NCBI RefSeq assembly: GCF_036250695.1
Contig: NZ_CP109427.1
Location: 1,178,001-1,242,000 of the forward strand
Direction of reading: 5' to 3'
DNA: 64,000 bases
Source of the DNA: Streptomyces sp. NBC_01497
GTDB lineage: Bacteria > Actinomycetota > Actinomycetes > Streptomycetales > Streptomycetaceae
In this document: positions 1-64,000 of the stretch, piece after piece
Layout: each line of letters opens with the position of its first letter
Numbering within the stretch: position 1 is the first letter of the stretch
Notes under the pieces: model-generated
Told to the model about the DNA's origin: nothing
The model's database searches: none
The model's input: only the letters and a program-made list of their open reading frames with translations
Made by a program: the position numbers and the translations under genes

Positions 1-92
1 CGGTTCCACCATCTCCCCTGTCGGCGAGACGCGATCACGCCGGCCGAGTGACGGCACGGCGTATGCCGGCAGAGCGACGAAGGAGCGGGGAC

Positions 93-1724
93 ATGCGGGA
101 GCGTACGGAGCATTACGACACGGTGGTGATCGGCGGGGGCGCGGCCGGTCTCGGCGGCGCGCTGGCCCTGGCGCGGGCCCGCCGCTCGGTGCTGGTGATC
201 GACGGCGGCGAGCCGCGCAACGCGCCGGCCGCCCACGTCCACACCTACCTCGGCCGTGAGGGCACGCCGCCGGCCGAACTGCTCGCCCTCGGCCGGGCGG
301 AGGTGGAGAGCTATGGCGCCACCGTCGTGACCGGCAACGTCACGGCGGTCCGCCGGCTGCCCGCGCGGGAGGGGGACGGCTTCCTTCTCGCGTGCGAGGA
401 CGGCACCGAGGTGGTGGCGCGCCGCCTGCTGGTCGCCACCGGGCTGGTCGACGAGAAGCCGGACGTCCCGGGGCTCGCCGAGCGGTTCGGCCAGGACGTG
501 CTGCACTGCCCGTACTGCCACGGCTGGGAGGTGCGGGACACTCCGGTCGGGGTCCTCGCCACCGGCCCCCTCGCCGTGCACCAGGCGCTGCTGTGGCGGC
601 AGTGGAGCGACGATGTGACCCTCTTCACGCACACCGCGGCGGACTTCGGTGACGAGGCGTACGAGCAGCTCGCCGCATGCGGGATCACGGTCGTGGACGG
701 CGAGGTGACGGGGCTTGAGGTCACGGACGGCCGCCTCACCGGGGTGCGGCTCGGCGACCGCGTCGTCCCCCGGGCCACCCTGGCGGTCGCGCCGCGCTTC
801 ACGGCGCGCTCGGCCCTGCTCACCGGCCTCGGCCTGAAGTCGGCCGAGCAGGTCGTGGCGGGACACGTCGTCGGCACCTACGTACCGTCCGACGCGACGG
901 GAGCGACGGATGTCCCGGGCGTGTGGGTGGCGGGCAACGTCACCTCCCTCGCGGAGCAGGTCATCGGTGCGGCGGCGGCGGGCGTGCGCGCGGGCGCGGC
1001 GATCAACGCCGACCTCGTCGCCGTCCGGACGTCCCAGGCGGTCGCGGCCCGCAGGGCGGCCGGAACCCACCCGGGCCCTCATGCCCCCGGCGGCGGCGAG
1101 GCGCTGGACATGCGGGAGTTCTGGGACGAGCGGTACGCGGGCAGCGGGCGCGTCTGGAGCGGCGAGCCCAACGCGGAGCTGGTCAGGGAGGCCGGTGACC
1201 TGCCGCCGGGACGGGCGCTCGACCTCGCGTGCGGTGAGGGCGGGGACGCCGTGTGGCTCGCCGGGCGCGGCTGGCACGTCACGGCCGCCGACATCTCGCG
1301 GGTCGCGCTGGGGCGCGCCGCGGAGCACGCGGCACGGGCGGGGGTGGGCGACCTCATCGACTGGCAGTGGCACGACCTGGCCGACACGTTCCCCGAGGGC
1401 GAGTACGACCTGGTCTCCGCGCAGTTCCTGCACTCGACGGGCGGCCTGCCGCGCGAGGACATCCTGCGCAGTGCGGCCGCCGCCGTCGCGCCGGGCGGGG
1501 TACTGCTGGTCACCGGCCACTCCGGGGGCGCGCCCTGGGAGGAACACGGCCACCCCGGCGTGGTGCTGCCCACTCCGGCCGAGGTCCTGGCGGAACTGCG
1601 GCTGGCCGACGGCGCGTGGAGCGTCGAGCGCTGCGAGGACCACGAGCGGCTCCAGACCGCTCCTGACGGCACGCGGATGGCCCGTACGGACAACACGGTG
1701 CGCGTGCGTCGCGTCACGAAGTGA
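93..1724 (+). CDS. Fusion of thioredoxin-reductase-like FAD oxidoreductase and SAM methyltransferase
   Basis: This 543-residue protein joins two enzymes. Residues about 8-310 form a pyridine-nucleotide/FAD oxidoreductase: a GGGAAGLGG dinucleotide motif near the start and a redox CPYC pair at about 139-142 (CPYCHGWE), as in thioredoxin-reductase-like proteins. After a Pro/Gly/Ala-rich linker, residues about 340-535 form a class I SAM-dependent methyltransferase with the motif I string ALDLACGEGGD. I chose the ATG at 93 over GTG 48 and ATG 63 because a GAAGGAG sits 8 nt upstream of it. The two-domain form is known from actinomycete genomes; its substrates are not. The N-terminal half could be a disulfide reductase or a small-molecule dithiol oxidase. 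The gene stands alone, 114 bp ahead of the peroxidase gene. Confidence 0.85.
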   Translation: MRERTEHYDTVVIGGGAAGLGGALALARARRSVLVIDGGEPRNAPAAHVHTYLGREGTPPAELLALGRAEVESYGATVVTGNVTAVRRLPAREGDGFLLACEDGTEVVARRLLVATGLVDEKPDVPGLAERFGQDVLHCPYCHGWEVRDTPVGVLATGPLAVHQALLWRQWSDDVTLFTHTAADFGDEAYEQLAACGITVVDGEVTGLEVTDGRLTGVRLGDRVVPRATLAVAPRFTARSALLTGLGLKSAEQVVAGHVVGTYVPSDATGATDVPGVWVAGNVTSLAEQVIGAAAAGVRAGAAINADLVAVRTSQAVAARRAAGTHPGPHAPGGGEALDMREFWDERYAGSGRVWSGEPNAELVREAGDLPPGRALDLACGEGGDAVWLAGRGWHVTAADISRVALGRAAEHAARAGVGDLIDWQWHDLADTFPEGEYDLVSAQFLHSTGGLPREDILRSAAAAVAPGGVLLVTGHSGGAPWEEHGHPGVVLPTPAEVLAELRLADGAWSVERCEDHERLQTAPDGTRMARTDNTVRVRRVTK

Positions 1725-1838
1725 GTGGCGGTGCCGGAACGGGCCTTTAGGATCTGCCCGAGCCGGGAACACGCGAGTGGGCGGGGAGACCCGCGAGCAG
1801 GGCGTGCACCCTGGGCACGATGAGACAGGAGAGCGGAT

Positions 1839-2897
1839 TTGACGGCCGAACCATCCGACGCACCGGAGCCGCAACCGGTGCTGAGTCCGCTCACCACGGC
1901 GGCGATCTTCCTGGTCCTCACGGTCGACGAGGGCGGTGAGGGACCGGTGCGCGACCTGCTCGCGGACCTGCCGGGCCTGCGGCGCAGCTACGGCTTCGGA
2001 TCGCCGGACGGCGCGCTCAGCTGCGTCGTCAGCATCGGTTCGCGGGTGTGGGGCCGTCTCTTCGACGGGCCCCGCCCCGCGGAGTTGCACCCCTTCGTGG
2101 AGCTGACCGGACCGCGCCACCGGGCCCCCGCCACCCCGGGCGACCTGCTCTTCCATCTCCGGGCGACCCGGCAGGACCTCTGCTTCGCCCTGGCCGCCGA
2201 GATCATGGACCGGCTGCGGGGCCATGTCACGCTCGTCGACGAGGTGCAGGGGTTCAAGTACCGGGACGTGCGCGACCTGATGGGTTTCGTGGACGGTACC
2301 GAGAACCCCGAGGGCAGGGCGGCCACCACGGCCACCCTGGTCGGTGACGAGGACCCGGACTTCGCGGGCGGCAGCTATGTGATCGTGCAGAAGTACCTGC
2401 ACGACCTCCCCGCCTGGAACGCACTGCCCGTGGAGGCGCAGGAGAAGGTCATCGGCCGCCGCAAACTCACCAACGTCGAGCTGGACGAGCCCGCTTCGCA
2501 CGTCTCCCTGAACACGGTGACCGACGCGGACGGTGAGGAACTGCAGATCCTCCGCGACAACATGCCGTTCGGCAGTCCCGGCCACGACGAGTTCGGCACG
2601 TACTTCATCGGCTACGCGCGCACCCCCGAGGTCACGGAGCAGATGCTGCGCAACATGTTCCTCGGCAACGCCGACGCGAGCCACGACCGCATCCTGGACT
2701 TCTCCACGGCGGTCACCGGCACGCTGTTCTTCGCACCGTCCGGGGACTTCCTCGACGACCTTCCCGATCCGCCGTCGTCCGCGACGGCCGAGCGGCCCGT
2801 ACCGCCCGTACCCCACACCCGTAGCGAGGCTCCCGCAGGCGTCAGCGCCGACGGGAGCCTCGGTATCGGAGACTTGAACAGGAGCACCGCCAAGTGA
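1839..2897 (+). CDS. DyP-type heme peroxidase, encapsulin cargo
   Basis: Dye-decolorizing peroxidase of 352 residues, using H2O2 to oxidise aromatic or dye-like substrates through heme. The family signature GFVDGTENP is at about residues 147-155, and a probable proximal His lies in the SHDRILDFS stretch near residue 285. The C-terminus is a flexible Pro/Ala tail ending in SLGIGDLNRS plus a few residues, which matches the targeting peptide that loads DyP into encapsulin shells. The start is a TTG with AGGAGA 7 nt upstream; no better start is available. Its stop overlaps the start of the encapsulin gene, so the pair is translationally coupled. Confidence 0.93.
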   Translation: MTAEPSDAPEPQPVLSPLTTAAIFLVLTVDEGGEGPVRDLLADLPGLRRSYGFGSPDGALSCVVSIGSRVWGRLFDGPRPAELHPFVELTGPRHRAPATPGDLLFHLRATRQDLCFALAAEIMDRLRGHVTLVDEVQGFKYRDVRDLMGFVDGTENPEGRAATTATLVGDEDPDFAGGSYVIVQKYLHDLPAWNALPVEAQEKVIGRRKLTNVELDEPASHVSLNTVTDADGEELQILRDNMPFGSPGHDEFGTYFIGYARTPEVTEQMLRNMFLGNADASHDRILDFSTAVTGTLFFAPSGDFLDDLPDPPSSATAERPVPPVPHTRSEAPAGVSADGSLGIGDLNRSTAK

Positions 2898-3700
2898 ACA
2901 ATCTGCACCGCGAACTGGCCCCCGTCTCCGCCGCGGCCTGGGCCGACCTGGAGGACGAGGCGCGGCGTACGTTCAAGCGCCATGTGGCGGCGCGCCGCCT
3001 CGTTGACGTACCCGAGCCCGGGGGCTCCGAACTGGCCGCCGTCGCCACCGGCCACCTGGACACGGTGGAGCCGCCGGCCGAGGGCGTGCGGGCACATCTG
3101 CGCCGCGCCCAGCCGCTGGTGGAGCTGCGGGTCCCGTTCACGGTCTCGCGCGAGCAGGTCGACGACGTGGAGCGCGGCGCGAAGGACGCCGACTGGGACC
3201 CGGTCAAGGACGCGGCGCGCAAGCTCGCGTACGCCGAGGACCGGGCGATCTTCGAGGGATACGCGGCGGCCGGCATCGAGGGCATCAGGGCCAGCTCGTC
3301 CAACCCGCCGCTCGCGCTGCCCGCCGACGCGCGCGACTACCCGAACGCGATCAGCCAGGCCATCACGGAGCTGCGGCTCGCCGGTGTCGGGGGGCCCTAC
3401 GCGGTGGCGCTCAGCGCGGACGCGTACACCCTGGTGAGCGAGACGTCGGACCACGGCTACCCGATCCGCGAGCACCTGAGCCGGGTGCTGAACGGCGACA
3501 TCATCTGGGCGCCCGCCATCGACGGCGCGTTCGTCCTCGCGACCCGTGGCGGCGACTTCGAGCTGCGGATCGGCCAGGACGTGTCCATCGGCTACCTGAG
3601 CCATGACGCGACGAGCGTGCAGCTGTACTTCCAGGAGACGTTCACCTTCCTGACGTACACGTCGGAGGCGATCGTCGCGCTCTCGCCGCACGGAGCCTGA
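2894..3700 (+). CDS. Family 1 encapsulin shell protein (linocin M18/CFP29-like)
   Basis: This 268-residue protein assembles into the icosahedral HK97-fold nanocompartment. The N-terminus (NNLHRELAPVSAAAW) and the spacing of conserved blocks match linocin/CFP29-type shells, and the length is normal for family 1. The GTG start overlaps the peroxidase stop as GTGA, so shell and cargo are made together. The peroxidase is therefore probably enclosed in the shell in the cytoplasm. A 15-bp hairpin follows 17 nt after the stop. Confidence 0.95.
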   Translation: MNNLHRELAPVSAAAWADLEDEARRTFKRHVAARRLVDVPEPGGSELAAVATGHLDTVEPPAEGVRAHLRRAQPLVELRVPFTVSREQVDDVERGAKDADWDPVKDAARKLAYAEDRAIFEGYAAAGIEGIRASSSNPPLALPADARDYPNAISQAITELRLAGVGGPYAVALSADAYTLVSETSDHGYPIREHLSRVLNGDIIWAPAIDGAFVLATRGGDFELRIGQDVSIGYLSHDATSVQLYFQETFTFLTYTSEAIVALSPHGA

Positions 3701-3716
3701 GTACCGCGTGCCGTGT

Positions 3717-3752
3717 GTGCGGGCCGGCCGGTCGCGCCCGGCCGGCCCGCAC
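3717..3752 (+). terminator. Hairpin terminator of the peroxidase-encapsulin operon
   Basis: Perfect 15-bp inverted repeat (3717-3731 and 3738-3752) with a 6-nt loop, GC-only in its inner half and without a T-tract, directly after the encapsulin stop. This is the usual form of terminators in high-GC actinomycetes. Confidence 0.75.
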
Positions 3753-3863
3753 CTTCCCGGGCGCCGGCACCGGGCTGGGGCCGACGGCCTCCCGGGCCGG
3801 TGCGTTCCGCGGGGCGCACCAGCCCGCCCGGCGCGCCGACGAGGCGGGGCGGGCCGCCGCGGG

Positions 3864-4204
3864 TTACCTGCCGTAGCCGACAGCGTTGATGTTGCCCGGC
3901 ACGGCGTTCTCGGTGGCGTCCGAGAGATATTCGGACCTCGTCACACGCTCGTAGGACGTGCCCTGGGCGCTCTTGCTGTCGTCGCCCCCGATGCCCAGGA
4001 TGATCGCGCCCTCCGTGTGCACGGGTTGCAGCCGCAGACGTTCGGACGCGCGCCGCTGTAGTAGGTCGACAGGCCGCCGGACTGGGCGTTGCCGCCGCGG
4101 ATCGCCCCTCGATAACGGTTGCTGACGGTGGGCTCGTTGGCGTTGCAGCCGGCGTTGACACCGGAGAACGGGCCGTTCTCCAGGTCCGCCATCACCCACG
4201 GCCC
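3864..4204 (-). pseudogene. Remnant of a GH54-type alpha-L-arabinofuranosidase B catalytic domain
   Basis: On the minus strand from about 4204 one frame reads GPWVMADLENGPFSG, then RGGNAQSGGLSTYYSGARPN, and the next frame continues with HTEGAIILGIGGDDS and ends SDATENAV...VGYGR with a stop at 3864. Together these match the C-terminal half of the catalytic domain of GH54 arabinofuranosidase B as I recall it. The frame change lies near 4018-4026 and looks like loss of one base after the CNP codons. A few residues between SNRY and RGAIRGG also seem deleted. No start codon, signal peptide or N-terminal half precedes it, so it is a decayed fragment rather than a working gene. Confidence 0.75.
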
Positions 4205-4372
4205 CTTGCCCGCGCCGTGACTCCGCGGTCTCCAGCGCCGGATCCGACGCCCGCTCGGCGCTCGTCACGGCCCCGCGCGGGCCGCCGGCGCCCGTGCTGC
4301 CGGCGCCGGCACCGGGCCGGGGACGCGCTCACGGCGGGCGGGATCGGCCGGGCGGCGGGACCGCCGGAGACG

Positions 4373-5812
4373 TCAGACCGAGATCGTCTTGAACTCCACG
4401 TACTGGCCGAGTCCGACGGATCCGAACTCGCGGCCCACGCCGCTGCCCTTGTAGCCGCCGAACGGCCCGTCGAACGACGGCGGAGCGCCGTTGACGGAGA
4501 ACGTGCCGGTCCGTACGCGCCGCGCCGTCGCGAGGGCGCGCTCCTCATCGGCGCTCCACACTCCGCCGCCGAGGCCGTACGGCGAGTCGTTGGCTATGCG
4601 AACGGCGTCGTCGTCATCGTCGAACGGGATCACGACGATCACCGGGCCGAAGATCTCCTCCTGGGCGATCCGCATCGCGTTGTCGACGTCGGCGAACAGG
4701 GTCGGGCGCACGTAGTATCCGCCGTCGAGCCCTTCGGGAAGGTCCGGGCCGCCGGTGACGAGCCGCGCGCCCTCCTCGATGCCGAGGTCGATGTACGACC
4801 GGACGCGCCGCTGCTGTTCGGCGCGGACCATCGGGCCGATGAAGGTGGCGGGGTCGGCGGGGTCGCCGACGGTCAGCGACTCCACCAGGTCCTTGAGCTT
4901 CGCGACGGCCTCCTCGTAGCGGTCGCGGTGGACGAGGATCCGGGTGTGCGCGACGCACGACTCGGCGTTGTTGCCGAAGGAGAGGAACTTCAGGCCCTCG
5001 GCCATGGCGTCGAGGTCGGCGTCCGCGAGGACGATCGCGGCGGACTTGCCGCCGAGTTCCAGGCTCACCCGCTTGAGCTGCCGGCCGGCGATGGAGGCGA
5101 TCTTCCGGCCTGCCTCGGTGGAACCGGTGAAGGCGATCTTGTCGATGCCGGGGTGGGACACCAGGTACTCGCTGGTCTCGCGGCCGGCCACGACGATGCT
5201 CAGGACGCCCTCGGGCACCCCGGCCTCGGCGAACAGGTCCGCCAGTACCAGGGTGCTGAGCGCGGTCTCCGGAGACGCCTTCAGCACCACGGTGCAGCCC
5301 GCGAGGAGCGCCGGGACCAGCTTGACCAGTGCGGACTGGTGCGGCGCGTTCCACGGGATGACGGCGGCGACGACACCGACCGGCTCGCGGCGCACCACGG
5401 TGCGGGCCCGGGCGCCCTCGGCGCGAGGCAGCGTCTCCTCCCACGGGAAGGTCTCGGCGGCGCGCAGGAAGGACCCCGTCTGCTCGGGCAGGGCGGCGGC
5501 GGCCCAGCCGGTGAACCACCGGGCCGAGCCGTTCTCCGCCGTGGTGAGGTCGGCCCATTCGTCGGCGCGCGCCGCGTACAGCTCGTTGAAGCGGGTGATG
5601 ACCTTCCGGCGCTCCGCGGGCGCGGTCCGGGGCCAGGGGCCCTGGTCGAACGCCTCCCGCGCGGCGGCGACGGCCTTGTCGATGTCGGCGGGCGCGGCGT
5701 GCGCGGCCCGTCCGACGAGCGAGCGGTCGTGGGGCGAGCGGGTCTCCAGCAGCCCGGGCTCGGTCGGCTCGGTCCACCGGCCGCCGATGTACAGCTTGTC
5801 GAAGGTAATCAT
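4373..5812 (-). CDS. NAD(P)-dependent aldehyde dehydrogenase
   Basis: Class I-type aldehyde dehydrogenase of 479 residues, a normal family length. The catalytic Glu is in VSLELGGK (about residue 250) and the catalytic Cys in NAESCVAHTR (about 284); the C-terminal GGYKGSGVGRE block is present. The ATG at 5812 is chosen because the protein then begins as family members do, MITFDKLYIGGRW. It is divergent from a TetR-family gene, and the 121-bp gap holds a strong inverted repeat, so the regulator very probably controls it. The physiological aldehyde cannot be read from sequence. Confidence 0.92.
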   Translation of the reverse strand: MITFDKLYIGGRWTEPTEPGLLETRSPHDRSLVGRAAHAAPADIDKAVAAAREAFDQGPWPRTAPAERRKVITRFNELYAARADEWADLTTAENGSARWFTGWAAAALPEQTGSFLRAAETFPWEETLPRAEGARARTVVRREPVGVVAAVIPWNAPHQSALVKLVPALLAGCTVVLKASPETALSTLVLADLFAEAGVPEGVLSIVVAGRETSEYLVSHPGIDKIAFTGSTEAGRKIASIAGRQLKRVSLELGGKSAAIVLADADLDAMAEGLKFLSFGNNAESCVAHTRILVHRDRYEEAVAKLKDLVESLTVGDPADPATFIGPMVRAEQQRRVRSYIDLGIEEGARLVTGGPDLPEGLDGGYYVRPTLFADVDNAMRIAQEEIFGPVIVVIPFDDDDDAVRIANDSPYGLGGGVWSADEERALATARRVRTGTFSVNGAPPSFDGPFGGYKGSGVGREFGSVGLGQYVEFKTISV

Positions 5813-5878
5813 CTTTCCGGTCTCTCCCGGTCGGGCCTGTCGCCAGGCAGGGGCGCCGGTGAGCGCCCTGTCGGCGAA

Positions 5879-5925
5879 GTTAACACAACGGCGTTCTGCT
5901 AACAAGAAAACGGTGTTGTGTTAAC
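5879..5925. promoter_or_regulatory. Inverted-repeat operator between the aldehyde dehydrogenase and TetR genes
   Basis: GTTAACACAAC at 5879-5889 is repeated in inverted form, GTTGTGTTAAC, at 5915-5925. The region is AT-rich against its surroundings and lies in the only gap between two divergent genes, the second copy ending 8 bp before the regulator's ATG. The layout fits TetR binding and control of both promoters. The two arms may be two separate operators rather than one long one, since each is followed by a weaker partner. Confidence 0.7.
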
Positions 5926-5933
5926 CTCGGCCC

Positions 5934-6611
5934 ATGTCCACGCCCCCCGCCGACTTCCAGCGCGCCCGCAGGCCCGAGCACAAGGAACTGCGCGCCGCGT
6001 CGATCCTCAATGCCGCACGCACGCTGGGACTGGCCAAGGGCGTCCGCGCGGTCACGCTCACGGACATCGCGAACGAGGCGGGCATCAACAAGTCGGCGGT
6101 CCTGCGCTACTACGAGACGCGCGAAGAGATCTACCTGCGGCTGACGGCCGAAGGGTGGACGGCATGGTCGACCCGGGTACGGGCCGCGCTCGGCGCCGCC
6201 GGCGAGCGCTCGGCCGAGACCCTCGCGGACGTCCTGGCGACCACGGTCCTCGGCCAGCCCCTCTTCTGCGACCTCCTCGCCCACGCGACGCTCAACCTGG
6301 AGCGGCACGTCTCGCGGGAGGCGGTCCTCTCCTTCAAGCTCCGGGTGCTCGGCTCGATCGCGGACCTCACCCGGGCGGTGGCGGACTTCGAGCCGCGGCT
6401 CGGCGAGGCGGGCGCCCGCGATGTCGTCTCGGGGGTGACCCTGCTCGCCGGCGGGCTGTGGCAGGCGTCCCACCCGCCCTCGACACTCGCGGAGCTCTAC
6501 ACGGAGCGGCCGGACCTCGGGCACGCCGTGGTCGACCTGCCGGACAAGCTGAACTCGCTGGTGCGGGCGCTGATCACCGGGCTGAGCGCCCCCGGCTCCA
6601 CCGCGCACTGA
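5934..6611 (+). CDS. TetR/AcrR-family transcriptional regulator
   Basis: This 225-residue repressor has the N-terminal helix-turn-helix at about residues 35-60 (VTLTDIANEAGINKSAVLRYYETREEIY), followed by an all-helical ligand domain. There is no clear ribosome-binding site; the inverted repeat ends 8 bp before the ATG, so the message may be nearly leaderless. It is divergent from the aldehyde dehydrogenase, which is the likely target. Its 3' end overlaps the 3' end of the convergent FUSC gene by 38 bp. Confidence 0.9.
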   Translation: MSTPPADFQRARRPEHKELRAASILNAARTLGLAKGVRAVTLTDIANEAGINKSAVLRYYETREEIYLRLTAEGWTAWSTRVRAALGAAGERSAETLADVLATTVLGQPLFCDLLAHATLNLERHVSREAVLSFKLRVLGSIADLTRAVADFEPRLGEAGARDVVSGVTLLAGGLWQASHPPSTLAELYTERPDLGHAVVDLPDKLNSLVRALITGLSAPGSTAH

Positions 6612-8679
6612 GCAGCCGGCCCGTCCGCTCGGAGGTGGCCACGGCGCGCGCCGCCCGTACCTGCTCGCGCAGGACGTCGAGGACGGCGCTGCCCGCGGGA
6701 CCGTGGTCGGCCGCCACGTGCGGCAGCGCCACGTGCGCGCGCACGCCCCGCGCCAGCTCCCGGAGCTGGCCCTCCACGGCCCGTGCCTCCCGCGGTGGGG
6801 GCGGCGGGGCGCCGTTGCCGATGTCCTGCTGGGCCGCCGTGGTCGCGTCGACCACCCGCTCGACGGCCATCGCCAGCGGCCACCACTCGGCCGCGAGCGT
6901 CGACGTCGGCCGCGGTTCGGTCATGGCGCGACGGAACTCGGCCCGTACAGCCGACAGTTCGCGGTACAACCGCCTGCGGGCGCGCGCCGAGGCGTCATCG
7001 TCCGCCGCCGCTGCCCCGACCGCCGTCGCCCCCCGGGGCGGCGGCCCCGCTGCCCCGTCCACGCGGTGTGCCCCACCCGCCGGGCGCGTCCCCGGCTCCG
7101 TCCCCGTGGCCTCGGGCCGCGCGACGAGGCATACCACGACGTACTCGGCGGCATCCTCGATGACGGCCGCGAGCCGGTCCCCGACACGCGCGTGCCAGCT
7201 CTCCGGCCACAGCAGGTAGCCCACGACCAGCGCGATCGCACAGCCGATGAAGCTGTCGACGAGGCGGGGCAGCAGCAGTCCGAAACCGAGATGGTTCAGC
7301 ACGTCGGACAGCAGCAGGATCAGCGGGGTGATGGCCGTCGTCTGGTACGCGTACCCCCGGGAGGCCATGACGGGGAGCAGCGCCGCGAGCACCGCCATCA
7401 GAGCGGCCGACCACCAGCCGTACGGGGCGGCGCCGAGCACGGCCGCCGCCACGCCGAGTCCCACGACCGTGCCGATCGCCCGCATCACCGCACGGGAGAA
7501 GACCGATCCGAGGTCCGGCTTGAGGACGAAGGCGACGGTCAGCGCCACCCAGTAGGAACGCGGCACCGGCACCACCGACACGAGCGTCTGCGCGATGCCC
7601 ACGCACAGGGCGAGCCGCAGTCCGTAGCGCCAGGCGGTGCCTGAGCGCAGGGTGGTGCGCGCCGTACGCCGCATGCGAAGCGGCAGTGGTGCGGGCCGGC
7701 CGAGCCGGTCTCCCGGCGTCGCGTGCTCGCCGCGCACCACCGAGGCCGCGTAGCGCAGGGCGGCCTCGACGGCCCGCTCCGCCCGGCCGGCGTCCTCGGG
7801 CAGTACCCCGGCAGCCACCGTGCCACCGCCGGCGGGCGGGCGGCCCTCGATCGTGTCCGCGAGGGCCCGCAGCGCCGCGGGCACCGTGGCCGGCAGTGGC
7901 CGGCCGGACTGGTGCACGGCGGGCGCCGCCTCCAGCAGCGCGGTCAGCGCGTCGAGACGGGCGAACAGGGCGAAGGCAGTGGACCGCTGGCCCCGCTCCC
8001 CCGCGCGCCGGGCGAGAACGAGGTCGTGGGCGTGGTCCATGCGGCGGGTGGTCGCCTGCCGCCGGGCCTCGTATCCGCTGCCGCCCGCCGCCTCCAACTG
8101 GTCGGCGAGCGCCCGGTAGGCGGCGGCGACGGCGGCGCGTTCGGGCGCGGCACCGCGTACGGGCCAGGCGAGGAGGGTCAGCAGCAGGACGAACGCGCCG
8201 CCGCCCAGGAACAGCGCGGGCGCCAGCCACACCGGCCCCGGTACCGGCAGCCCCGCCTCGATGATCGTGTTGATGAGCAGGAGCAGGGCGGCGCCCGACG
8301 CGAGCGGGCCGATCGACGAGATCAGGCCGGAGACGAGGCCGACCAGGGTGACGACGATGACGGCGAGCCCGCCGTGCCCGAAGACGGACGCGCCGACGAC
8401 GACGCCGGCCGCCCCCGCCAGCTGCGGTACGGCGATGCCGAGGAACCGCATCCGGTAGGAGTCGGCCGTGTCGTTGATGACGGCGAACTGCGCGCCGATC
8501 CCGGCGAGCGCCCCGTACGCGGGCCGCCCGAGCGCGAACCCGAGAGCGAGCGGACCCGCGACGCCGACGCAGGCGCGCAGCGCGGCGGGCCAGGGCACGG
8601 GTCCCGGGTTCGGGCGCAGGGCCGCCACGAGCCATTCGGGGGTTCGGGACCGCCCGTCGGTCCTGGCCGTGCGCACCAC
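6574..8679 (-). CDS. FUSC-family (aromatic acid exporter-like) membrane protein
   Basis: A 701-residue membrane protein with two similar blocks of clustered membrane segments (about residues 20-170 and 370-520), each followed by a soluble part, as in FUSC/aromatic-acid-exporter proteins. An AGGAGG lies 7 nt before the GTG at 8679, which fixes the start although the frame stays open far upstream. The family is linked to efflux of aromatic acids and related compounds; the substrate here is unknown. It converges on the TetR gene with a short overlap. Confidence 0.82.
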   Translation of the reverse strand: MVRTARTDGRSRTPEWLVAALRPNPGPVPWPAALRACVGVAGPLALGFALGRPAYGALAGIGAQFAVINDTADSYRMRFLGIAVPQLAGAAGVVVGASVFGHGGLAVIVVTLVGLVSGLISSIGPLASGAALLLLINTIIEAGLPVPGPVWLAPALFLGGGAFVLLLTLLAWPVRGAAPERAAVAAAYRALADQLEAAGGSGYEARRQATTRRMDHAHDLVLARRAGERGQRSTAFALFARLDALTALLEAAPAVHQSGRPLPATVPAALRALADTIEGRPPAGGGTVAAGVLPEDAGRAERAVEAALRYAASVVRGEHATPGDRLGRPAPLPLRMRRTARTTLRSGTAWRYGLRLALCVGIAQTLVSVVPVPRSYWVALTVAFVLKPDLGSVFSRAVMRAIGTVVGLGVAAAVLGAAPYGWWSAALMAVLAALLPVMASRGYAYQTTAITPLILLLSDVLNHLGFGLLLPRLVDSFIGCAIALVVGYLLWPESWHARVGDRLAAVIEDAAEYVVVCLVARPEATGTEPGTRPAGGAHRVDGAAGPPPRGATAVGAAAADDDASARARRRLYRELSAVRAEFRRAMTEPRPTSTLAAEWWPLAMAVERVVDATTAAQQDIGNGAPPPPPREARAVEGQLRELARGVRAHVALPHVAADHGPAGSAVLDVLREQVRAARAVATSERTGRLLSARWSRGRSAR

Positions 8680-8853
8680 TGTCCGTCCTCCTGAGGCACT
8701 GGCCGGCACCGGCCGCCGCGGGGCCGGGACACCGGAGGCGGGAACGACTCCCCGCGTAGGACAGCATGGCGCCTGAGCGGCGCCGTCCCGCGCACCGGGC
8801 CGCCGGACACGGGCGTCGTGCCCGGACGGGGCCCGCGTCACGGCCGGACGACG

Positions 8854-8898
8854 GGTCGTCCTGTGCGACGGCGGACCGCGCCGTCGCACAGGACGACC
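8854..8898 (-). terminator. 20-bp perfect hairpin in the 8680-9107 intergenic region
   Basis: Arms 8854-8873 and 8879-8898 are perfect complements with a 5-nt loop. It lies 210 bp beyond the stop of the minus-strand M1 peptidase and 175 bp before the FUSC start. It is probably a terminator that separates the two units. I see nothing else in the 428-bp gap. Confidence 0.55.
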
Positions 8899-9107
8899 GG
8901 GGTGCCGGCCGGTCCGGGACGGTGGGATCTCTCCTGACGGCCGCGGACCGTCGACGGTGGCGGGCCGCCTGCCGCCGTCGCGGGCGTCACGTTCACCGCG
9001 CGGGAGGAGGCGCGGCCGACGGGAGGGCTCGCGCCGGAAACCCGCACGTCGGCGCCGGCCTCCCCTGCCGGCGGGGACGCCGGCGCCGACCGCCGGGGGC
9101 GCGGGTG

Positions 9108-10511
9108 TTACGGCAGCGCCGGGCGGCCCGGTGTCTCCAGCCAGGTGCGGAAGAGGCCGGTCAGGTCCTGGTGCGAGACCTTCTCGGCCAGCGCCTCGAA
9201 CTCCTGGGTCGTGCCGTTGCCGTAGCGGTGGGCCGCCGTCCACGCCGGGAGCAGCTTGAAGAACGCCGTGTCGCCGATGCGTTCGCGCAGCGCCTCCAGT
9301 GTCATCGCGCCGCGTGTGTAGACCGCGTCGGCGAACATCGTGTCGCGCTGCGGGTCGTCGACCCGCGTCTGCCAGAAGTCGTTCGCCGCGGGGCGGGCGT
9401 TGTAGGCGCTGACGAAGTCCTCGCGGGTGGTGTGCGTCCCCCGGTGCTCGTCCCACAGCCACTGGGCGTAGGTGGCGAAGCCCTCGTTCAGCCAGACGTT
9501 CTTCCACTGGGCGACCGACACCTCGTCGCCGAACCACTGGTGGGCCAGCTCGTGGACGATGGTCGACTCGCTGCGCACCGCCGAGTAGGCGGGCTTCGAC
9601 TGGACTTCGAGCGAGAAGCCGGCCTGGGGCATGTCGTCCACGATCGCGCCCGTCTCCTCGAAGGGGTACGGGCCGAAGAGCGTGCTCCAGTAGTCGGTGG
9701 CCTCGGCGGTCACCTGGTAGACGTCGACCGTGCCCTTGGGCAGTACCGGGTCGGTCGCCACGTAGATCGGCGTGCCGGCGGGGGTCCGGCCCTGCCGCAC
9801 GTCGAACTTACCGATGGTCGCGGTCGCCAGATACGTCGCCATGGGCTTCGACTCGCGCCAGTGGAAGTGCGAACGGCCGTTCTTCGTACGGGAGTCGATG
9901 AGGCGGCCGTTGGACACACCGGTGAGTCCCTTGGGCGCGTCGATGGTGATGTCGTACGTGGCCTTGTCGCTCGGGTGGTCGCTGGAGGGGAACCAGGAGG
10001 ACGCCGCGTTCGGTTCGCAGGCCACGAAGACACCGTCGGCCGTCTTCATCCAGCCGTACTGCGAACCGAACACGATCGGCCCGCTGAGCGGCTGCGGTAT
10101 GCCGTGGTACGCGAGGGTGACGCGGAACGTGCGGTTCTTCGCGAGCGACTTCGCGGGCGTGATGGCGATCTCGTCGGCGGATCGGCTGAACCGGGCCGGG
10201 CGGCCGTCGACCCGCACCGAGTCCACGGTGAGTTTCTGCAGGTCCAGGTCGAAGGAACGGAGGTTCTGGGTGGCTCTGGCGGTGAGCGTGGTCGTGCCGT
10301 CGAGGACGTCGGAGTCCGGGTTGTACGACACCCCCAGGTCGTAGTGGAGCGCGTCGAATCCACCATTGCCGAGGGCCGGGAAGTACGGGTCACCGATGCC
10401 GGGTGCGCCGGGTGAGGCGCCGGGGGCCGCGGCGATGGCGAACGCGGAGGCGACGGCGGTCGCCAGGGCGAGCCAGCGGGACGTACGACGAGCCGAACGT
10501 GACAGAGCCAT
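9108..10511 (-). CDS. Secreted M1-family zinc aminopeptidase
   Basis: This 467-residue protein begins with a signal peptide (basic start, then a hydrophobic Ala-rich stretch to about residue 29). The zinc site is HELAH near residue 319 with the third ligand Glu in NEGFATY 18 residues on, the gluzincin M1 pattern. It is shorter than full-length aminopeptidase N because the C-terminal ARM-like domain is missing, as in other compact secreted M1 enzymes of actinomycetes. ATG 10511 is chosen because a typical signal peptide follows directly and AAAGG lies upstream. It is monocistronic, with a hairpin downstream. It likely trims peptides outside the cell. Confidence 0.9.
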   Translation of the reverse strand: MALSRSARRTSRWLALATAVASAFAIAAAPGASPGAPGIGDPYFPALGNGGFDALHYDLGVSYNPDSDVLDGTTTLTARATQNLRSFDLDLQKLTVDSVRVDGRPARFSRSADEIAITPAKSLAKNRTFRVTLAYHGIPQPLSGPIVFGSQYGWMKTADGVFVACEPNAASSWFPSSDHPSDKATYDITIDAPKGLTGVSNGRLIDSRTKNGRSHFHWRESKPMATYLATATIGKFDVRQGRTPAGTPIYVATDPVLPKGTVDVYQVTAEATDYWSTLFGPYPFEETGAIVDDMPQAGFSLEVQSKPAYSAVRSESTIVHELAHQWFGDEVSVAQWKNVWLNEGFATYAQWLWDEHRGTHTTREDFVSAYNARPAANDFWQTRVDDPQRDTMFADAVYTRGAMTLEALRERIGDTAFFKLLPAWTAAHRYGNGTTQEFEALAEKVSHQDLTGLFRTWLETPGRPALP

Positions 10512-10697
10512 GACAGCCTTTCGGGTACACGGTGTCGGTGACCGAACGTGCACACTCTGCTCCGCCGGGCGCCCAGCCGCTCCGCGCATCGCAAAATTTC
10601 TTCGAACTTCGTTAAAGACTTCGGCAGTTGGGACGCTTAAGCCCGACTTGTCGGAGCGGCCGACCGACAACACGCCCCGTCCAGCCCCGCCTCGGCC

Positions 10698-10737
10698 GCA
10701 CCCGGCACCCGGCCTCGGCACCCGGCACCCGGCCTCG
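10698..10737. repeat. Two direct copies of a 20-bp GC-rich unit
   Basis: The unit at 10698-10717 is repeated exactly at 10718-10737, between the divergent ends of the M1 peptidase promoter region and the LacI gene. No function is evident. Confidence 0.7.
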
Positions 10738-10758
10738 GCTCCCCCGCGGACCCGGGTC

Positions 10759-11793
10759 TCAGCGAGGCGCCGGGCCCGTCGTCCTCCGAGTCACCAGGCT
10801 CGGCGACACGGACACCAGCACCGCCCGGTCGCGCCCCTCGATCCGCTCCAGCAGCAGCCGCGCCGCCGTCGCGCCCATCAGCTCCCCCGCCTGGTCCACA
10901 CTGGTCAGCCGCACCGGCGCCATCGCCGCGACCGCCGTGTTGTTGTATCCCGCCAGGGACACGTCCTGCGGGATACGCAGCCCCAGCTCGCGGGCGGCCC
11001 GGAAGACCCCCATGGCCGCCACGTCGGCACCCGCGAACACCGCGGTCGGCCGGGGACGGGCGGCCAGCAGCTCCATCCCCGCGCGGTAGCCGCCCTCCTC
11101 GGAGTACGCCGTCGTCGCCACGCGCGCGTACGGCGCCAGACCGTGCCGGCGCATCGCGTCCTGGTAGCCACGCCGCTGCACCCGCTCCGGAGTGCCCGAC
11201 CACCCCGTGCCGTCATTGCCGTGGGCCGACGTCAGGGCTATCCGGCGGTGCCCCAGCCCCACCAGGTGGTCGACGACGAGCGCGGCGCCCTCCGCGTCCG
11301 CGTCCACCACCGAGTCGTACACGTCGGCGGTGTCGTGGTGCCCGATGACGACGGTGGGCACGGTGGCGGCGGCCGCCATCACCTCATGGCGCGAGAAGCC
11401 GGGCCCGATCAGGATCAGCCCGTCCATCTGGCGGTCCACCATCGCCCGCGCGAGCCTCGTCTGGTCCTCGGCGCCGAAGCCGGCCGCCCCGAGGAGCATC
11501 TGGTAGTCCGTGCCGCGCAGCCGCTCGGTGACACCGTCGAGGATGTCGGCGAAGAACGCGTTGCGCAGGTTGTCCAGAAGGACCCCGATCGTGTACGTAC
11601 GGCCCCGCATGCCCCGGGCCGCGGCGTGCGGCCGGTAGTCCAGTTCGTCCATCGCACCGCGGACCCGCTCGCGCATCGCGTCGCTGACTCCGTACGCGTT
11701 CCGCAGCACCTTGGAGACCGCGGACGTGGAGACGCCCGCGTGCCGCGCCACATCAGTGATCGTCACACGCCGCCCGCCGCCGACCGGGTGCAT
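10759..11793 (-). CDS. LacI-family repressor of the adjacent sugar genes
   Basis: A LacI/GalR regulator of 344 residues: N-terminal HTH (VTITDVARHAGVSTSAVSKVL) and hinge, then a periplasmic-binding-protein-like sugar sensor. ATG 11793 has GGAGG 8 nt upstream. It is divergent from the MFS and hydrolase genes, with AACGTT-centred sites on both sides of a candidate promoter in between, so it probably represses that pair until a sugar released from the polymer binds. Confidence 0.9.
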   Translation of the reverse strand: MHPVGGGRRVTITDVARHAGVSTSAVSKVLRNAYGVSDAMRERVRGAMDELDYRPHAAARGMRGRTYTIGVLLDNLRNAFFADILDGVTERLRGTDYQMLLGAAGFGAEDQTRLARAMVDRQMDGLILIGPGFSRHEVMAAAATVPTVVIGHHDTADVYDSVVDADAEGAALVVDHLVGLGHRRIALTSAHGNDGTGWSGTPERVQRRGYQDAMRRHGLAPYARVATTAYSEEGGYRAGMELLAARPRPTAVFAGADVAAMGVFRAARELGLRIPQDVSLAGYNNTAVAAMAPVRLTSVDQAGELMGATAARLLLERIEGRDRAVLVSVSPSLVTRRTTGPAPR

Positions 11794-11848
11794 TGGCACG
11801 CCTCCGCTTTCCGGCCGCCCGTAATCGGGTACAGCCCTGATTTCACGC

Positions 11849-11933
11849 AACGTTCCACAACCTTACGCACGTCTCTTGACGTCGAAAGGGCGCTCGGCCC
11901 TACGGTGGCCTCCCCTTGGTTGGAGAACGTTCT
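11849..11933. promoter_or_regulatory. Promoter with two AACGTT LacI-type operators
   Basis: One AACGTT centre at 11849-11854 and a second inside the 10-bp palindrome AGAACGTTCT at 11924-11933 flank a candidate -35 TTGACG (11876-11881) and a -10-like TACGGT (11901-11906, spacing 19). LacI-family operators are commonly palindromes centred on CG. Two sites about 77 bp apart would allow looping or separate control of the two divergent genes. Confidence 0.6.
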
Positions 11934-11951
11934 ACGACGAGGAGCCGCAGC

Positions 11952-13283
11952 ATGGGACAGCCGGCACCCGGCGGCCGTACGGCCGGAGACTCCGCCGAAG
12001 AGGTACAGGTCAAGGACGGCATCCCGGTCGACGGTGTCAGCCGTCAGCAGTGGAGGTGGTCCGCGCTCGCCGGTATGGCGTCCTACCTCGACGCGGGATC
12101 GATCGTGGCGATCGGCTCCGGCCTCGCCCTGTTCCAGGAACACCTCCACCTCGCCACCACGGGGCTGACGGGCGTCGGCGCGCTCGCCGCCATAGGGCCC
12201 AACGCGATCGGCGCCGCCGTCGGTTCCTTCATCGGCGGCCGGCTCGGCGACAAGCTGGGCCGCAAGCGGATCTACCAGTACGACCTGCTCGTGTACGCGG
12301 CGGCGGTGCTGCTCATCGCGCTGTCGGTGAACTCCTGGATGCTCTTCCTCGGCACGTTCGTCGTGGGTGTCGCCGTCGGCGCGGACGTGCCGACCTCGCT
12401 CGCACTGGTCGGCGAGTTCTCGCCGGTCAAGGCACGCGGCAAGCTGCTGGGGCTGACACAGGTCGCCTGGAACGTCGGCCCCATGATCGTGCTGCTGCTC
12501 GCGCTCGCCCTGTCGCACCTGGGCCTGCTGGGCATCCGGATCGTCTTCCTGCATCTGGTCGTCGTCGCGATCATCACCTGGGCGATGCGGCGGGGCATGA
12601 CCGAGTCCGCGATGTGGAAGGCGGCGGCCGAGCGGGGAGCCGCGAGCAAGGCCCGGGTGCGGGCACTGTTCCGCGGCGCCCACTTCAAGGCGCTCAGCTG
12701 GACGGGCAGTTTCTACATCTTCCAGGGACTGGCGGCGGGGACGGCCGGGCTGTTCACCCCGTACATGGTCAAGAACCTCGGCGCGGGCGACCAGACCGTC
12801 TCGGTCGCGCTGTCGTGCGCGGGATTCGGCGTCGGCATCGTGGCGACCGTCTTCATCTACATGCCGTTCAGCGACCGCAACCACCACACCCGCAGGCGGC
12901 TGTGGGTGACCGGCGCGATCGCGCAGATCATCGCGTACGCGCTGTTCCTGGTCTTCCCGTTCACCGTGCCCACCATCCTGCTGAACACGTTCCTGTTCGG
13001 GGTCGGCGCGTCACTCGCCGGCGACGCGTTCTACAAGACCGTCAGCCAGGAACTGTTCCCGACGATGCTGCGCGGCACGGCCCAGGGCTTCACGTTCGGT
13101 GTGGCGCGCGCCTGCCTCGGTGTGTGGAGCTACTACGTGCCGCACCTGGCGAGCGCCGGGATCACCTCGGTCGCGGCCCTGCTGTGCGCGTTCCTCGTGA
13201 TCAGCGGGTGCGTCGGCTTCTTCTTCATGCCGAACACCGTGGGCAAGTCCCTCGACAGCATCCAGCTGGAACGGGCGGGCTGA
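11952..13283 (+). CDS. MFS sugar transporter
   Basis: A major facilitator of 443 residues with about 12 membrane segments and the loop 2-3 signature GRLGDKLGRKR. The style is that of sugar porter/inositol-type proton symporters. ATG 11952 has GAGGAG upstream at good spacing. It is the first gene of the LacI-controlled unit; the hydrolase follows 113 bp later. It probably imports the mono- or disaccharide released by that enzyme. The exact sugar is unknown; rhamnose would fit if the hydrolase is a true GH106. Confidence 0.85.
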   Translation: MGQPAPGGRTAGDSAEEVQVKDGIPVDGVSRQQWRWSALAGMASYLDAGSIVAIGSGLALFQEHLHLATTGLTGVGALAAIGPNAIGAAVGSFIGGRLGDKLGRKRIYQYDLLVYAAAVLLIALSVNSWMLFLGTFVVGVAVGADVPTSLALVGEFSPVKARGKLLGLTQVAWNVGPMIVLLLALALSHLGLLGIRIVFLHLVVVAIITWAMRRGMTESAMWKAAAERGAASKARVRALFRGAHFKALSWTGSFYIFQGLAAGTAGLFTPYMVKNLGAGDQTVSVALSCAGFGVGIVATVFIYMPFSDRNHHTRRRLWVTGAIAQIIAYALFLVFPFTVPTILLNTFLFGVGASLAGDAFYKTVSQELFPTMLRGTAQGFTFGVARACLGVWSYYVPHLASAGITSVAALLCAFLVISGCVGFFFMPNTVGKSLDSIQLERAG

Positions 13284-13396
13284 GCCGGAGCGGACCCACC
13301 ACCACGGCACCGCACGCCGGGCGCCCTCCGCACGGCAGCACCACCCGGACGACCTGCACCACCAGCACCACCCGCACGAAAAGAAAGGCCCCGCTC

Positions 13397-16300
13397 GTGA
13401 CCGACGACCAGGCCGCGTCACCGACCGCCGGCGGGGCACCGTCCGCGACCGGCCCGGCGACCCGCCTCCTGTCCCGCTTCACCGACCCGTCACCCGAGTA
13501 CGGGCCGCTGCCCCTGTGGTGGTGGAGCGGGGCCCCCGTCACCGGGGAGCGGCTGCGCCGGCAGATGGAGCTGCTGCTCGCGCAGGGGGTGCGCCAGGCC
13601 GTGGTGATCTGCCTGGCGCCGACCGGACCGATGTTCGGCTCCCTGGCGGACGATCCGCCGTACCTGAGCCCGGAGTGGCTGACGCTCCTCGACGGCGCCT
13701 GCGCCGACGCCGAGGAACTCGGTTTCACCCTGTGGATGTACGACCAGATCGGCTTCTCGGGAGCCAACTTCCAGGGCCTGATCACCGCACAGAACCCCGA
13801 GTTCGCCGGACTCGGCCTCTACCGCACCACCGCGAGCACCGACGGGGGGCCCGCGGTGGTGCGCCCGCCCGCCGGGCACACCGCGCTGGCCGCGTACACC
13901 ACGCCGCTCGACGGCGACAGGGCGACGCCGCCGGTGCCGGTGCCGCTCGACGCGGCCGGCGCGGCACACTGGGAGGGCCCTGCGGCACGCCTGACGCTCG
14001 TGCACACCGGCGTCAGCGGCTTCGACTACTTCGGTACCGAGGCGTGCGCCGCGCTCCTGGACCAGGTGCACGGCACGCTGGAGCGGCACGTCGGCAAGTG
14101 GTTCGGCCGCTCCATCGGCGGCTTCTTCCAGGACGAACTGCCCGCCCTGCCCACCTGGGGCCGGGATTTCGCCGCGACCTTCGCCGCCGTGTACGGCTAC
14201 GACCCGGTGCCGCGCCTCGCCGCGCTGTGGGAGGGCGACGACGACGCCTCGGCGCGCGTGCGCCGCGACTACCAGGAACACCGCGCCCGGCTCGGCCGGC
14301 AGGCCTTCTTCACGCCACAGCGGGCCTACTTCGAACGGCACGGTCTGATCTGCGGCTTCGACCAGCCATCGCCGGCCCGCGAGGGCGACCCCGTGGGCGG
14401 GGTGAAGGTGTACGGGGACTACCACGCCACACACCGGGGCTACGGGGCGCCCGGCAGCGACCACTGGGGCGACGCCAAGGTGCACAGCTCCATGGCGCAC
14501 GCGAACGGCGAACCACGCACCTGGATCGAGGCGTTCCACTCCTCCGGCTGGGGCGGCACGCTGGAGGAGACATACGACTGGCTGGCGCCGTTCCTGCGCC
14601 GTGGCGCGAACCTCTACGACCCGCACGCCGTGTACTACGCCACGCCCGGCGGCTGGTGGGAGTGGGCACCGCCGTCCACGTGCTGGCGCCAGCCGTACTG
14701 GCCCGACTACCACGTCTTCGCCGGCGCGGTGGCGCGCCTGTGCTCGGTGCTCACCGCGGGCCACCACGTGTGCGACACGGTGCTGCTCTCCCCCACCACC
14801 ACCGCGCAGGCCTACCTCACACCGGACGGGCCCCTGGCGCCCGCGCGCGAGTCGGCCGCGCTCTACCACCGGCTGAACGGTGTGGGCACCTGGTTCGCCG
14901 AGCGGCGCGGGGTGCTGGAGAGCGCGGGCCTCGATCACGACGTCCTCGACGAGAGCGCGATCGCCCACGCCTCGGTCGCCTCGGACGCCTGCGGGGCGAC
15001 CCTGTCCGCCGGCGCGGAGACGTACCGCACGGTGGTGCTGCCGGGTCCCCGCGCGCTGCACACGGCTGCGGCCGCCACCCTGGCGCGGTTCGCGCGGGCC
15101 GGCGGCCGGGTGGTGTGTGTCGGGCGCGCGCCCGACCTGTTCCTGGGCGCGGGCCTGACCCGGGACGGCGGGAAGGCGGCCGACGGCGGCGCGGCCTTCG
15201 CCGACGCGCTGGCCGCCGGACTCATCACGCTCGTCGCGGACGCGGAAGCGGTCCCCGCGGCCGTCACGGCCGGACCCCTGCGCGTGGTCGCCGACGCCCC
15301 CTTCCTGCTGCGCCGCGACGGCGGCACCCACATCCTCGCCCTGACCGCGCACGACGAGGTGAGCGGGACCCGCGCGCCGATCGTGTCGCTCGGCACGGAC
15401 GACTGGACGACCCAGGACAACTTCTCCTGGTCCGCGTACTGGCGGCAGCTGCACGGACACGGCTACACGTACGTGCCGTCCGCCGGCCGCACCGCCTCGG
15501 TCCGGATCGAGGGCCCGTCGCACGCGCCCCGGGCGCAGCGCTGGGACCCGGGTACGGGCGAGCGCACCGAACTCAGCGTGTCCCCGGCCGAAGGCCGGGG
15601 CTGGCGGCTGGAGGTGCCGTTCGCGGACGGGGCGGTGGCGCTGGTGGTGTTCGGCGACGACCTGCCCGCGCCGACCCGCGAGCCGCTGGGACGGCCCACC
15701 GGTACGACGGAGCTGGCCGGGCCCTGGCGGGCACTCGCGGTCTCGACCCTCGACAACCGCTGGGGCGACCTGGCGGCGGCCAACCGGCCCGGGATCCTGC
15801 CGGTCGAGGTGTGGCGGATGGAGCACCGGGAGGGCGAGGGGGGTCCATGGCGGCCCGTGACCGCCGGGTTCGGCCCCTTCGCCCTCGTCCGGCGCGGCGA
15901 GGGCGGCTACGAGCCGGCCGAGTGGTCGCTCTCGCGCGGCATCCGCGACGACCCGGTGCACGACTACCGGCTCGGCCCGAAGGGCTACGTGCCGGAGGAG
16001 TTCCTCGACGTGCGCGAGGTGGTGCGGGGCGGCGAGGTGTCCGTACGGACGCATCTGACACTGCCGGCGACGCCCGGTCCACGGTGGCTCGCGGTGGGGG
16101 CCAACGCCGAGCGGCGCGTGCTGGCCGACGGCGCGGACCTGCCCGTCGAGGGCGACGGCTACCAGTCGTTCAGCCCGCTGCCGCAGGGCCTCGCGGGGCG
16201 CACCGTGACCCTCGACCTGGTCCTCGTCGCACGGGAGGACGGGCCGGTGCGGGCGTCGTTCGCCGTCGTCCGCGACCCGGAGGCGTACCGCAGGCCCGAG

Positions 16301-17446
16301 TGGATGTCCGCCGGCGCGGGCGGCGCCCCGGGCCGGACGTACGACCTGACGCGCCGGCTGGCACTGGACCGGCTGCCCGAGGACCCCACGGTCCAGGTCG
16401 GCAGCGACGGGGCGTGCACCGTCCTGGTCAACGGCGCGGAGGTGGGCCGCCAGGGCGACTTCAACCCGTACCCGGGCCACCGCGAGGTGCGGGTCCACCC
16501 CTACGACCTCGGGGCGGTCCTGCGGGTCGGCGAGAACACCCTGACCCTGCGGCTGACCGACCCGGACGGCGGGCCGACGGCCGCCGCCCTGGACTCGGCG
16601 CCGGTGGCGCGCGGCGGCCTCGGCCTGCGCAGCGACGCGACGTGGACGGCCGAGGCGGACGGCGCCCGCGCCCCGGTCGTGCTGCGCCCCACGCACCTGG
16701 GCCGCGACCCCCGCTCCTTGTGCGCCTGGGCCCGGCCGCATCCGCTGCCGGGCGCGCACTGGCTCGAACCGGCCGCCGCGCAGGGCCGGGTGGTGGAACC
16801 CGTCGTGCCGGACCTGTCGCCGGGGCCGGTGCGGGAGGAGTGGCTGCGCTTCACCGCGCCGCTCGGCGCGACGGCGCTGCGGGTGGCGACGTCCCTGCGG
16901 ACGAGGGTGGTCACCGGCGGCCGGACGTATGTGCCGGACGCCGGGGGCCGGGTGGAACTGCCCGCGCCCGCGGCGGCGGGCACGCAGGTGGTGCTGCGGA
17001 TCGCGGCGGTCGACGGGCGGCGGGGCGGCGCGCTCCTCGACGGGCCCGTGACGGCGGAGACCGCGGAGGCCGCCTCCCCGCTCGTGAGCTGGGAGGAGCT
17101 GGGCCTGCGGGCGCTGGGCGGCGCCGTTCGGTACCGGAGCGAGCTGGCCTTGCCGGACGGCCCCCCGCGCGGTAGGGCGGTGCTCGATCTGGGCGCGGTA
17201 CGCGGCACGGTGGAGGTGACGGTCAACGGCGTGGCGTGCGGCGAGCGGGTGTGGGGGCCCTGGGTGCTGGAGGTGACGGGCGCGCTGCGCGGCGGGGTCA
17301 ACACCGTCGAGGTGGTGGTGCGCGGCACGCTCGCCGGATACCTCGACGACGCGTCACCCACCCGCGCGATCGCGGCAGGTCAGGTGCGGACGGGCCTGTT
17401 CGGCCCGGTACGGCTGCTGACGTACGAAGCCGCGGCCGGGGACTGA
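13397..17446 (+). CDS. Large GH106-like (alpha-L-rhamnosidase-type) glycoside hydrolase
   Basis: This 1349-residue protein begins after a short tail with PLPLWWWSGAPVT and a TIM-barrel-like first half (GFTLWMYDQIGFSGANF, GGFFQDELP, WIEAFHSSGWGGTLEE, RRGANLYDPHAVYY). Acidic residues in the FFQDE and WIEAF blocks are candidate catalytic residues. The second half is beta-rich with galactose-binding-like segments. The pattern resembles GH106 and related families of plant-polymer hydrolases. I see no signal peptide, so it may act on imported oligosaccharides in the cytoplasm. GTG 13397 has AGAAAGG upstream. Family placement is by resemblance and needs a profile check. Confidence 0.7.
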   Translation: MTDDQAASPTAGGAPSATGPATRLLSRFTDPSPEYGPLPLWWWSGAPVTGERLRRQMELLLAQGVRQAVVICLAPTGPMFGSLADDPPYLSPEWLTLLDGACADAEELGFTLWMYDQIGFSGANFQGLITAQNPEFAGLGLYRTTASTDGGPAVVRPPAGHTALAAYTTPLDGDRATPPVPVPLDAAGAAHWEGPAARLTLVHTGVSGFDYFGTEACAALLDQVHGTLERHVGKWFGRSIGGFFQDELPALPTWGRDFAATFAAVYGYDPVPRLAALWEGDDDASARVRRDYQEHRARLGRQAFFTPQRAYFERHGLICGFDQPSPAREGDPVGGVKVYGDYHATHRGYGAPGSDHWGDAKVHSSMAHANGEPRTWIEAFHSSGWGGTLEETYDWLAPFLRRGANLYDPHAVYYATPGGWWEWAPPSTCWRQPYWPDYHVFAGAVARLCSVLTAGHHVCDTVLLSPTTTAQAYLTPDGPLAPARESAALYHRLNGVGTWFAERRGVLESAGLDHDVLDESAIAHASVASDACGATLSAGAETYRTVVLPGPRALHTAAAATLARFARAGGRVVCVGRAPDLFLGAGLTRDGGKAADGGAAFADALAAGLITLVADAEAVPAAVTAGPLRVVADAPFLLRRDGGTHILALTAHDEVSGTRAPIVSLGTDDWTTQDNFSWSAYWRQLHGHGYTYVPSAGRTASVRIEGPSHAPRAQRWDPGTGERTELSVSPAEGRGWRLEVPFADGAVALVVFGDDLPAPTREPLGRPTGTTELAGPWRALAVSTLDNRWGDLAAANRPGILPVEVWRMEHREGEGGPWRPVTAGFGPFALVRRGEGGYEPAEWSLSRGIRDDPVHDYRLGPKGYVPEEFLDVREVVRGGEVSVRTHLTLPATPGPRWLAVGANAERRVLADGADLPVEGDGYQSFSPLPQGLAGRTVTLDLVLVAREDGPVRASFAVVRDPEAYRRPEWMSAGAGGAPGRTYDLTRRLALDRLPEDPTVQVGSDGACTVLVNGAEVGRQGDFNPYPGHREVRVHPYDLGAVLRVGENTLTLRLTDPDGGPTAAALDSAPVARGGLGLRSDATWTAEADGARAPVVLRPTHLGRDPRSLCAWARPHPLPGAHWLEPAAAQGRVVEPVVPDLSPGPVREEWLRFTAPLGATALRVATSLRTRVVTGGRTYVPDAGGRVELPAPAAAGTQVVLRIAAVDGRRGGALLDGPVTAETAEAASPLVSWEELGLRALGGAVRYRSELALPDGPPRGRAVLDLGAVRGTVEVTVNGVACGERVWGPWVLEVTGALRGGVNTVEVVVRGTLAGYLDDASPTRAIAAGQVRTGLFGPVRLLTYEAAAGD

Positions 17447-17736
17447 GCCGGCGGGCCCGGGCCGGGCGCGCGACGAGGCCCCGGCCCCGTCGGCGCCGCC
17501 CTCACGGTCCTGTCCTCCGCGCGCCGCACCATGGCGCGGTCCGCCGACGCCTCCCGGGAGACATAAATCTGCAGGTCAGCAAGGGTTCGCGGACCTCAGA
17601 CCCAGCAGTTCACGACCAGACTTTACGCATACTTTTATACAGCCATAAGGGTGACAAGGCTGTTTCTTGCGGGCGAGTCGGGCTCCCGGCGTGCCATGAA
17701 GGACGTGCACAGCAACTCCAGCGAAAGAAGGACTCC
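17447..17736 (+). other. Intergenic leader of the SH3 protein gene, locally AT-rich
   Basis: From about 17565 to 17660 the base composition drops well below the surrounding GC level, with TTTACGCATACTTTTATAC at 17621-17639 and a short inverted repeat ACAGCC/GGCTGT spanning about 17638-17662. This is the likely promoter and 5' leader of the downstream gene, but I cannot assign exact -35 and -10 boxes. Confidence 0.35.
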
Positions 17737-18132
17737 ATGCACGCATCGCGTGTGGGGCGCCGGGTCGCCACCACCCTCGCCGGGATTCTGATCGCGGGCA
17801 CGGCCGCCCTGGCCGCCGCCCCCGCGAACGCGGCCTCCCCCGTTCCCAGCGGGGACGCGGCGCCGGTCGCGGCCCAGCCCGCGAAGGGCACGGCCTCGGA
17901 GCCGCGCGGCAGGGTCGTGTCGCGGCTCACCCTCTCGATCCGCGAGCGGGCCACCACGAACTCCCGTTACCTGGGCGGCCTCGCCCCCGGCTCGATCGTC
18001 TACCTGTCCTGCAAGGTGCATGGTCAGAACGTCGACGGCAACGACCTCTGGTACAAGCTGGGCAACGGGCGTCCGGGCTACGTCGCCGCCCGCTACGTCC
18101 AGAACCTCTCGCCCGTTTCGTACTGCCGCTGA
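17737..18132 (+). CDS. Small secreted SH3-like domain protein
   Basis: A 131-residue exported protein: signal peptide with a basic start, hydrophobic core and ANA/A-type cleavage near residue 33, then a linker and an SH3b-like domain (LTLSIRERATTNSRYLGGLAPGS, then LWYKLGNGRPGYVAARYV). Bacterial SH3 domains of this type bind cell-wall or surface ligands. AAGGA lies just before the ATG. It is monocistronic, with a strong hairpin behind it. No catalytic residues are visible. Confidence 0.85.
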   Translation: MHASRVGRRVATTLAGILIAGTAALAAAPANAASPVPSGDAAPVAAQPAKGTASEPRGRVVSRLTLSIRERATTNSRYLGGLAPGSIVYLSCKVHGQNVDGNDLWYKLGNGRPGYVAARYVQNLSPVSYCR

Positions 18133-18160
18133 CGCCGGACCGCGTCACGCGTTGATCCCC

Positions 18161-18197
18161 CTCTGCCGCCGGGCGCCTCGCGCGCCCGGCGGCAGAG
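18161..18197 (+). terminator. 16-bp hairpin terminator after the SH3 protein gene
   Basis: Perfect arms 18161-18176 and 18182-18197 with a 5-nt loop, 28 bp after the stop. Confidence 0.75.
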
Positions 18198-18240
18198 CCG
18201 CGTCCGGGTCGCCACGCCACGGCGCGGACACGGGCCCTGT

Positions 18241-18299
18241 CAGTGGCGGGCCCGTAAGTGGCGGACCTGTCAGTGGCGGACCTGTCAGTGGCGGCCCGT
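18241..18299. repeat. 15-bp tandem repeat, nearly four copies
   Basis: Units CAGTGGCGGGCCCGT, AAGTGGCGGACCTGT, CAGTGGCGGACCTGT and a 14-bp final copy run head to tail just upstream of the lipoprotein gene. They lie between the preceding hairpin and that gene's start, so they are probably in its promoter or leader region. Confidence 0.85.
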
Positions 18300-18362
18300 A
18301 GGCTGAAGGCCGTTCAGCCGGATGCCGCCCAGGCCTTCGGACACGGGGGAACGGGGACAGCC

Positions 18363-19472
18363 GTGCGCAGGGGGATGGTGGCCGCGTGTCTCGCGGCGTT
18401 GCTGGCGGTCGCGGGATGCGGCACCGAGCGGGCCGGCGACGGGGGTCCGCCGCACGCACCGACCGCGACGGCTTCGGCGGCCTCGCCGCGGCCGCGCGTG
18501 AGCGCCGGTGCCGAACTCGGCGTGGACGGTGTCGTGCCGTGGGTGGCGGAGCCGGCCGTGGACGCCGACTTCACGACGCCGTCACCTGCGCCGCCTCCCG
18601 TGACGGGACCGACCTGCCGCGCCACGCGCCTGTCCGGCACCGTGCGCCACTGGGCGAGCAAGGGCGCGGGGGACGAGGAGGTCCACGACCCCACCATGGC
18701 CGCCTCGCTGTACGGATACGCCGTCCTGACCAACACCGGGAAGGCGGCGTGCCGCCTGCGGGGCGCCCCGCGTCTGACGTTGCGGGGCGCGGGCGGGAAG
18801 GACGTACCGATCGGGCACGACGCGTTCAGCGGGGCCTCGGCCCCGGTCGGACTGCCGCCCGGCGGGAAGGCGAGTTTCCGCATCGACTGGGACGCGCCGT
18901 TCTGCCCCGCCGTGCCGGGCCCCTACACGCTCGTCGCGGACCTGCCGGACGCCGGCACCGTGACCGTACGCCCGGCGGACACGACCGTGCCCGGCTGCTC
19001 GAACGACGATCTGCATCCCGAGGTACGGGCCTACCTCACGTCGTCACCGATCACGCCAGGCGACGCGACGCCGCGACCACCCGTGGTGTCGGACCTGAGT
19101 TCTCTGACCGCCAGGATGACCGGCATACCGGCCACGGTCCGGCCCGGCGGCCCCGTCGGCCTGACGCTCGCCCTGTCCAACCCGACGGACCGGCCGGTGT
19201 CCCTGGCGGGAAGACCAGGGTTCGACCTGCACGTGCTCTGTGCCGGGACACGGGGCCGGGCCGGGATCAACGAGGACACGACGTACCTGCTCAACAACCG
19301 GCCGGTGCGGGCCGTACCCGCGCACGGGACGGTACGGTTCGCGATCCGCGCGTCCCTGCCCGCCGCGACGCCGCTGCCCGGCCCGCGGCTCACCGTGGGC
19401 TGGCAGATGCTCAGCCGCGGCTTCCCCGCGCACCTGCCCTACGCGGCCGCGACGATCCCGACGGGCGCCTGA
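18363..19472 (+). CDS. DUF4232-like lipoprotein
   Basis: A 369-residue lipoprotein: short basic start, hydrophobic stretch and lipobox AVAGC at about residues 15-19, then a low-complexity Ala/Ser/Pro linker. A block from about 80 to 210 (TCRATRLSG, then YAVLTNTGKAACRLRGAPRL) resembles DUF4232, a beta-sandwich domain common in actinomycete exported proteins. A second beta-rich block follows (ATVRPGGPVGLTLALSNPTDRPVSL). I preferred GTG 18363 because the ATG at 18375 has its purine run directly against it. The function is unknown; it is anchored outside the membrane. Confidence 0.7.
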   Translation: MRRGMVAACLAALLAVAGCGTERAGDGGPPHAPTATASAASPRPRVSAGAELGVDGVVPWVAEPAVDADFTTPSPAPPPVTGPTCRATRLSGTVRHWASKGAGDEEVHDPTMAASLYGYAVLTNTGKAACRLRGAPRLTLRGAGGKDVPIGHDAFSGASAPVGLPPGGKASFRIDWDAPFCPAVPGPYTLVADLPDAGTVTVRPADTTVPGCSNDDLHPEVRAYLTSSPITPGDATPRPPVVSDLSSLTARMTGIPATVRPGGPVGLTLALSNPTDRPVSLAGRPGFDLHVLCAGTRGRAGINEDTTYLLNNRPVRAVPAHGTVRFAIRASLPAATPLPGPRLTVGWQMLSRGFPAHLPYAAATIPTGA

Positions 19473-19568
19473 TCCGGCAGCCGGCGGTCCCTCGCGACCC
19501 CCGTTCCCGAGGGCCGCGACCCGGTTGCGGGAGGCGGCCGCAGGGGGCGATCGAAAAGATTTCCCTGT

Positions 19569-19581
19569 GACAAGTATTGTC
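19569..19581. promoter_or_regulatory. 13-bp palindrome upstream of the sigma factor gene
   Basis: GACAA-GTA-TTGTC lies 59 bp before the sigma gene ATG in a locally AT-rich stretch (from about 19552). It could be a regulator site or part of the promoter. No further support is visible. Confidence 0.4.
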
Positions 19582-19639
19582 GGGCGGAATCGAGGGCAGA
19601 AGCGGCTCTGCCCCACCTCGTCCGCGAAGGGAACCGGTC

Positions 19640-20485
19640 ATGTCCGCCACCACTGCCCGCACCACGGAGCAGGTCGTCGAACTGCCCCGGATCGAGGACC
19701 CGGAGGCCGTCTCACCGGTCGACGCGCGCGCTCTTTCCAAGCTGTTCTTCGACCGGCTGCAGGTCCTCGAAGAAGGCACGCGAGAGTACGCGTACGCCCG
19801 GAACACGCTCATCGAGATGAACATGTCACTCGTGCACTTCGCCGCGCGCCGGTTCGGCCGCCGCGATCAGTTCGAGGACATGATCCAGGTGGGCATGATC
19901 GGCCTGATCAAGGCGATCGACCGGTTCGACCTGAGCCGCGAGAACGAGTTCGCCACGTTCGCGGTGCCCTACATCGTGGGCGAGATCAAGCGGTTCTTCC
20001 GGGACAGCACCTGGGCGGTGCACGTACCGCGCCGGCTCCAGGAGATGCGGGTCGAACTGGCGAAGGCCCGGGACCTGCTCTCCGCGCGCCTGGACCGTGA
20101 ACCCACGGTCGCCGAGCTGGCCGTACACCTCGGCCGCACCCACGACGAGATCATCGACGGGCTGATCGCGGCGAACGGCTACAGCACCGACTCGCTGGAC
20201 ATGCCCTACGAGAGCGGGGAGGGCTCGGCCCGCAGGTCCTCGACACTCGCCGACTCCATCGGCACCTGCGACCCGGGCATGGAGCTGGTCGAGGACCTCA
20301 CCGCGCTGGCCCCGCTGCTCGCGGAGCTGGACGAGCGGGACCGGACGATCCTGGAGATGCGCTTCGGCAGGGAGTGGACGCAGTCGGAGATCGGCGACGC
20401 GCTCGGCATCTCCCAGATGCACGTCTCGCGCCTGCTCAACCGCACGCTCAAGACACTGCGTTCGGCCATGCTCACCGAGAACTGA
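19640..20485 (+). CDS. SigB/SigF/SigG-family RNA polymerase sigma factor
   Basis: A 281-residue group 3 sigma factor. Region 2 holds EDMIQVGMIGLIKAIDRFD and the -10 recognition segment ENEFATFAVPYIVGEIKRFFRD. Region 3 follows (VPRRLQEMRVELAKARDLL), and the region 4 HTH is WTQSEIGDALGISQMHVSRLLNRTL, about residues 240-265. The pattern is that of the actinomycete stress/sporulation SigB-SigF group. AAGGGA precedes the ATG. No anti-sigma (RsbW-like kinase) or anti-anti-sigma gene is next to it, so control must come from elsewhere or at the promoter. Confidence 0.95.
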   Translation: MSATTARTTEQVVELPRIEDPEAVSPVDARALSKLFFDRLQVLEEGTREYAYARNTLIEMNMSLVHFAARRFGRRDQFEDMIQVGMIGLIKAIDRFDLSRENEFATFAVPYIVGEIKRFFRDSTWAVHVPRRLQEMRVELAKARDLLSARLDREPTVAELAVHLGRTHDEIIDGLIAANGYSTDSLDMPYESGEGSARRSSTLADSIGTCDPGMELVEDLTALAPLLAELDERDRTILEMRFGREWTQSEIGDALGISQMHVSRLLNRTLKTLRSAMLTEN

Positions 20486-20536
20486 GCACGCCAGGACCGC
20501 CCCCGGGCGGGGACCCGGACGGGGGCCGTGCACGGT

Positions 20537-20585
20537 GAAGGGTGCGGTAACGAGCCACGATCGGCGGCTCGTTACCGCACCCTTC
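20537..20585 (+). terminator. 20-bp hairpin terminator after the sigma factor gene
   Basis: Perfect arms 20537-20556 and 20566-20585 with a 9-nt loop, 51 bp after the sigma stop. It is symmetrical and may also stop transcription arriving from the convergent tRNA. Nothing else is visible in the 20486-20768 gap. Confidence 0.8.
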
Positions 20586-20768
20586 GCGGTGGTTCCCGGC
20601 CACTTGCCACGGCGCGCGAGCGCGGGCCGCCCCCAGGGCCGCCTCACGCCTCGCGCCCAGGGTCGCCCCCGAGGACACAGGGGGCGCCGGGCCCCGTCCG
20701 GACGCGCTTGCCGTCCGGACGCGGAAAGATCCGGACACCGGCCGCCCCCGCCCGTCCGGGAACGCAGA

Positions 20769-20793
20769 AAGACCCCTGATCATCAGGGGTCTT
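20769..20793 (-). terminator. Terminator of the tRNA-Leu gene
   Basis: Arms AAGACCCCTGAT and ATCAGGGGTCTT with a 1-nt centre. On the minus strand the stem is followed by a T-rich TTTCTGCGTT, and it lies 7 bp past the tRNA 3' end. Confidence 0.85.
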
Positions 20794-20800
20794 CGTGAAG

Positions 20801-20885
20801 TGTCCGAGGGGGGACTTGAACCCCCACGCCCGATAAAGGGCACTAGCACCTCAAGCTAGCGCGTCTGCCATTCCGCCACCCGGAC
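20801..20885 (-). tRNA. tRNA-Leu (anticodon GAG)
   Basis: An 85-nt cloverleaf read on the minus strand: acceptor stem GTCCGGG paired with CTCGGAC (one G-U) and discriminator A, D-loop GGCGGAATGGCAGACGCG, anticodon stem CTAGC/GCTAG around loop TTGAGGT (anticodon GAG), the long variable arm of a class II tRNA, and a T-arm with GTTCAAGTC. CCA is not encoded. GAG reads CUC and CUU leucine codons. Confidence 0.96.
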
Positions 20886-21041
20886 GAGTGATCTTCCGCG
20901 GCGTTCCCGTCGCGGTGACGTGGTCAACAATACCAGGGGTTCGAGACCCGGCTCACCCCTATATGCGGTGGTCAGAGATGGGCCTGCCGAGCGGGCCGTG
21001 ATCGTCGGGACCGCTCGGCAGGGATCGGCTCGGGTGCCGGA

Positions 21042-22616
21042 TCAGGGCATCTGGTGGTAGTCGGGGAAGTTGCCCGGCGGGCGCTCACCGTCCGCGCCGG
21101 TCGTCACCGCGTGGACGAGCAGCTCACCGCCGACGAAGGCGCCGCGCCAGGCGTGTCCGAAGCCGCCGAACAGCTCGTCCCTGTCGCCGCGCGAGCGGGG
21201 CGTGCCGTGGCCCACCTTGAACGCCCTCACCTGGGGCGCGAGCCGGGCGTAGGTCGCGGGGTCGTCGGTGGACAGGGTCGCCACGAGCGCCCCGTTCGAG
21301 GCGTTCATGGCGGCCAGCAGCTCCGCCTCGGTGTCGACCAGCACGATCGTGTCGACCGGGCCGAACGGTTCCGCGTGGTGCAGTGGCGAGGACGCCGGCG
21401 GACCGAGCAGGGTGAGCGGCGCCAGGTAGGCGTCCCGGGACCCGCCGGGCGGGAACGACGCGTCCCGCAGGGTGCCCTCGTGCAGCGGAACGGCGCCCCG
21501 CTCCACCGCCTGAGCCACCTGGTCGCGCAGTTCCCTCGCCTTCGCGGCGTTGATCAGCGGGCCGAAGTCGAGGTCCGGCAGCGGGTCGTCGGGGTGCCCG
21601 ACGGCCAGGGGGTGGCCGACGCGCACCGACCGGACGGCGGGGAGGTAGGCGTCGAGGAAGTCCGCGAACAGCGACCTCTGCACCACGAACCGGGGGTAGG
21701 CCGTGCAGCGCTGCTTCCCGTAGTCGAACAGCTTCGGGATCACGGTGGCGAGCGAGGACCAGTCCCCGAACTCCCAGACGCCCCAGGTGTTGAGGCCTTC
21801 CTGTTCGAGGACGTGGCGCTTGCCGAGGCCGGTCACGGCCGTCGCGATGCCGGCGCCGGTGTCGCGGCCGCCGACGAACGAGACGCAGCCGATCTCCGGC
21901 GAGCCGACGAGTGCCGCGGACAGTTCCCGGCCGCTGCCGCTGACCAGGGTGACGGGAAGACCTTCCCGGGCGGCGAGCGCACACGCGAGGGTCAGGCACG
22001 CAACTGACCCGTCGGTCGGGGTCTTGGCGATGACCGCGTTGCCGGCGAGGACCTGGACGAGCATCGCGTGGACGAGCACGGACATCGGGTAGTTCCAGCT
22101 GGCGATGTTCGAGACGGGGCCCTCCAGGGGCGCCCGGCCCTCGACCATGCGCTCGATCCCGGAGACGTACCAGCGCACTCCGTCGATCGCACGGTCGACA
22201 TCGGCGCGGGCGAGCCGCCAGGGCTTGCCGATCTCCCAGACGAGCAGCAGGGCCAGCAGGTCCCTGTGCGCGTCGAGCGCGTCGAGCGTGGCCGTGACGC
22301 GGGCCCTGCGCTCGGCGAGGGGGGTGTGCCGCCAGGCGCGGTGCTGGTCGAGGCCGGCGCGCACGGCCCGTGCCGCGGTGGCCGGGTCGAGCATCGGCGG
22401 TCCCGCGACCGGGGTGCCGTCGAGCGGGCTGGTCGCCGGCAGTGAGCGGCCGTCGGCGTGCCAGTTCCCGGCCCAGAGGTTGCGGACGCGGTCGTCCTGG
22501 AACGCCTCGGGCACGGCGGTGAGGGCGCGCCGCCAGGCGTCGTCCCAGCCGGTGCCCGGTTTGAGGCTGAGGGTGCTCGGGGGTGTGAGGGTCGGGGGTG
22601 TGAGAGTCGGTGCCAT
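21042..22616 (-). CDS. Divergent aldehyde dehydrogenase superfamily protein
   Basis: A 524-residue ALDH-fold protein. The candidate nucleophile Cys is in FDYGKQRCTAYPRF (about residue 303), but the usual ELGGK segment reads LEQEGLNTWG, so the general-base region departs from classical NAD-dependent enzymes and recalls PaaN-like or CoA-acylating relatives. The ATG at 22616 has GGAG upstream; the N-terminus carries a short Thr/Pro repeat. It is the last gene of a minus-strand unit with sucD and sucC (163-bp gap), whose promoter region carries the oxalate-regulon box, so it may handle an aldehyde or acyl-CoA in that pathway, for example glyoxylate/oxalyl-CoA. That role is inference. Confidence 0.72.
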   Translation of the reverse strand: MAPTLTPPTLTPPSTLSLKPGTGWDDAWRRALTAVPEAFQDDRVRNLWAGNWHADGRSLPATSPLDGTPVAGPPMLDPATAARAVRAGLDQHRAWRHTPLAERRARVTATLDALDAHRDLLALLLVWEIGKPWRLARADVDRAIDGVRWYVSGIERMVEGRAPLEGPVSNIASWNYPMSVLVHAMLVQVLAGNAVIAKTPTDGSVACLTLACALAAREGLPVTLVSGSGRELSAALVGSPEIGCVSFVGGRDTGAGIATAVTGLGKRHVLEQEGLNTWGVWEFGDWSSLATVIPKLFDYGKQRCTAYPRFVVQRSLFADFLDAYLPAVRSVRVGHPLAVGHPDDPLPDLDFGPLINAAKARELRDQVAQAVERGAVPLHEGTLRDASFPPGGSRDAYLAPLTLLGPPASSPLHHAEPFGPVDTIVLVDTEAELLAAMNASNGALVATLSTDDPATYARLAPQVRAFKVGHGTPRSRGDRDELFGGFGHAWRGAFVGGELLVHAVTTGADGERPPGNFPDYHQMP

Positions 22617-22779
22617 CGAGGGTCTCCGCTCGTGAGGTGGGCGGGGTGTGCGTGGCTGCCGTCGTGACGCGCACGGATCGTCGCGGCGGGGAGGGTGCCG
22701 GTGCGGTCGCCGTCCCGCGACCGCACCGGCGCCCCGCGACCGCACCGGCGCCCCGGGGGGTGCGCCGGTGGCGGGGCGG

Positions 22780-23655
22780 TCAGAGCCGGTCGCGTACCAG
22801 CCGTGCCGTCTCGGACGGTGTGGAGCCGACGTGCACACCGGCTGCTTCGAGGGCCTTCTTCTTGGCCTCGGCCGTGCCGGAGGAACCGGAGACGATGGCC
22901 CCCGCATGGCCCATGGTCCGGCCCTCCGGTGCCGTGAAACCGGCGATGTAGCCGATCACCGGTTTGGTGACGTGTTCGGCGATGTGGGCGGCGGCCCGTT
23001 CCTCCGCGTCTCCGCCGATCTCGCCGATGAGCACGATGAGTTCCGTCTCCGGGTCGTTCTCGAAGGCCGACAGGCAGTCGATGTGGGAGGTGCCGATGAC
23101 CGGGTCGCCGCCGATGCCCACCGCCGTGGAGAAGCCGGTCTCCCGCAGTTCGTACATGAGTTGGTAGGTGAGCGTGCCTGACTTGGAGACGAGTCCGATC
23201 CGCCCGGGTGTGGGGGCGATGTCGGCGGGGATGATGCCCGCGTTCGCCTGTCCCGGGCTGATCAGACCGGGGCAGTTGGGGCCGATGACCCGGGTTCCCT
23301 TGTTCTTGGCGTACGCCTGGAAGACCACGGCGTCGTGCACGGGGATGCCTTCGGTGATCACGACGGCGAGCCCGATTCCCGCGTCGGCCGCCTCGATGAC
23401 GGCGGCCCTGGCGAACGGCGGTGGCACGAAGACCACACTGACGTCGGCGCCGGTGGCAGCCATGCCCTCACCGACGGAGCCGAAGACCGGCAGGGAGGTC
23501 CCGTCGACGTCCACTGTCCGGCCCGCCTTGCGCGGGTTGACGCCGCCGACCACCGCGGTGCCGGCGGCCAGCATCCGGCGTGTGTGCTTCATGCCCTCGC
23601 CCCCGGTCATGCCCTGGACGAGGACCTTGCTCTGCTTGCTCAGGAAGATCGCCAT
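22780..23655 (-). CDS. sucD: Succinyl-CoA ligase-type alpha subunit (second copy)
   Basis: A 291-residue alpha subunit with the CoA-binding Rossmann part ([19 protein letters not shown]) and the active-site His in TMGHAGAI (about residue 245). It forms acyl-CoA from acid, NTP and CoA with the beta subunit, 12 bp upstream. A complete citrate-cycle enzyme would not need this location. Next to frc and an oxalyl-CoA decarboxylase candidate, it may activate another dicarboxylate (malate, oxalate) or feed succinyl-CoA to a CoA-transfer step. Confidence 0.9.
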
Positions 23656-23667
23656 GCTGTCCGCTCC

Positions 23668-24801
23668 TCACTCGGTGTGGGCGAGGACGGCTGCCTGGCG
23701 TGCGGCGCCGTCCATGGTGGTGGCCTGGTGGACGAGCGGGTGGGCGCGGCCGGTGAGGATCTGCCGGCCGCGGGCCGCGTTGTTGCCGTCGAGCCGTACG
23801 ACGAGCGGTTTGGTCAACGTGACTGATTCCAGGGCCCGTACGATGCCGTCGGCGACCGCGTCGCAGGCGGTGATCCCGCCGAAGACGTTGACGAGGACGG
23901 ACCTGACGGACGGGTCGGACAGGATGACGGAGAGGCCGTCCGCCATGATCTGGGCGGACGCGCCCCCGCCGATGTCGAGGAAGTTGGCGGGTCGCACCCC
24001 GCACCCGGCGACCACGTCGAGCGTCGACATGACGAGGCCGGCGCCGTTGCCGATGATGCCGACCTCGCCGTCGAGTCTCACGTAGTTGAGGCCCTTCTCG
24101 GCGGCCTCGGCCTCCAGCGGGTCGACGTCCCGATCGTGGGGGGACTCGCCCCACCGTGCTTGGCGGAACCGCGCGTTGTCGTCGAGAGTGATCTTCCCGT
24201 CGAGGGCGATGATCCGTCCGTCGGCGGCCTGCACCAGCGGGTTGACCTCGACGAGCAGGGCGTCCTCGCGGACGAGGACCTGCCACAGGCCGCGCAGCAC
24301 CGGCGCGGTCGTGGCGGGCAGGCCCGCCGCGACGGCGATCTCCATCGCCTTGGCCTCGGTGACTCCCTCCGCCGGGTCGACCGCGATGCGGGCGACGGCC
24401 TCGGGCCTCGTGGCCGCCACCTCCTCGATCTCCATACCGCCCTCGGCTGACGCGATGGCGAGGAACGTGCCGGCCGCCCGGTCCAGGACGTAGGAGGCGT
24501 AGAACTCCCGCTCGATGTCGATGGTTTCGGCGAGCATCACCTTGCGGACGGTGTGTCCCTTGATGTCCATGCCGAGTATCTGACGCGTCGTCAGTTCTGC
24601 GGCGGCCGGGTCGGCCGCCAGTTTCACACCGCCGGCCTTGCCCCGGCCGCCGGTCTTCACCTGAGCCTTCACCACCACGCGTCCGCCGAGCCGTTCGGCC
24701 GCGTCGCGCGCTTCACGCGCGGTCAGCGCCACTTCGGCCGCCGAGACCGGAATGCCGTGTTCCGCGAAGAGTTCCCTGGCTTGGTGCTCGTACAGATCCA
24801 T
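23668..24801 (-). CDS. sucC: Succinyl-CoA ligase-type beta subunit (second copy)
   Basis: A 377-residue ATP-grasp beta subunit: N-terminus [22 protein letters not shown]-grasp fold with [18 protein letters not shown], and the C-terminal loop [15 protein letters not shown] that contacts the alpha subunit. GAGGAG precedes the ATG. It heads the sucC-sucD-ALDH unit and is divergent from the decarboxylase-frc operon; the shared 149-bp gap carries the double regulator box. Substrate specificity for succinate is not proven by sequence. Confidence 0.9.
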
Positions 24802-24874
24802 GCCGCTCCTCTTTTTGCGTCAAGTGCCGCACGCCCCCTGGACACCACCCCCGGGAATGGGGGATAACAAGGTT

Positions 24875-24903
24875 CATACAGTATTCGTAGACTGTATGCA
24901 ATG
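24875..24903. promoter_or_regulatory. Double GntR-type box between sucC and the decarboxylase-frc operon
   Basis: CATACAGT (24875-24882) and ACTGTATG (24891-24898) form an inverted repeat with an 8-bp centre. Each arm belongs to a wider shared box (core TACAGT(A/C)T) that recurs at 53562, 56353 and 57531. It lies in the only gap between two divergent units, so one bound regulator could control both. The box is AT-rich and could overlap promoter elements. Confidence 0.7.
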
Positions 24904-24950
24904 TACCGGGAGCGCTTCACCGCGTTCTGACGAAGGGACAGGAACACTCC

Positions 24951-26633
24951 ATGCCCGACGACACCCAGGCACAGATCTCCGGTGGCCACCTCGTCGCCAA
25001 AGCACTCAAGGCGGAGGGGGTGGAGCGCATCTACACCCTCTGCGGCGGTCACATCATCGACATCTACGACGGGTGCGTGGACGAGGGCATCGAGGTCGTC
25101 GACGTACGCCACGAGCAGGTGGCCGCCCACGCGGCGGACGGCTACGCGCGCATCACCGGCAAGCCGGGCTGCGCGGTGGTGACCGCGGGACCCGGCACCA
25201 CCGACGCCGTCACCGGCGTCGCCAACGCCTTCCGGGCCGAGTCACCCATGCTCCTCATCGGCGGACAGGGCGCCCACACCCAGCACAAGATGGGCTCGCT
25301 CCAGGACCTGCCGCACGTCGACATGATGACGCCCATCACCAAGTTCGCCGCCACGGTGCCCGACACCGCCCGCGCGGCCGACATGGTCTCGATGGCGTTC
25401 CGCGAATGCTTCCACGGCGCTCCCGGCCCCTCCTTCCTGGAGATCCCGCGCGACGTGCTCGACGCCAAGGTGCCGGTGGAGACCGCGCGGATACCACTGG
25501 CCGGCGGGTACCGCGCCTCGACCCGCACGGCCGGCGACCCCGAAGCGATCGAAAGGCTCGCGGACCTGCTGGTCGCGGCCGAGAAGCCGGCCATCCTGCT
25601 CGGCAGCCAGGTATGGACGACACGGGGCACCGACGCGGCGATCGATCTGGTCCGGGCGCTCAACATCCCCGCGTACATGAACGGCGCCGCGCGCGGCTCG
25701 CTGCCGCCCGGCGACCCGCACCACTTCCAGCTCTCCCGGCGCTACGCGTTCTCCCACGCTGATGTCATCGTCATCGTGGGCACGCCCTTCGACTTCCGCA
25801 TGGGCTACGGCAAGCGGCTCTCCCCCGACGCGACGGTCGTGCAGATCGACCTGGACTACCGCACCGTCGGCAAGAACCGCGACGTCGACCTCGGCATCGT
25901 CGGGGACGCGGGCCTCGTCCTTGAATCCGTGGCACAGGCGGCGAGCGGCCGGATCAACGGCGGTGCGGCCCGGCGCAAGGGCTGGCTGGACGAGCTGCGG
26001 GCAGCGGAGCAGGCGGCGCTGGACAAGAGGCTGCCGAGCCTGACGTCGAACGCGTCGCCGATCCACCCCTATCGGCTGGTCAGCGAGATCAACGACTTCC
26101 TGACCGAGGACTCGATCTACATCGGCGACGGCGGCGACATCGTCACGTTCTCCGGCCAGGTCGTGCAGCCGAAGTCGCCGGGCCACTGGATGGACCCGGG
26201 CCCGCTGGGCACGCTCGGCGTCGGCATCCCGTTCGTGCTGGCGGCCAAGCAGGCCCGGCCCGACAAGGAGGTCGTCGCGCTGTTCGGTGACGGCGCGTTC
26301 TCCCTGACCGGCTGGGACTTCGAGACGCTGGTCCGCTACGACCTGCCGTTCGTCGGCATCGTCGGCAACAACTCCTCGATGAACCAGATCCGTTACGGAC
26401 AGGCCGTCAAGTACGGCAAGGACCGCGAACGGGTCGGCAACACCCTCGGGGACGTGCACTACGACAAGTTCGCCCAGATGCTGGGCGGTTACGGCGAGGA
26501 GGTCACCGACCCTGCCGACATCGGGCCCGCGCTGCGGCGTGCGCGCGAGTCCGGCCTGCCGTCGCTCATCAACGTGTGGGTCGACCCCGACGCGTACGCG
26601 CCGGGAACGATGAACCAGACCATGTACAAGTGA
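24951..26633 (+). CDS. ThDP-dependent decarboxylase, probable oxalyl-CoA decarboxylase
   Basis: A 560-residue thiamine-diphosphate enzyme. The cofactor-activating Glu is in VDVRHEQVAAHAADG (about residue 49), and the ThDP/Mg motif runs from GDGAFSLTGWDFE to GNNSSMNQ (about 445-472). Length and layout fit oxalyl-CoA decarboxylase, acetolactate synthase and 2-hydroxyacyl-CoA lyase alike. The immediate partner is frc, 12 bp downstream, which makes oxalyl-CoA to formyl-CoA plus CO2 the most likely reaction. The sequence is less close to the Oxalobacter enzyme than frc is to its counterpart, so an acyl-CoA lyase role stays possible. Confidence 0.75.
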   Translation: MPDDTQAQISGGHLVAKALKAEGVERIYTLCGGHIIDIYDGCVDEGIEVVDVRHEQVAAHAADGYARITGKPGCAVVTAGPGTTDAVTGVANAFRAESPMLLIGGQGAHTQHKMGSLQDLPHVDMMTPITKFAATVPDTARAADMVSMAFRECFHGAPGPSFLEIPRDVLDAKVPVETARIPLAGGYRASTRTAGDPEAIERLADLLVAAEKPAILLGSQVWTTRGTDAAIDLVRALNIPAYMNGAARGSLPPGDPHHFQLSRRYAFSHADVIVIVGTPFDFRMGYGKRLSPDATVVQIDLDYRTVGKNRDVDLGIVGDAGLVLESVAQAASGRINGGAARRKGWLDELRAAEQAALDKRLPSLTSNASPIHPYRLVSEINDFLTEDSIYIGDGGDIVTFSGQVVQPKSPGHWMDPGPLGTLGVGIPFVLAAKQARPDKEVVALFGDGAFSLTGWDFETLVRYDLPFVGIVGNNSSMNQIRYGQAVKYGKDRERVGNTLGDVHYDKFAQMLGGYGEEVTDPADIGPALRRARESGLPSLINVWVDPDAYAPGTMNQTMYK

Positions 26634-26645
26634 GGAGTTCCTCCC

Positions 26646-27899
26646 ATGACCCAGGCAGTGCAGACCCAGGACGGCGCCCAGGCCCTGGCCGGCGTGCGCG
26701 TCCTCGACATGACGCATGTGCAGTCGGGCCCCTCCGCGACCCAACTGCTCGCGTGGCTCGGCGCCGACGTGGTGAAACTGGAGGCCCCCAGTGGTGACAT
26801 CACCCGCAAGCAACTGCGGGACCTCCCCGACGTCGACTCGCTGTACTTCACGATGCTCAACTGCAACAAGCGGTCCATCACACTGAACACCAAGACGGAG
26901 CGCGGCAAGGAGATCCTGACCGAACTGATCCGCCGCTCTGATGTGATGGTGGAGAACTTCGGCCCGGGTGCGGTGGACCGGATGGGCTTCACCTGGGAGC
27001 GCATCAGGGAGATCAACCCGAGGATCATCTACGCCTCGATCAAGGGTTTCGGCGAGGGCCCGTACACGAACTTCAAGGCCTACGAGGTCGTCGCACAGGC
27101 GATGGGCGGCTCGATGGCCACCACCGGTTTCGCGGACGGTCCGCCCACCGCGACGGGCGCGCAGATCGGCGACTCGGGCACCGGTGTGCACGCGGTGGCC
27201 GGCATTCTCGCGGCGCTGTACCAGCGCGAGTCCACCGGCCGCGGCCAGCGGGTGAACGTCGCCATGCAACACGCCGTCCTCAATCTGTGCCGGGTCAAAC
27301 TCCGTGACCAGCAGCGCCTCGCGCACGGCGCCCTGCGGGAGTACCCAAACCGGGACTTCGGCGACGAGGTGCCCCGCAGTGGCAACGCGAGCGGCGGTGG
27401 GCAGCCCGGCTGGGCGGTGCGGTGTGCGCCCGGCGGACCGAACGACTACGTGTACGTGATCGTGCAGCCGGTGGGGTGGGCGCCGATCACCGAACTCATC
27501 GGCAGGCCCGAGCTGGCGAACGACCCCGACTGGGCGACCCCCGAGGTGCGGCTGCCCAAGCTGGACAAGATGTTCCAGCTGATCGAGGAGTGGTCCGCGG
27601 GGCTGCCCAAGTGGGAGGTGCTGGAGAAGCTCAACGCCCACAACATCCCGTGCGGCCCGATCCTGTCCACGAAGGAGATCATCGAGGACGCCTCGCTGGC
27701 CGCGAACGACATGGTCGTGCGGGTCGAGCACCCCACCAGGGGCAGCTTCACCACCGTGGGCAACCCGCTCAAACTGTCGGACTCTCCCGTCACCGTCACG
27801 ACGTCGCCCCTGCTGGGCGAGCACAACACCGAGGTCTACGGCGAACTCGGCCTCGACGACGAGGAACTGGGCGCCCTGAAGACGAACGGAGTCATCTAG
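26646..27899 (+). CDS. frc: Formyl-CoA:oxalate CoA-transferase
   Basis: A 417-residue class III CoA-transferase that moves CoA from formyl-CoA to oxalate. It follows the Oxalobacter enzyme closely as I recall it: [17 protein letters not shown] at the start, [34 protein letters not shown], the catalytic Asp in [10 protein letters not shown] (about residue 175), the mobile glycine loop [11 protein letters not shown] and the closing IPCGPILS block. Its stop (TAG) shares a base with the GTG of the next gene. It closes the formyl-CoA/oxalyl-CoA cycle with the decarboxylase upstream. Confidence 0.93.
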
Positions 27900-30043
27900 T
27901 GTCCGCAAACGGGACCGCCCGGTCGGCCGTACGGGCCGTACTGGACACGGCGCTGGCCGAGGGCCGCACCGCGCTGACCGCCCCCGAGGGGAAGGCGATC
28001 AGCGACGCCTACGGCATACCGACGCCGGCCGAGGCACTCGCCGAGTGCTCCGACGACGCGGTCCGGCTCGCGGACCGGATCGGCTTCCCCGTGGCGATGA
28101 AGATCGTCTCACCCGACATCCTGCACAAGACCGACGCGGGCGGCGTACGGATCGGCCTGAAGTCGGCGGCCGAGGTGCGCGGCGCGTTCACCTCGATCGT
28201 CTCCAACGCCAGGGCGTACGCGCCGGACGCCCGGATCCTCGGGGTGCAGGTCCAGCAGATGGTGCCGGAGGGCACCGAGGTGCTCGTGGGCACGGTCACC
28301 GACCCGACGTTCGGCAAGATCGTGGCGTTCGGGCTCGGCGGTGTGCTGGTCGAGGTCCTGGGGGACGTGACCTTCCGGCTCGCACCCGCCACCGAGGACG
28401 ACGCGCTCTCCATGCTCGACGGCATCCGCGCCGCGGAGGTCCTGCGCGGGGTGCGCGGCGGCAAGGCCGTGGACCGGGACGCGCTGGCCGGCCTGATCGT
28501 ACGGGTCTCGACGCTCGCGGCGGACTTCCCGGAGATCGCCGAGATCGACCTCAATCCGGTCTTCGCGACCGAGTCGGGCGTGATGGCCGCCGACGTGCGG
28601 GTCATCCTCACCACGGAAGCGCCCGCGGCACGCAGGACGTTCACCCGGGAGGAGATCCTCAACTCGATGGGCCGGCTGATGAAGCCGGACTCGGTCGCGG
28701 TGATCGGCGCCTCCAACGAGCCGGGCAAGATCGGCAATTCGGTCATGCGGAACCTGATCGACGGCGGTTTCCACGGTGAGATCCACCCGGTGAACCCGAA
28801 GGCCGACGACATCCTCGGCCGCAAGGCGTACCGGAGTGTCACGGACGTACCGGGCGAGGTGGACGTCGCGGTGTTCGCCATCCCGGCCGCGTTCGTGCCG
28901 GCCGCGCTGGAGGAGGTGGGCCGCAAGGGCATACCCAACGCGGTGCTGATCCCGTCCGGGTTCGCCGAGACCGGCGAGCACGAACTCCAGGACAGGATCG
29001 TGCGGATCGCCGAGGAGCAGGGGATCCGGCTGCTCGGGCCGAACATCTACGGCTACTACTCGACGTGGCACGACCTGTGTGCCACGTTCTGCACCCCGTA
29101 CGACGTGAAGGGCGGTGTGGCCCTCACCTCGCAGTCGGGTGGCATCGGCATGGCGATCCTCGGCTTCGCGCGCACGACGAAGACCGGTGTGTCCGCGATC
29201 GTCGGGCTCGGCAACAAGTCGGACCTGGACGAGGACGACCTCCTGACCTGGTTCGGCGAGGACCCGCACACCGAGTGCATCGCGATGCACCTGGAGGATC
29301 TCAAGGACGGCCGCGCGTTCGTCGAGGCGGCCCGGGCGACCGTGCCGAAGAAACCGGTGGTGGTGCTGAAGGCGGGGCGCACGGCGGCGGGTGCGAAGGC
29401 GGCCGGCTCGCACACCGGGGCGCTCGCGGGCGACGACGCGGTCTACGACGACATCCTGCGGCAGGCCGGCGTGATCAGGGCCCCGGGACTGGCCGACATG
29501 CTGGAGTACGCGCGGGCGCTGCCCGTGCTGCCCACCCCGAAGGGCGACAACGTCGTGATCATCACCGGGGCCGGCGGGTCGGGGGTGCTGCTGTCCGACG
29601 CGATCGTCGACAACGGCCTGCGGCTGATGGAGATCCCCGACGACCTGGACGCGGCCTTCCGGAAGTTCATCCCGCCGTTCGGCGCGGCGGGCAACCCCGT
29701 GGACATCACGGGCGGCGAGCCCCCGTCCACGTACGAGAAGACGATCCGCCTGGGCCTTGAGGACCCGCGCATCCACGCGCTGGTGCTGGGCTACTGGCAC
29801 ACGATCGTCACTCCCCCGATGGTCTTCGCCGAGCTGACGGCACGTGTCGTCGCGGAGTTCAGGGAGCGGGGCATCGAGAAGCCCGTCGTCGCGTCGCTGG
29901 CGGGTGACACCGAGGTGGAGGAGGCCTGCGCCTACCTCTACGCACGCGGCGTGGTCGCGTACCCGTACACCACCGAGAAGCCGGTGGAGGCGCTCGGCGC
30001 CAAGTACCGGTGGGCCCGGGCCGCGGGGCTGCTCACCACATAA
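27899..30043 (+). CDS. NDP-forming acyl-CoA synthetase (ATP-grasp first, CoA-binding second)
   Basis: A 714-residue single-chain ADP-forming acyl-CoA synthetase. The ATP-grasp (beta-like) part is N-terminal, about 1-235 (FPVAMKIVSPDILHKTDAGGV). The CoA-binding part follows at about 260-380 (SVAVIGASNEPGKIG), then the ligase parts with SQSGGIG and a candidate phosphohistidine in GSHTGALAG near residue 502. The order is reversed from many archaeal enzymes. It overlaps frc by one base (TAGTG), so the two are coupled. In this operon it probably primes or drains the cycle by interconverting oxalate, formate or acetate with its CoA ester. Confidence 0.82.
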   Translation: MSANGTARSAVRAVLDTALAEGRTALTAPEGKAISDAYGIPTPAEALAECSDDAVRLADRIGFPVAMKIVSPDILHKTDAGGVRIGLKSAAEVRGAFTSIVSNARAYAPDARILGVQVQQMVPEGTEVLVGTVTDPTFGKIVAFGLGGVLVEVLGDVTFRLAPATEDDALSMLDGIRAAEVLRGVRGGKAVDRDALAGLIVRVSTLAADFPEIAEIDLNPVFATESGVMAADVRVILTTEAPAARRTFTREEILNSMGRLMKPDSVAVIGASNEPGKIGNSVMRNLIDGGFHGEIHPVNPKADDILGRKAYRSVTDVPGEVDVAVFAIPAAFVPAALEEVGRKGIPNAVLIPSGFAETGEHELQDRIVRIAEEQGIRLLGPNIYGYYSTWHDLCATFCTPYDVKGGVALTSQSGGIGMAILGFARTTKTGVSAIVGLGNKSDLDEDDLLTWFGEDPHTECIAMHLEDLKDGRAFVEAARATVPKKPVVVLKAGRTAAGAKAAGSHTGALAGDDAVYDDILRQAGVIRAPGLADMLEYARALPVLPTPKGDNVVIITGAGGSGVLLSDAIVDNGLRLMEIPDDLDAAFRKFIPPFGAAGNPVDITGGEPPSTYEKTIRLGLEDPRIHALVLGYWHTIVTPPMVFAELTARVVAEFRERGIEKPVVASLAGDTEVEEACAYLYARGVVAYPYTTEKPVEALGAKYRWARAAGLLTT

Positions 30044-30120
30044 ACCGGCTCCTGAAGCGCGAAGAGTCCGGACAGGGGGCGCTGGCCAGGTTCTTTGGAA
30101 GCCGAAGGAGACGATGCGCA

Positions 30121-31515
30121 ATGAGTAGCGACGTAGGGCGGGAGCCGGCGCCGGCCGCTTACCGCGAGGTCACGGACAGCAGGGGCCGGATCTATCGGGT
30201 GGGTGAGACCGACCGCGAGATACTCGGCCATTCGCGCAGGTTGATGATGTGGCTGCCGTGGGCCGCCATGTTCTCGATCAGTGTGTTCGAGTACGCCTAC
30301 GGTTCGGCCGAGGACGTGCTCTCGGACGCCCACGGCTGGAGCCAGAGCAACACCTTCTGGATCCTCAGCGTGTGGACGTTCTTCCAAGCGGGCGTGTCGT
30401 TCCCGACCGGATGGCTGCGGGAGAAGGGCTATCTCAAGCCGAAGGCCGCGATCCTGCTGGGCTCGGTACTGGCCCTGCTGGGATTCCTCGCGATCTCCCA
30501 CTTCCACAACGTGTTCCTGGCCGTCCTCGGGTTCGGTGTTTTCGGTGGAGTGGGCTCCGGTCTGGTGTACTCCACGTGCATCAACATGACCGGCAAGTGG
30601 TTCCCGGAGCGGCGGGGCAGCACGACCGGATTCGTCAACGGCGGGTTCGCGTACGGCGCGGTGCCGTTCATCTTCATCTTCAACTTCGCCTTCGACACCA
30701 GCAACTACCACGTGGTTCTCGACCTCGTCGGTGTCTACGTGATGGTCGTGCTGTTCGCCGTCGCCTGGTTCTTCAAGGACCCGCCGAAGAACTGGTGGCC
30801 GGCGCACGTGGACCCGCTCAGGCGGGGACAGGGCAACGCGAAGACCGCCCGGGCCCTGGCGAAGAACCCGCCCGCCATCAAGCAGTACACGCCGATGGAG
30901 GCGCTTCGGACCGGTCAGCTGCCGCTCATCTGGGTGCTGCTGGTGATCACCGCGGGAGTCTCCATATTCGGTGTGTCCTTCCAGGTCCCGTTCGCCAAGG
31001 AGGTCGGGTTCGGTCCGCTCGTCGCGGCCAACTCGGCGGGCGTCCTCTCCGTCGTCAACGGCGTCGGACGGGCGATCGTCGGCTGGATGTCCGACGTGGT
31101 GGGCCGCAAGGCGGCCCTGATCCTGGTGATCCTCGTACTGGGGCTCTCGCAGTTCGGCGTGATGTGGGCGGGCAACATCCACAGTGAGTGGCTGTTCCTG
31201 GTGTTCGCGTTCTTCTCCGGGTTCGGCGGCGGCGCGTTCTACCCGATGTTCGCCACCCTGGTGCCGGACTACTTCGGCGAGAACAACAACGCCACGAACT
31301 ACGGGATCGCCTACAGCGGCAAGGTGATCAGCGGCCTGTTCGGCTCGGGCCTCGGGTCGATGGTCATCGACAAGTGGGGCTACAACGGCGCCTACACCAC
31401 GGCCGGTGTGATCTCACTGGTGGCGGCGGGGCTCGCCCTGCTGCTGCGGCATCCCGGGGCGCCACGCCGAGGGGAGTCGCCCAATCCCCGGCCCGTCAGC
31501 CGCGAGGCGGCGTGA
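30121..31515 (+). CDS. OFA-family (oxalate/formate antiporter-like) MFS transporter
   Basis: A 464-residue, 12-segment transporter with a 40-residue soluble N-terminus, then segments containing SISVFEYAYGSAEDVL, GVFGGVGSGLVYSTCINMTGKWFPERRGSTTG (a hallmark layout of the OxlT group) and SDVVGRKAALIL. GAAGGAG precedes the ATG by 10 nt; the ATG at 30114 is blocked by an in-frame stop after four codons. It ends the decarboxylase-frc-synthetase operon and likely brings in oxalate, perhaps in exchange for formate. Unlike the second OFA transporter in this window, I find no small subunit behind it. Confidence 0.85.
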   Translation: MSSDVGREPAPAAYREVTDSRGRIYRVGETDREILGHSRRLMMWLPWAAMFSISVFEYAYGSAEDVLSDAHGWSQSNTFWILSVWTFFQAGVSFPTGWLREKGYLKPKAAILLGSVLALLGFLAISHFHNVFLAVLGFGVFGGVGSGLVYSTCINMTGKWFPERRGSTTGFVNGGFAYGAVPFIFIFNFAFDTSNYHVVLDLVGVYVMVVLFAVAWFFKDPPKNWWPAHVDPLRRGQGNAKTARALAKNPPAIKQYTPMEALRTGQLPLIWVLLVITAGVSIFGVSFQVPFAKEVGFGPLVAANSAGVLSVVNGVGRAIVGWMSDVVGRKAALILVILVLGLSQFGVMWAGNIHSEWLFLVFAFFSGFGGGAFYPMFATLVPDYFGENNNATNYGIAYSGKVISGLFGSGLGSMVIDKWGYNGAYTTAGVISLVAAGLALLLRHPGAPRRGESPNPRPVSREAA

Positions 31516-31613
31516 GCGTCATCTGACGGGCGCGGCAGCGGGTCCCCGGCGGCCTCTCTGCGGTGACCGACGGGCCCGGCGAACCCGACAGACACGGCCG
31601 GTTCGACAACCAG

Positions 31614-31646
31614 CGGCGGGCGATGCCTTCTCGGCACCGCCCGCCG
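31614..31646. terminator. Bidirectional hairpin between convergent operons
   Basis: Arms 31614-31627 and 31633-31646 pair over 14 bp with one mismatch and a 5-nt loop, between the end of the oxalate operon and the end of the ebo-like operon. Confidence 0.65.
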
Positions 31647-31682
31647 TGGTGTGTGCGGCCGGGGAACGGCCGGCCGCCGGGG

Positions 31683-32729
31683 TCAGCCCTTCGTCTTCTC
31701 CGTCAGGGCGTGCAGGTGGTCCGCCGACTTGCGGGCGAACTCCAGTGAGTCCACGGGCTGGTCGTGCTCCACCTGCCAGTGGTGCGACGTGCGGCCCTTG
31801 TTGGTGGCGTTGACCTTCTGGATGAACGTCTTGTAGTCGATGTCCCCGTCACCGACGTCGACCATGTCGTATCCGTCGCCCGCTTCGGGGTCGTGGACGC
31901 CGTCCTTGACGTGGAAGAGCGGATAGCGGTGGGGCTGCTCGACCACGTAGTCGATCGGCTCGAAGGGCCGCGGCTTGCCCTGGGGCGTGACACTGAAGCG
32001 GAACTGCGCCGTGAAGGCCCAGTAGATATCCATCTCCAGGAACACGAACTTCGGGTCGGTCTCCGCCAGCAGCACGTCGTACAGGCGCACGTCCGGGTTG
32101 TCGGACGCGAAGGCGAACTCGTCGCCGTGGTTGTGCTGGTAGAACTTCATGCCCCGCGCCTTGGCGGCCTCCCCGTACGTGTTGAACTCAGCGGCGGCCC
32201 GCTTCCACGCGTCGACCGTGTTGCCGTACCGGTTGGGGCTGGAGGCGGTTCCGATGTGTTCGAGGCCGAGGGTCTCGGCGTCGTCCAGCACCTTGCCGAG
32301 GCTGGTGGCGAAGCTGTAGCCGTTCGGGTCGCTGGTGAAGTAGCCGACGTGGCTGCCGATGCCGTTGAGACCGTAGCTCGTGGCGAGCCGCGCCACCTGC
32401 TTCACCGAGATGGACCCGATGCCCTGGGTGTATCCGGCGTACTCGATCTCGTCGTAACCGAACTCCGAGAGCTCCTTGAAGACGGAGGCGAAGCCGATCT
32501 GCTGGACCTTGTCGCGCAGCGAGTACAGCTGGATGCCGAGACGTCCCGGCGGCAGTACGGGCCGGGTCGGCGCGGGCTTCTTGCCGGCGGCGGCCGTCGG
32601 GGCGGCGCCCGCGGTGCCCGCCGTCAGGCCGAGCAGCGCGGCGGCCCCCGCGCCCGCGGTGACACCGAGCATGCCGCGTCTGCTCAGCCGGTGGGCGAGC
32701 TCGGCGTCGACGGTCTTGTTGCGGATCAT
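31683..32729 (-). CDS. Tat-exported sugar phosphate isomerase/epimerase-like TIM-barrel protein
   Basis: A 348-residue protein with a Tat signal (LSRRGMLGVTAG then a hydrophobic stretch ending TAGAAP near residue 43), followed by an AP-endonuclease-2/xylose-isomerase TIM barrel (LGIQLYSLRDKVQQIG, FYQHNHGDEF, FLEMDIYWAF, LFHVKDG). The His, Glu and Asp of these strands form the usual metal site. It is the last gene of the ebo-like operon and overlaps the phosphodiesterase gene by 4 nt (ATGA). Export of a folded metalloenzyme suggests that the last step, or a salvage step, of this pathway occurs outside the membrane. Confidence 0.85.
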   Translation of the reverse strand: MIRNKTVDAELAHRLSRRGMLGVTAGAGAAALLGLTAGTAGAAPTAAAGKKPAPTRPVLPPGRLGIQLYSLRDKVQQIGFASVFKELSEFGYDEIEYAGYTQGIGSISVKQVARLATSYGLNGIGSHVGYFTSDPNGYSFATSLGKVLDDAETLGLEHIGTASSPNRYGNTVDAWKRAAAEFNTYGEAAKARGMKFYQHNHGDEFAFASDNPDVRLYDVLLAETDPKFVFLEMDIYWAFTAQFRFSVTPQGKPRPFEPIDYVVEQPHRYPLFHVKDGVHDPEAGDGYDMVDVGDGDIDYKTFIQKVNATNKGRTSHHWQVEHDQPVDSLEFARKSADHLHALTEKTKG

Positions 32730-34153
32730 GAGCGGGACTCCTTGTGTGGTCGGTGCGGGTCTGCCAGCCCGAGGAGCAGGGATTTCACATCGGTCGCCGC
32801 GACGCGGCCACCGACGACTCCGGGGGTGGAGCACAACAGGACGGGGCCCTCCTCGTCGCTCGCCGGAAGGCGGCCGTGGCTGCCGCGGATCGGCGAGGCG
32901 TCCAGCGGGACGACCGCCATCCGGTAGCGCAGGCCCGCCTTCTTGCGGGCGAGCGCCGCGGCGGCCCTGAGCCGGACATAGGGGTCGTGCGGATCCATGA
33001 ACAGCTCGACCGGGTCGTAGCCGGGCTTGCGGTGGATCTCGACCAGCTGCGCGAAGTCGGGGGCGCGCGCGTCGTCCAGCCAGTAGTAGTACGTGAACCA
33101 GGCGTCCGGCTCCGCGACGGCGACCAGTTCGCCCGCGCGCGGGTGGTCGAGGCCGTGGCGCTTCTTGCCCGCGTCATCGAGCAGTTCGGCGATGCCGTCG
33201 AGTCCGGCCAGTGCTTCCCGGACGGCCGCTGTCTCGCCGGGCCTCTCAGGTTTCGCGATGTAGACGTGGGCGATCTGGTGGTCGGCGACGGCGAAGGCGC
33301 GGGAGGCCATCGGGTCGAGGTACTCCATGCCGTCCTGGGTGTGCACCTCCAACAGCCCGGCCCTGCGCAGGGCCCGGTTGATGTCGACGGACCGGGAGAC
33401 CTTCGTGATGCCGTACTCGGAGAGCGCGACGACAGTGCGCCCGGCCGCCCGCGCGTCGTCGAGCAGTGGCGCGAGGGCCGTGTCGAGGTCGGCGGCGGCG
33501 CGCAGGGAGCGCGGGTCGTCGGGGCCGTAGCGCTGGAGGTCGTAGTCGAGGTGCGGCACATAGCACAGCGCGAGGTCAGGGGCGCGGGTGCGCAGGATGT
33601 GCCGGGTCGCATCGATGATCCACTGCGAGGAGACCAGGTCAGCGCCGGGGCCCCAGAAGTGGAACAGCGGGAACGTGCCCAGTTTCGCGGTGAGTTCGTC
33701 GTGCAGGGCGGGCGGCCGGGTGTAGCAGTCCGGCTCCTTGCGGCCGTCGGCGTAGTAGACGGGGCGTGGTGTGACGGTCCAGTCGGTGTCGGCACCCATC
33801 GCGTACCACCAGCAGATGTTGGCGACGCTGTAGCCGGGGAACGTGCGCCGGGCGGCGTCCCACAACCGGTCGCCCCGCACGAGGCCGTTGTGCTGGCGCC
33901 ACAGCAGGACGTCACCGAGTTCGCGGAAGTACCAGCCGTTGCCGACGATGCCGTGCTCGGCGGGAAGGGTGCCGGTGAGGAACGTGGACTGGGCGCTGCA
34001 GGTCACGGCGGGCAGGACCGTCTCCAGAGTGGCCCGCGACCCGCCCCGCGCCATCCGTTCCAGGTGCGGCATGTGCTCCAGCAGACGCGGGGTGAGGCCG
34101 ACGACGTCGAGGACCAGGAGCGGCACGGGGCGGTCGGGAGACGGTTCGGTCAT
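32726..34153 (-). CDS. Alkaline-phosphatase-superfamily phosphodiesterase (EdbF-like)
   Basis: A 475-residue type I phosphodiesterase/nucleotide pyrophosphatase-like enzyme: VLDVVGLTP near the start, nucleophile Thr in PAVTCSAQSTFLTGTLPAEHG (about residues 49-68), metal ligands in VPHLDYDLQRYGPDD and ALSEYGIT, and DHQIAHVYI further on. No signal peptide is seen. ATGA overlaps link it to eboE before it and the Tat isomerase after it. In the Pseudomonas edb cluster a phosphatase of this superfamily occupies the comparable place. Substrate is unknown. Confidence 0.85.
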   Translation of the reverse strand: MTEPSPDRPVPLLVLDVVGLTPRLLEHMPHLERMARGGSRATLETVLPAVTCSAQSTFLTGTLPAEHGIVGNGWYFRELGDVLLWRQHNGLVRGDRLWDAARRTFPGYSVANICWWYAMGADTDWTVTPRPVYYADGRKEPDCYTRPPALHDELTAKLGTFPLFHFWGPGADLVSSQWIIDATRHILRTRAPDLALCYVPHLDYDLQRYGPDDPRSLRAAADLDTALAPLLDDARAAGRTVVALSEYGITKVSRSVDINRALRRAGLLEVHTQDGMEYLDPMASRAFAVADHQIAHVYIAKPERPGETAAVREALAGLDGIAELLDDAGKKRHGLDHPRAGELVAVAEPDAWFTYYYWLDDARAPDFAQLVEIHRKPGYDPVELFMDPHDPYVRLRAAAALARKKAGLRYRMAVVPLDASPIRGSHGRLPASDEEGPVLLCSTPGVVGGRVAATDVKSLLLGLADPHRPHKESRS

Positions 34154-35319
34154 GGCAGCTCCTTGAGGCCGAGGTCGGTCAGCAGGTCCCGGGCGAGGAC
34201 GAGTTCGGCGGCGATGCCGTCGGCTAGCCGGCCCCGGGTGCGCGGTCGCAGCTCGGCGGGGAGCGCCTGCCAGGTGTAGGTCTCGACCTCCAGGTGGCGG
34301 GTGCGCGGCTCGGCGACGCCGACCAGCCCGGCGAGCACGACGCGCAGCACATCGAGCGTCGAGGAGAGCGGCGGCGCGGGCGGCGCGTGCAGCGGTACGT
34401 GGAAGTGGGCGCGCCAGGGCGACCCGTCGGGCAGCGCGTCACCGACCAGGGCTTCGTCCAGGTCGTCGGTGCCGCGCAGGCCCGCCGCCGTTCGCGTGCG
34501 GGTCTGGTGCAGGAAGCGGGGTTCCGCGAACGCCCCGAGCGCGGCGCGGACCTCCGGCAGGTGCGGGTGTTCGGCGTGCAGGGCCGCGGACAGCTGCGTC
34601 TTGGGGACGGTGACGCCGGCGGCGGCCAGCGCGGCGAGGGCGGCGAGCGGGTCCTCGAAGGAGGTGGCCAGATGGCAGGTGTCGACGCACACCCCGATCC
34701 GGTCGGAGGCGACGGCGACGACCGGCGCGATGGCGTCCGCGGTGGTTTCCACGGTGCAGCCGGGCTCGGGCTCCAGGGCGATCCGGATGGACTTGCCGGT
34801 CAGTTCCTCCAGCGCGTCGAGCCGCCGGGCGAGGGTGACGAGCGCGCGGTGCGCGGTGCGGGCCGCCTCCGCGTCGTAGGCGGTGCGCCAGGCGAGCGGC
34901 AGGGTGGAGATGGTGCCCTCGGTGACATCGTCCGGCAGGAGCGCGGCGAGGAGCCTGGCGAGGTCGGTGGTGTACGCCAGGCGTTCCGGGTCCGCCCAGT
35001 CGGGCTTGTACACGCGGTACTTGACCTGGTCCGAGCCGAAACCGTCGTAGGGGAAGCCGTTCAGGGTCACGACCTCCAGACCGCGCCGGTCGAGTTCGGA
35101 ACGCAGAGCGCGCAGCCGCGCGGGGTCGTCCACGAGGGTGCGGGCGGCGGGCCTCGCGAGCCAGAGGCCGATACCGAGGCGGTCGCGGCCGAGGCGCCTG
35201 CGGACGGGTTCGCAGTGGTCGCGCAGCTGGGCGAGCACTCCGTCGAGGCTCTCGGCCGGGTGGACGTTCGTGCAGTACGCGAGGTGGACGGTGGAGCCGT
35301 CGGGGTGGCGGAAGCGCAT
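34150..35319 (-). CDS. eboE: EboE-like TIM-barrel protein
   Basis: A 389-residue xylose-isomerase-like barrel. The N-terminal run YCTNVHPAES, then GIGLWLARPAARTL, EVVTLNGFPYDGFGSDQVKY and YKPDWADPERLAYTTDLARL match EboE as I know it from ebo clusters. Later strands supply the metal site (ALEPEPGC, GVCVDTCHLA). ATG 35319 lies 4 nt after the eboB stop, and its own stop overlaps the phosphodiesterase start. Ebo proteins have been tied to moving a metabolite to the periplasm in cyanobacteria; the chemistry is not known. Confidence 0.88.
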   Translation of the reverse strand: MRFRHPDGSTVHLAYCTNVHPAESLDGVLAQLRDHCEPVRRRLGRDRLGIGLWLARPAARTLVDDPARLRALRSELDRRGLEVVTLNGFPYDGFGSDQVKYRVYKPDWADPERLAYTTDLARLLAALLPDDVTEGTISTLPLAWRTAYDAEAARTAHRALVTLARRLDALEELTGKSIRIALEPEPGCTVETTADAIAPVVAVASDRIGVCVDTCHLATSFEDPLAALAALAAAGVTVPKTQLSAALHAEHPHLPEVRAALGAFAEPRFLHQTRTRTAAGLRGTDDLDEALVGDALPDGSPWRAHFHVPLHAPPAPPLSSTLDVLRVVLAGLVGVAEPRTRHLEVETYTWQALPAELRPRTRGRLADGIAAELVLARDLLTDLGLKELP

Positions 35320-35323
35320 GGCC

Positions 35324-36184
35324 TCACTCCCCGCCGCGCAGGATGGAGTTGCCCTCGTGCTGCGCCCCCCGCTCGCCGGCCGGGGCCGGGACGTCGAGCT
35401 GGAGCCGGCCGCTCTGGCCGTAGAACGCCACGGGGTTGGCCCACAGCACCTGTTCGACGTCGTCGTCGGTGAACCCGGCGGCGAGCATGGCGTCGGCGAC
35501 CTTGCGGGTCTTGAGCGGATCACTCCTGCCCCAGTCCGCGGCGGAGTTGACGAGGACCCTCTCGGTCCCGTGGTCCTTGAGGACGGCGACCATGCGGTCC
35601 TCGTCCATCTTGGTGTCGGGGTAGATGGAGAAGCCGAGCCAGCAGCCGCTGTCGGCGGCGTCCTTGACGGTGGTCTCGTTGAGGTGGTCGAGCAGTACCC
35701 GTTCGGGTGCGAGTGCCGACTCGCGTACGGCGTCGACGGTGCGGCGCAGCCCGGTGAGCTTGTCGCGGTGCGGGGTGTGCACCAGGGCGGGCAGGCCGTG
35801 GTCGGCGGCGAGTTGGAGCTGTGCGGCGAGGGCGTGGTCCTCGGCCGGGGTCATCGAGTCGTAGCCGATCTCGCCGACGGCGACCACACCGTCCTTGACG
35901 AGGTAGCGCGGCAGCGCGTCGAGGACGGGGGCGCAGCGCGGGTCGCCCGCCTCCTTCGGGTTGAGGGCGAGGGTGCAGTGGTGGGCTATGCCGTACTGGG
36001 CCGCGCGGAACGGCTCCCAGCCGAGCAGCGCGTCGAAGTAGTCGTAGAAGCTGGCCGGCGAGGTGCGGGGCTGGCCGAGCCAGAACGACGGCTCCACGAG
36101 GGCGCGCACACCGCTGTCGTACATGGCCCGGTAGTCGTCCGTGGTGCGGGAGGTCATGTGGATGTGGGGGTCGAAGATGCGCAT
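35324..36184 (-). CDS. eboB: EboB-like TatD-family metal hydrolase
   Basis: A 286-residue TatD-type amidohydrolase barrel: FDPHIHMTSR metal motif at the start, EIGYDS, HTPHRDK, LLDHLNE and a late Asp in NSAADWGRSD. The regularly spaced metal ligands suggest an active hydrolase. Its ATG shares a base with the eboA stop (TGATG). Member of the coupled ebo-like operon; substrate unknown. Confidence 0.88.
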   Translation of the reverse strand: MRIFDPHIHMTSRTTDDYRAMYDSGVRALVEPSFWLGQPRTSPASFYDYFDALLGWEPFRAAQYGIAHHCTLALNPKEAGDPRCAPVLDALPRYLVKDGVVAVGEIGYDSMTPAEDHALAAQLQLAADHGLPALVHTPHRDKLTGLRRTVDAVRESALAPERVLLDHLNETTVKDAADSGCWLGFSIYPDTKMDEDRMVAVLKDHGTERVLVNSAADWGRSDPLKTRKVADAMLAAGFTDDDVEQVLWANPVAFYGQSGRLQLDVPAPAGERGAQHEGNSILRGGE

Positions 36185-36765
36185 CAGGACTCCAGTCCCG
36201 TGAGGGCGAGTACGCGGTGGAGGCCGGCCGGCACGGTGCGGCCGGCGGCGCTGCGTTCAGCGGCGAAGTCGGCGAGCATGCGGGCGAGTTCGCTGTCACC
36301 CGCGGCGCGCCGGGCCAGTGCGGCGACGTGCTCGACCGGAACCCCGGTGAACAGGCACTTCAGTACGGCGTGCCGCCATGCATGCGGGTCCAGGTGGTCG
36401 GCCGCGTAGGGCCCCACGGCGGCGGCCACGAGCCGTGTGTCGTTGGCACGCAGGGCGTCCTCGATGAGCGGCACGGCCCCCGGACCCGGTACGCGTGCGG
36501 GCAGGGCGAGCAGTACGGCCCGCCGCTCGGCGCCGCTGCCCTGCCGGTAGAGGCGGGTCAGTGTCGCGAGGTCCGCGCCGGCACGGTCGAGGAGCAGGAC
36601 GCGGACGTCGTCGGCGTTGTCCTGTCCGCAGTACCGACCGGCGGCGGCGAACCTGAGTTCCCAGGCGCCCTCCCCCGGTGCGGCGGCCTCGGTGAGCGCG
36701 GCGTCGAGCCAGGCCAGGCCCGCGCCGTCGAGGCGGGGGACGAGCGCGGCGCGGGTGGGGGTCAT
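36184..36765 (-). CDS. eboA: EboA-like helical protein
   Basis: A 193-residue, mostly helical protein with WLDAALTEAA, RFAAAGRYCG and a HEAT-like centre (RLYRQGSGAERRAVLLALP, ALRANDTRLVAAAVGPYAADHLD) followed by WRHAVLKCLFTGVPV, the typical EboA block. No catalytic motif is seen, so it may be a scaffold or assembly factor. ATGA overlap with the isomerase gene upstream. Confidence 0.85.
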   Translation of the reverse strand: MTPTRAALVPRLDGAGLAWLDAALTEAAAPGEGAWELRFAAAGRYCGQDNADDVRVLLLDRAGADLATLTRLYRQGSGAERRAVLLALPARVPGPGAVPLIEDALRANDTRLVAAAVGPYAADHLDPHAWRHAVLKCLFTGVPVEHVAALARRAAGDSELARMLADFAAERSAAGRTVPAGLHRVLALTGLES

Positions 36766-37622
36766 GCGGCAGCTCCCTTCGCACGGTCGGTGGCTGATCG
36801 CAGGAATTCGAGGGAGCGACGGGCGAGTTCGGGGCCCGCGTGGGAGTGGCGGGGCAGTTCCACGACGGTGAGTCCCTGGTAGCCGGCGGCGTCGAGGGCG
36901 TCGAGTACGGGCGGGAAGTCGATCTCGCCGTCGCCGAACGGCAGGTGTTCGTGGATACCGCGCCGCATGTCCTCGATCTGCACATGGCGCAGCCATGGAG
37001 CGGCGTCGCGTACGCAGGCGGCGGGCGTCGCCGCCTCCAGGCACTGGCAGTGGCCGATGTCGAGCGTGAGGCCGAGGGAGGGGGGATCGCCGAGGCGGCG
37101 CCGCAGTTCGTGGAAGGCCGCGAGGTCGCCGACGAGGTGCCCGGGCTCGGGTTCGACGGCGAGCGGGACCCCGGCGCGGTCCGCCGCGTCGAGCAGGGGT
37201 GCGAAGCCCTCTTCGAGCCGTGCCCAGCCGAGGGCCGGGTCCTCGCCCCCGGCGGGCACGCCGCTGAAACAGTGGACCGCGTGTGCGCCGAGGTCGGCGG
37301 CGACGCGTACGGCACTCAGCAGGAGCGCCACCCGAGCGGCGCGCGCCTCGGGGTCGGGGTCGAGGAGTGTGGGCCCGTGCTTGCGGCGGGAGTCGAGGAC
37401 GTAGCGCGCGCCGGTCTCCACGGTGACGCCGAGCCCGAGCGCCGCCAGCCGTGCGGCGACGGCGCGGGTGCGGGCCCCGAGGTCCGGGGCGAGCGGGTCG
37501 AGGTGCATGTGGTCGAGGGTCAGGCCGACGCCGTCGTAGCCGAGGTCGGCGAGCAGCGCGAGGGCGTCGGTCAGGCGCAGGTCGGTGAGGCCGTTGGTGC
37601 CGTAGCCGAGGCGGAGGCTCAT
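36762..37622 (-). CDS. Cytoplasmic sugar phosphate isomerase/epimerase-like TIM barrel
   Basis: A 286-residue AP-endonuclease-2/xylose-isomerase barrel (LGYGTNGLTDLRLTDALALL, AVEPEPGHL, LTLDIGHCQCL, VQIEDMRRGIHEHLPFGDGEIDF). Metal-ligand Glu, Asp and His are in these strand ends. Coupled by 4-nt overlaps to the UbiA-like gene before it and eboA after it. It is distinct from the Tat-exported isomerase at the end of the operon. It may isomerise or epimerise the cyclitol/sugar headgroup made by the first gene, which is an inference from position. Confidence 0.85.
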   Translation of the reverse strand: MSLRLGYGTNGLTDLRLTDALALLADLGYDGVGLTLDHMHLDPLAPDLGARTRAVAARLAALGLGVTVETGARYVLDSRRKHGPTLLDPDPEARAARVALLLSAVRVAADLGAHAVHCFSGVPAGGEDPALGWARLEEGFAPLLDAADRAGVPLAVEPEPGHLVGDLAAFHELRRRLGDPPSLGLTLDIGHCQCLEAATPAACVRDAAPWLRHVQIEDMRRGIHEHLPFGDGEIDFPPVLDALDAAGYQGLTVVELPRHSHAGPELARRSLEFLRSATDRAKGAAA

Positions 37623-38644
37623 GTGGGGCTCACCTTCCGGGCGAGCAGCCGGGCGAGGGGGGCCAGCGCGGCGACGGCGAGGGCGGTCAGCGGGTCACCG
37701 GCGCGGGCGGCGAGGGCGGACTGGAGGGGGATCATGGCGCGGATGCCGCCGCCGACGGCACGCTGGGTGAGTGGCGGCGAAGGATTGAGCAGAGCATGCC
37801 AAGCAGGACGCCCGGTGGTGGCGAGGTACGCGGCGGCGAGCCCCGCGACGACCAGGCGCCCGGCCGGATCCACCCGACCGCTCCCGGTACGGGCCTGCGT
37901 CAGGTCCCCGGACCCACCGCAGACAGGTGCGATGAGCTCCGCGGCGCGCACTCCGGCGGGGCCGGCTGCGGATCGCGTCGGGACCCGTACTCCGGGCCGC
38001 GGCGGGGCACCCGGGCGGTGCGGTGGGCGGATCAACGCCGCCGACAGCGTTGTCGCGGTCGCCAGCGCCGCCAGGGGCGCGGCCAGGGCACCGCCCTGGG
38101 TCTCCCCGCGCGAGACGGTGGTGACGGCAGCGGTGTGCGCTCCGAGCGCGAGGGCGGCGGGCAGCACGGCGCCCGGCCCCCGGGCCTCCGGGGTCGCCGA
38201 CGCGCCCAGCAGGACATCCAGCGAACGGGCCGCGCCCATGGCGACCGGACCCGCGACGGTGTGCTTCAGCCTCAGGTCGTACGCCCACACGGTGGCGGCG
38301 ATCGCCGCCGACACCGCCAGCGGGCGGCGTCCCGCCACAGCCGCCAGGGCCAGACCGGCCGCCGTCAGGGCGCCCGCCGCCGCGAGCGCGGCGCGCGGTG
38401 CGATCCGGCCGGAGGGGATCGGCCGGTGCGGCCGGTCCACCGCGTCCTCCGCCCGGTCCGCCCAGTCGTTGAGCGCCATGCCTGCCTCGTACAGGCACAG
38501 CGAGGAACCGATCACCAGGGCCGTGCCGCGCCCGGGCCGGGCACCGGCCGCCGCGACACCGGCGAGGGCGTCGCCGGGAACGGTGAACAGAGCCGAGACA
38601 CGCAGTAGTTCGGCCCAGTCGCGGGCCCGTCGCAGCAGGCTCAC
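37619..38644 (-). CDS. eboC: UbiA-family prenyltransferase (EboC-like)
   Basis: A 341-residue membrane protein of about 8 helices. The first Asp-rich prenyl-diphosphate motif is ALNDWADRAEDAVDRPHRPIPSG (about residues 60-82), as in UbiA enzymes; the second conserved region is TVWAYDLRLKHT. It resembles the SCO3242-type actinomycete family. GTG 38644 overlaps the stop of the preceding gene (GTGA). It should attach an isoprenoid chain to an acceptor at the membrane. In this operon a cyclitol- or sugar-derived acceptor is plausible, but not shown. Confidence 0.85.
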   Translation of the reverse strand: MSLLRRARDWAELLRVSALFTVPGDALAGVAAAGARPGRGTALVIGSSLCLYEAGMALNDWADRAEDAVDRPHRPIPSGRIAPRAALAAAGALTAAGLALAAVAGRRPLAVSAAIAATVWAYDLRLKHTVAGPVAMGAARSLDVLLGASATPEARGPGAVLPAALALGAHTAAVTTVSRGETQGGALAAPLAALATATTLSAALIRPPHRPGAPPRPGVRVPTRSAAGPAGVRAAELIAPVCGGSGDLTQARTGSGRVDPAGRLVVAGLAAAYLATTGRPAWHALLNPSPPLTQRAVGGGIRAMIPLQSALAARAGDPLTALAVAALAPLARLLARKVSPT

Positions 38645-39774
38645 GCGCCCGCCCCCAGCCGGCCCGCGAAGGCCAGCAGTTCCTCGAACTGCTCGGCGAG
38701 GGCGACGGACCGTCCGTCCGGATCCTTGAAGTAGAAGCCCAGTTGCGGCAGCGCCCCGCCGATCCCCGCCTCGTGTGCGCGGGCGACGAGCCGGGCGAGG
38801 TCGAGCACGAGGGGCGCGGCCAGCGCCGAGTCGCACCCCTGCCAGGTGGTCTGGAGGATCATCCGCGAGCCGAGGAAACCGTCGAAGGCGATGTGGTCCC
38901 AGGCCGTCTTCCAGTCGCCGAGTGCCGGCACGTCGTCGATGTGCACCTCGCCCTCGGGAGCGGCGCCGAGCGCGTCGGCGAGGACGCGCTCCTTGCCCGC
39001 GTTCTTGGCCGCCGCCGCGGCCGGGTCCGCGAGGGCGGCGCCGTCGCCGCCGCCGAGCAGGTTCGTACCGGACCAGGCCCGTACGTTCAGCGCGCGCTGC
39101 ACGAACATCGGGGCGAGCACGGACCGCAGCAGGGTCTGGCCCGTCTTGCCGTCGCGGCCAGCGTGGGGAAGCCCGCTCGCGGCGACGGCGGCGGCCAGGA
39201 CGGGGGTGCGCAGGCCGGTGGACGGGGTGAAGTTGACGTATCCGCACCCCGCGCGGACCGCCGCGGCCGCGTACAGGGAACTCGCGGGCAGCCGGGGATC
39301 ACCGGGCGCGGGCAGCGGCTCCGTGGACGACACGTTGACGACGACCGTACGGGCGACCCCCATGCGGCGGGTGAAGCCCGCGATGTCGGCGGCGAAGCCC
39401 GCGATGATCTCCTCGTCGTCGCGGGTGTCGCCGGGTCCCGGGCCGCCGGTCCTGATCTCCGCGTCGGCGGCGGCCAGTTCCGCCGTGATCGCGCCGACGA
39501 GCCCATGGGGCAGCACGCCCGCCTCGGTGAGCGCCTCGGCACGTTTGGGCAGCGGGCAGCTCGCGGTGTCGTGCCCGCCGAACACGAGCGAGGACAGCGC
39601 GGGCAGTCCGGCCCCCGCGAAGGGCGGCGTCTCCGTGACCATCCCGGTCGGGGCGTGCAGGCCCGCGGTCACCGCCGCGCACCCCGCGACCGCGGTGGTC
39701 GCGACGGAGCCGCGTGCCCCGACGAACCAGACTCCGGTGCGCGCTGTGGCCGATTCGCTGCTGGTCGTCGTCAC
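38641..39774 (-). CDS. Inositol-3-phosphate synthase-like protein, first gene of the ebo-like operon
   Basis: A 377-residue NAD-dependent isomerising aldolase of the INO1 family: Rossmann start GVWFVGARGSVATTAVAGC, VVVNVSSTEPLP, YVNFTPSTG, the central DGKTGQTLLRSVLAPMF block and NLLGGGDGAAL. It turns glucose-6-phosphate into inositol-3-phosphate in known members; this one could make another cyclitol phosphate. GTG 39774 has AGGAGG 7 nt upstream. It heads an eight-gene coupled operon, at the place where ebo/edb clusters carry a dehydroquinate-synthase-like sugar phosphate cyclase. Confidence 0.87.
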   Translation of the reverse strand: MTTTSSESATARTGVWFVGARGSVATTAVAGCAAVTAGLHAPTGMVTETPPFAGAGLPALSSLVFGGHDTASCPLPKRAEALTEAGVLPHGLVGAITAELAAADAEIRTGGPGPGDTRDDEEIIAGFAADIAGFTRRMGVARTVVVNVSSTEPLPAPGDPRLPASSLYAAAAVRAGCGYVNFTPSTGLRTPVLAAAVAASGLPHAGRDGKTGQTLLRSVLAPMFVQRALNVRAWSGTNLLGGGDGAALADPAAAAAKNAGKERVLADALGAAPEGEVHIDDVPALGDWKTAWDHIAFDGFLGSRMILQTTWQGCDSALAAPLVLDLARLVARAHEAGIGGALPQLGFYFKDPDGRSVALAEQFEELLAFAGRLGAGA

Positions 39775-40184
39775 GGTCTGCCTCCTGCCGCCGATGTGCC
39801 GGTGTGCTGTGTGCGGATGTGTTCGAGTGCTGAGTGCGAGGGTGTGCGGTGTGTGCGTGCGCGGAGCGGATGCGCCTGGCCGGCCCTACGAGTGACGCGG
39901 TGCGGGTGCGGGTGCGCGCGGTCTTACGGGTGACGCGGTACGGGTGCGGGTGTGTTCCGGTGCGGATCGGGTGTCTTCCGGTGCGGAGGCCGCATGTTCC
40001 GCTCCCTGTGCAGGCGTTCGGTCATTCCGGTGCGCCGTTCCGTGTGCGGAGGTACCGATGGATCGGTACGCCGGATCCGCTGCCCCGGGGCCGGGCCGGT
40101 GCGGCACCGGGCGCCCAGGGTGGGCCCGGCGCGCGGCCGGGCGGCCCGCAGGGACTACGGGCCGTACGGCCGGCGCCGGTCCGA
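39775..40184. repeat. G/T-rich low-complexity upstream region of the ebo-like operon
   Basis: About 410 bp without a gene. From about 39800 to 40020 the plus strand is dominated by GTG, GTGCGG and GTGTGCG runs. A 23-bp stretch beginning GTGACGCGGTGCGGGTG (from 39892) recurs with one change from 39930, and TTCCGGTGCGGA recurs near 39956 and 39976. It must hold the promoter of the operon. I cannot point to -35/-10 boxes. Confidence 0.5.
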
Positions 40185-40224
40185 GGCGGTGGGCGGGGGG
40201 TACGGCGCCTCCCCGCCCACCGCC
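40185..40224 (-). terminator. Hairpin terminator after the large multidomain protein gene
   Basis: Perfect 14-bp arms at 40185-40198 and 40211-40224 with a 12-nt loop, 26 bp past the stop of the minus-strand gene. Confidence 0.65.
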
Positions 40225-40250
40225 GGCTCGGTGGGACCGGTATCGGGACC

Positions 40251-43200
40251 TCAGCCGGTCGGCGCGGGCAGTTCCTTGATCTGGATGTTGCGGAACGCCG
40301 CCTGATCGTCGGGCCCGTGGTTCTGGATCCCGATGTAGCCGTCCTTCAGGCTGCGCGCGGGGTCCTTGTTGGTGAAGTCGTTGATCTTCACGCCGTTCAG
40401 GAAGACCTGGAGACGTTCGCCCTGGACCTTGATCTCGTAGCTGTTCCACTGGCCGGGCGGGCGCAGCACGCGGTCGCGCGCCTTGATGTCCGCCGCTTTG
40501 AAGGTGTAGATCGAGCCGGTGGTGCGGTCCGGCGCGTCGGTCGCGTCGATCTGCACCTCGTACCCGTTGTCGACCGCCGACCAGGGGTCGTCCGACTCGG
40601 GGAAGCCCACGAATACGCCGGAGTTGTCGTCGCCGTCGAGCTTCCAGTCCAGCTTCAGCGAGTAGTCCGAGAACTGCTTCGCCTGGTACCACAGGAGGCC
40701 GAGGCCGCCCGCCGAGTGCAGTTCGCCGCCGCCGATGTCGAACGCTCCGGGACCCGCGTGCTTCCAGCCCTCCAGCGTCTGGCCGTTGAAGAGGTCCCGG
40801 TATCCGCTCTGGGGCTTGCAGTCGGCCTTGACCTGGCCCGTCGTGTACTTCAGGCCGCCGAGCAGCATGCCGCGGAAGTCCGCGTCCGCGTAGGACTCCT
40901 TGGTGTGTCCGAGACCGGTGTAGAAGGACCGGCCGCCCTGGTAGTCCTGGCACCAGCTGATCGGGTGGTCGCCGCGCATCGTGCCGCCCTGGTAGGTGGT
41001 CTCGTCCAGGGTGGCGAGGACGTGAACGCTGCCGCGCGGGTTGGTGCGGTAGTTGTACAGCTCGTCGTTCCAGCTCCAGGCCTTCGGCAGGTGCGCCGTC
41101 GCCGGGTTCTTCTGGTCCTCGACCCGTACGGTCACGGGCTGGGGCGTCGGGTGGCCCTGGAAGTAGGCGCCGACCAGGCCGCCGTAGAAGGACCAGTCGT
41201 ACTCGGTGTCGGCCGCCGCGTGGACGCCCATGTAGCCGCCGCCGGTGGAGATGAAGTACTCGAACGCCTTCTGCTGCTCGGGGTTGAGCACGTCACCGGT
41301 GGTGGAGAGGAAGACGACCGCGTCGTACCGGGCGAGGTTGTTCGTGGTGAACTGGGCGGCCGTCTCCGTGGTGTCGACGGTGATGTTGTTCTGCGCGCCG
41401 AGTTCCTTCAGCGCGGCGATGCCCTCGGGGATGGCGTCGTGCCGGAACGCGGCGGTCTTGGAGAAGACGAGGATCCGCTTCTCGGTCTTCCCTGGCGCCT
41501 GGTCGCTGATGCGGAAGTCGTCGATGTCGTAGAGCGCACCCTCGCCGCCCTTGAAGACGAGGAACAGCTTCGTGGACTTCGTGGGCACACCGCGCAGGGG
41601 CACGTCGATGTCCTGGAAGGTGTCCCAGCTGCCGGTGACGGGGATCGGTGCGGAGCCGAGGATCTTCCCGTCCGCCGAGCCGGTGCGCACTTCGAGGAAA
41701 CCGCCCGCGCCGGCGGAGGAGATCCGCGCGGTCAGGGTCTTCGCGCCGGTCAGGTTGTAGGGCGTGAAGGAGATCCAGTCGCCGTCGTTGATGTCGCCGA
41801 CGGTCTTGCCGCCGTTCGCGCTGGTCTTGGCCTGCTGGGTGATGCCCGAGGAGTCGGTGTAGTGCTCGGCCTGCCGGTGGCGGGGCTGGAGCTGCACCTC
41901 GTCGTGGGTGGTCAGCGGGGCCTGACCGCCGCCACCGCCGTCAGTGTATTCGGCGTCCAGTACACCGAAGATGTTGGCGTTGGGGTCGTGGTCGGCGTCG
42001 GCCGGCGCCGTGATGGTGCCCTCGCAGCCGTTGGCGGAGGTGAGCGGATGGCCGTGGTTGTCGTGCCCGAGCACGTAGTGGACGGTCACCTTCGCGCAGT
42101 CGACCGGTCCGTCCTCCGGATCGGTGACGGTGACCTTGAAGGGCAGTGTGTCACCGAAGTCGAACAGGGCGCCGTCGGACGGCACGGTCAGTTCGACCTT
42201 CGGCGCGGTGTTGCCGACGACCACCTGGACGGAGGCGGTGGCGGTGTGGCCGTCGGGGTCGGAGGCGGTGAGCGTCGCCGTGTAGGTGCCGTTCTTCTTG
42301 TACGGGTGCGTCGGGTCCGCCTCGGTCGAGCGGGCCCCGTCGCCGAAGTCCCACGCGTAGGAGACGGTGTCGCCGTCGGGGTCCGTGGTGCCCGCGGAGG
42401 AGAACGCGACCCGCAGCGGGGCGGCGCCCGACGTCTTGTTGGCGACAGCCTTGGCGACGGGCGCCCGCCCGCCGGTGACGTTCTCGATGCGGTAGACGCC
42501 CGAGTTGTCGTCCCCGCCGAACCAGGAGAGCCCGTAGTCGAGGACGTAGAGGGCGCCGTCGGGGCCGAACTCCATGTCCATGACCTGGGTGCCGGTCCAC
42601 GGGAAGTCGTTGATCTTCTGGACGGTGCCATCGCCGTCCTGCTCGATCCGCTTGATCCACTGACGGCCGAACTCACCGGCGAAGAAGTTCCCGTCGTACT
42701 CCTCGGGGAACTTCACGGGCGAGGTGGAGGTGGGGTCGTAGCGGTAGACGGGGCCGCCCATCGGCGACTCGGAGCCGCTGCCGAACTCGGGGACGCTGCC
42801 ACCGTCGTACGGGATCCAGGCCGGCTGTGCGGGCGGCAGATCGACCAGGCCGGTGTTGTGCGGCGAGTCGTTCTTCGGCGCGGCGCAGTCGAAGGCCGCG
42901 CCCGACGTCCCGGTCGCGAAGTCGTAGTCGATGAACGGGTCGTTGTTCCCCGTGCAGAACGGCCAGCCGAAGTTGCCCGCCCGGGTGACCCTGGCGAACT
43001 CCACTTGGCCGCCTGGGCCCCGGGTCGGGGACGCGGCGCCCGCGTCGGGGCCGTAGTCGCCCACGTAGACGATGCCGGTCTTCTTGTCGACGGACATCCG
43101 GAACGGATTGCGGAAGCCCATCGCGTAGATCTCGGGACGCGTCTTCGCGGTGCCGGGGGCGAAGAGGTTGCCGTCGGGCACGGTGTACGACCCGTCGGCG

Positions 43201-43964
43201 GCGACCTTGACGCGCAGGATCTTGCCGCGCAGGTCGTTGGTGTTGCCCGCGCTGCGCCGGGCGTCGAACGCCGGGTTGCGGTCGGGGCGTTCGTCGATGG
43301 GTGCGTAGCCGTCGGAGGCGAACGGGTTGGAGTCGTCGCCGGTCGACAGGTAGAGGTTGCCCTCGCCGTCGAAGGCGATGTCACCGCCGACGTGGCAGCA
43401 GATGCCGCGCGAGGTCGCGACGTCGAGGACCTTCTTCTCGCTGGCCTTGTCGAGGGTGCCGTCCGCTTCGAGGGTGAACCGGGAGAGCCGGTTGTAGCCG
43501 TCGAAGGGAGCGAAGTCGGCGGCCGAGCCGGTCTCGGGCGCGTCGGTGGCCGGGGTGTCGAGCTTCGGCGCGTAGTAGAGGTAGATCGCCCTGTTGTGCG
43601 CGAAGTCCGGGTCCACGCCGACGCCTTGCAGGCCCTCCTCGTCGTGGTTGTACACGTCGAGGGTGCCGGCGACCTTGGTGGTGCCGTTCGCATCGGTGAT
43701 CCGCAGGACCCCGTCGCGCGAGGTGTGCAGCACCTCGCGGTCCGGCAGGACGGCCAGCGACATGGGCTCGCCGACCTCGGCTGCGCCCTTGGCGAGCGTC
43801 ACCTGCTGGAAGACCGGGTCGGCGGCCGCGGGTGCGGCTGCCACCACGGCGGCGGACGCGGTGTTCGCCGCGGCGGTGGGTACGGCGCCGAGGCTCGCGC
43901 CGGCGAGCAGGACGCCTGTCAGCGCGGCGAGGAGCGATCTTGCTCCGGGACGTTTTCTGTGCAC
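40251..43964 (-). CDS. Secreted multidomain protein: glucose-dehydrogenase-type propeller, PKD, CBM6-like, ThuA and DUF1080 domains
   Basis: A 1237-residue exported protein. After a signal peptide (to about residue 34) come a PQQ-glucose/sorbosone-dehydrogenase-type beta-propeller (about 50-510; EGLQGVGVDPDFA, MGFRNPFRMSVD), a PKD domain (about 515-595; YAWDFGDG), a CBM6-like domain (about 690-830; GDWISFTPYNLTGAKTL), a ThuA domain (about 835-1045; LVFSKTAAFRHDAIPEGI, MGVHAAADTEYDW, WCQDYQGGRSFYTGLGHT) and DUF1080 (about 1060-1235; DLFNGQTLEGWKH, YEVQIDA). GTG 43964 has GGAGG 6 nt upstream. The domains suggest oxidation and cleavage of a glycoside outside the cell, matching the sugar operon upstream. 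Confidence 0.88.
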   Translation of the reverse strand: MHRKRPGARSLLAALTGVLLAGASLGAVPTAAANTASAAVVAAAPAAADPVFQQVTLAKGAAEVGEPMSLAVLPDREVLHTSRDGVLRITDANGTTKVAGTLDVYNHDEEGLQGVGVDPDFAHNRAIYLYYAPKLDTPATDAPETGSAADFAPFDGYNRLSRFTLEADGTLDKASEKKVLDVATSRGICCHVGGDIAFDGEGNLYLSTGDDSNPFASDGYAPIDERPDRNPAFDARRSAGNTNDLRGKILRVKVAADGSYTVPDGNLFAPGTAKTRPEIYAMGFRNPFRMSVDKKTGIVYVGDYGPDAGAASPTRGPGGQVEFARVTRAGNFGWPFCTGNNDPFIDYDFATGTSGAAFDCAAPKNDSPHNTGLVDLPPAQPAWIPYDGGSVPEFGSGSESPMGGPVYRYDPTSTSPVKFPEEYDGNFFAGEFGRQWIKRIEQDGDGTVQKINDFPWTGTQVMDMEFGPDGALYVLDYGLSWFGGDDNSGVYRIENVTGGRAPVAKAVANKTSGAAPLRVAFSSAGTTDPDGDTVSYAWDFGDGARSTEADPTHPYKKNGTYTATLTASDPDGHTATASVQVVVGNTAPKVELTVPSDGALFDFGDTLPFKVTVTDPEDGPVDCAKVTVHYVLGHDNHGHPLTSANGCEGTITAPADADHDPNANIFGVLDAEYTDGGGGGQAPLTTHDEVQLQPRHRQAEHYTDSSGITQQAKTSANGGKTVGDINDGDWISFTPYNLTGAKTLTARISSAGAGGFLEVRTGSADGKILGSAPIPVTGSWDTFQDIDVPLRGVPTKSTKLFLVFKGGEGALYDIDDFRISDQAPGKTEKRILVFSKTAAFRHDAIPEGIAALKELGAQNNITVDTTETAAQFTTNNLARYDAVVFLSTTGDVLNPEQQKAFEYFISTGGGYMGVHAAADTEYDWSFYGGLVGAYFQGHPTPQPVTVRVEDQKNPATAHLPKAWSWNDELYNYRTNPRGSVHVLATLDETTYQGGTMRGDHPISWCQDYQGGRSFYTGLGHTKESYADADFRGMLLGGLKYTTGQVKADCKPQSGYRDLFNGQTLEGWKHAGPGAFDIGGGELHSAGGLGLLWYQAKQFSDYSLKLDWKLDGDDNSGVFVGFPESDDPWSAVDNGYEVQIDATDAPDRTTGSIYTFKAADIKARDRVLRPPGQWNSYEIKVQGERLQVFLNGVKINDFTNKDPARSLKDGYIGIQNHGPDDQAAFRNIQIKELPAPTG

Positions 43965-44137
43965 GAAAGTCCTCCGGGGAGTGGGCTGTTCGTACGCTTC
44001 CGGTGCTCGTCCGGCACCGGATCGTGAAAGGGCGGCAGTGGTGTGCGCCGTCACACCTGCCCCGCCAGGGCCTGTGCGGCCCGCTGTCCTGTGCAACCTC
44101 TGTGGACGGTAGCGGGGTTCGTCCCGTACCGAAAGAC

Positions 44138-44165
44138 CTTGCGCACGGATGCGCCGCAACTTTTC
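44138..44165. promoter_or_regulatory. Candidate ROK-regulator operator upstream of the multidomain protein gene
   Basis: CTTGC (44138-44142), 13 bp, then GCAACTTTT (44156-44164). The same arms and spacing occur in front of the ROK gene at 52362. It sits 174 bp upstream of the start in the 329-bp gap 43965-44293, which otherwise holds only the neighbouring terminator. Confidence 0.5.
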
Positions 44166-44197
44166 CCCGCATCAGGACAAAGCCGCCTTCGGGCATG

Positions 44198-44237
44198 CCG
44201 GGCCGCCCGGTGGCGCACTCGCCACCGGGCGGCCCGG
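44198..44237 (-). terminator. 18-bp hairpin terminator after the isomerase gene
   Basis: Perfect arms 44198-44215 and 44220-44237 with a 4-nt loop, 57 bp past the stop of the minus-strand isomerase. It separates the ABC/dehydrogenase operon from the multidomain protein gene. Confidence 0.8.
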
Positions 44238-44293
44238 TCCCCGGCGGCCTCGCCCGCCGCGTGCCGGGACCGGGTCCCGGGCTGCCGCAGCCG

Positions 44294-45298
44294 CTACCGG
44301 CCGCCGCCGAAGGCCGCGTCGAACGACGCGCTCGGCGGGTCGAAGTCGAACCTCTTCAGGTCGCGCAGCGCCTCGGGCGCCCCGGCGAGCCGGTCCATAC
44401 CCGCGTCCTCCCACTCCACCGAAACGGGGCCCTCGTAGCCGATGGAGCGCAGCATCCGGAAGACGTCCTCCCACGGCACGTCGCCGTGGCCGGCCGAGAC
44501 GAAGTCCCAGCCGCGCCGCGGGTCGCCCCACGGCAGGTGGGAGCCGAGCCGGCCGTTGCGCCCGTCGAGCCGCTTGCGGGCCTCCTTGCAGTCGACGTGG
44601 TAGATCCGGTCCCGGAAGTCGTAGAGGAAGGCGACCGGGTCCAGGTCCTGCCACACGAAGTGGCTCGGGTCGAAGTTCAGCCCGAACGCGGGGCGGTGGC
44701 CGACCGCTTCGAGCGCACGGTGCGTGGTCCAGTAGTCGTACGCGATCTCGCCCGGGTGCACCTCGTGGGCGAAGCGGACACCCTCCGCGTCGAACACGTC
44801 GAGGATCGGGTTCCACCGCTCGGCGAAGTCCTCGTACCCGCGCTCGATCATGCGGGGCGGGACCGGCGGGAACATCGCCACCAGGTGCCAGATCGCCGAG
44901 CCGGTGAAGCCGATGACGGTGTCCACACCGAAGGCCGCCGCGGCCCGCGCGGTGTCCTTGATCTCGGCCGCGGCGCGCTGCCGGACCCCCTCCGGGTCCC
45001 CGTCCCCCCAGACGCGGCCGGGCAGGATGTCCTGGTGGCGTTCGTCGATGATCGCGTCGCAGACGGCCTGCCCGACGAGGTGGTTGGAGACCGCCCAGCA
45101 CTTCAGGCCGTACTTCTCCAGCAGCTGGTGCCTGCCGGCCAGGTAACCCGGGTCGGCGAGGGCCTTGTCGACCTCGAAGTGGTCGCCCCAGCAGGCGAGT
45201 TCGAGACCGTCGTAACCGAAGTCCCGGGCGAGCCGGCACACCTCCTCCAGCGGCAGGTCGGCCCACTGCCCGGTGAACAGGGCGAACGGACGTGACAT
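44294..45298 (-). CDS. Sugar phosphate isomerase/epimerase-like TIM barrel
   Basis: A 334-residue AP-endonuclease-2-type barrel ([76 protein letters not shown]). Ligands for a metal are in the EVHP, FDPSH and CKE segments. It follows the Gfo/Idh/MocA gene by 12 bp, a pairing seen where a sugar is oxidised and then isomerised or cleaved. Cytoplasmic; no signal peptide. Confidence 0.88.
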
Positions 45299-45310
45299 GC
45301 GGGCTTCCTC

Positions 45311-46582
45311 CTAGGCTTGGCCGGTCGTGGCGGCCACGGCCGCGCCGACGGGCGCGGCGGGCGCGGGCGCGGGCGGGGCCGGTACGGGCGTGTAGAGCGC
45401 GTTGTTCGCGGCGCTCCGCTCGACGGCCGCGAGCACGCGCTGGACCTGGAGGCCGTCGGCGAACGACGGGGCCGGGTCGGTCCCGTTCGCGACGGCCTCC
45501 ACCAGGTCGCGCACCTGGTGGATGAACGTGTGCTCGTAGCCGAGGGCGTGCCCCGGTGGCCACCAGGCCTCCAGGTACGGGTGCTGCGGCTCGGTGACGA
45601 GGATGCGGCGGAAGCCCGCGGTGGTGGCCGGCTCTGTGTGGTCGTGGAAGGACAGCTCGTTGAGCCGCTCCAGGTCGAAGGCGAGCGACCCGGCGGAGCC
45701 GTTGATCTCCAGCTTCAGCGCGTTCTTGCGGCCGGCCGCGAACCGGGTGGCCTCGAAGGAGGCCAGTGCCCCCGAGGCCAGCCGGCCCGTGAACACCGCC
45801 GCGTCGTCGACGGTCACCGGTCCCAGGGTGGCGCCCCCGCCCCCGGTCAGTCCCGAGGAGGCCCCGCTGAGCACGGGACGCTCCTTGACGAAGGTCTCCG
45901 ACAGTGCGGAGACGCCCGCGATCGGCTCGCCCGCCAGGTACTGCACCAGGTCGACGATGTGGGCTCCGAGGTCGCCGAGGGCGCCGGAGCCCGCGTACTC
46001 GCGGCTGAGCCGCCAGGTCAGCGGGAAGTCCGGGTCGACCAGCCAGTCCTGGAGATAGGTGACCCGCACGTGCCGCAGCAGGCCGAGCCTGCCCTGCCCG
46101 ATCAGGGTCCGGGCGTACGCCACCGCGGGCACCCTGCGGTAGTTGAAGCCGACCATCGCCAACTGACCGCGCGCACGTGCCTCTTCGGCGGCCCTGGTCA
46201 TCTCCTCAGCCTCGGCCACCGAGTTGGCGAGCGGCTTCTCGCACAGCACGTGCTTGCCCGCCTCCAGCGCCGCGATCGCGATCTCGGCGTGGCTGTCCCC
46301 CGGTGTACACACGTCCACCAACTGGACGTCGTCACGGGCGATCAGCGCGCGCCAGTCGGTCTCCACCGCCGCCCAGCCGAGCCGCGCCGCCGCGTCGCGC
46401 ACGGCGGCCTCGTCCCGGCCGCACACCGCGGCGAGCCGGGGCCGCAGCGGCAGGTCGAACACATGGCCCGCGGTGCGCCACCCCTGGGAGTGGGCGGCGC
46501 CCATGAACGCGTATCCGACCATGCCGACGCCCAGTGTCGGCGGCGCACCGGCCTGTGACTCCGGTGCTCGTGTGCGGGCCAT
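45311..46582 (-). CDS. Gfo/Idh/MocA-family sugar dehydrogenase
   Basis: A 423-residue NAD(P)-dependent oxidoreductase: Rossmann start VGMVGYAFMGAAHSQGW (about residues 17-33), the family signature CEKPLANSVAEAEEM with the catalytic Lys near residue 110, then the substrate domain (GDLGAHIVDLVQYLAG). GAGGAG precedes ATG 46582. Members oxidise inositols, glycosides and related sugars. In this operon it probably oxidises the imported sugar, possibly at C3, before the isomerase and with the DUF1080 domain downstream. Confidence 0.9.
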   Translation of the reverse strand: MARTRAPESQAGAPPTLGVGMVGYAFMGAAHSQGWRTAGHVFDLPLRPRLAAVCGRDEAAVRDAAARLGWAAVETDWRALIARDDVQLVDVCTPGDSHAEIAIAALEAGKHVLCEKPLANSVAEAEEMTRAAEEARARGQLAMVGFNYRRVPAVAYARTLIGQGRLGLLRHVRVTYLQDWLVDPDFPLTWRLSREYAGSGALGDLGAHIVDLVQYLAGEPIAGVSALSETFVKERPVLSGASSGLTGGGGATLGPVTVDDAAVFTGRLASGALASFEATRFAAGRKNALKLEINGSAGSLAFDLERLNELSFHDHTEPATTAGFRRILVTEPQHPYLEAWWPPGHALGYEHTFIHQVRDLVEAVANGTDPAPSFADGLQVQRVLAAVERSAANNALYTPVPAPPAPAPAAPVGAAVAATTGQA

Positions 46583-46658
46583 AGGGGACACTCCTCGTCT
46601 GTATCGGTCAGCGGTGGTACAGCAGTCCCGGCGGGTACGTCCCACCCGCCTGTGCGGG

Positions 46659-47696
46659 TCAGTTGAAGCCGGTGGGCAGGTACTGGTCAATGTTGGTCTT
46701 GTCGACGACGGCCGAGAAGACCGCGACCTGCGTGGGGATCTCCGCCTCGGAGATGCCGCTGATGCCCTTCGCCTGGCCGAGCGCCCTCGCCAGGTCGATG
46801 GCGGAGGCCGCCATGCTCGGCGGGTAGAGGACCGTCGCCTTCAGGACGCCGTCGTCCGCCTTGATGTGGTCCATGGCCGACTTGGCGCCGGCGCCGCCCA
46901 CCATCAAGAAGCCGTCACGGCCCGCCTGGTCGATGGCCCGCAGGGCGCCCACGCCCTGGTCGTCGTCGTGGTTCCACACCGCGTCGAACTGCTTCTGCGC
47001 CTGCAGCAGCTGGGCCATCTTGGCCTGCCCGGACTCGACGGTGAAGTCGGCCGCCTGGCGGGCCACCTTCCTGATGTTGGGGTACGTCTTCAGCGCGTCG
47101 TCGAACCCCTGGGTGCGCTGCCTGGTCAGTTCCAGGTTGTCGATGCCGGCCAGCTCGATGACCTTGGCGTCCGGCTTGCCCTTCAGCTTCTCGCCGATGT
47201 AGTGGCCGGCGTTGAGGCCCATGCCGTAGTTGTCGCCGCCGATCCAGCACCGGTACGCCTGCGGGGTGTCGAAGACGCGGTCCAGGTTGATCACCGGGAT
47301 GCCGGCGCGCATCGCCTTCAGACCCGCCTGGGTGAGCGCCTTGCCGTCGCCCGGCAGGACCACGAGGACGTCGACCTTCTTGTTGATCAGTGTGTCGATC
47401 TGGCCGATCTGCACGGCCGTGTCGTTGGAGCCCTCCGTCGGCACGAAGGTGACGTCGGAGTAGGACTGCGCGCGCTGCTTGGCCTGCACGTTGATGGCGT
47501 TGAGCCAGCCGTGGTCGGCCTGCGGCCCGGCGAATCCGATGGTGACGTGCTTGCCGGGCTTGTCGTCGGCGGCGGGCTGCTTCGCCGTCGTCGACGCCTT
47601 CGCCTCGGGCTCGTTGCTGGTGCATGCGGTGAGGAGGGCACCCGCGCCGATCGCTGCGGTGCCGAACAGCAGTCCTCTGCGGCTCGTCTCAGACAT
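46659..47696 (-). CDS. Sugar ABC transporter substrate-binding lipoprotein
   Basis: A 345-residue periplasmic-binding protein type 1 (ribose/galactose type). The N-terminus has a twin Arg (SRRGLLFG) and the lipobox LLTAC near residues 21-25, so it is a lipoprotein, possibly Tat-exported. VTIGFAGPQADHGWL opens the domain, and VVLPGDGKALTQAG and NHDDDQGVG are the ligand-site loops. It follows the permease by 185 bp and precedes the dehydrogenase by 76 bp. It gives specificity to the importer; which sugar is not evident. Confidence 0.9.
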   Translation of the reverse strand: MSETSRRGLLFGTAAIGAGALLTACTSNEPEAKASTTAKQPAADDKPGKHVTIGFAGPQADHGWLNAINVQAKQRAQSYSDVTFVPTEGSNDTAVQIGQIDTLINKKVDVLVVLPGDGKALTQAGLKAMRAGIPVINLDRVFDTPQAYRCWIGGDNYGMGLNAGHYIGEKLKGKPDAKVIELAGIDNLELTRQRTQGFDDALKTYPNIRKVARQAADFTVESGQAKMAQLLQAQKQFDAVWNHDDDQGVGALRAIDQAGRDGFLMVGGAGAKSAMDHIKADDGVLKATVLYPPSMAASAIDLARALGQAKGISGISEAEIPTQVAVFSAVVDKTNIDQYLPTGFN

Positions 47697-47881
47697 GAGG
47701 GTAATGGCCTTTCGGATAGGGGAACGGCGGGTGTGGGGGTCGGCGGGTGTACTGCGGTGCGGTGGTGTCGCGGTAGGGCGGGAGATGCGGATACGGGGGC
47801 GTGCGGCAGGCAGCGGTGCGCTACGGGTGCGTGCCGTACGCGGAGGTGCGCTGCGGGGCCCGCGGTGCCGGGGACGGGCCG
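47697..47881. repeat. G-rich low-complexity spacer between the permease and binding-protein genes
   Basis: A 185-bp gap with runs such as GGGTGTGGGGG, GCGGTGCGGTGGTG and repeated TGCGCTACGGGTGCG-like words on the plus strand. No gene is seen. It is one of several such tracts in this window. Confidence 0.45.
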
Positions 47882-48964
47882 TCATGCCTCGCCTGGGCGC
47901 GCGCTCCTGCGCTGGACCAGTACGGCGGCGACGATGATCACACCCTTGGCGATCTGCTGCACGTCCGTCTGGAGGTTGTTCAGGGCGAAGATGTTGGTGA
48001 TGGTGGTGAACACCAGCACCCCGAGGACGGAGCCGACGATGGTGCCGCGTCCCCCGCTGAGCAGGGTGCCGCCGATGATGGCCGCGGCGATCGAGTCGAG
48101 TTCGTACAGGTTGCCGTTGGTGTTCTGGCCCGATCCGGAGAGCACGACCAGCAGGAAGGCCGCGATGCCGCAGCACAGCCCGGACAGCAGGTAGAGGTAG
48201 AGCCGCTGCCTGCGCACGTCGAGGCCGGCGAGCCGCGCCGCCTCGGGGTTCCCGCCGACCGCGACGCTGCGCCGCCCGAAGGTGGTCCGGTTCAGGACCA
48301 GCCACCCCACGACGGTGACGCCCGCGAAGACCAGCACGAGCGGCGGGACGCCGAGCACGTAGGAGTCCCGGGAGCCGAGGTCCAGTACGGACTGGACGTT
48401 CACCACCTGGGTCTTGCCGTCGGTCAGCTGGAGGGCGAGGCCGCGTGCGGAGGCGAGCATCGCCAGGGTGGCGATGAACGGCACCATCCGGCCGTACGCG
48501 ATGAGCACACCGTTGACGAGGCCGCAGCCGAGTCCCACCAGCAGGGCGGTGAAGGCGATCCCGGCGAAGCCGTAGCTCTGGGTGGCGACGGTGGTCGCCC
48601 AGACCGACGAGAGCGCGACGATCGCGCCGACGGACAGGTCGATGCCCCCGCTGGTGATGACGAAGGTGGCACCGACGGTCACCACTCCGATCACCGATGC
48701 CTGCGTGAGGACGAGTTGGAGGTTGCTGACGGCGAGGAACTCGTCCGGCTTGGTGATGCCGCCGACCACGACGAGCGCGGCGAGCACACCGAGCAGGGAC
48801 AGGCTGCGCGCGTCGAAGCGCAGGCCGAGCGCCCGCGGACCGCCCCCCGCGCCGCCACCCCTGCCGGGCGGCCGTGGTGCGGTGGCCACCCGCGCGGGCG
48901 GCGGATCGGTGGCGGGTACGGCGTCGGCCCCGCCCTGCTGTGCCTCGGAGGCAGGCTGTGTCAT
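47882..48964 (-). CDS. Sugar ABC transporter permease (RbsC type)
   Basis: A 360-residue inner-membrane permease with about 10 segments after a 45-residue disordered Pro/Gly N-terminus. The conserved block GGIDLSVGAIVALSSV and the late GTLLSGGRGTIVGSVLG identify the ribose/xylose/myo-inositol permease family. Its ATG overlaps the ATPase stop (ATGA). Partner of the ATPase and binding protein on either side. Confidence 0.92.
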   Translation of the reverse strand: MTQPASEAQQGGADAVPATDPPPARVATAPRPPGRGGGAGGGPRALGLRFDARSLSLLGVLAALVVVGGITKPDEFLAVSNLQLVLTQASVIGVVTVGATFVITSGGIDLSVGAIVALSSVWATTVATQSYGFAGIAFTALLVGLGCGLVNGVLIAYGRMVPFIATLAMLASARGLALQLTDGKTQVVNVQSVLDLGSRDSYVLGVPPLVLVFAGVTVVGWLVLNRTTFGRRSVAVGGNPEAARLAGLDVRRQRLYLYLLSGLCCGIAAFLLVVLSGSGQNTNGNLYELDSIAAAIIGGTLLSGGRGTIVGSVLGVLVFTTITNIFALNNLQTDVQQIAKGVIIVAAVLVQRRSARPGEA

Positions 48965-50493
48965 GGCGTCGGGCTCCCTTCCATCACAAGGTCGAGTACG
49001 CGGTGCTCGTCCAGCTCTCCGGCCGGCGCCCGGTGCACGACGCGGCCCTCGCGCAGCACCAGCACCCGGTCCGCGAGACCCAGCACTTCCGGCACCTCGC
49101 TGGAGACGAGCAGAACGGCGAGGCCCTCGTCGGCCAGCCGGCGGATCACGGCGTAGAGCTCGGCACGCGCGCCGACGTCCACGCCACGGGTCGGTTCGTC
49201 GAGCAGCAGGACGCGGCAGCCGCGCAGCAGCCAGCGGGCGAGGACCGCCTTTTGCTGGTTGCCCCCGGAAAGGGTGCGCACCGCCGCGTCGGGATTGTCG
49301 GGGCGCAGGGACAGTTCCCTGGTGGCGGTGTGTGCCGCGGCGCGTTCGGCGGACCGGTCGAGCCAGCCGCCCCGCGAGAAGCGGGACAGCGTCGACACCG
49401 TCACGTTGCCGGTGACGGATTCGAGCATCAGCAGGCCCTGTGCCTTGCGCTCCTCGGGCGCGAGGCCGAGCCCGGCGCGCACGGCGGAGCGCACACTCCC
49501 GGGGCGCAGCGGCTTCCCGTCCACGAGGACGCGGCCCGTGGTGGGTCTGCGCGCCCCGTAGACCGTCTCCAGGATCTCCGAGCGTCCCGAGCCGACCAGA
49601 CCGGCCAGCCCCACGATCTCCCCGGTCCGCAGTTCGAGATCCAGCGGTGCGAACTCGCCCTGCCTGCTGAGGCCTTCGACCCGCAGCAGCGGCTCGGCGT
49701 GGACCGGCCGGGCGGCCGTCGGCCGGTCGGGGAAGGTGTTCTCCACGGCGCGGCCGGTCATCAGGGTGACGACCTCGGCGGTGGGCGTCCGCTTGGCGGG
49801 CAGGCCCACGGCGACGGTCCTGCCGTCCTTGAGGACGGTGACACGGTCGCCGATGCGCCGGATCTCCTCCAGGCGGTGGGAGATGTACACGACGGCGACG
49901 CCGTCCGCCACGAGGGTCGCCACGACCCGGAAGAGGTTGTCGACCTCGTCGGGGTCGAGCGCGGCGGACGGCTCGTCCATGACGATCAGCCGGACGTCGT
50001 GGGAGAGCGCGCGGGCCATGGAGACGATCTGACGCTGCGCCGCCGACAGGTCGCCCACCGGCCGGCCCGGCGGGATCTCCGGATGGCCGAGCCGCTTCAG
50101 CAGGGCGGTGGCCCGGCGCCGGGCCTCGCGTCCCCTGACCACGAAGCCGGCGGTGGTGGGTTCATGGCCGAGGAAGACGTTCTCGGCCACCGACAGGCCC
50201 TCGACCAGGTCGAGTTCCTGGTAGATGGTCGCGATGCCGAGGCGCATGGCCGCGGTCGGCGACTTGAGGGTGACCTGCTCGCCCTGCCAGGTGATCACAC
50301 CGTCGTCCGGCTGGTGGGCCCCGGCCAGGACCTTGATCAGGGTGGATTTCCCGGCGCCGTTCTGGCCGAGGAGGCAGTGGACCTCGCCCGGGAGGACGGA
50401 GAGTTCCACACCGTCCAGGGCGCGGACACCGGGGAAGGTCTTGGTGATACCGGACATCGTGAGCAGAGCTGGGTCGGGTGGCGCTGGCGCCAT
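48961..50493 (-). CDS. Sugar ABC transporter ATPase with two cassettes (RbsA type)
   Basis: A 510-residue double ATPase. The first cassette has Walker A GQNGAGKST (about residue 42), signature LSAAQRQIVSMARAL and Walker B LIVMDEPSAALD. The second has the altered Walker A GLVGSGRSE and signature LSGGNQQKAVLARWL, as in RbsA/MglA. ATG 50493 has GAGGGG upstream. Coupled to the permease. First gene of the importer unit; the ROK gene lies 588 bp upstream. Confidence 0.93.
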   Translation of the reverse strand: MAPAPPDPALLTMSGITKTFPGVRALDGVELSVLPGEVHCLLGQNGAGKSTLIKVLAGAHQPDDGVITWQGEQVTLKSPTAAMRLGIATIYQELDLVEGLSVAENVFLGHEPTTAGFVVRGREARRRATALLKRLGHPEIPPGRPVGDLSAAQRQIVSMARALSHDVRLIVMDEPSAALDPDEVDNLFRVVATLVADGVAVVYISHRLEEIRRIGDRVTVLKDGRTVAVGLPAKRTPTAEVVTLMTGRAVENTFPDRPTAARPVHAEPLLRVEGLSRQGEFAPLDLELRTGEIVGLAGLVGSGRSEILETVYGARRPTTGRVLVDGKPLRPGSVRSAVRAGLGLAPEERKAQGLLMLESVTGNVTVSTLSRFSRGGWLDRSAERAAAHTATRELSLRPDNPDAAVRTLSGGNQQKAVLARWLLRGCRVLLLDEPTRGVDVGARAELYAVIRRLADEGLAVLLVSSEVPEVLGLADRVLVLREGRVVHRAPAGELDEHRVLDLVMEGSPTP

Positions 50494-51081
50494 GGCATGT
50501 CCCCTCGGCAGATGCGGTCGGGTCGGAGCCGCGGGACGGCCGCGGTGCGGCCGGCGGTGTCGATACGGGTGTGACGGGGTGTGCGTCCTGCGGGTCGTGC
50601 CCGGTGAGCCGGTGTCGCGTGTGCCGCGCGCGTGCGGTGAAGCGTCGTGTGCGCAAGGCCCGAAGCGGCGGTGCGGCGGTGCGGTCGAGACCGTGAGGAC
50701 CCTGCCCGTACGCACGGTGCCCGCACAGGCGGACCGGTACGGACAGGGCTGGTACGGAATGCGCTCGTTCAGTACGTGACCGGGCAGTCGGGAGCGGCGG
50801 CTCGGTGGTGCGGCAGTGGTGCGGCGAGCGGCGCCGGATGACGCCGGTCGTACGGTGGTGCCGGTGGTGCGCGTGCTGCCGTGGCGCGGGCGATGCCGGT
50901 GGTACGTGGTGCGGGGTCGCGCCCGTCGTACGTGGTGCCGGTCGTGCCGGTGGAGATCACACGGTGCGGTGGGACTCGGGTGGCGTCGTACGCGGTGTCG
51001 CGCCGGTGCCGCGGGACACGGCGTCCGGCCCGTGCTCCGGTCCGTCGGTGTGTCCGGGCCGCCGGGAGGGCGGCCGCGGGC
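50494..51081. repeat. 588-bp gene-free GTGCGG/GGTGCCGGT-rich region
   Basis: No supported gene. From about 50780 to 51030 the plus strand consists largely of variants of GGTGGTGC, GTACGGTGGTGCCG and GTACGTGGTGC, with TCGTACGTGGTGCCGG-like words recurring. The promoter of the importer operon must be at the left end. Whether the repeats bind anything is unknown. Confidence 0.45.
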
Positions 51082-52272
51082 TCACGCCGGCGAGAACAGG
51101 TGGTCGCTGATCAGCCGGGCCGCGCCGGTGACTCCGGCGTTCTGGCCCAACTCGCCCAGGACGATGGGGAGATTTCCGGTGGCCAGCGGCAGGGACTGCC
51201 GGTAGACCTGAGTACGGATCGAGGCGAGCAGGGTGTGCCCGAGGCCGGTCACACCGCCGCCGATCACCACGAGGCCCGGGTTGAAGAAACTGACGAGCCC
51301 GGCGATGACCTGGCCGACGCGGTTGCCGCCCTCGCGGATCAGGTCGAGCGCGGTCGGGTCACCGGCAGCCGCGGCGGCGGCCACGTCGACGGCGCTCAGC
51401 GCGCCCCCGGCGGCCAGCCGGGCGGCCAGTTCGGGGGAGGCGCCGGTGCGGGCCGCCTCCTCGGCGTCGCGGGCGAGCGCCGCCCCGCTGAAGTGCGCCT
51501 CCAGGCAGCCCTTGTTGCCGCACGCGCAGGCCCGGCCCTCGGGCTCCACCTGGATGTGGCCGATGTCGCCCGCGCTGCCCGTCGTCCCGCGGTAGACCTC
51601 ACCGCCGACGACGATCCCGCAGCCGATGCCCGTACCGATCTTGACGCAGAGGAAGTCGTCCACGGAGCGGGCGACACCCGCGTGCTGCTCCCCCATAGCC
51701 ATCAGGTTCACGTCGTTGTCGACCATGACCGGGCAGCCGAGTTCCTGGCTGAGGGCCTCGCGGACGGGGAACCCGTCCCAGCCCGGCATGATCGGCGGCG
51801 CGACCGGCACGCCCTCGGGGAAGCGGACCGGGCCCGGCACGCCGATACCCGCACCGTCGAACCCGTCCGCGAGGCCGGATTCCCTGAGCTTGGCCGCCAT
51901 CGCGAGCACCTGCTCGAAGACGGCGACCGGGCCCTCCCGGACGTCCATCGGATGGTTGAGGTGGCCGAGTACCTCCAGTTCGGCGTTGGTGACGGCGACG
52001 TCGACGGACGTGGCGCCGATGTCGACCCCGAGGAAGCGGAGGCCCGGCGTGAGCCGGATGTTGTGCGACCGCCGGCCGCCGCGGGAGGCGGCGAGGCCGT
52101 CGGCGACGACAAGGCCGGTCTCCAGCAGCCGGTCGACCTCGACCGCCAGCTTGGAACGGGACAGGTCGACCTGATCGCCCAGTTGTGCGCGTGAGTTGGG
52201 CCCACCGTCCCGCAACAGCCTGAGCAGTCGCGCCTGATGGGCGTTCGCGGGTCGTGCCGTCATCCGTCTCAC
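51082..52272 (-). CDS. ROK-family transcriptional regulator
   Basis: A 396-residue regulator: N-terminal winged HTH (LLRLLRDGGPNSRAQLGDQVDLSRSK), then a sugar-kinase-like ROK domain with GVDIGATSVDV, the sugar-site IGVPGPV and VDNDVNLMAMGE, and the zinc motif CACGNKGCLE. I take GTG 52272 because GGGGAGG lies about 5 nt before it; the ATG at 52263 (393 residues) has poor spacing. It precedes the Rbs-like importer and probably senses the same sugar. A TTGC-N13-GCAA inverted repeat upstream suggests self-control. Confidence 0.9.
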   Translation of the reverse strand: MRRMTARPANAHQARLLRLLRDGGPNSRAQLGDQVDLSRSKLAVEVDRLLETGLVVADGLAASRGGRRSHNIRLTPGLRFLGVDIGATSVDVAVTNAELEVLGHLNHPMDVREGPVAVFEQVLAMAAKLRESGLADGFDGAGIGVPGPVRFPEGVPVAPPIMPGWDGFPVREALSQELGCPVMVDNDVNLMAMGEQHAGVARSVDDFLCVKIGTGIGCGIVVGGEVYRGTTGSAGDIGHIQVEPEGRACACGNKGCLEAHFSGAALARDAEEAARTGASPELAARLAAGGALSAVDVAAAAAAGDPTALDLIREGGNRVGQVIAGLVSFFNPGLVVIGGGVTGLGHTLLASIRTQVYRQSLPLATGNLPIVLGELGQNAGVTGAARLISDHLFSPA

Positions 52273-52359
52273 GCGCCCCTCCCCGCCATGTCGGCCGTAT
52301 GACCCGTCGCTTCGGGTGCTTTCGAGTGGAACGTAGCAGCGGTTGCCCGCAGGGGGAAG

Positions 52360-52386
52360 AAGTTGCGCGTAAATCAGTAGCAACTT
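52360..52386. promoter_or_regulatory. Candidate operator upstream of the ROK gene
   Basis: AAGTTGC (52360-52366), 13 bp, then GCAACTT (52380-52386), a perfect 7-bp inverted repeat 88 bp before the GTG. It is AT-rich in a GC-rich region. The arrangement recurs in front of the multidomain secreted protein gene. Confidence 0.6.
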
Positions 52387-52498
52387 TCTCCACAGTGAAG
52401 ACAAAGCGAGGGGCGGCCGGGACGCGCCCGGCGGCGCGGAACGCCCGTTCCCGGGCAGCGCACGGGAGTTCGGCGCACCACGAGGGTCAGCTCACGCG

Positions 52499-52744
52499 GC
52501 CGTTCGGCACACGCGGCCGTTCGGCACGGGCGGGCGTTCGGCACGGGCGGCCGTTCGGCACGGGCGGGCGGTCAGCACGGGCGGGCGGTCAGCACGGGCG
52601 GGCGGGCGGTCAGCCAGCGCGGGCGTGCCGCATACCCGGGCGCTCCGCGCACGCGGAAGTCCGGGCACCCGGACGGCCGGCACACGTGGCCGCGCCACAC
52701 ACCCCGGGCGCTCCGCGCACGCGGAAGTCCGCGCACCCGGACGG
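52499..52744. repeat. 17-bp tandem repeats plus a 42-bp direct repeat
   Basis: Six head-to-tail 17-bp units at 52499-52600, of the form GCCGTTCGGCACGGGCG with a GGTCAGC variant in the last two. Then a 42-bp segment at 52635-52676 recurs at 52703-52744 with one mismatch. The rest of the 569-bp gap 52273-52841 has no gene; the ROK promoter and operator are at its left end. The tract lies just downstream of the GntR gene end. Confidence 0.8.
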
Positions 52745-52841
52745 ACGGCCCCGAAACAGCCGGCGGCGGCTGCCAGACCCGTGGTGCCGCCCGGCGCCGG
52801 CACGATCCGGTCCGGCGGGGCGGACCGACCGGCGGACGGGG

Positions 52842-53519
52842 TCAGTCGTGGTCGCGGTGGTGGTACGTCGACCGGGTGTGCTCGGTGTGGGCGCGCATCA
52901 CGGCCGCGGCGGCACTCTCGTCGCCGGACGCGATCGCGTCGATCAGCTCGCGGTGCTCGATCCACGACTGCTTGCCGCGCTGCCGGGCGACCGGCGTGTA
53001 GTACCAGCGGACCCTGCGGTCCACCTGCCCGGCCAGTTCGGCGAGGACGACGTTGCTCGCCATCGCCATCACCCGCGCGTGGAAGGCCGCGTTGGTCGTG
53101 ACGGCCAGCTCGACGTCGTCGTCCTTCACCGCCCGCTCCCCCTGCGCGCACAGCCTCTCCAGGTCCGCGATCCCGGCCGGGTCGGAGTCGGCCGCCGCGA
53201 GCCGGGCCGCCTCGGCCTCCAGCAGCGTGCGGACGGAGAGGAGCTGATCGGCCTCGTCCTCGGTCGGCTCGTGGACGAACGCGCCCTGCGCGGGGCGCAG
53301 ATCGACCCATCCCTCGGTGTTCAGCCGCTGGAGCGCCTCGCGTACGGGCTGCCGCGACACGCCGAGGTGGCCGGCGAGCTCGCTCTCCACGAGGTGCTGA
53401 CCCGGGGTCAGGGCACGGGTGGTGATGAGTTCGAGCAGTGCCTCGTACACCCGCTCGCGCAGCGGCCCCGGCCGCTCCAGCTTCGGTACCGTGCCGTGCG
53501 GCAGTCCTGCGGACAACAT
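52842..53519 (-). CDS. GntR-family regulator, FCD (FadR-like) type; candidate oxalate-regulon regulator
   Basis: A 225-residue regulator: winged HTH at about residues 15-80 (LRERVYEALLELITTRALTPG, ELAGHLGVSRQPVREALQRL), then an all-helical FCD ligand domain (LLSVRTLLEAEAARLAA, AAFHARVMAMASN, EHRELIDAIASGDESAA) with the Asp/His set of metal-dependent acid sensors. GGGAGA precedes the ATG. Its own promoter region carries the TACAGT(A/C)T box found at three other oxalate/formate loci here, which fits control of itself and those units by a small organic acid. Confidence 0.9.
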   Translation of the reverse strand: MLSAGLPHGTVPKLERPGPLRERVYEALLELITTRALTPGQHLVESELAGHLGVSRQPVREALQRLNTEGWVDLRPAQGAFVHEPTEDEADQLLSVRTLLEAEAARLAAADSDPAGIADLERLCAQGERAVKDDDVELAVTTNAAFHARVMAMASNVVLAELAGQVDRRVRWYYTPVARQRGKQSWIEHRELIDAIASGDESAAAAVMRAHTEHTRSTYHHRDHD

Positions 53520-53554
53520 GGGATCTCCCTCTCCGGCCGACCGTGACAGATTGG

Positions 53555-53575
53555 CTATCGTCTACAGTCTACTGA
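53555..53575. promoter_or_regulatory. GntR-type box upstream of the gntR gene
   Basis: CTATCGTCTACAGTCTACTGA, 36 bp before the ATG. The core GTCTACAGT equals the one at 56356-56364 on the other strand. Position fits autoregulation. Confidence 0.65.
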
Positions 53576-53587
53576 CTGGCCGGAGCG

Positions 53588-54535
53588 TCACGGGCAGCGG
53601 ATCACCTGGCCCGCGTACGACAGGTTGCCGCCGAAGCCGAACAGCAGGGCCGGCGCACCCGAGGCCACCTCGCCCTTGGCGACGAGTTTGGACAGCGCCA
53701 TCGGGATCGAGGCGGCGGAGGTGTTGCCGGATTCGACGACGTCCCGCGCGATGACCGCGTTGACCGCGCCGATCTTCCGGGCGACCGGCTCGATGATCCG
53801 CAGGTTCGCCTGGTGCAGGACGACCGCGCCCAGTTCCTCCGGCGCGACACCGGCGCGCTCGCACACCCGGCGGGCAATGGGCGGCAGTTCGGTGACGGCC
53901 CACCGGTAGACGGACTGGCCGTCCTGGGCGAACCGGGACGGCACGCCCTCGATCCGTACGGCGGTGCTCATCTCGGGGACGGACCCCCACAGGACCGGGC
54001 CGATGCCGGGGCTCTCGCCGGGAGCGACGGCCTCCACCACGGCCGCGCCCGCGCCGTCGCCCATCAGGACGCAGGTGGAGCGGTCCGTCCAGTCGGCGAT
54101 GGCCGTCATCTCGTCGGCGCCGATCACCAGGGCGCGGGACGCCGCCCCCGCCCGGACGGTGTGGTCGGCCATGGCGAGCGCGTGGGTGAAGCCCGCACAC
54201 ACGACGTTGATGTCGAGGACGGCCGGCGACGCCATGGAGAGCCGGGCCGCCACTCGGGCCGCCATGTTCGGCGACCTGTCGACAGCGGTGGACGTGGCGA
54301 CGAGGACCAGGTCGATGTCCGCCGGGACGAGGCCGGCCGCCGCCAGCGCCTTGGCGCCGGCGTGTGCGGCCAGCTCGTCCACGGGTTCGTCGGGCCCCGC
54401 GATGGCCCGGGTCTTGATGCCGACACGACTGGTGATCCACTCGTCGCTGGTGTCGACCATGCCCGCCAGGTCGTCGTTGGTGAGCATCTTGGCGGGCTGA
54501 TAGTGCCCGAGCGCGGCGATACGCGTGCCTGTCAC
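53588..54535 (-). CDS. Beta-ketoacyl-ACP synthase III-family protein
   Basis: A 315-residue KAS III-like condensing enzyme with the triad Cys in DINVVCAGFTHAL (about residue 111), His in VVLHQANLRI and Asn in VESGNTSAAS. GTG 54535 has AAGGGGG 7 nt upstream. It joins an acyl-CoA starter to a malonyl group in fatty-acid or polyketide synthesis. No acyl carrier protein, FabD or other synthase gene is near. It sits between the OFA transporter unit and gntR, so its link with oxalate metabolism is unclear. Confidence 0.88.
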   Translation of the reverse strand: MTGTRIAALGHYQPAKMLTNDDLAGMVDTSDEWITSRVGIKTRAIAGPDEPVDELAAHAGAKALAAAGLVPADIDLVLVATSTAVDRSPNMAARVAARLSMASPAVLDINVVCAGFTHALAMADHTVRAGAASRALVIGADEMTAIADWTDRSTCVLMGDGAGAAVVEAVAPGESPGIGPVLWGSVPEMSTAVRIEGVPSRFAQDGQSVYRWAVTELPPIARRVCERAGVAPEELGAVVLHQANLRIIEPVARKIGAVNAVIARDVVESGNTSAASIPMALSKLVAKGEVASGAPALLFGFGGNLSYAGQVIRCP

Positions 54536-54666
54536 GCGGGACCCCCTTAGCTGTCGAGGCTGGATCTTCCAGTCTCGTCAGCGACTCACCAGTACGAAGA
54601 CAGGTGAATCGACAGGATTCCTCCTCGCCGCTTGGAGAGACCGCATCATCCTTGGCACAACCGGGA

Positions 54667-54813
54667 TCAACCCGTGAACAGCTGTTTGGCTTTGAGTACG
54701 AGTTCGTACAATCCGTACGCGAGGGGCGCGCCCACCCACACGTAGGCGAGAGCGATCAGTCCGCCGCGCCTCGGCCCGGCCTCAGACTCCGGGTTCCGCG
54801 GTGACGTGGTCAT
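54667..54813 (-). CDS. Small subunit of the OFA-family MFS transporter
   Basis: A 48-residue protein: polar N-terminus MTTSPRNPESEAGPRRGG, one membrane helix (LIALAYVWVGAPLAYGLYEL) and a short basic tail LKAKQLFTG. It matches the small proteins annotated as MFS transporter small subunit beside OFA transporters, as I recall them. The ATG at 54813 lies inside the last 32 nt of the transporter gene in another frame, with GGGGGAG just upstream, so it is coupled to it. It probably sits in the membrane beside the transporter. Confidence 0.85.
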   Translation of the reverse strand: MTTSPRNPESEAGPRRGGLIALAYVWVGAPLAYGLYELVLKAKQLFTG

Positions 54814-56134
54814 CGGACTCCCCCTTGTGTGTCGCGATGTGGTGGCGCGGATGCACCGGCCGGACGAACTCGTTGGCGACGAGGCCGACGACGAGCAGGC
54901 AGATCATGATGACGAAGGAGAGGCCGTACAGCTGCGGCCCGGACTTGCCGGTGTCCGCCTGAGCGTCCGCGACCCGGTTCACGATGAGCGGCCCGAGGAC
55001 GCCCGCGACGGACCAGGCGGTCAGCAGACGGCCGTGGATGGCACCGACCTGGTAGGTGCCGAAGAGGTCCTTGAGGTAGGCGGGGAGCGTCGCGAACCCG
55101 CCGCCGTAGAACGACAGGATCACCATCGCGCACACGACGAACAGCGGTTTGGCCGAGTCCCCGGCCAGGAAGATCACCAGGTACATGGCGATGCCGACCA
55201 CCAGGTACATCCGGTAGATGTTCTTCCTGCCGATCACGTCGGACAGCGACGACCAGCCGATCCGGCCGGCCATGTTGGCGGCCGACAGGAGCGCCACGAA
55301 TCCGGCGGCCGCGGACGCGGACACGGCGGCCGAGGTGTTCGCGAAGAAGTCGGTGATCATCGGCGCGGCCCGCTCCAGGATGCCGATGCCGGCCGTGACG
55401 TTCATGCACAGCACGATCCACAGACACCAGAACTGCGGCGTCCTCAGGGCCGACTTGGCCGACACCTGGACGGACCCGATGAGCACGACCGTGCCGGGCT
55501 CCGCGCCCGCGACGGTCGGCGCGCCGGGCTTCGGGCGCGGGACCCGGATGAGGAACACGCCGAGCGACATGAACAGCGCGTAGACCAGGCCGTGCACGAG
55601 GAAGGCCGCGGCGATGCCGCCGCTGTCGCTGCCGAAGTGGTCCAGCATCGCCTGGGACCAGGGGGACGCGATGAGGGCGCCGCCGCCGAAGCCCATGATG
55701 GCGATGCCCGTGGCGGTCCCGGGCCGGTCGGGGAACCACTTGATGAGCGTCGAGACCGGCGAGATGTAGCCGATGCCGAGGCCGATGCCGCCGACGAATC
55801 CGTAGCCGAAGACGATCAGCCAGTACTGCCGGGTCTCCGCGCCGAGGGCGGACAGCAGGAACCCGGAGGAGAAGAAGATCAGGGCGACGGTCATCGCCCA
55901 GCGCGGGCCCTTGCGCTCCACGAGCGTTCCGCCGAAGGCGGCGGAGAGGCCGAGCATCACGATGCCGAGTTGGAACGGGAGCGCGCTCTGCGTTCCCGAG
56001 AGGTTGAGCGCGGATTCGAGTGGCGGCTTGAACACGCTCCAGGCATAGGCCTGGCCGATGGAGAGGTGCACGGCCAGTGCCGCGGGCGGCACCAGCCATC
56101 GGCTCCAGCCCGCCGGCGCGATGGGGGGTTTCAT
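54782..56134 (-). CDS. OFA-family (oxalate/formate antiporter-like) MFS transporter
   Basis: A 450-residue, 12-segment transporter: PAALAVHLSIGQAYAWSVFKPPLE in the first helix, GGIGLGIGYISPVSTLIKWFPDRPGTATG in helix 5 and loop, and SDVIGRKNIYRMYL after helix 8, all typical of the OxlT group. I use ATG 56134 because the first helix follows directly, though its ribosome-binding site is weak; ATG 56194 is an alternative with none. It is divergent from the ketopantoate-reductase-family gene across a gap with a regulator box, and overlaps its small-subunit gene. Confidence 0.85.
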   Translation of the reverse strand: MKPPIAPAGWSRWLVPPAALAVHLSIGQAYAWSVFKPPLESALNLSGTQSALPFQLGIVMLGLSAAFGGTLVERKGPRWAMTVALIFFSSGFLLSALGAETRQYWLIVFGYGFVGGIGLGIGYISPVSTLIKWFPDRPGTATGIAIMGFGGGALIASPWSQAMLDHFGSDSGGIAAAFLVHGLVYALFMSLGVFLIRVPRPKPGAPTVAGAEPGTVVLIGSVQVSAKSALRTPQFWCLWIVLCMNVTAGIGILERAAPMITDFFANTSAAVSASAAAGFVALLSAANMAGRIGWSSLSDVIGRKNIYRMYLVVGIAMYLVIFLAGDSAKPLFVVCAMVILSFYGGGFATLPAYLKDLFGTYQVGAIHGRLLTAWSVAGVLGPLIVNRVADAQADTGKSGPQLYGLSFVIMICLLVVGLVANEFVRPVHPRHHIATHKGESDDHVTAEPGV

Positions 56135-56352
56135 GGCAGCGAACTCTAAGAAGCGGAACGGGAATTGGGAAGATCTTTTCCACGGCGTGTTCATGACGTT
56201 CCGGGGACGGTGCCGCCACGCCCCGGTCACGGCGGCCCCGCGGGCACGCGCGGCGCGCGGCCGGCCCGGCGGACCCTTCCGCGGTCAACAGCGCGCAAAC
56301 AACGGGCGCGGGGACGGATCGGGTCTTCCCGGAGGCTTGTCGAGGTCAAGTC

Positions 56353-56372
56353 CATACTGTAGACAATATATC
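56353..56372. promoter_or_regulatory. GntR-type box in the OFA transporter/reductase divergent gap
   Basis: CATACTGTAGACAATATATC, whose complement carries TTGTCTACAGTATG, the shared box. It lies 72 bp before the reductase gene and 219 bp before the transporter. The 309-bp gap (56135-56443) is AT-rich around it and also holds a CGTCGACG/GTCGACG pair just to its right; no gene is seen. Confidence 0.65.
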
Positions 56373-56443
56373 GTCGACGCTTTGTCGACGTGGACTCGGA
56401 GTGACGCTTCCCTCGGTCTCCCTCACCGAATGGAGAGCCCCAC

Positions 56444-57427
56444 GTGAAAGTCGCCATTGTGGGCGCCGGAGCCATCGGCGCCTACGTCGGAGCCGCGCTC
56501 GACAGAGCCGGTGCCGACGTCCATCTGATCGCCCGTGGACCGCACCTCGCGGCCATGAGGCAGCACGGAGTGCGCGTGCTCAGCCCGCGCGGTGACTTCA
56601 CCGCGCACGTCCACGCCACCGACACGCCCGCGGACGTGGGCCCCGTCGACCATGTGTTCCTCGGGCTGAAGGCGAACTCCTACGCGGCGTGCGGGCCGCT
56701 GGTCACGCCGTTGCTCAAGGACTCGACGGCGGTGGTCGCCGCCCAGAACGGCATCCCCTGGTGGTACTTCCACGGGCACGGCGGTCCGCACGACGGCCTG
56801 CGGATCGAGAGTGTCGACCCCCGGGGCGCGGTCAGCGCCGTCCTCCCACCGGAGCGCGCCGTCGGGTGCGTCGTCTACGCCGCGACGGAACTCGCGGCGC
56901 CCGGCGTCGTGCGGCACCTGGAGGGAACGAGGTTCTCGATCGGCGAACCGGACCGGACGACGTCACGGCGCTGCCTCGACTTCAGCGACGCCATGCGGGC
57001 GGGCGGGCTCAAGTGCCCGGTCGAGCGCGAGTTGCGTGACGATATCTGGATCAAGCTCCTCGGCAACATCTCCTTCAACCCGATCAGCGCCCTGACCCGC
57101 GCGACCATGCGGGAGATGTGCCGGCACAGCTCCACGCGCGGGGTCATCGAACTGATGATGACCGAGACGCTGGCGGTCGCGGAGTCGCTGGGCTGCCGCC
57201 CCGACATCTCCGTCGAACGCCGGCTCGCGGGGGCGGAACGCGTCGGCGACCACCGCACCTCCACCCTGCAGGACCTGGAGAAGGGAAAGCCGCTCGAACT
57301 CGACGTGCTGCTCGCCGCCGTGGTGGAACTCGCCGGGGTGAGAGGGGTCGCGGTGCCGACGCTGCGTACGGTCGCCGCCATCTCCGATCTGCTCGCCCGC
57401 GGTACGGCGCTCCCCACCGCCGCCTGA
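56444..57427 (+). CDS. 2-dehydropantoate 2-reductase family protein; candidate oxalyl-CoA reductase
   Basis: A 327-residue NADPH-dependent reductase of the PanE/ApbA family: VAIVGAGAIGAYVGAAL dinucleotide motif, AQNGIPWWYF, the catalytic Lys in DDIWIKLLGNISFNP (about residue 205) and a late Glu in the GKPLELD block. GTG 56444 has GGAGA 8 nt upstream. A PanE homologue (PanE2) in Methylobacterium reduces oxalyl-CoA to glyoxylate. Here the gene is divergent from an OxlT-like transporter and carries the oxalate box, so the same role is plausible; a plain ketopantoate reductase is the alternative. Confidence 0.85.
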   Translation: MKVAIVGAGAIGAYVGAALDRAGADVHLIARGPHLAAMRQHGVRVLSPRGDFTAHVHATDTPADVGPVDHVFLGLKANSYAACGPLVTPLLKDSTAVVAAQNGIPWWYFHGHGGPHDGLRIESVDPRGAVSAVLPPERAVGCVVYAATELAAPGVVRHLEGTRFSIGEPDRTTSRRCLDFSDAMRAGGLKCPVERELRDDIWIKLLGNISFNPISALTRATMREMCRHSSTRGVIELMMTETLAVAESLGCRPDISVERRLAGAERVGDHRTSTLQDLEKGKPLELDVLLAAVVELAGVRGVAVPTLRTVAAISDLLARGTALPTAA

Positions 57428-57529
57428 TCCGAGGATCCACCCCGATCGATGGCCGACGGCCGCCACCGCGTACGAGAGAAAGCCGTCACGAATCCGGTCC
57501 ACAGGGTTCCGCCGGGAGACCACCCGGCG

Positions 57530-57546
57530 AATACTGTATGCAATGG
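57530..57546. promoter_or_regulatory. GntR-type box upstream of fdhD and the oxidoreductase remnant
   Basis: AATACTGTATGCAATGG; its complement CATTGCATACAGTATTC shares 13 bp (ATACTGTATGCAA-type) with the box at 24891. It lies 310 bp before fdhD and overlaps an in-frame ATG (57538) of the oxidoreductase remnant. Confidence 0.6.
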
Positions 57547-57639
57547 GGCGGACCGTCGGCCATCGTTCCAGAAACCCGCGACGACGGGCGCGCCCTCCCC
57601 GGCCGGCGACACGGGGGCGAGGGGCCCGCGCGGACGGGG

Positions 57640-57717
57640 AAGCGGACGGAGAAGGCGGCCGACTGCGCCTACTGTGGGGTGAGGTGCGACCTCACGCCGT
57701 GCGTACGGGGCGACGCG
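57640..57717 (+). pseudogene. Possible remnant of a molybdopterin oxidoreductase [4Fe-4S] domain
   Basis: In the frame that continues into fdhD, the sequence reads EKAADCAYCGVRCDLTPCVRG. The C-x-Y-C-G-V-x-C spacing followed by a basic-acidic turn resembles the N-terminal iron-sulfur segment of formate dehydrogenase/nitrate reductase catalytic subunits. After about 20 residues the resemblance stops in Arg/Pro/Gly-rich coding noise, so only a fragment remains. Chance in GC-rich DNA is possible. The rest of the 428-bp gap 57428-57855 shows only the regulator box. Confidence 0.45.
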
Positions 57718-57855
57718 AGGGCGGGACCCCGCGTTCGCGGGCCGCGCTCCCGCAGCCGAGCGGGTCCCCCACCGGGGCCGGCGCGGTTGTCCCCGGGTAC
57801 GGCGGCGCTGACAGAACTCTGGCGGCGCGGGACGGATACGAGTAGGACTGATCAC

Positions 57856-58695
57856 ATGGGACGGGTCACCGAACGGCGGCGGACGATACGCATCCGGGAC
57901 GGCGCGGTCAGCGCGCGCCCCGACACCCTGGTGGCGGAGGAGCCGCTGGAAATCCGGCTGAACGGCAAGGCGCTCGCCATCACCATGCGCACGCCCGGCG
58001 ACGACTTCGCGCTGGCCGCGGGCTTCCTGGTGAGCGAGGGCGTGCTGGCCTCGGCGGCGGACGTGCAGTCCATCGTCTACTGCGCGGGCGCCAAGGACGA
58101 CGGACAGAACACGTACAACGTCGTCGACGTGCGGCTCGCCCCCGGGGTCCCGGTCCCGGACATCACGCTGGAGCGGAACGTCTACACGACGTCGTCCTGC
58201 GGACTGTGCGGCAAGGCCAGTCTGGACGCCGTCCGCACGACCGCTCGCTTCAAGATCGCCGATACTCCCCCGGTCCTCGTCGAGCCGGAACTGCTCACCG
58301 TCCTCCCCGACCGGTTGCGCGCGGCACAGCAGGTCTTCGACAAGACCGGTGGTCTGCACGCGGCGGCGCTCTTCTCGGAGTCCGGCGAACTGCTGGACGT
58401 ACGGGAGGACGTCGGCCGGCACAACGCCGTGGACAAGCTCGTCGGGCGGGCCCTGCGCCAGGATCTGCTGCCGCTGTCGCGGGCGATCCTGCTGGTGTCG
58501 GGGCGCGCGTCGTTCGAACTGGCGCAGAAGGCCGTCATGGCGGGCATCCCGGTGCTCGCGGCGGTCTCGGCGCCGTCGTCGCTCGCCGTGGACCTGGCCG
58601 CGGAGGCGGGCCTGACGCTGGTGGGATTCCTGCGCGGCGCCTCCATGAACGTGTACGCGGGCGACGAACGGATCGCCCTGCACACCGGGGTGTGA
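57856..58695 (+). CDS. fdhD: Formate dehydrogenase accessory sulfurtransferase FdhD
   Basis: A 279-residue FdhD: EEPLEIRLNGKALAITMRTPGDD, the Cys pair in TSSCGLCGKASLD (about residues 113-119) that carries persulfide, KTGGLHAAALF and EDVGRHNAVDKLVG. It sulfurates the bis-MGD cofactor of formate dehydrogenase. No catalytic subunit is in the window apart from the possible remnant upstream, so the target enzyme must be encoded elsewhere. ATG 57856 is where family homology begins, with AGGA 8 nt upstream. Removal of formate made from formyl-CoA would link it to the oxalate genes. Confidence 0.95.
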   Translation: MGRVTERRRTIRIRDGAVSARPDTLVAEEPLEIRLNGKALAITMRTPGDDFALAAGFLVSEGVLASAADVQSIVYCAGAKDDGQNTYNVVDVRLAPGVPVPDITLERNVYTTSSCGLCGKASLDAVRTTARFKIADTPPVLVEPELLTVLPDRLRAAQQVFDKTGGLHAAALFSESGELLDVREDVGRHNAVDKLVGRALRQDLLPLSRAILLVSGRASFELAQKAVMAGIPVLAAVSAPSSLAVDLAAEAGLTLVGFLRGASMNVYAGDERIALHTGV

Positions 58696-58757
58696 CGCGC
58701 CTCGCGTCACGGGATGAGGCCCGGCCGGCGGGGAGCGCCCCCTGCGCCGGCCGGGCC
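58692..58757 (+). terminator. Two hairpins at the end of fdhD
   Basis: GTGACGCG/CGCGTCAC (58692-58710) spans the stop codon, and a 13-bp GC-rich stem follows (58718-58730 with 58745-58757). Together they are a likely terminator. Confidence 0.6.
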
Positions 58758-58952
58758 GGTCCGTGCCTCTTCAGGCCGTCCCCTTCAGGCCGCAGCCCCG
58801 GCCCGCGGCCCGCCGCTGATGCCACACCGCCGGCCGGTACGTGCACACCGGCGGGACGTACGCCCGCGCCTCGACGCGAGCGCGTCCACACCCGGAGAGC
58901 CCGGCGTGAACCACGACGAACCGGACCCACGGACCTCCCGTCCGTGCGCCCG

Positions 58953-59024
58953 GTCGTCCCGACGGAGGCGGTCGTCCCGGCGGAAGGGCTTGTCCCGGCG
59001 GAGGGGCTCGTCCCGGCGGGGCCG
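58953..59024. repeat. Four tandem copies of an 18-bp unit
   Basis: Four 18-bp units sharing GTCCCGRCGGAGGSG run to 8 bp short of the SRPBCC gene's stop. The rest of the 336-bp gap 58696-59031 shows no gene beyond the fdhD terminators. Confidence 0.75.
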
Positions 59025-59031
59025 CCTTCGC

Positions 59032-59478
59032 TCAGCCCGCCTCGACGGCGTCCTTGATGCGGTGCGCGAAGGCGTCGGCGTCCTTACGGGCGGCGCTCAG
59101 CGCGATTCCGGCGAGGAGCTTGCCGACGCCGTGGCCCTCCAGGCTGTTGTGGAGGCGCAGGTGCGTCGTGCCGTCCGCGGCGGCTTCCAGGTCGTAACCG
59201 CCCTCCGGGGCCGTCACGAGGTTCTTGGAGGTCTCCGTCCACCGGATCCGGCGCGGCGGGTCGAACTCGCTGATACGGAAGACGCGGCGGGTGGTCATCC
59301 CCGCGTCCTTGACCGTGCTCGCATAGACCGTGCCCACCTCGGTGGGCCCCGGCGTGGTCCGCTGCATCTCGACGACGCGCGGACTGAACTTGGGATCGTT
59401 CTCCCCGTCCGCGAGGAAGGCGAAGACCTCCTCGACGGGGCGGTCGATGTCAACGGTGGCCTCGAACTGACCGGCCAT
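59032..59478 (-). CDS. SRPBCC-superfamily protein (polyketide cyclase/dehydrase-like)
   Basis: A 148-residue START-like fold protein (ATVDIDRPVEEVFAFLADGENDPKF, GTVYASTVKDAG, FDPPRRIRWTETSKN, GTTHLRLHNSLEGHG). It probably binds a hydrophobic ligand in a helix-grip cavity. GGGAGGA lies 6 nt before ATG 59478. It is alone on this strand; no partner suggests its ligand. Confidence 0.85.
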   Translation of the reverse strand: MAGQFEATVDIDRPVEEVFAFLADGENDPKFSPRVVEMQRTTPGPTEVGTVYASTVKDAGMTTRRVFRISEFDPPRRIRWTETSKNLVTAPEGGYDLEAAADGTTHLRLHNSLEGHGVGKLLAGIALSAARKDADAFAHRIKDAVEAG

Positions 59479-59625
59479 GTTTCCTCCCGTGCTCGCTCTC
59501 CCCCCAGGCTGGCACACCGGTACATCATCCCAAAGGACCCGCCGGCACGCAGCGCGGAACGGCCCCGGGCGGAGCGCGACGCACCGGGGTCACCCACCGT
59601 CCGCTTCCCGCGTACGTCGGCCGCC

Positions 59626-60687
59626 TCAGCCCCCCGCCCGTGACGTCTCCGGCTCGGTCGCGGCCCGCGCGGACCCGCCGACCACCAGGGTGTGCTGCTC
59701 CGGCTCCCGTGCTTCGGCGTCCCGCGAGCGGCGCTTCGCGATCACGGCGCACACCATGAGCTGCATCTGGTGGAAGAGCATCAGCGGCAGCACGGCGAGG
59801 CTCGCCTGCGGCCCGAAGAGCACGCTCGCCATCGGCAGCCCCGAGGTCAGGCTCTTCTTCGACCCGGCGAACTGGATCGCGATCCGGTCGTCCCTGCCGA
59901 AGCCGAGGCGCCGGGCGCCCTGCCAGGTGAAGGCGAGCATCACGGCGAGGATGACCGCCTCGACGGCCAGCAGCTCCAGCAGGCGTACGACCGTCACCTG
60001 GTGCCAGATGCCGGCGACCATGCCCTCGCTGAACGCGGTGTAGACGACCAGCAGGATGGAGCCCCGGTCGACGAACTTCAGCACCTTCTTGTGCCGGCCC
60101 ATGAACCCGGAGATCCAGCGCCGCACCAACTGGCCCGCGACGAAGGGGGCGAGGAGCTGGAGCAGGATCTGGATCAGCGAGTCCGTGGAGAAGCCGACCG
60201 AGCCGCCGCCGAGCAGTCCGGCCGCGAGCAGGGGCGTGATGACGATGCCGGCGAGGCTGGAGAAGGACCCGGCGACGATCGCGGCGGGGACGTTGCCCCG
60301 GGCGATGGAGGTGAAGGCGATGGAGGACTGGATGGTCGACGGCACGAGGCACAGGAACAGCAGGCCGTTGTAGAGCTGCGGCGTCAAAAGGAACGGCACG
60401 AGGAATCTGGCCGCCAGGCCGAGCAGCGGGAACGCGACGAAGGTGCAGCCGAGCACGGTGAGGTGGAGTCGCCAGTTCTTGAAGCCGTCGAGCGCCTCGC
60501 GGGTCGACAGCCGCGCCCCGTACAGGAAGAACAGGAGCGCCACCGCCCCCGTGGAGACCCCGCTCGCGACGTGGGCGGCGCCGCCGGAGGCCGGGAGGAG
60601 CGCCGCCACGGCCACCGTCCCGATGAGCGCCAGGATGTACGGGTCGATCGGCAGCCAGGACGGCATCTTCAGCGTGCTGCGGTTCAT
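59626..60687 (-). CDS. Bile acid:sodium symporter (SBF-like) family transporter
   Basis: A 353-residue membrane protein of about 9-10 helices with the family blocks LFFLYGARLSTREAL, LVPSTIQSSIAFTSIARGN and IQFAGSKKSLTSGLPMA. It resembles the putative Na+-dependent transporters of the SBF group. The last 35 residues are soluble. GGAG precedes ATG 60687. It is divergent from a LysR-type regulator, with a perfect palindrome in the gap. Substrate unknown; organic anions are typical. Confidence 0.88.
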   Translation of the reverse strand: MNRSTLKMPSWLPIDPYILALIGTVAVAALLPASGGAAHVASGVSTGAVALLFFLYGARLSTREALDGFKNWRLHLTVLGCTFVAFPLLGLAARFLVPFLLTPQLYNGLLFLCLVPSTIQSSIAFTSIARGNVPAAIVAGSFSSLAGIVITPLLAAGLLGGGSVGFSTDSLIQILLQLLAPFVAGQLVRRWISGFMGRHKKVLKFVDRGSILLVVYTAFSEGMVAGIWHQVTVVRLLELLAVEAVILAVMLAFTWQGARRLGFGRDDRIAIQFAGSKKSLTSGLPMASVLFGPQASLAVLPLMLFHQMQLMVCAVIAKRRSRDAEAREPEQHTLVVGGSARAATEPETSRAGG

Positions 60688-60770
60688 GTGCTCCACTCTC
60701 GGTACAGGGCGCGCCTCCCCATGATCCGCTCCAGGGCCATGATCGGGAATCCGGTGCACCGCTCTGACTG

Positions 60771-60789
60771 CCATCACGAGACGTGATGG
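60771..60789. promoter_or_regulatory. Palindromic operator in the SBF/LysR divergent gap
   Basis: CCATCACG-AGA-CGTGATGG is a perfect 8+3+8 palindrome 31 bp upstream of the LysR start and 84 bp upstream of the transporter start. The position is right for the LysR protein to control both genes. Confidence 0.7.
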
Positions 60790-60819
60790 CCGGGCGGGAG
60801 GCCGTCTAACCTGGTCCTT

Positions 60820-61701
60820 GTGTACGACCCCGTTCAGCTGCGCACGTTCCTGACCGTCGCCCAGACGCTGAGTTTCACCCAGGCGGCCCGGCGTCTGGGC
60901 CTGCGCCAGTCCACCGTGAGCCAGCACGTGCGGCGTCTGGAGGACGCGACGGGCCGGCAGCTGTTCACCCGTGACACGCACAGCGTCGAGCTGACGGAGG
61001 ACGGCGAGGCGATGCTCGGCTTCGCCGGCACGATCCTCGCGGCGCACGAGCGGGCGTCGGCGTACTTCACCGGGGCCCGGCTGCGCGGCCGCCTCCGGGT
61101 CGGCGTCTCGGAGGACTTCGTCCTGACGCGGCTGCCGGAGATCCTGGAGGCCTTCCGCGCCGACAACCCGGAGGTCGACCTGGAGCTGACCGTCGAGCTG
61201 TCCGGGATCCTGCACGAGCGGCTGGCCGGCGGCCGGCTCGATCTGGTGCTGGCCAAGCGGCGGACCGGCGACACGCACGGCGACCTGGTCTGGCGTTCGG
61301 CACTGGCCTGGATCGGCGCGCCCCGGGTACGCGTCGACCCGGACCGTCCGGTGCCGCTGATCCTCTTTCCCGCGCCCGGCATCACCCGGGCGCGGGCGCT
61401 CCAGGCCCTGGAGCGGGAGGGCCGCCCCTGGCGCGCCGCGTGTACGAGTTCGAGCCTGAGCGCTCTGATCGCCGCGGCGCGCGCCGGGCTCGGCGTGATG
61501 GCGCACACGCGCGGGCTGATCCCGCCGGGGCTGGTCCCGGTGTCCGCCCGGGCCGCTCTGCCGGATCTGGGTGACGTCGACTTCGTCCTGCTGCGGCCGC
61601 GGGACGCCCGCCCGTCCCCCGCGCGGGACGCGGCGGACGCGCTGGCCAAGGCGATCCTGACGGGCGGCGACCGGCTGCACCGCGCGGCGGACGGCATCTG
61701 A
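60820..61701 (+). CDS. LysR-family transcriptional regulator
   Basis: A 293-residue LTTR: N-terminal HTH (LSFTQAARRLGLRQSTVSQHVRRLE, about residues 17-41) and a two-lobed effector domain (LRVGVSEDFVLTRLPEILEAF). The GTG at 60820 has no convincing ribosome-binding site, so the message may be leaderless. It is divergent from the SBF transporter and probably activates it when an effector is present. Confidence 0.9.
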   Translation: MYDPVQLRTFLTVAQTLSFTQAARRLGLRQSTVSQHVRRLEDATGRQLFTRDTHSVELTEDGEAMLGFAGTILAAHERASAYFTGARLRGRLRVGVSEDFVLTRLPEILEAFRADNPEVDLELTVELSGILHERLAGGRLDLVLAKRRTGDTHGDLVWRSALAWIGAPRVRVDPDRPVPLILFPAPGITRARALQALEREGRPWRAACTSSSLSALIAAARAGLGVMAHTRGLIPPGLVPVSARAALPDLGDVDFVLLRPRDARPSPARDAADALAKAILTGGDRLHRAADGI

Positions 61702-61785
61702 GTCCCGGATCCCGGCGGCGGTACGCGCCCGAGCGGCGCCCGGTGCTGACCTGTGTGCGCTCACCCGCGGTGTACGCGTGGCGAT

Positions 61786-61817
61786 GTCCCGCGCTCACGC
61801 GTCGGGCCGCGCGGGAC
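61786..61817. terminator. Hairpin between the convergent LysR and Lrp genes
   Basis: GTCCCGCGC (61786-61794) pairs with GCGCGGGAC (61809-61817), 12 bp after the stop of the minus-strand Lrp gene. Confidence 0.55.
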
Positions 61818-61828
61818 GAAGGCCCGGC

Positions 61829-62839
61829 TCAGCCGCCGGGGCGGCGGCGCCCGCCGTCCTCGTAGACCAGTTGCTTGATTCGGCGCAGCACCGGTGAGAC
61901 CTCGACGCGCTGGACGCCGTCGAGCCGGCCGACGGCCCCGTTCAGATAGCGGTAGAGCTCCGCGGCGCCCCGGCAGATGGCGACGGCCGTCAGGTTGCTC
62001 TCGCCCGTCGTGGCGAACACGGCGGCGACCTCCGGCTGCCTGGCCAGGGCCCGTCCGACCGTGTCGAGGGAGCGGGGTTCGGCGGTCACCCACAGGATGG
62101 CGTGGGTGGTGTAGCCGATGGCGTCGGTGGAGAACTCCGTGTCGATGTAGACGCCGCCGGAGCGCAGCAGGTGGTCGAGCCTGCGGCGGACCGCGGACTC
62201 GGAGAGCCCGCAGACCCTGGCGAGTTCGGCGTGCGGCGCGCGGCCGTCCCGCTCCAGCGTCCGCAGGAGCGCCTCGCCCGCCGCGTCGAGCGAGTCCCGG
62301 GTGAGCGGCTGCGCCGGCTCCCCCGCGGCCGCCCACTCGGGGGTCAGCTCCGCGACCAGCTCCGCGTCCGGCGCGGTGTCCTTGCCGAACCAGCTGTTGG
62401 GGCCGCGGAAAAACCGGTGCAGCAGCTGGTGCGCGCGGATGTCCGTGATGCTCGGCGTGCGCGGCAGCTTGCCGAGGATCAGTTCCTCGTGTTCCCCCGC
62501 ACTGGAGAACGACGTCGTGCAGACGATCTCGGTACCCGCCGAGGTGAGCCCGATCCAGCTGGTGTCGGGGCGCCGCGCCAGGGCACGGGCGACGGCTTCG
62601 GCCGCGTCGGGCTTGACCCGGAGGCAGAGCATCCAGCTGTCCTGGCCGAGGAGTTCCGCGTCGCGCACGCCCACGATCCGCAGCTCCATGGCGGAGCTGA
62701 GGCGCCGGAAGCGGCGGGCGATCGTCTGGTCGGAGACGCCGAGGACGGCGGCGATCCTGCTGAAGGAGGCGCGGCCGTCGATCTGCAGCGCGTGCAGCAG
62801 CCGGAAGTCCAGCGTGTCGAAGGTGTGGGTTTCCGCCAC
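61829..62839 (-). CDS. Double Lrp/AsnC-family regulator
   Basis: A 336-residue protein made of two Lrp-like halves. The first (about 1-160) starts DTLDFRLLHALQIDGRASFSRIAAVLGVSDQTIARR, and the second (about 175-330) DAAGEALLRTLERDGRAPHAELARVCGLSESAVRRR, each followed by an effector (RAM) segment. Single Lrp proteins are half this size, so this acts as a built-in dimer. GTG start. It is divergent from the MFS exporter gene 125 bp away, its likely target. Confidence 0.9.
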   Translation of the reverse strand: MAETHTFDTLDFRLLHALQIDGRASFSRIAAVLGVSDQTIARRFRRLSSAMELRIVGVRDAELLGQDSWMLCLRVKPDAAEAVARALARRPDTSWIGLTSAGTEIVCTTSFSSAGEHEELILGKLPRTPSITDIRAHQLLHRFFRGPNSWFGKDTAPDAELVAELTPEWAAAGEPAQPLTRDSLDAAGEALLRTLERDGRAPHAELARVCGLSESAVRRRLDHLLRSGGVYIDTEFSTDAIGYTTHAILWVTAEPRSLDTVGRALARQPEVAAVFATTGESNLTAVAICRGAAELYRYLNGAVGRLDGVQRVEVSPVLRRIKQLVYEDGGRRRPGG

Positions 62840-62963
62840 TGCTCAGCCCCTGGATGTCGAGTATCTGCGCGAGGACGCCACAAACCACCGGAAGCCGCCC
62901 CCCGGTACCGATCGTAGGGCCGACGGGACCTGCCGTTGACCGAGCGAGAGTACGGAGAGATCC

Positions 62964-64000
62964 ATGGGTAAGTGGGGGCCGCTGGTCGCGGTCTGTCTCG
63001 GCACGTTCATGCTGCTGGTGGACGTGTCGATCGTCGTCGTGGCGCTGCCCGCGATGGCCGGCGGGCTGGGGGCGTCGCTGAGCGACCTCCAGTGGGTGAT
63101 GGACATCTACGCCCTGGTGCTGGCGGCGCTGCTGCTGGCCGCGGGTGCGGCGGCCGACGTCGTGGGCGGCCGGCGCATATACGCGGCGGGCATGACACTG
63201 TTCGCGCTGGCGTCGCTGGGCTGCGGCCTGTCGACGAGCGCGCCGGAGCTGATCGCGCTGCGCGCGGTGCAGGGACTGGGCGCGGCGGCGATGTTCGCGA
63301 CGACCCTGTCGCTGCTGGCCGCCGCGTACCAGGGCAAGGACAGGTCGATCGCGCTGGGCGTCTGGGGCGCCGTCAACGGCGCCGCGGCGGCGATCGGCCC
63401 GGTACTGGGCGGGATCCTGACGCAGGGGCTCGGCTGGCGGTGGATCTTCTTCATCAACCTGCCGGTGAGCGTCGTCGCGATCTGGCTGACCCTGCGCGTG
63501 GTGCGCGAGGTCGAGCGGGATCCGGCCCGGCGCGTCGACTGGGCCGGTACGGCGTGCTTCGCGCTGTTCGCGGCGGCGGTGACGTACGGGGCGGTGCGTG
63601 CGGGTGCTGACGGCTGGGTGTCGGCGGCGACGGGCATCACGGGCGCGGTCGCGCTGCTCGCGCTGGTGGCGTTCGTCCTGGTGGAGCGGCGGGTGGCGCA
63701 GCCGCTGATGGACCTGGCGCTGTTTCGCAGGGCGTCCTTCGTGACGGTGATGGGGACGGCGCTGGTCTTCAGCGCGTCGTCGTTCACGATCCTCGCGTAC
63801 GTCTCGGTGTGGCTGCAGACGCTGCTCGGGATGAGCCCGATCACGGGCGGTCTCGCGCTGCTGCCGCTGGCGGCGTCCTCGTTCCTGGTGTCGGCGATCA
63901 CCGGGCGGCTGCTGCACGGGGTGCCCGCGCGCTACCCGGTCGGGATCGGCACGGTGCTGGTGGGCGCGGGCGAGTTCGCGCAGGCGGTGCTGGGCGCGGA
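62964..64000 (+). CDS. DHA2-type MFS drug exporter, truncated by the window edge
   Basis: The first 345 residues of a 14-segment EmrB/QacA-type proton antiporter: LVDVSIVVVALPAMAGGLG (motif D1 in helix 1), LQWVMDIYALVLAALLLAAG, DVVGGRRIYAAG (motif A) and LGWRWIFFINLPVS (helix 5-6, after the GPVLGG motif C). ATG 62964 has GGAGA upstream. The gene continues beyond position 64000. Divergent from the double Lrp regulator. Confidence 0.9.
   Translation, partial: MGKWGPLVAVCLGTFMLLVDVSIVVVALPAMAGGLGASLSDLQWVMDIYALVLAALLLAAGAAADVVGGRRIYAAGMTLFALASLGCGLSTSAPELIALRAVQGLGAAAMFATTLSLLAAAYQGKDRSIALGVWGAVNGAAAAIGPVLGGILTQGLGWRWIFFINLPVSVVAIWLTLRVVREVERDPARRVDWAGTACFALFAAAVTYGAVRAGADGWVSAATGITGAVALLALVAFVLVERRVAQPLMDLALFRRASFVTVMGTALVFSASSFTILAYVSVWLQTLLGMSPITGGLALLPLAASSFLVSAITGRLLHGVPARYPVGIGTVLVGAGEFAQAVLGA

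Follow-up and report, generated by a model that had tools for sequence, protein, structure and literature searches.

Does an operon that carries most of the ebo genes and lacks eboD belong with the ebo operons, and if so, what stands in the place of eboD? This question is raised by eight open, tightly coupled reading frames in a window of 64,000 nucleotides from Streptomyces sp. NBC_01497 (Table 1). To our knowledge, the ebo operon has no known product, though the gene set spans many phyla and algal plastids, and none of the parts of the INO1-type variant described here has a known product or activity. The genes are read in the order INO1L, UbiA, TIM3, EboA, TatD/EboB, EboE, phosphodiesterase/EboF, and TIM8. 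From the coordinates, the INO1L/UbiA, UbiA/TIM3, TIM3/EboA, EboE/EboF, and EboF/TIM8 junctions are 4-nt overlaps, the EboA/EboB junction is a 1-nt overlap, and EboB and EboE are separated by a 4-nt gap. INO1L begins with a GTG codon preceded by an AGGAGG-like ribosome site. A first-pass annotation had described an eight-gene ebo-like operon, headed by an INO1-family gene and joined by 1–4 nt overlaps or a 4-nt gap; profiles and coordinates bear out the gene content, and the junctions match the coordinates.

Table 1. Features of the operon and of its upstream neighbor (NZ_CP109427.1; positions are those of the window)
Feature	Position	Strand	Basis
Eight-gene operon	31683..39774	-	All eight frames open, tightly coupled
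INO1L, myo-inositol-1-phosphate-synthase-like, first gene	38641..39774	-	PF07994 and PF01658
UbiA-family prenyltransferase, SCO3242 family, EboC position	37619..38644	-	NF045897
TIM3, xylose-isomerase-like TIM barrel accompanying INO1L	36762..37622	-	Ketose-3-epimerase-like fold
EboA-domain protein, predicted HEAT-like helical	36184..36765	-	NF035938
EboB, TatD-like metal-dependent hydrolase	35324..36184	-	PF01026
EboE, xylose-isomerase-like "metabolite traffic protein"	34150..35319	-	NF035939; ATG start at 35319
EboF, type I phosphodiesterase/nucleotide pyrophosphatase family	32726..34153	-	PF01663
TIM8, Tat-signal TIM barrel, variable last gene	31683..32729	-	PF01261
GSDH, PKD, CBM6, ThuA, and 3-keto-disaccharide-hydrolase protein, upstream, outside the operon	40251..44159	-	Pfam domains

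The ebo assignments were examined protein by protein. The calls of EboA (NF035938, 154.2 bits, cut-off 50) and EboE (NF035939, 426.1 bits, cut-off 250) withstand this check, as both exceed curated cut-offs. EboA can be aligned with EboA from EboD-type loci, with 8 invariant columns among 53 sequences, and its AlphaFold2 model is all helical (mean pLDDT 96.9). EboB matched PF01026 (45.3 bits) and PDB entry 3guw (AF_1765; E 2e-24), and the actinobacterial EboB profile scores 339–419 bits in loci from other phyla with a whole eboB. The type I phosphodiesterase (PF01663, 223.8 bits) had rightly been listed in the operon, and its identity is corrected here to the known sixth ebo gene, eboF. The UbiA protein matched NF045897, "SCO3242 family prenyltransferase" (377.7 bits, cut-off 260), fell below the EboC equivalog model (139.3 bits, cut-off 250), and carries a metal-binding NDxxDxxxD motif at residue 59. 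Both TIM barrels had been regarded as additions to the ebo set. This description fits TIM8 (PF01261, 56.4 bits; PDB 8tcd, E 2.5e-17), which has a twin-arginine-type N-terminal signal as judged by eye (SRRGMLG) and follows eboF in loci of the same genus only; TIM8-like genes precede INO1L in two genomes from another class (L041 and L043). It does not fit TIM3, a core member found across families: 19 of 20 ebo loci pair it with MIPS, and non-ebo clusters show the pairing too. The nearest solved folds of TIM3 include ketose(-phosphate) 3-epimerases, which act on free or phosphorylated ketoses.

The claimed absence of eboD holds in the operon, which contains no PF01761 gene, and in the whole genome, where PF01761 and an EboD profile detected no EboD. 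The two PF01761 matches of the genome score 152 (AroB) and 26 bits on that profile, compared with 446–494 bits for four EboDs that belonged to its training set. Among 20 EboE clusters from 19 Actinomycetota genomes, 17 contain INO1L and one contains eboD. In a further sample of 78 genomes, 69 of the 81 full EboE loci have a PF01658 match within 8 kb (70 counting G583), and no PF01761 match lies within 60 kb of EboE, the nearest of 108 being 60.5 kb away. Nor did an EboD turn up elsewhere in INO1L-type genomes among the PF01761 genes scored with the EboD profile; the main AroB matches of the 78-genome set were judged by their distance to EboE instead. In other phyla, the EboD profile matched in 77 of 80 named loci and INO1L in none, in a sample that leans to the EboD type and includes two contig-end fragments. 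A single branch (SH-aLRT 100) separates the INO1L type from the EboD type in a tree of EboB, EboE, and EboF. INO1L, usually with TIM3, occupies the eboD slot, and two unrelated sugar-phosphate cyclases hold one pathway position. The INO1L type is the usual form among the sampled Actinomycetota clusters, not a one-off, and the Streptomyces operon is of this common type.

Some loci are arranged differently, and the occasional separation of INO1L from ebo genes weighs against the pathway proposed below. INO1L is missing from two clusters (L027 and L185), and an inositol-monophosphatase-family gene adjoins two INO1L-less clusters. In two further, split clusters, the MIPS lies elsewhere and is of the generic type (L044/L065 and L189/L204). 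Genome G549 has an INO1L fragment in place (L186) and a whole copy on another contig (L209) whose neighbors are TIM8 and sugar-island genes but no ebo genes; a second INO1L copy in G504 (L207) likewise lacks ebo genes. Two plasmids of haloarchaea, as well as Gemmatirosa, carry MIPS, UbiA, EboB, and EboF together; their MIPS proteins belong to other lineages than INO1L and keep an LGNxDG motif. A lone EboE is located within a type II PKS cluster.

INO1L matched both MIPS domains (PF07994, 106.2 bits, cut-off 25; PF01658, 103.9 bits, cut-off 27), and its closest solved relative is the Archaeoglobus fulgidus MIPS (1u1i, E 1.7e-56). The INO1L copies form one clade (support 80/78), recovered in 90% of bootstrap trees, and K257, K261, K289, K350, N238, D244, and D315, which we take to be the MIPS catalytic set, are invariant in 22 of 22 copies. 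INO1L is a member of the MIPS family with intact catalytic residues, in the slot held elsewhere by eboD. Around the catalytic Asn and Asp, all 22 copies have glycines at positions 236, 242, and 243, where 14 of 14 generic MIPS have S, N, and R; this replacement of bulkier residues in the active-site loop raises the possibility of a substrate other than glucose 6-phosphate. A shift of INO1L to a ketose phosphate is one alternative: from sedoheptulose 7-phosphate, for example, possibly epimerized beforehand by TIM3, it would give the same C7 skeleton as proposed for EboD. The ketose-3-epimerase-like fold of TIM3 is consistent with such a shift, as is a change of substrate within the family, in which 6k96 is named a five-membered-cyclitol-phosphate synthase. 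That enzyme uses a ketose phosphate. However, INO1L matches 6k96 far more poorly than it does the archaeal MIPS (40 versus 195 bits), and the LGNxDG kept by the haloarchaeal and Gemmatirosa enzymes indicates that the loop change is dispensable for such a pathway. We regard a ketose-phosphate substrate as quite unlikely.

Instead, we consider it moderately probable that the operon encodes an INO1-type variant of the ebo pathway, the product of which would be a prenylated, inositol-derived membrane compound that moves or oxidizes metabolites outside the cytoplasm. INO1L would make an inositol phosphate by cyclizing a sugar phosphate, for which glucose 6-phosphate is the likeliest candidate. TIM3 would epimerize or isomerize the sugar before this step or a keto-cyclitol after it, a role suggested by its fold and its company with MIPS; the operon has no dehydrogenase able to supply a keto-cyclitol to TIM3, which counts against the proposal, as does the action of its nearest folds on free or phosphorylated ketoses. 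The UbiA enzyme, judging from its family, would attach a prenyl chain to the cyclitol, EboB, EboE, and EboF may tailor the head group by trimming or remodeling it, with phosphate removal or transfer among these steps, and EboA is a putative helical scaffold. The resulting membrane-bound prenyl-cyclitol would help metabolites to reach, or be oxidized on, the membrane's outer face, in line with Nostoc, in which ebo genes are needed for export of a metabolite, the scytonemin monomer. The earlier suggestion that inositol phosphate would replace a sedoheptulose-derived cyclitol is favored by the exchange in the eboD slot, the kept MIPS residues, and the inositol-monophosphatase-family neighbors. 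The haloarchaeal and Gemmatirosa clusters with MIPS also speak for the INO1-type variant.

The acceptors described for EboC-type enzymes are aromatic, which weighs against a cyclitol acceptor: the enzymes assayed, from Maribacter, Zobellia, and Algoriphagus, farnesylate quinoline acids, with 8-hydroxyquinoline-2-carboxylic acid as the acceptor for Ubi-297 and two relatives. The two operon types might make different products, with INO1L feeding an ordinary inositol phosphate pool or being a side step and UbiA prenylating an aromatic acceptor. The UbiA protein belongs to a sister subfamily by the scores given above, some plasmid operons have genes for an aromatic prenyltransferase or an FAD monooxygenase nearby, and the lone EboE of the type II PKS cluster also points this way. 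Against it, INO1L and EboD, both from sugar-phosphate cyclase families, interchange within an otherwise homologous gene set, and the host genome separately carries a mycothiol-type INO1, an equivalog that INO1L itself does not match (TIGR03450, 32.6 bits, cut-off 638). We consider different products unlikely.

The role outside the cytoplasm in our preferred reading, a prenyl-cyclitol pathway, is suggested by neighboring genes. The upstream GSDH-ThuA protein is probably secreted, judging from a hydrophobic N-terminal stretch, and is possibly a partner of the operon. GSDH-ThuA proteins are recurrent neighbors. On plasmids, three copies adjoin ScyE and a multicopper oxidase and one adjoins NRPS-type genes, and antibiotic-type clusters are among the neighbors. 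In at least 21 of 62 loci a ThuA gene lies within 20 kb of EboE (about 1.8 expected), a linkage that could indicate sugar catabolism and counts against the proposal. The operon might be part of a sugar-uptake/3-keto-glycoside island, with sugars as the substrates of its TIM barrels, phosphodiesterase, and TatD protein and any lipid formation secondary. The same-strand upstream genes encode the ThuA/3-keto-disaccharide-hydrolase protein, an IolE-like TIM barrel, and a Gfo/Idh/MocA oxidoreductase, ABC transporter and ThuA genes lie close to the Halocatena cluster, and the whole INO1L copy of G549 lies amid sugar-island genes. Nevertheless, as many as 41 of the 62 have no ThuA gene within 20 kb among the matches listed, other copies are in antibiotic-type clusters, and a UbiA prenyltransferase has no evident catabolic role, making a sugar island very unlikely. 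More speculatively, bacteria and archaea might share prenyl-cyclitol membrane cofactors, made with either cyclase (EboD or MIPS) and used by secreted oxidoreductases, ScyE and GSDH-ThuA proteins among them, with "metabolite traffic" as a consequence of an extracytoplasmic redox role; we hold this broader idea to be improbable.

A natural cyclase swap to the inositol-phosphate-synthase family independently favors a cyclitol head group in ebo pathways, and it hints that their product is a lipid headed by a ring-shaped sugar alcohol. In its INO1 type, the pathway is also present in genetically tractable Streptomyces and would have a labelable, feedable precursor, inositol, so that lipid and role could be tested directly. 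We found no description of this variant in the text of open-licence PMC papers, the scope of our search. INO1L shares its family and all catalytic residues with the archaeal-type MIPS of A. fulgidus, from which it differs as a distinct clade with three loop glycines and an ebo-like operon setting. The five-membered-cyclitol-phosphate synthase is likewise an INO1-family cyclase, with another product and just the 40-bit match to INO1L. SCO3242 and SCO3243 of S. coelicolor, reckoned among the CDA antibiotic cluster genes (PMC3610822), resemble the present genes by name (SCO3242 family; myo-inositol phosphate synthase), and the operon here is not tied to CDA, as it has no visible CDA-like cluster beside it in the window. 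According to PMC6282210, citing Burlinson et al., the Pseudomonas EDB cluster contains an ebo cluster with a suggested tie to an exported or surface metabolite and, unlike the operon here, has an eboD homologue. Another close likeness is to the eboA–F operon of eustigmatophyte plastids, Bacteroidetes, and Cyanobacteria (PMC5133447): the Streptomyces operon has INO1L and TIM3 instead of EboD, a UbiA protein below the EboC cut-off, and another gene order, but shares with it clustered, homologous EboA, EboB, EboE, EboF, and a UbiA prenyltransferase.

The operon (Table) comprises eight genes, all with open frames that start at ATG or GTG; at five junctions the neighbouring genes overlap by 4 nt, at one they overlap by 1 nt, and at one they are 4 nt apart. 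The first gene, encoding INO1L, a protein resembling myo-inositol-1-phosphate synthase (MIPS), has an AGGAGG-like ribosome site. Positions 1178001-1242000 of contig 1 in a 9.08-Mb host genome constitute the window, and the closest relative of INO1L among the best 120 of 6947 matches, the named ones of which are from Streptomyces, is from S. fuscigenes (92% identity). As Pfam and NCBIfam profiles give both families, the first-pass annotation had assigned EboA and EboE correctly; the phosphodiesterase is the eboF of the published ebo set (PMC5133447). The UbiA prenyltransferase scored 139.3 with the EboC model, under its cut-off of 250. Because this score and a search for EboD (below) identified neither canonical component, the operon was filed as a variant of the ebo kind rather than as a canonical member. 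The operon and the occupation by INO1L of the slot filled elsewhere by EboD, a sugar phosphate cyclase, are real.

Features of the operon and of two flanking regions in the window
Feature	Window coordinates	Strand	Assignment
Operon	31683-39774	-	the eight genes below
INO1L			PF07994, PF01658 (Pfam)
UbiA prenyltransferase			SCO3242 family (NCBIfam), 377.7 vs cut-off 260
TIM3 (TIM barrel, gene 3)			PF01261
EboA			EboA domain (NCBIfam)
EboB			TatD-like
EboE			NCBIfam NF035939
EboF			PF01663
TIM8 (TIM barrel, gene 8)			PF01261
Upstream region	44297-52272	- (as operon)	IolE-like TIM barrel; oxidoreductase of the Gfo/Idh/MocA type, resembling levoglucosan dehydrogenase (361 bits, under the 650 cut-off); ABC-transporter-like and ROK-like genes (by eye)
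Putative oxalate-use genes (by eye)	24951-31515	+	TPP enzyme, CoA transferase, CoA ligase, MFS carrier

EboE (NF035939) was identified in 19 of 396 sampled Actinomycetota genomes (18 above cut-off), which hold 20 clusters, two of them in G128. INO1L heads 17 of these clusters, the window counted; the others are L030, which has EboD and lacks both INO1L and TIM3, L027, which is without either cyclase, and L044, a split cluster whose MIPS-TIM3 pair is on a separate contig (L065). A denser class sample resulted in 98 of 394 genomes with EboE (90 above cut-off), of which 12 had been counted before, 8 were dropped for a partial EboE, and 78 were kept. These 78 genomes contain 81 full EboE loci, 69 with PF01658 within 8 kb. 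The other 12 consist of five solitary EboE genes, for which no ebo neighbour was identified (L188, L191-L194), three clusters truncated at contig ends (G667, G458, G575), one locus where INO1L is actually present (L187, G583), one with an INO1L fragment in place (L186, G549) and a complete copy on another contig (L209), one cluster split between L189 and L204, and a second cluster without INO1L (L185). Stand-alone EboE-like genes (L195-L199, L188, L191-L194) have no other ebo genes nearby, and some are split in two frames. Of 585 loci found in other phyla, 80 were kept; since the EboE search alignment was headed by an EboD-type sequence, this sample is biased to the EboD type, and within it 77 loci have EboD (in two of them only as a contig-end fragment, scoring 24 and 40 bits), three neither cyclase (L109, L127, L150), and none INO1L.

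Proteins matching PF01761 were scored with a profile built from 76 EboD sequences. In the host genome, PF01761 matched AroB and one weak gene. The profile gave 446-494 on four EboDs, all four also used to build it, and no other PF01761 gene scored exceeded 158 (L003, L004, all remaining matches of the 19 EboE-bearing Actinomycetota genomes, and 12 stretches with further matches, mostly secondary ones from the class sample); none of these is an EboD, and the sole EboD in these genomes is that of G381, within an EboD-type cluster. An eboD elsewhere that co-occurs with the operon, given in the first-pass annotation as grounds for refutation, was not found among the PF01761 genes of the host. L004 (genome position 1089229), a weak DHQ_synthase match, was rejected as EboD by the profile; its protein has the appearance of a glycerol-1-phosphate dehydrogenase. 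In the 78 class-sample genomes, whose main AroB matches were assessed by position, the nearest of 108 PF01761 matches is 60.5 kb from EboE. Several pieces of the operon are already named in the NCBI annotation, and the gene set is therefore known to annotators. A search of open-licence PMC literature did not find the exchange of EboD for INO1L described, and "inositol" is not in the main text of PMC5133447, PMC6282210, PMC6092422, or PMC9235831. Saccharomonospora ebo clusters are figured in PMC9235831, and that figure may already depict this variant without comment.

In a tree of EboB, EboE, and EboF made by a quick method without bootstrap, a single branch (SH-aLRT 100) parts 20 INO1L-type rows and three related clusters without a local INO1L from 24 EboD-type rows (L030 and 23 of the 80 other-phylum loci), L127 being grouped as EboD-type although its contig showed no EboD. 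The INO1L proteins group together: 22 rows (21 adjoining ebo genes, plus L209) are one side of a branch (support 80/78, 90% of bootstrap trees; 87/96 and 86% with plasmid rows added), separate from both mycothiol-type INO1 and the generic MIPS of archaeal type. Whole ebo-clade copies without ebo genes also occur, one nested within the clade and alone (L207, G504) and the other, L209, adjoining TIM8, ThuA-type, Gfo/Idh/MocA, and ABC genes. The best solved relative of INO1L is A. fulgidus MIPS (195 bits), with 1gr0 and 6k96 at only 36-40 bits. Residues N238, D244, K257, K261, K289, D315, and K350 (A. fulgidus N255, D261, K274, K278, K306, D332, and K367), which we take to be catalytic, are kept in 22/22 INO1L-clade copies and 14/14 generic MIPS. 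G236, G242, and G243 are fixed in 22/22 clade copies vs S, N, and R in 14/14 generic MIPS; because these glycines flank the catalytic Asn and Asp, the INO1L pocket probably differs in shape from that of generic MIPS.

TIM3 is present in 19 of 20 INO1L-bearing ebo loci (L201 is the one without it). Its profile matches in only 4 of 77 EboD-bearing loci; three of these matches are weak, at 30-43 bits, and on the other strand from EboE. Related TIM3 proteins (324-372 bits) are encoded immediately next to MIPS in L213 and beside generic MIPS in L204, L205 (7474-15222), and L206, clusters with an HD-domain protein, a methyltransferase, a Gfo/Idh/MocA oxidoreductase, and YcaO that have the look of a biosynthetic pathway starting from inositol and including a YcaO step. 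This company of TIM3 and MIPS inside and outside ebo loci points to TIM3 acting next to the MIPS step. In L042, TIM3 and EboA share a single open frame, and fusions of this type are mentioned for Actinobacteria (PMC5133447). Since the predicted TIM3 model (pLDDT 95.3) has xylose isomerases and ketose 3-epimerases (UlaE, for example) as its nearest structures, its substrate could be the sugar before cyclisation or a keto-cyclitol afterwards.

MIPS also occurs in more distant sets. In Halocatena salina and Natronococcus sp. CG52, plasmids (L229, L230) carry an ebo-like set in which MIPS adjoins an EboF-like gene; an EboB-like gene, a UbiA gene, and two TIM-barrel genes accompany them, and no EboA was found. 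EboC is the best-scoring model for the Halocatena UbiA (178.2 bits, below the cut-off of 250). Bordering these sets are ABC transporter genes and genes for ThuA or a PQQ-dependent sugar dehydrogenase. Gemmatirosa has EboE, EboB, EboF, UbiA, MIPS, and TIM3 clustered. Because the haloarchaeal and Gemmatirosa MIPS fall outside the actinobacterial INO1L clade and keep LGNxDG, either there was more than one recruitment of MIPS or the actinobacterial copies acquired the glycine loop later. The INO1L-less clusters L027 and L185 give a further hint of inositol: upstream of each are an FAD oxidoreductase gene and a member of the inositol-monophosphatase family (PF00459, 194.3 bits in L027).

A ThuA-domain gene is within 20 kb of EboE in at least 21 of 62 loci (58 genomes chosen from 97) vs about 1.8 expected at random placement, and outside the window's family in at least 11 of 46 loci, from three families, vs 1.5 expected, loci within one family not being independent. 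Besides ThuA, the window's own protein of this type carries GSDH, CBM6, and 3-keto-disaccharide hydrolase domains, and its N-terminus includes a hydrophobic stretch. Its relatives occur in 15 of 36 INO1L-type stretches (two haloarchaeal ones and L209 included) vs 4 of 81 others (L030 and the 80 other-phylum loci), with differing stretch lengths; two unrelated left-hand neighbours used as controls recur in 7/36 vs 0/81, taken as local synteny. Two of the putative oxalate-use genes recur near INO1L operons solely as local synteny. Of 48 plasmid records with EboE, 29 also encode INO1L at a distance of a few kb: 25 from Streptomyces (several near-identical), two from Embleya, and one each from Nonomuraea and Gemmatirosa.

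Outward-facing oxidase and antibiotic-type genes recur beside some actinobacterial operons, a pattern that fits a role at or beyond the membrane. On a plasmid of NBC_01650, the operon is preceded by genes annotated with adenylation domains (NRPS-type); on the plasmid of Streptomyces sp. NBC_01244 (L232, 9995-11173), a lone eboE, with no other ebo genes in the stretch, sits in a type II polyketide cluster that also encodes FAD monooxygenases; and SCO3242/SCO3243 of S. coelicolor are listed with the CDA cluster (PMC3610822). The EboC-type enzyme Ubi-297 farnesylates quinoline acids, and the acceptors described are aromatic (PMC9235831). In Nostoc, ebo deletions leave the scytonemin monomer in the cytoplasm (eboD was not among the genes studied), and a lipid carrier has been suggested (PMC6282210). 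On plasmids of S. camelliae, NBC_00028, and NBC_00019 (L227, L233, L235), the only three of the 36 INO1L-type stretches with ScyE neighbours, a ScyD/ScyE-family gene (NF033206; 243.2 bits in S. camelliae) is followed by the ebo operon, with a multicopper oxidase and an aromatic prenyltransferase nearby, making scytonemin-like export and outside oxidation possible in these Streptomyces.
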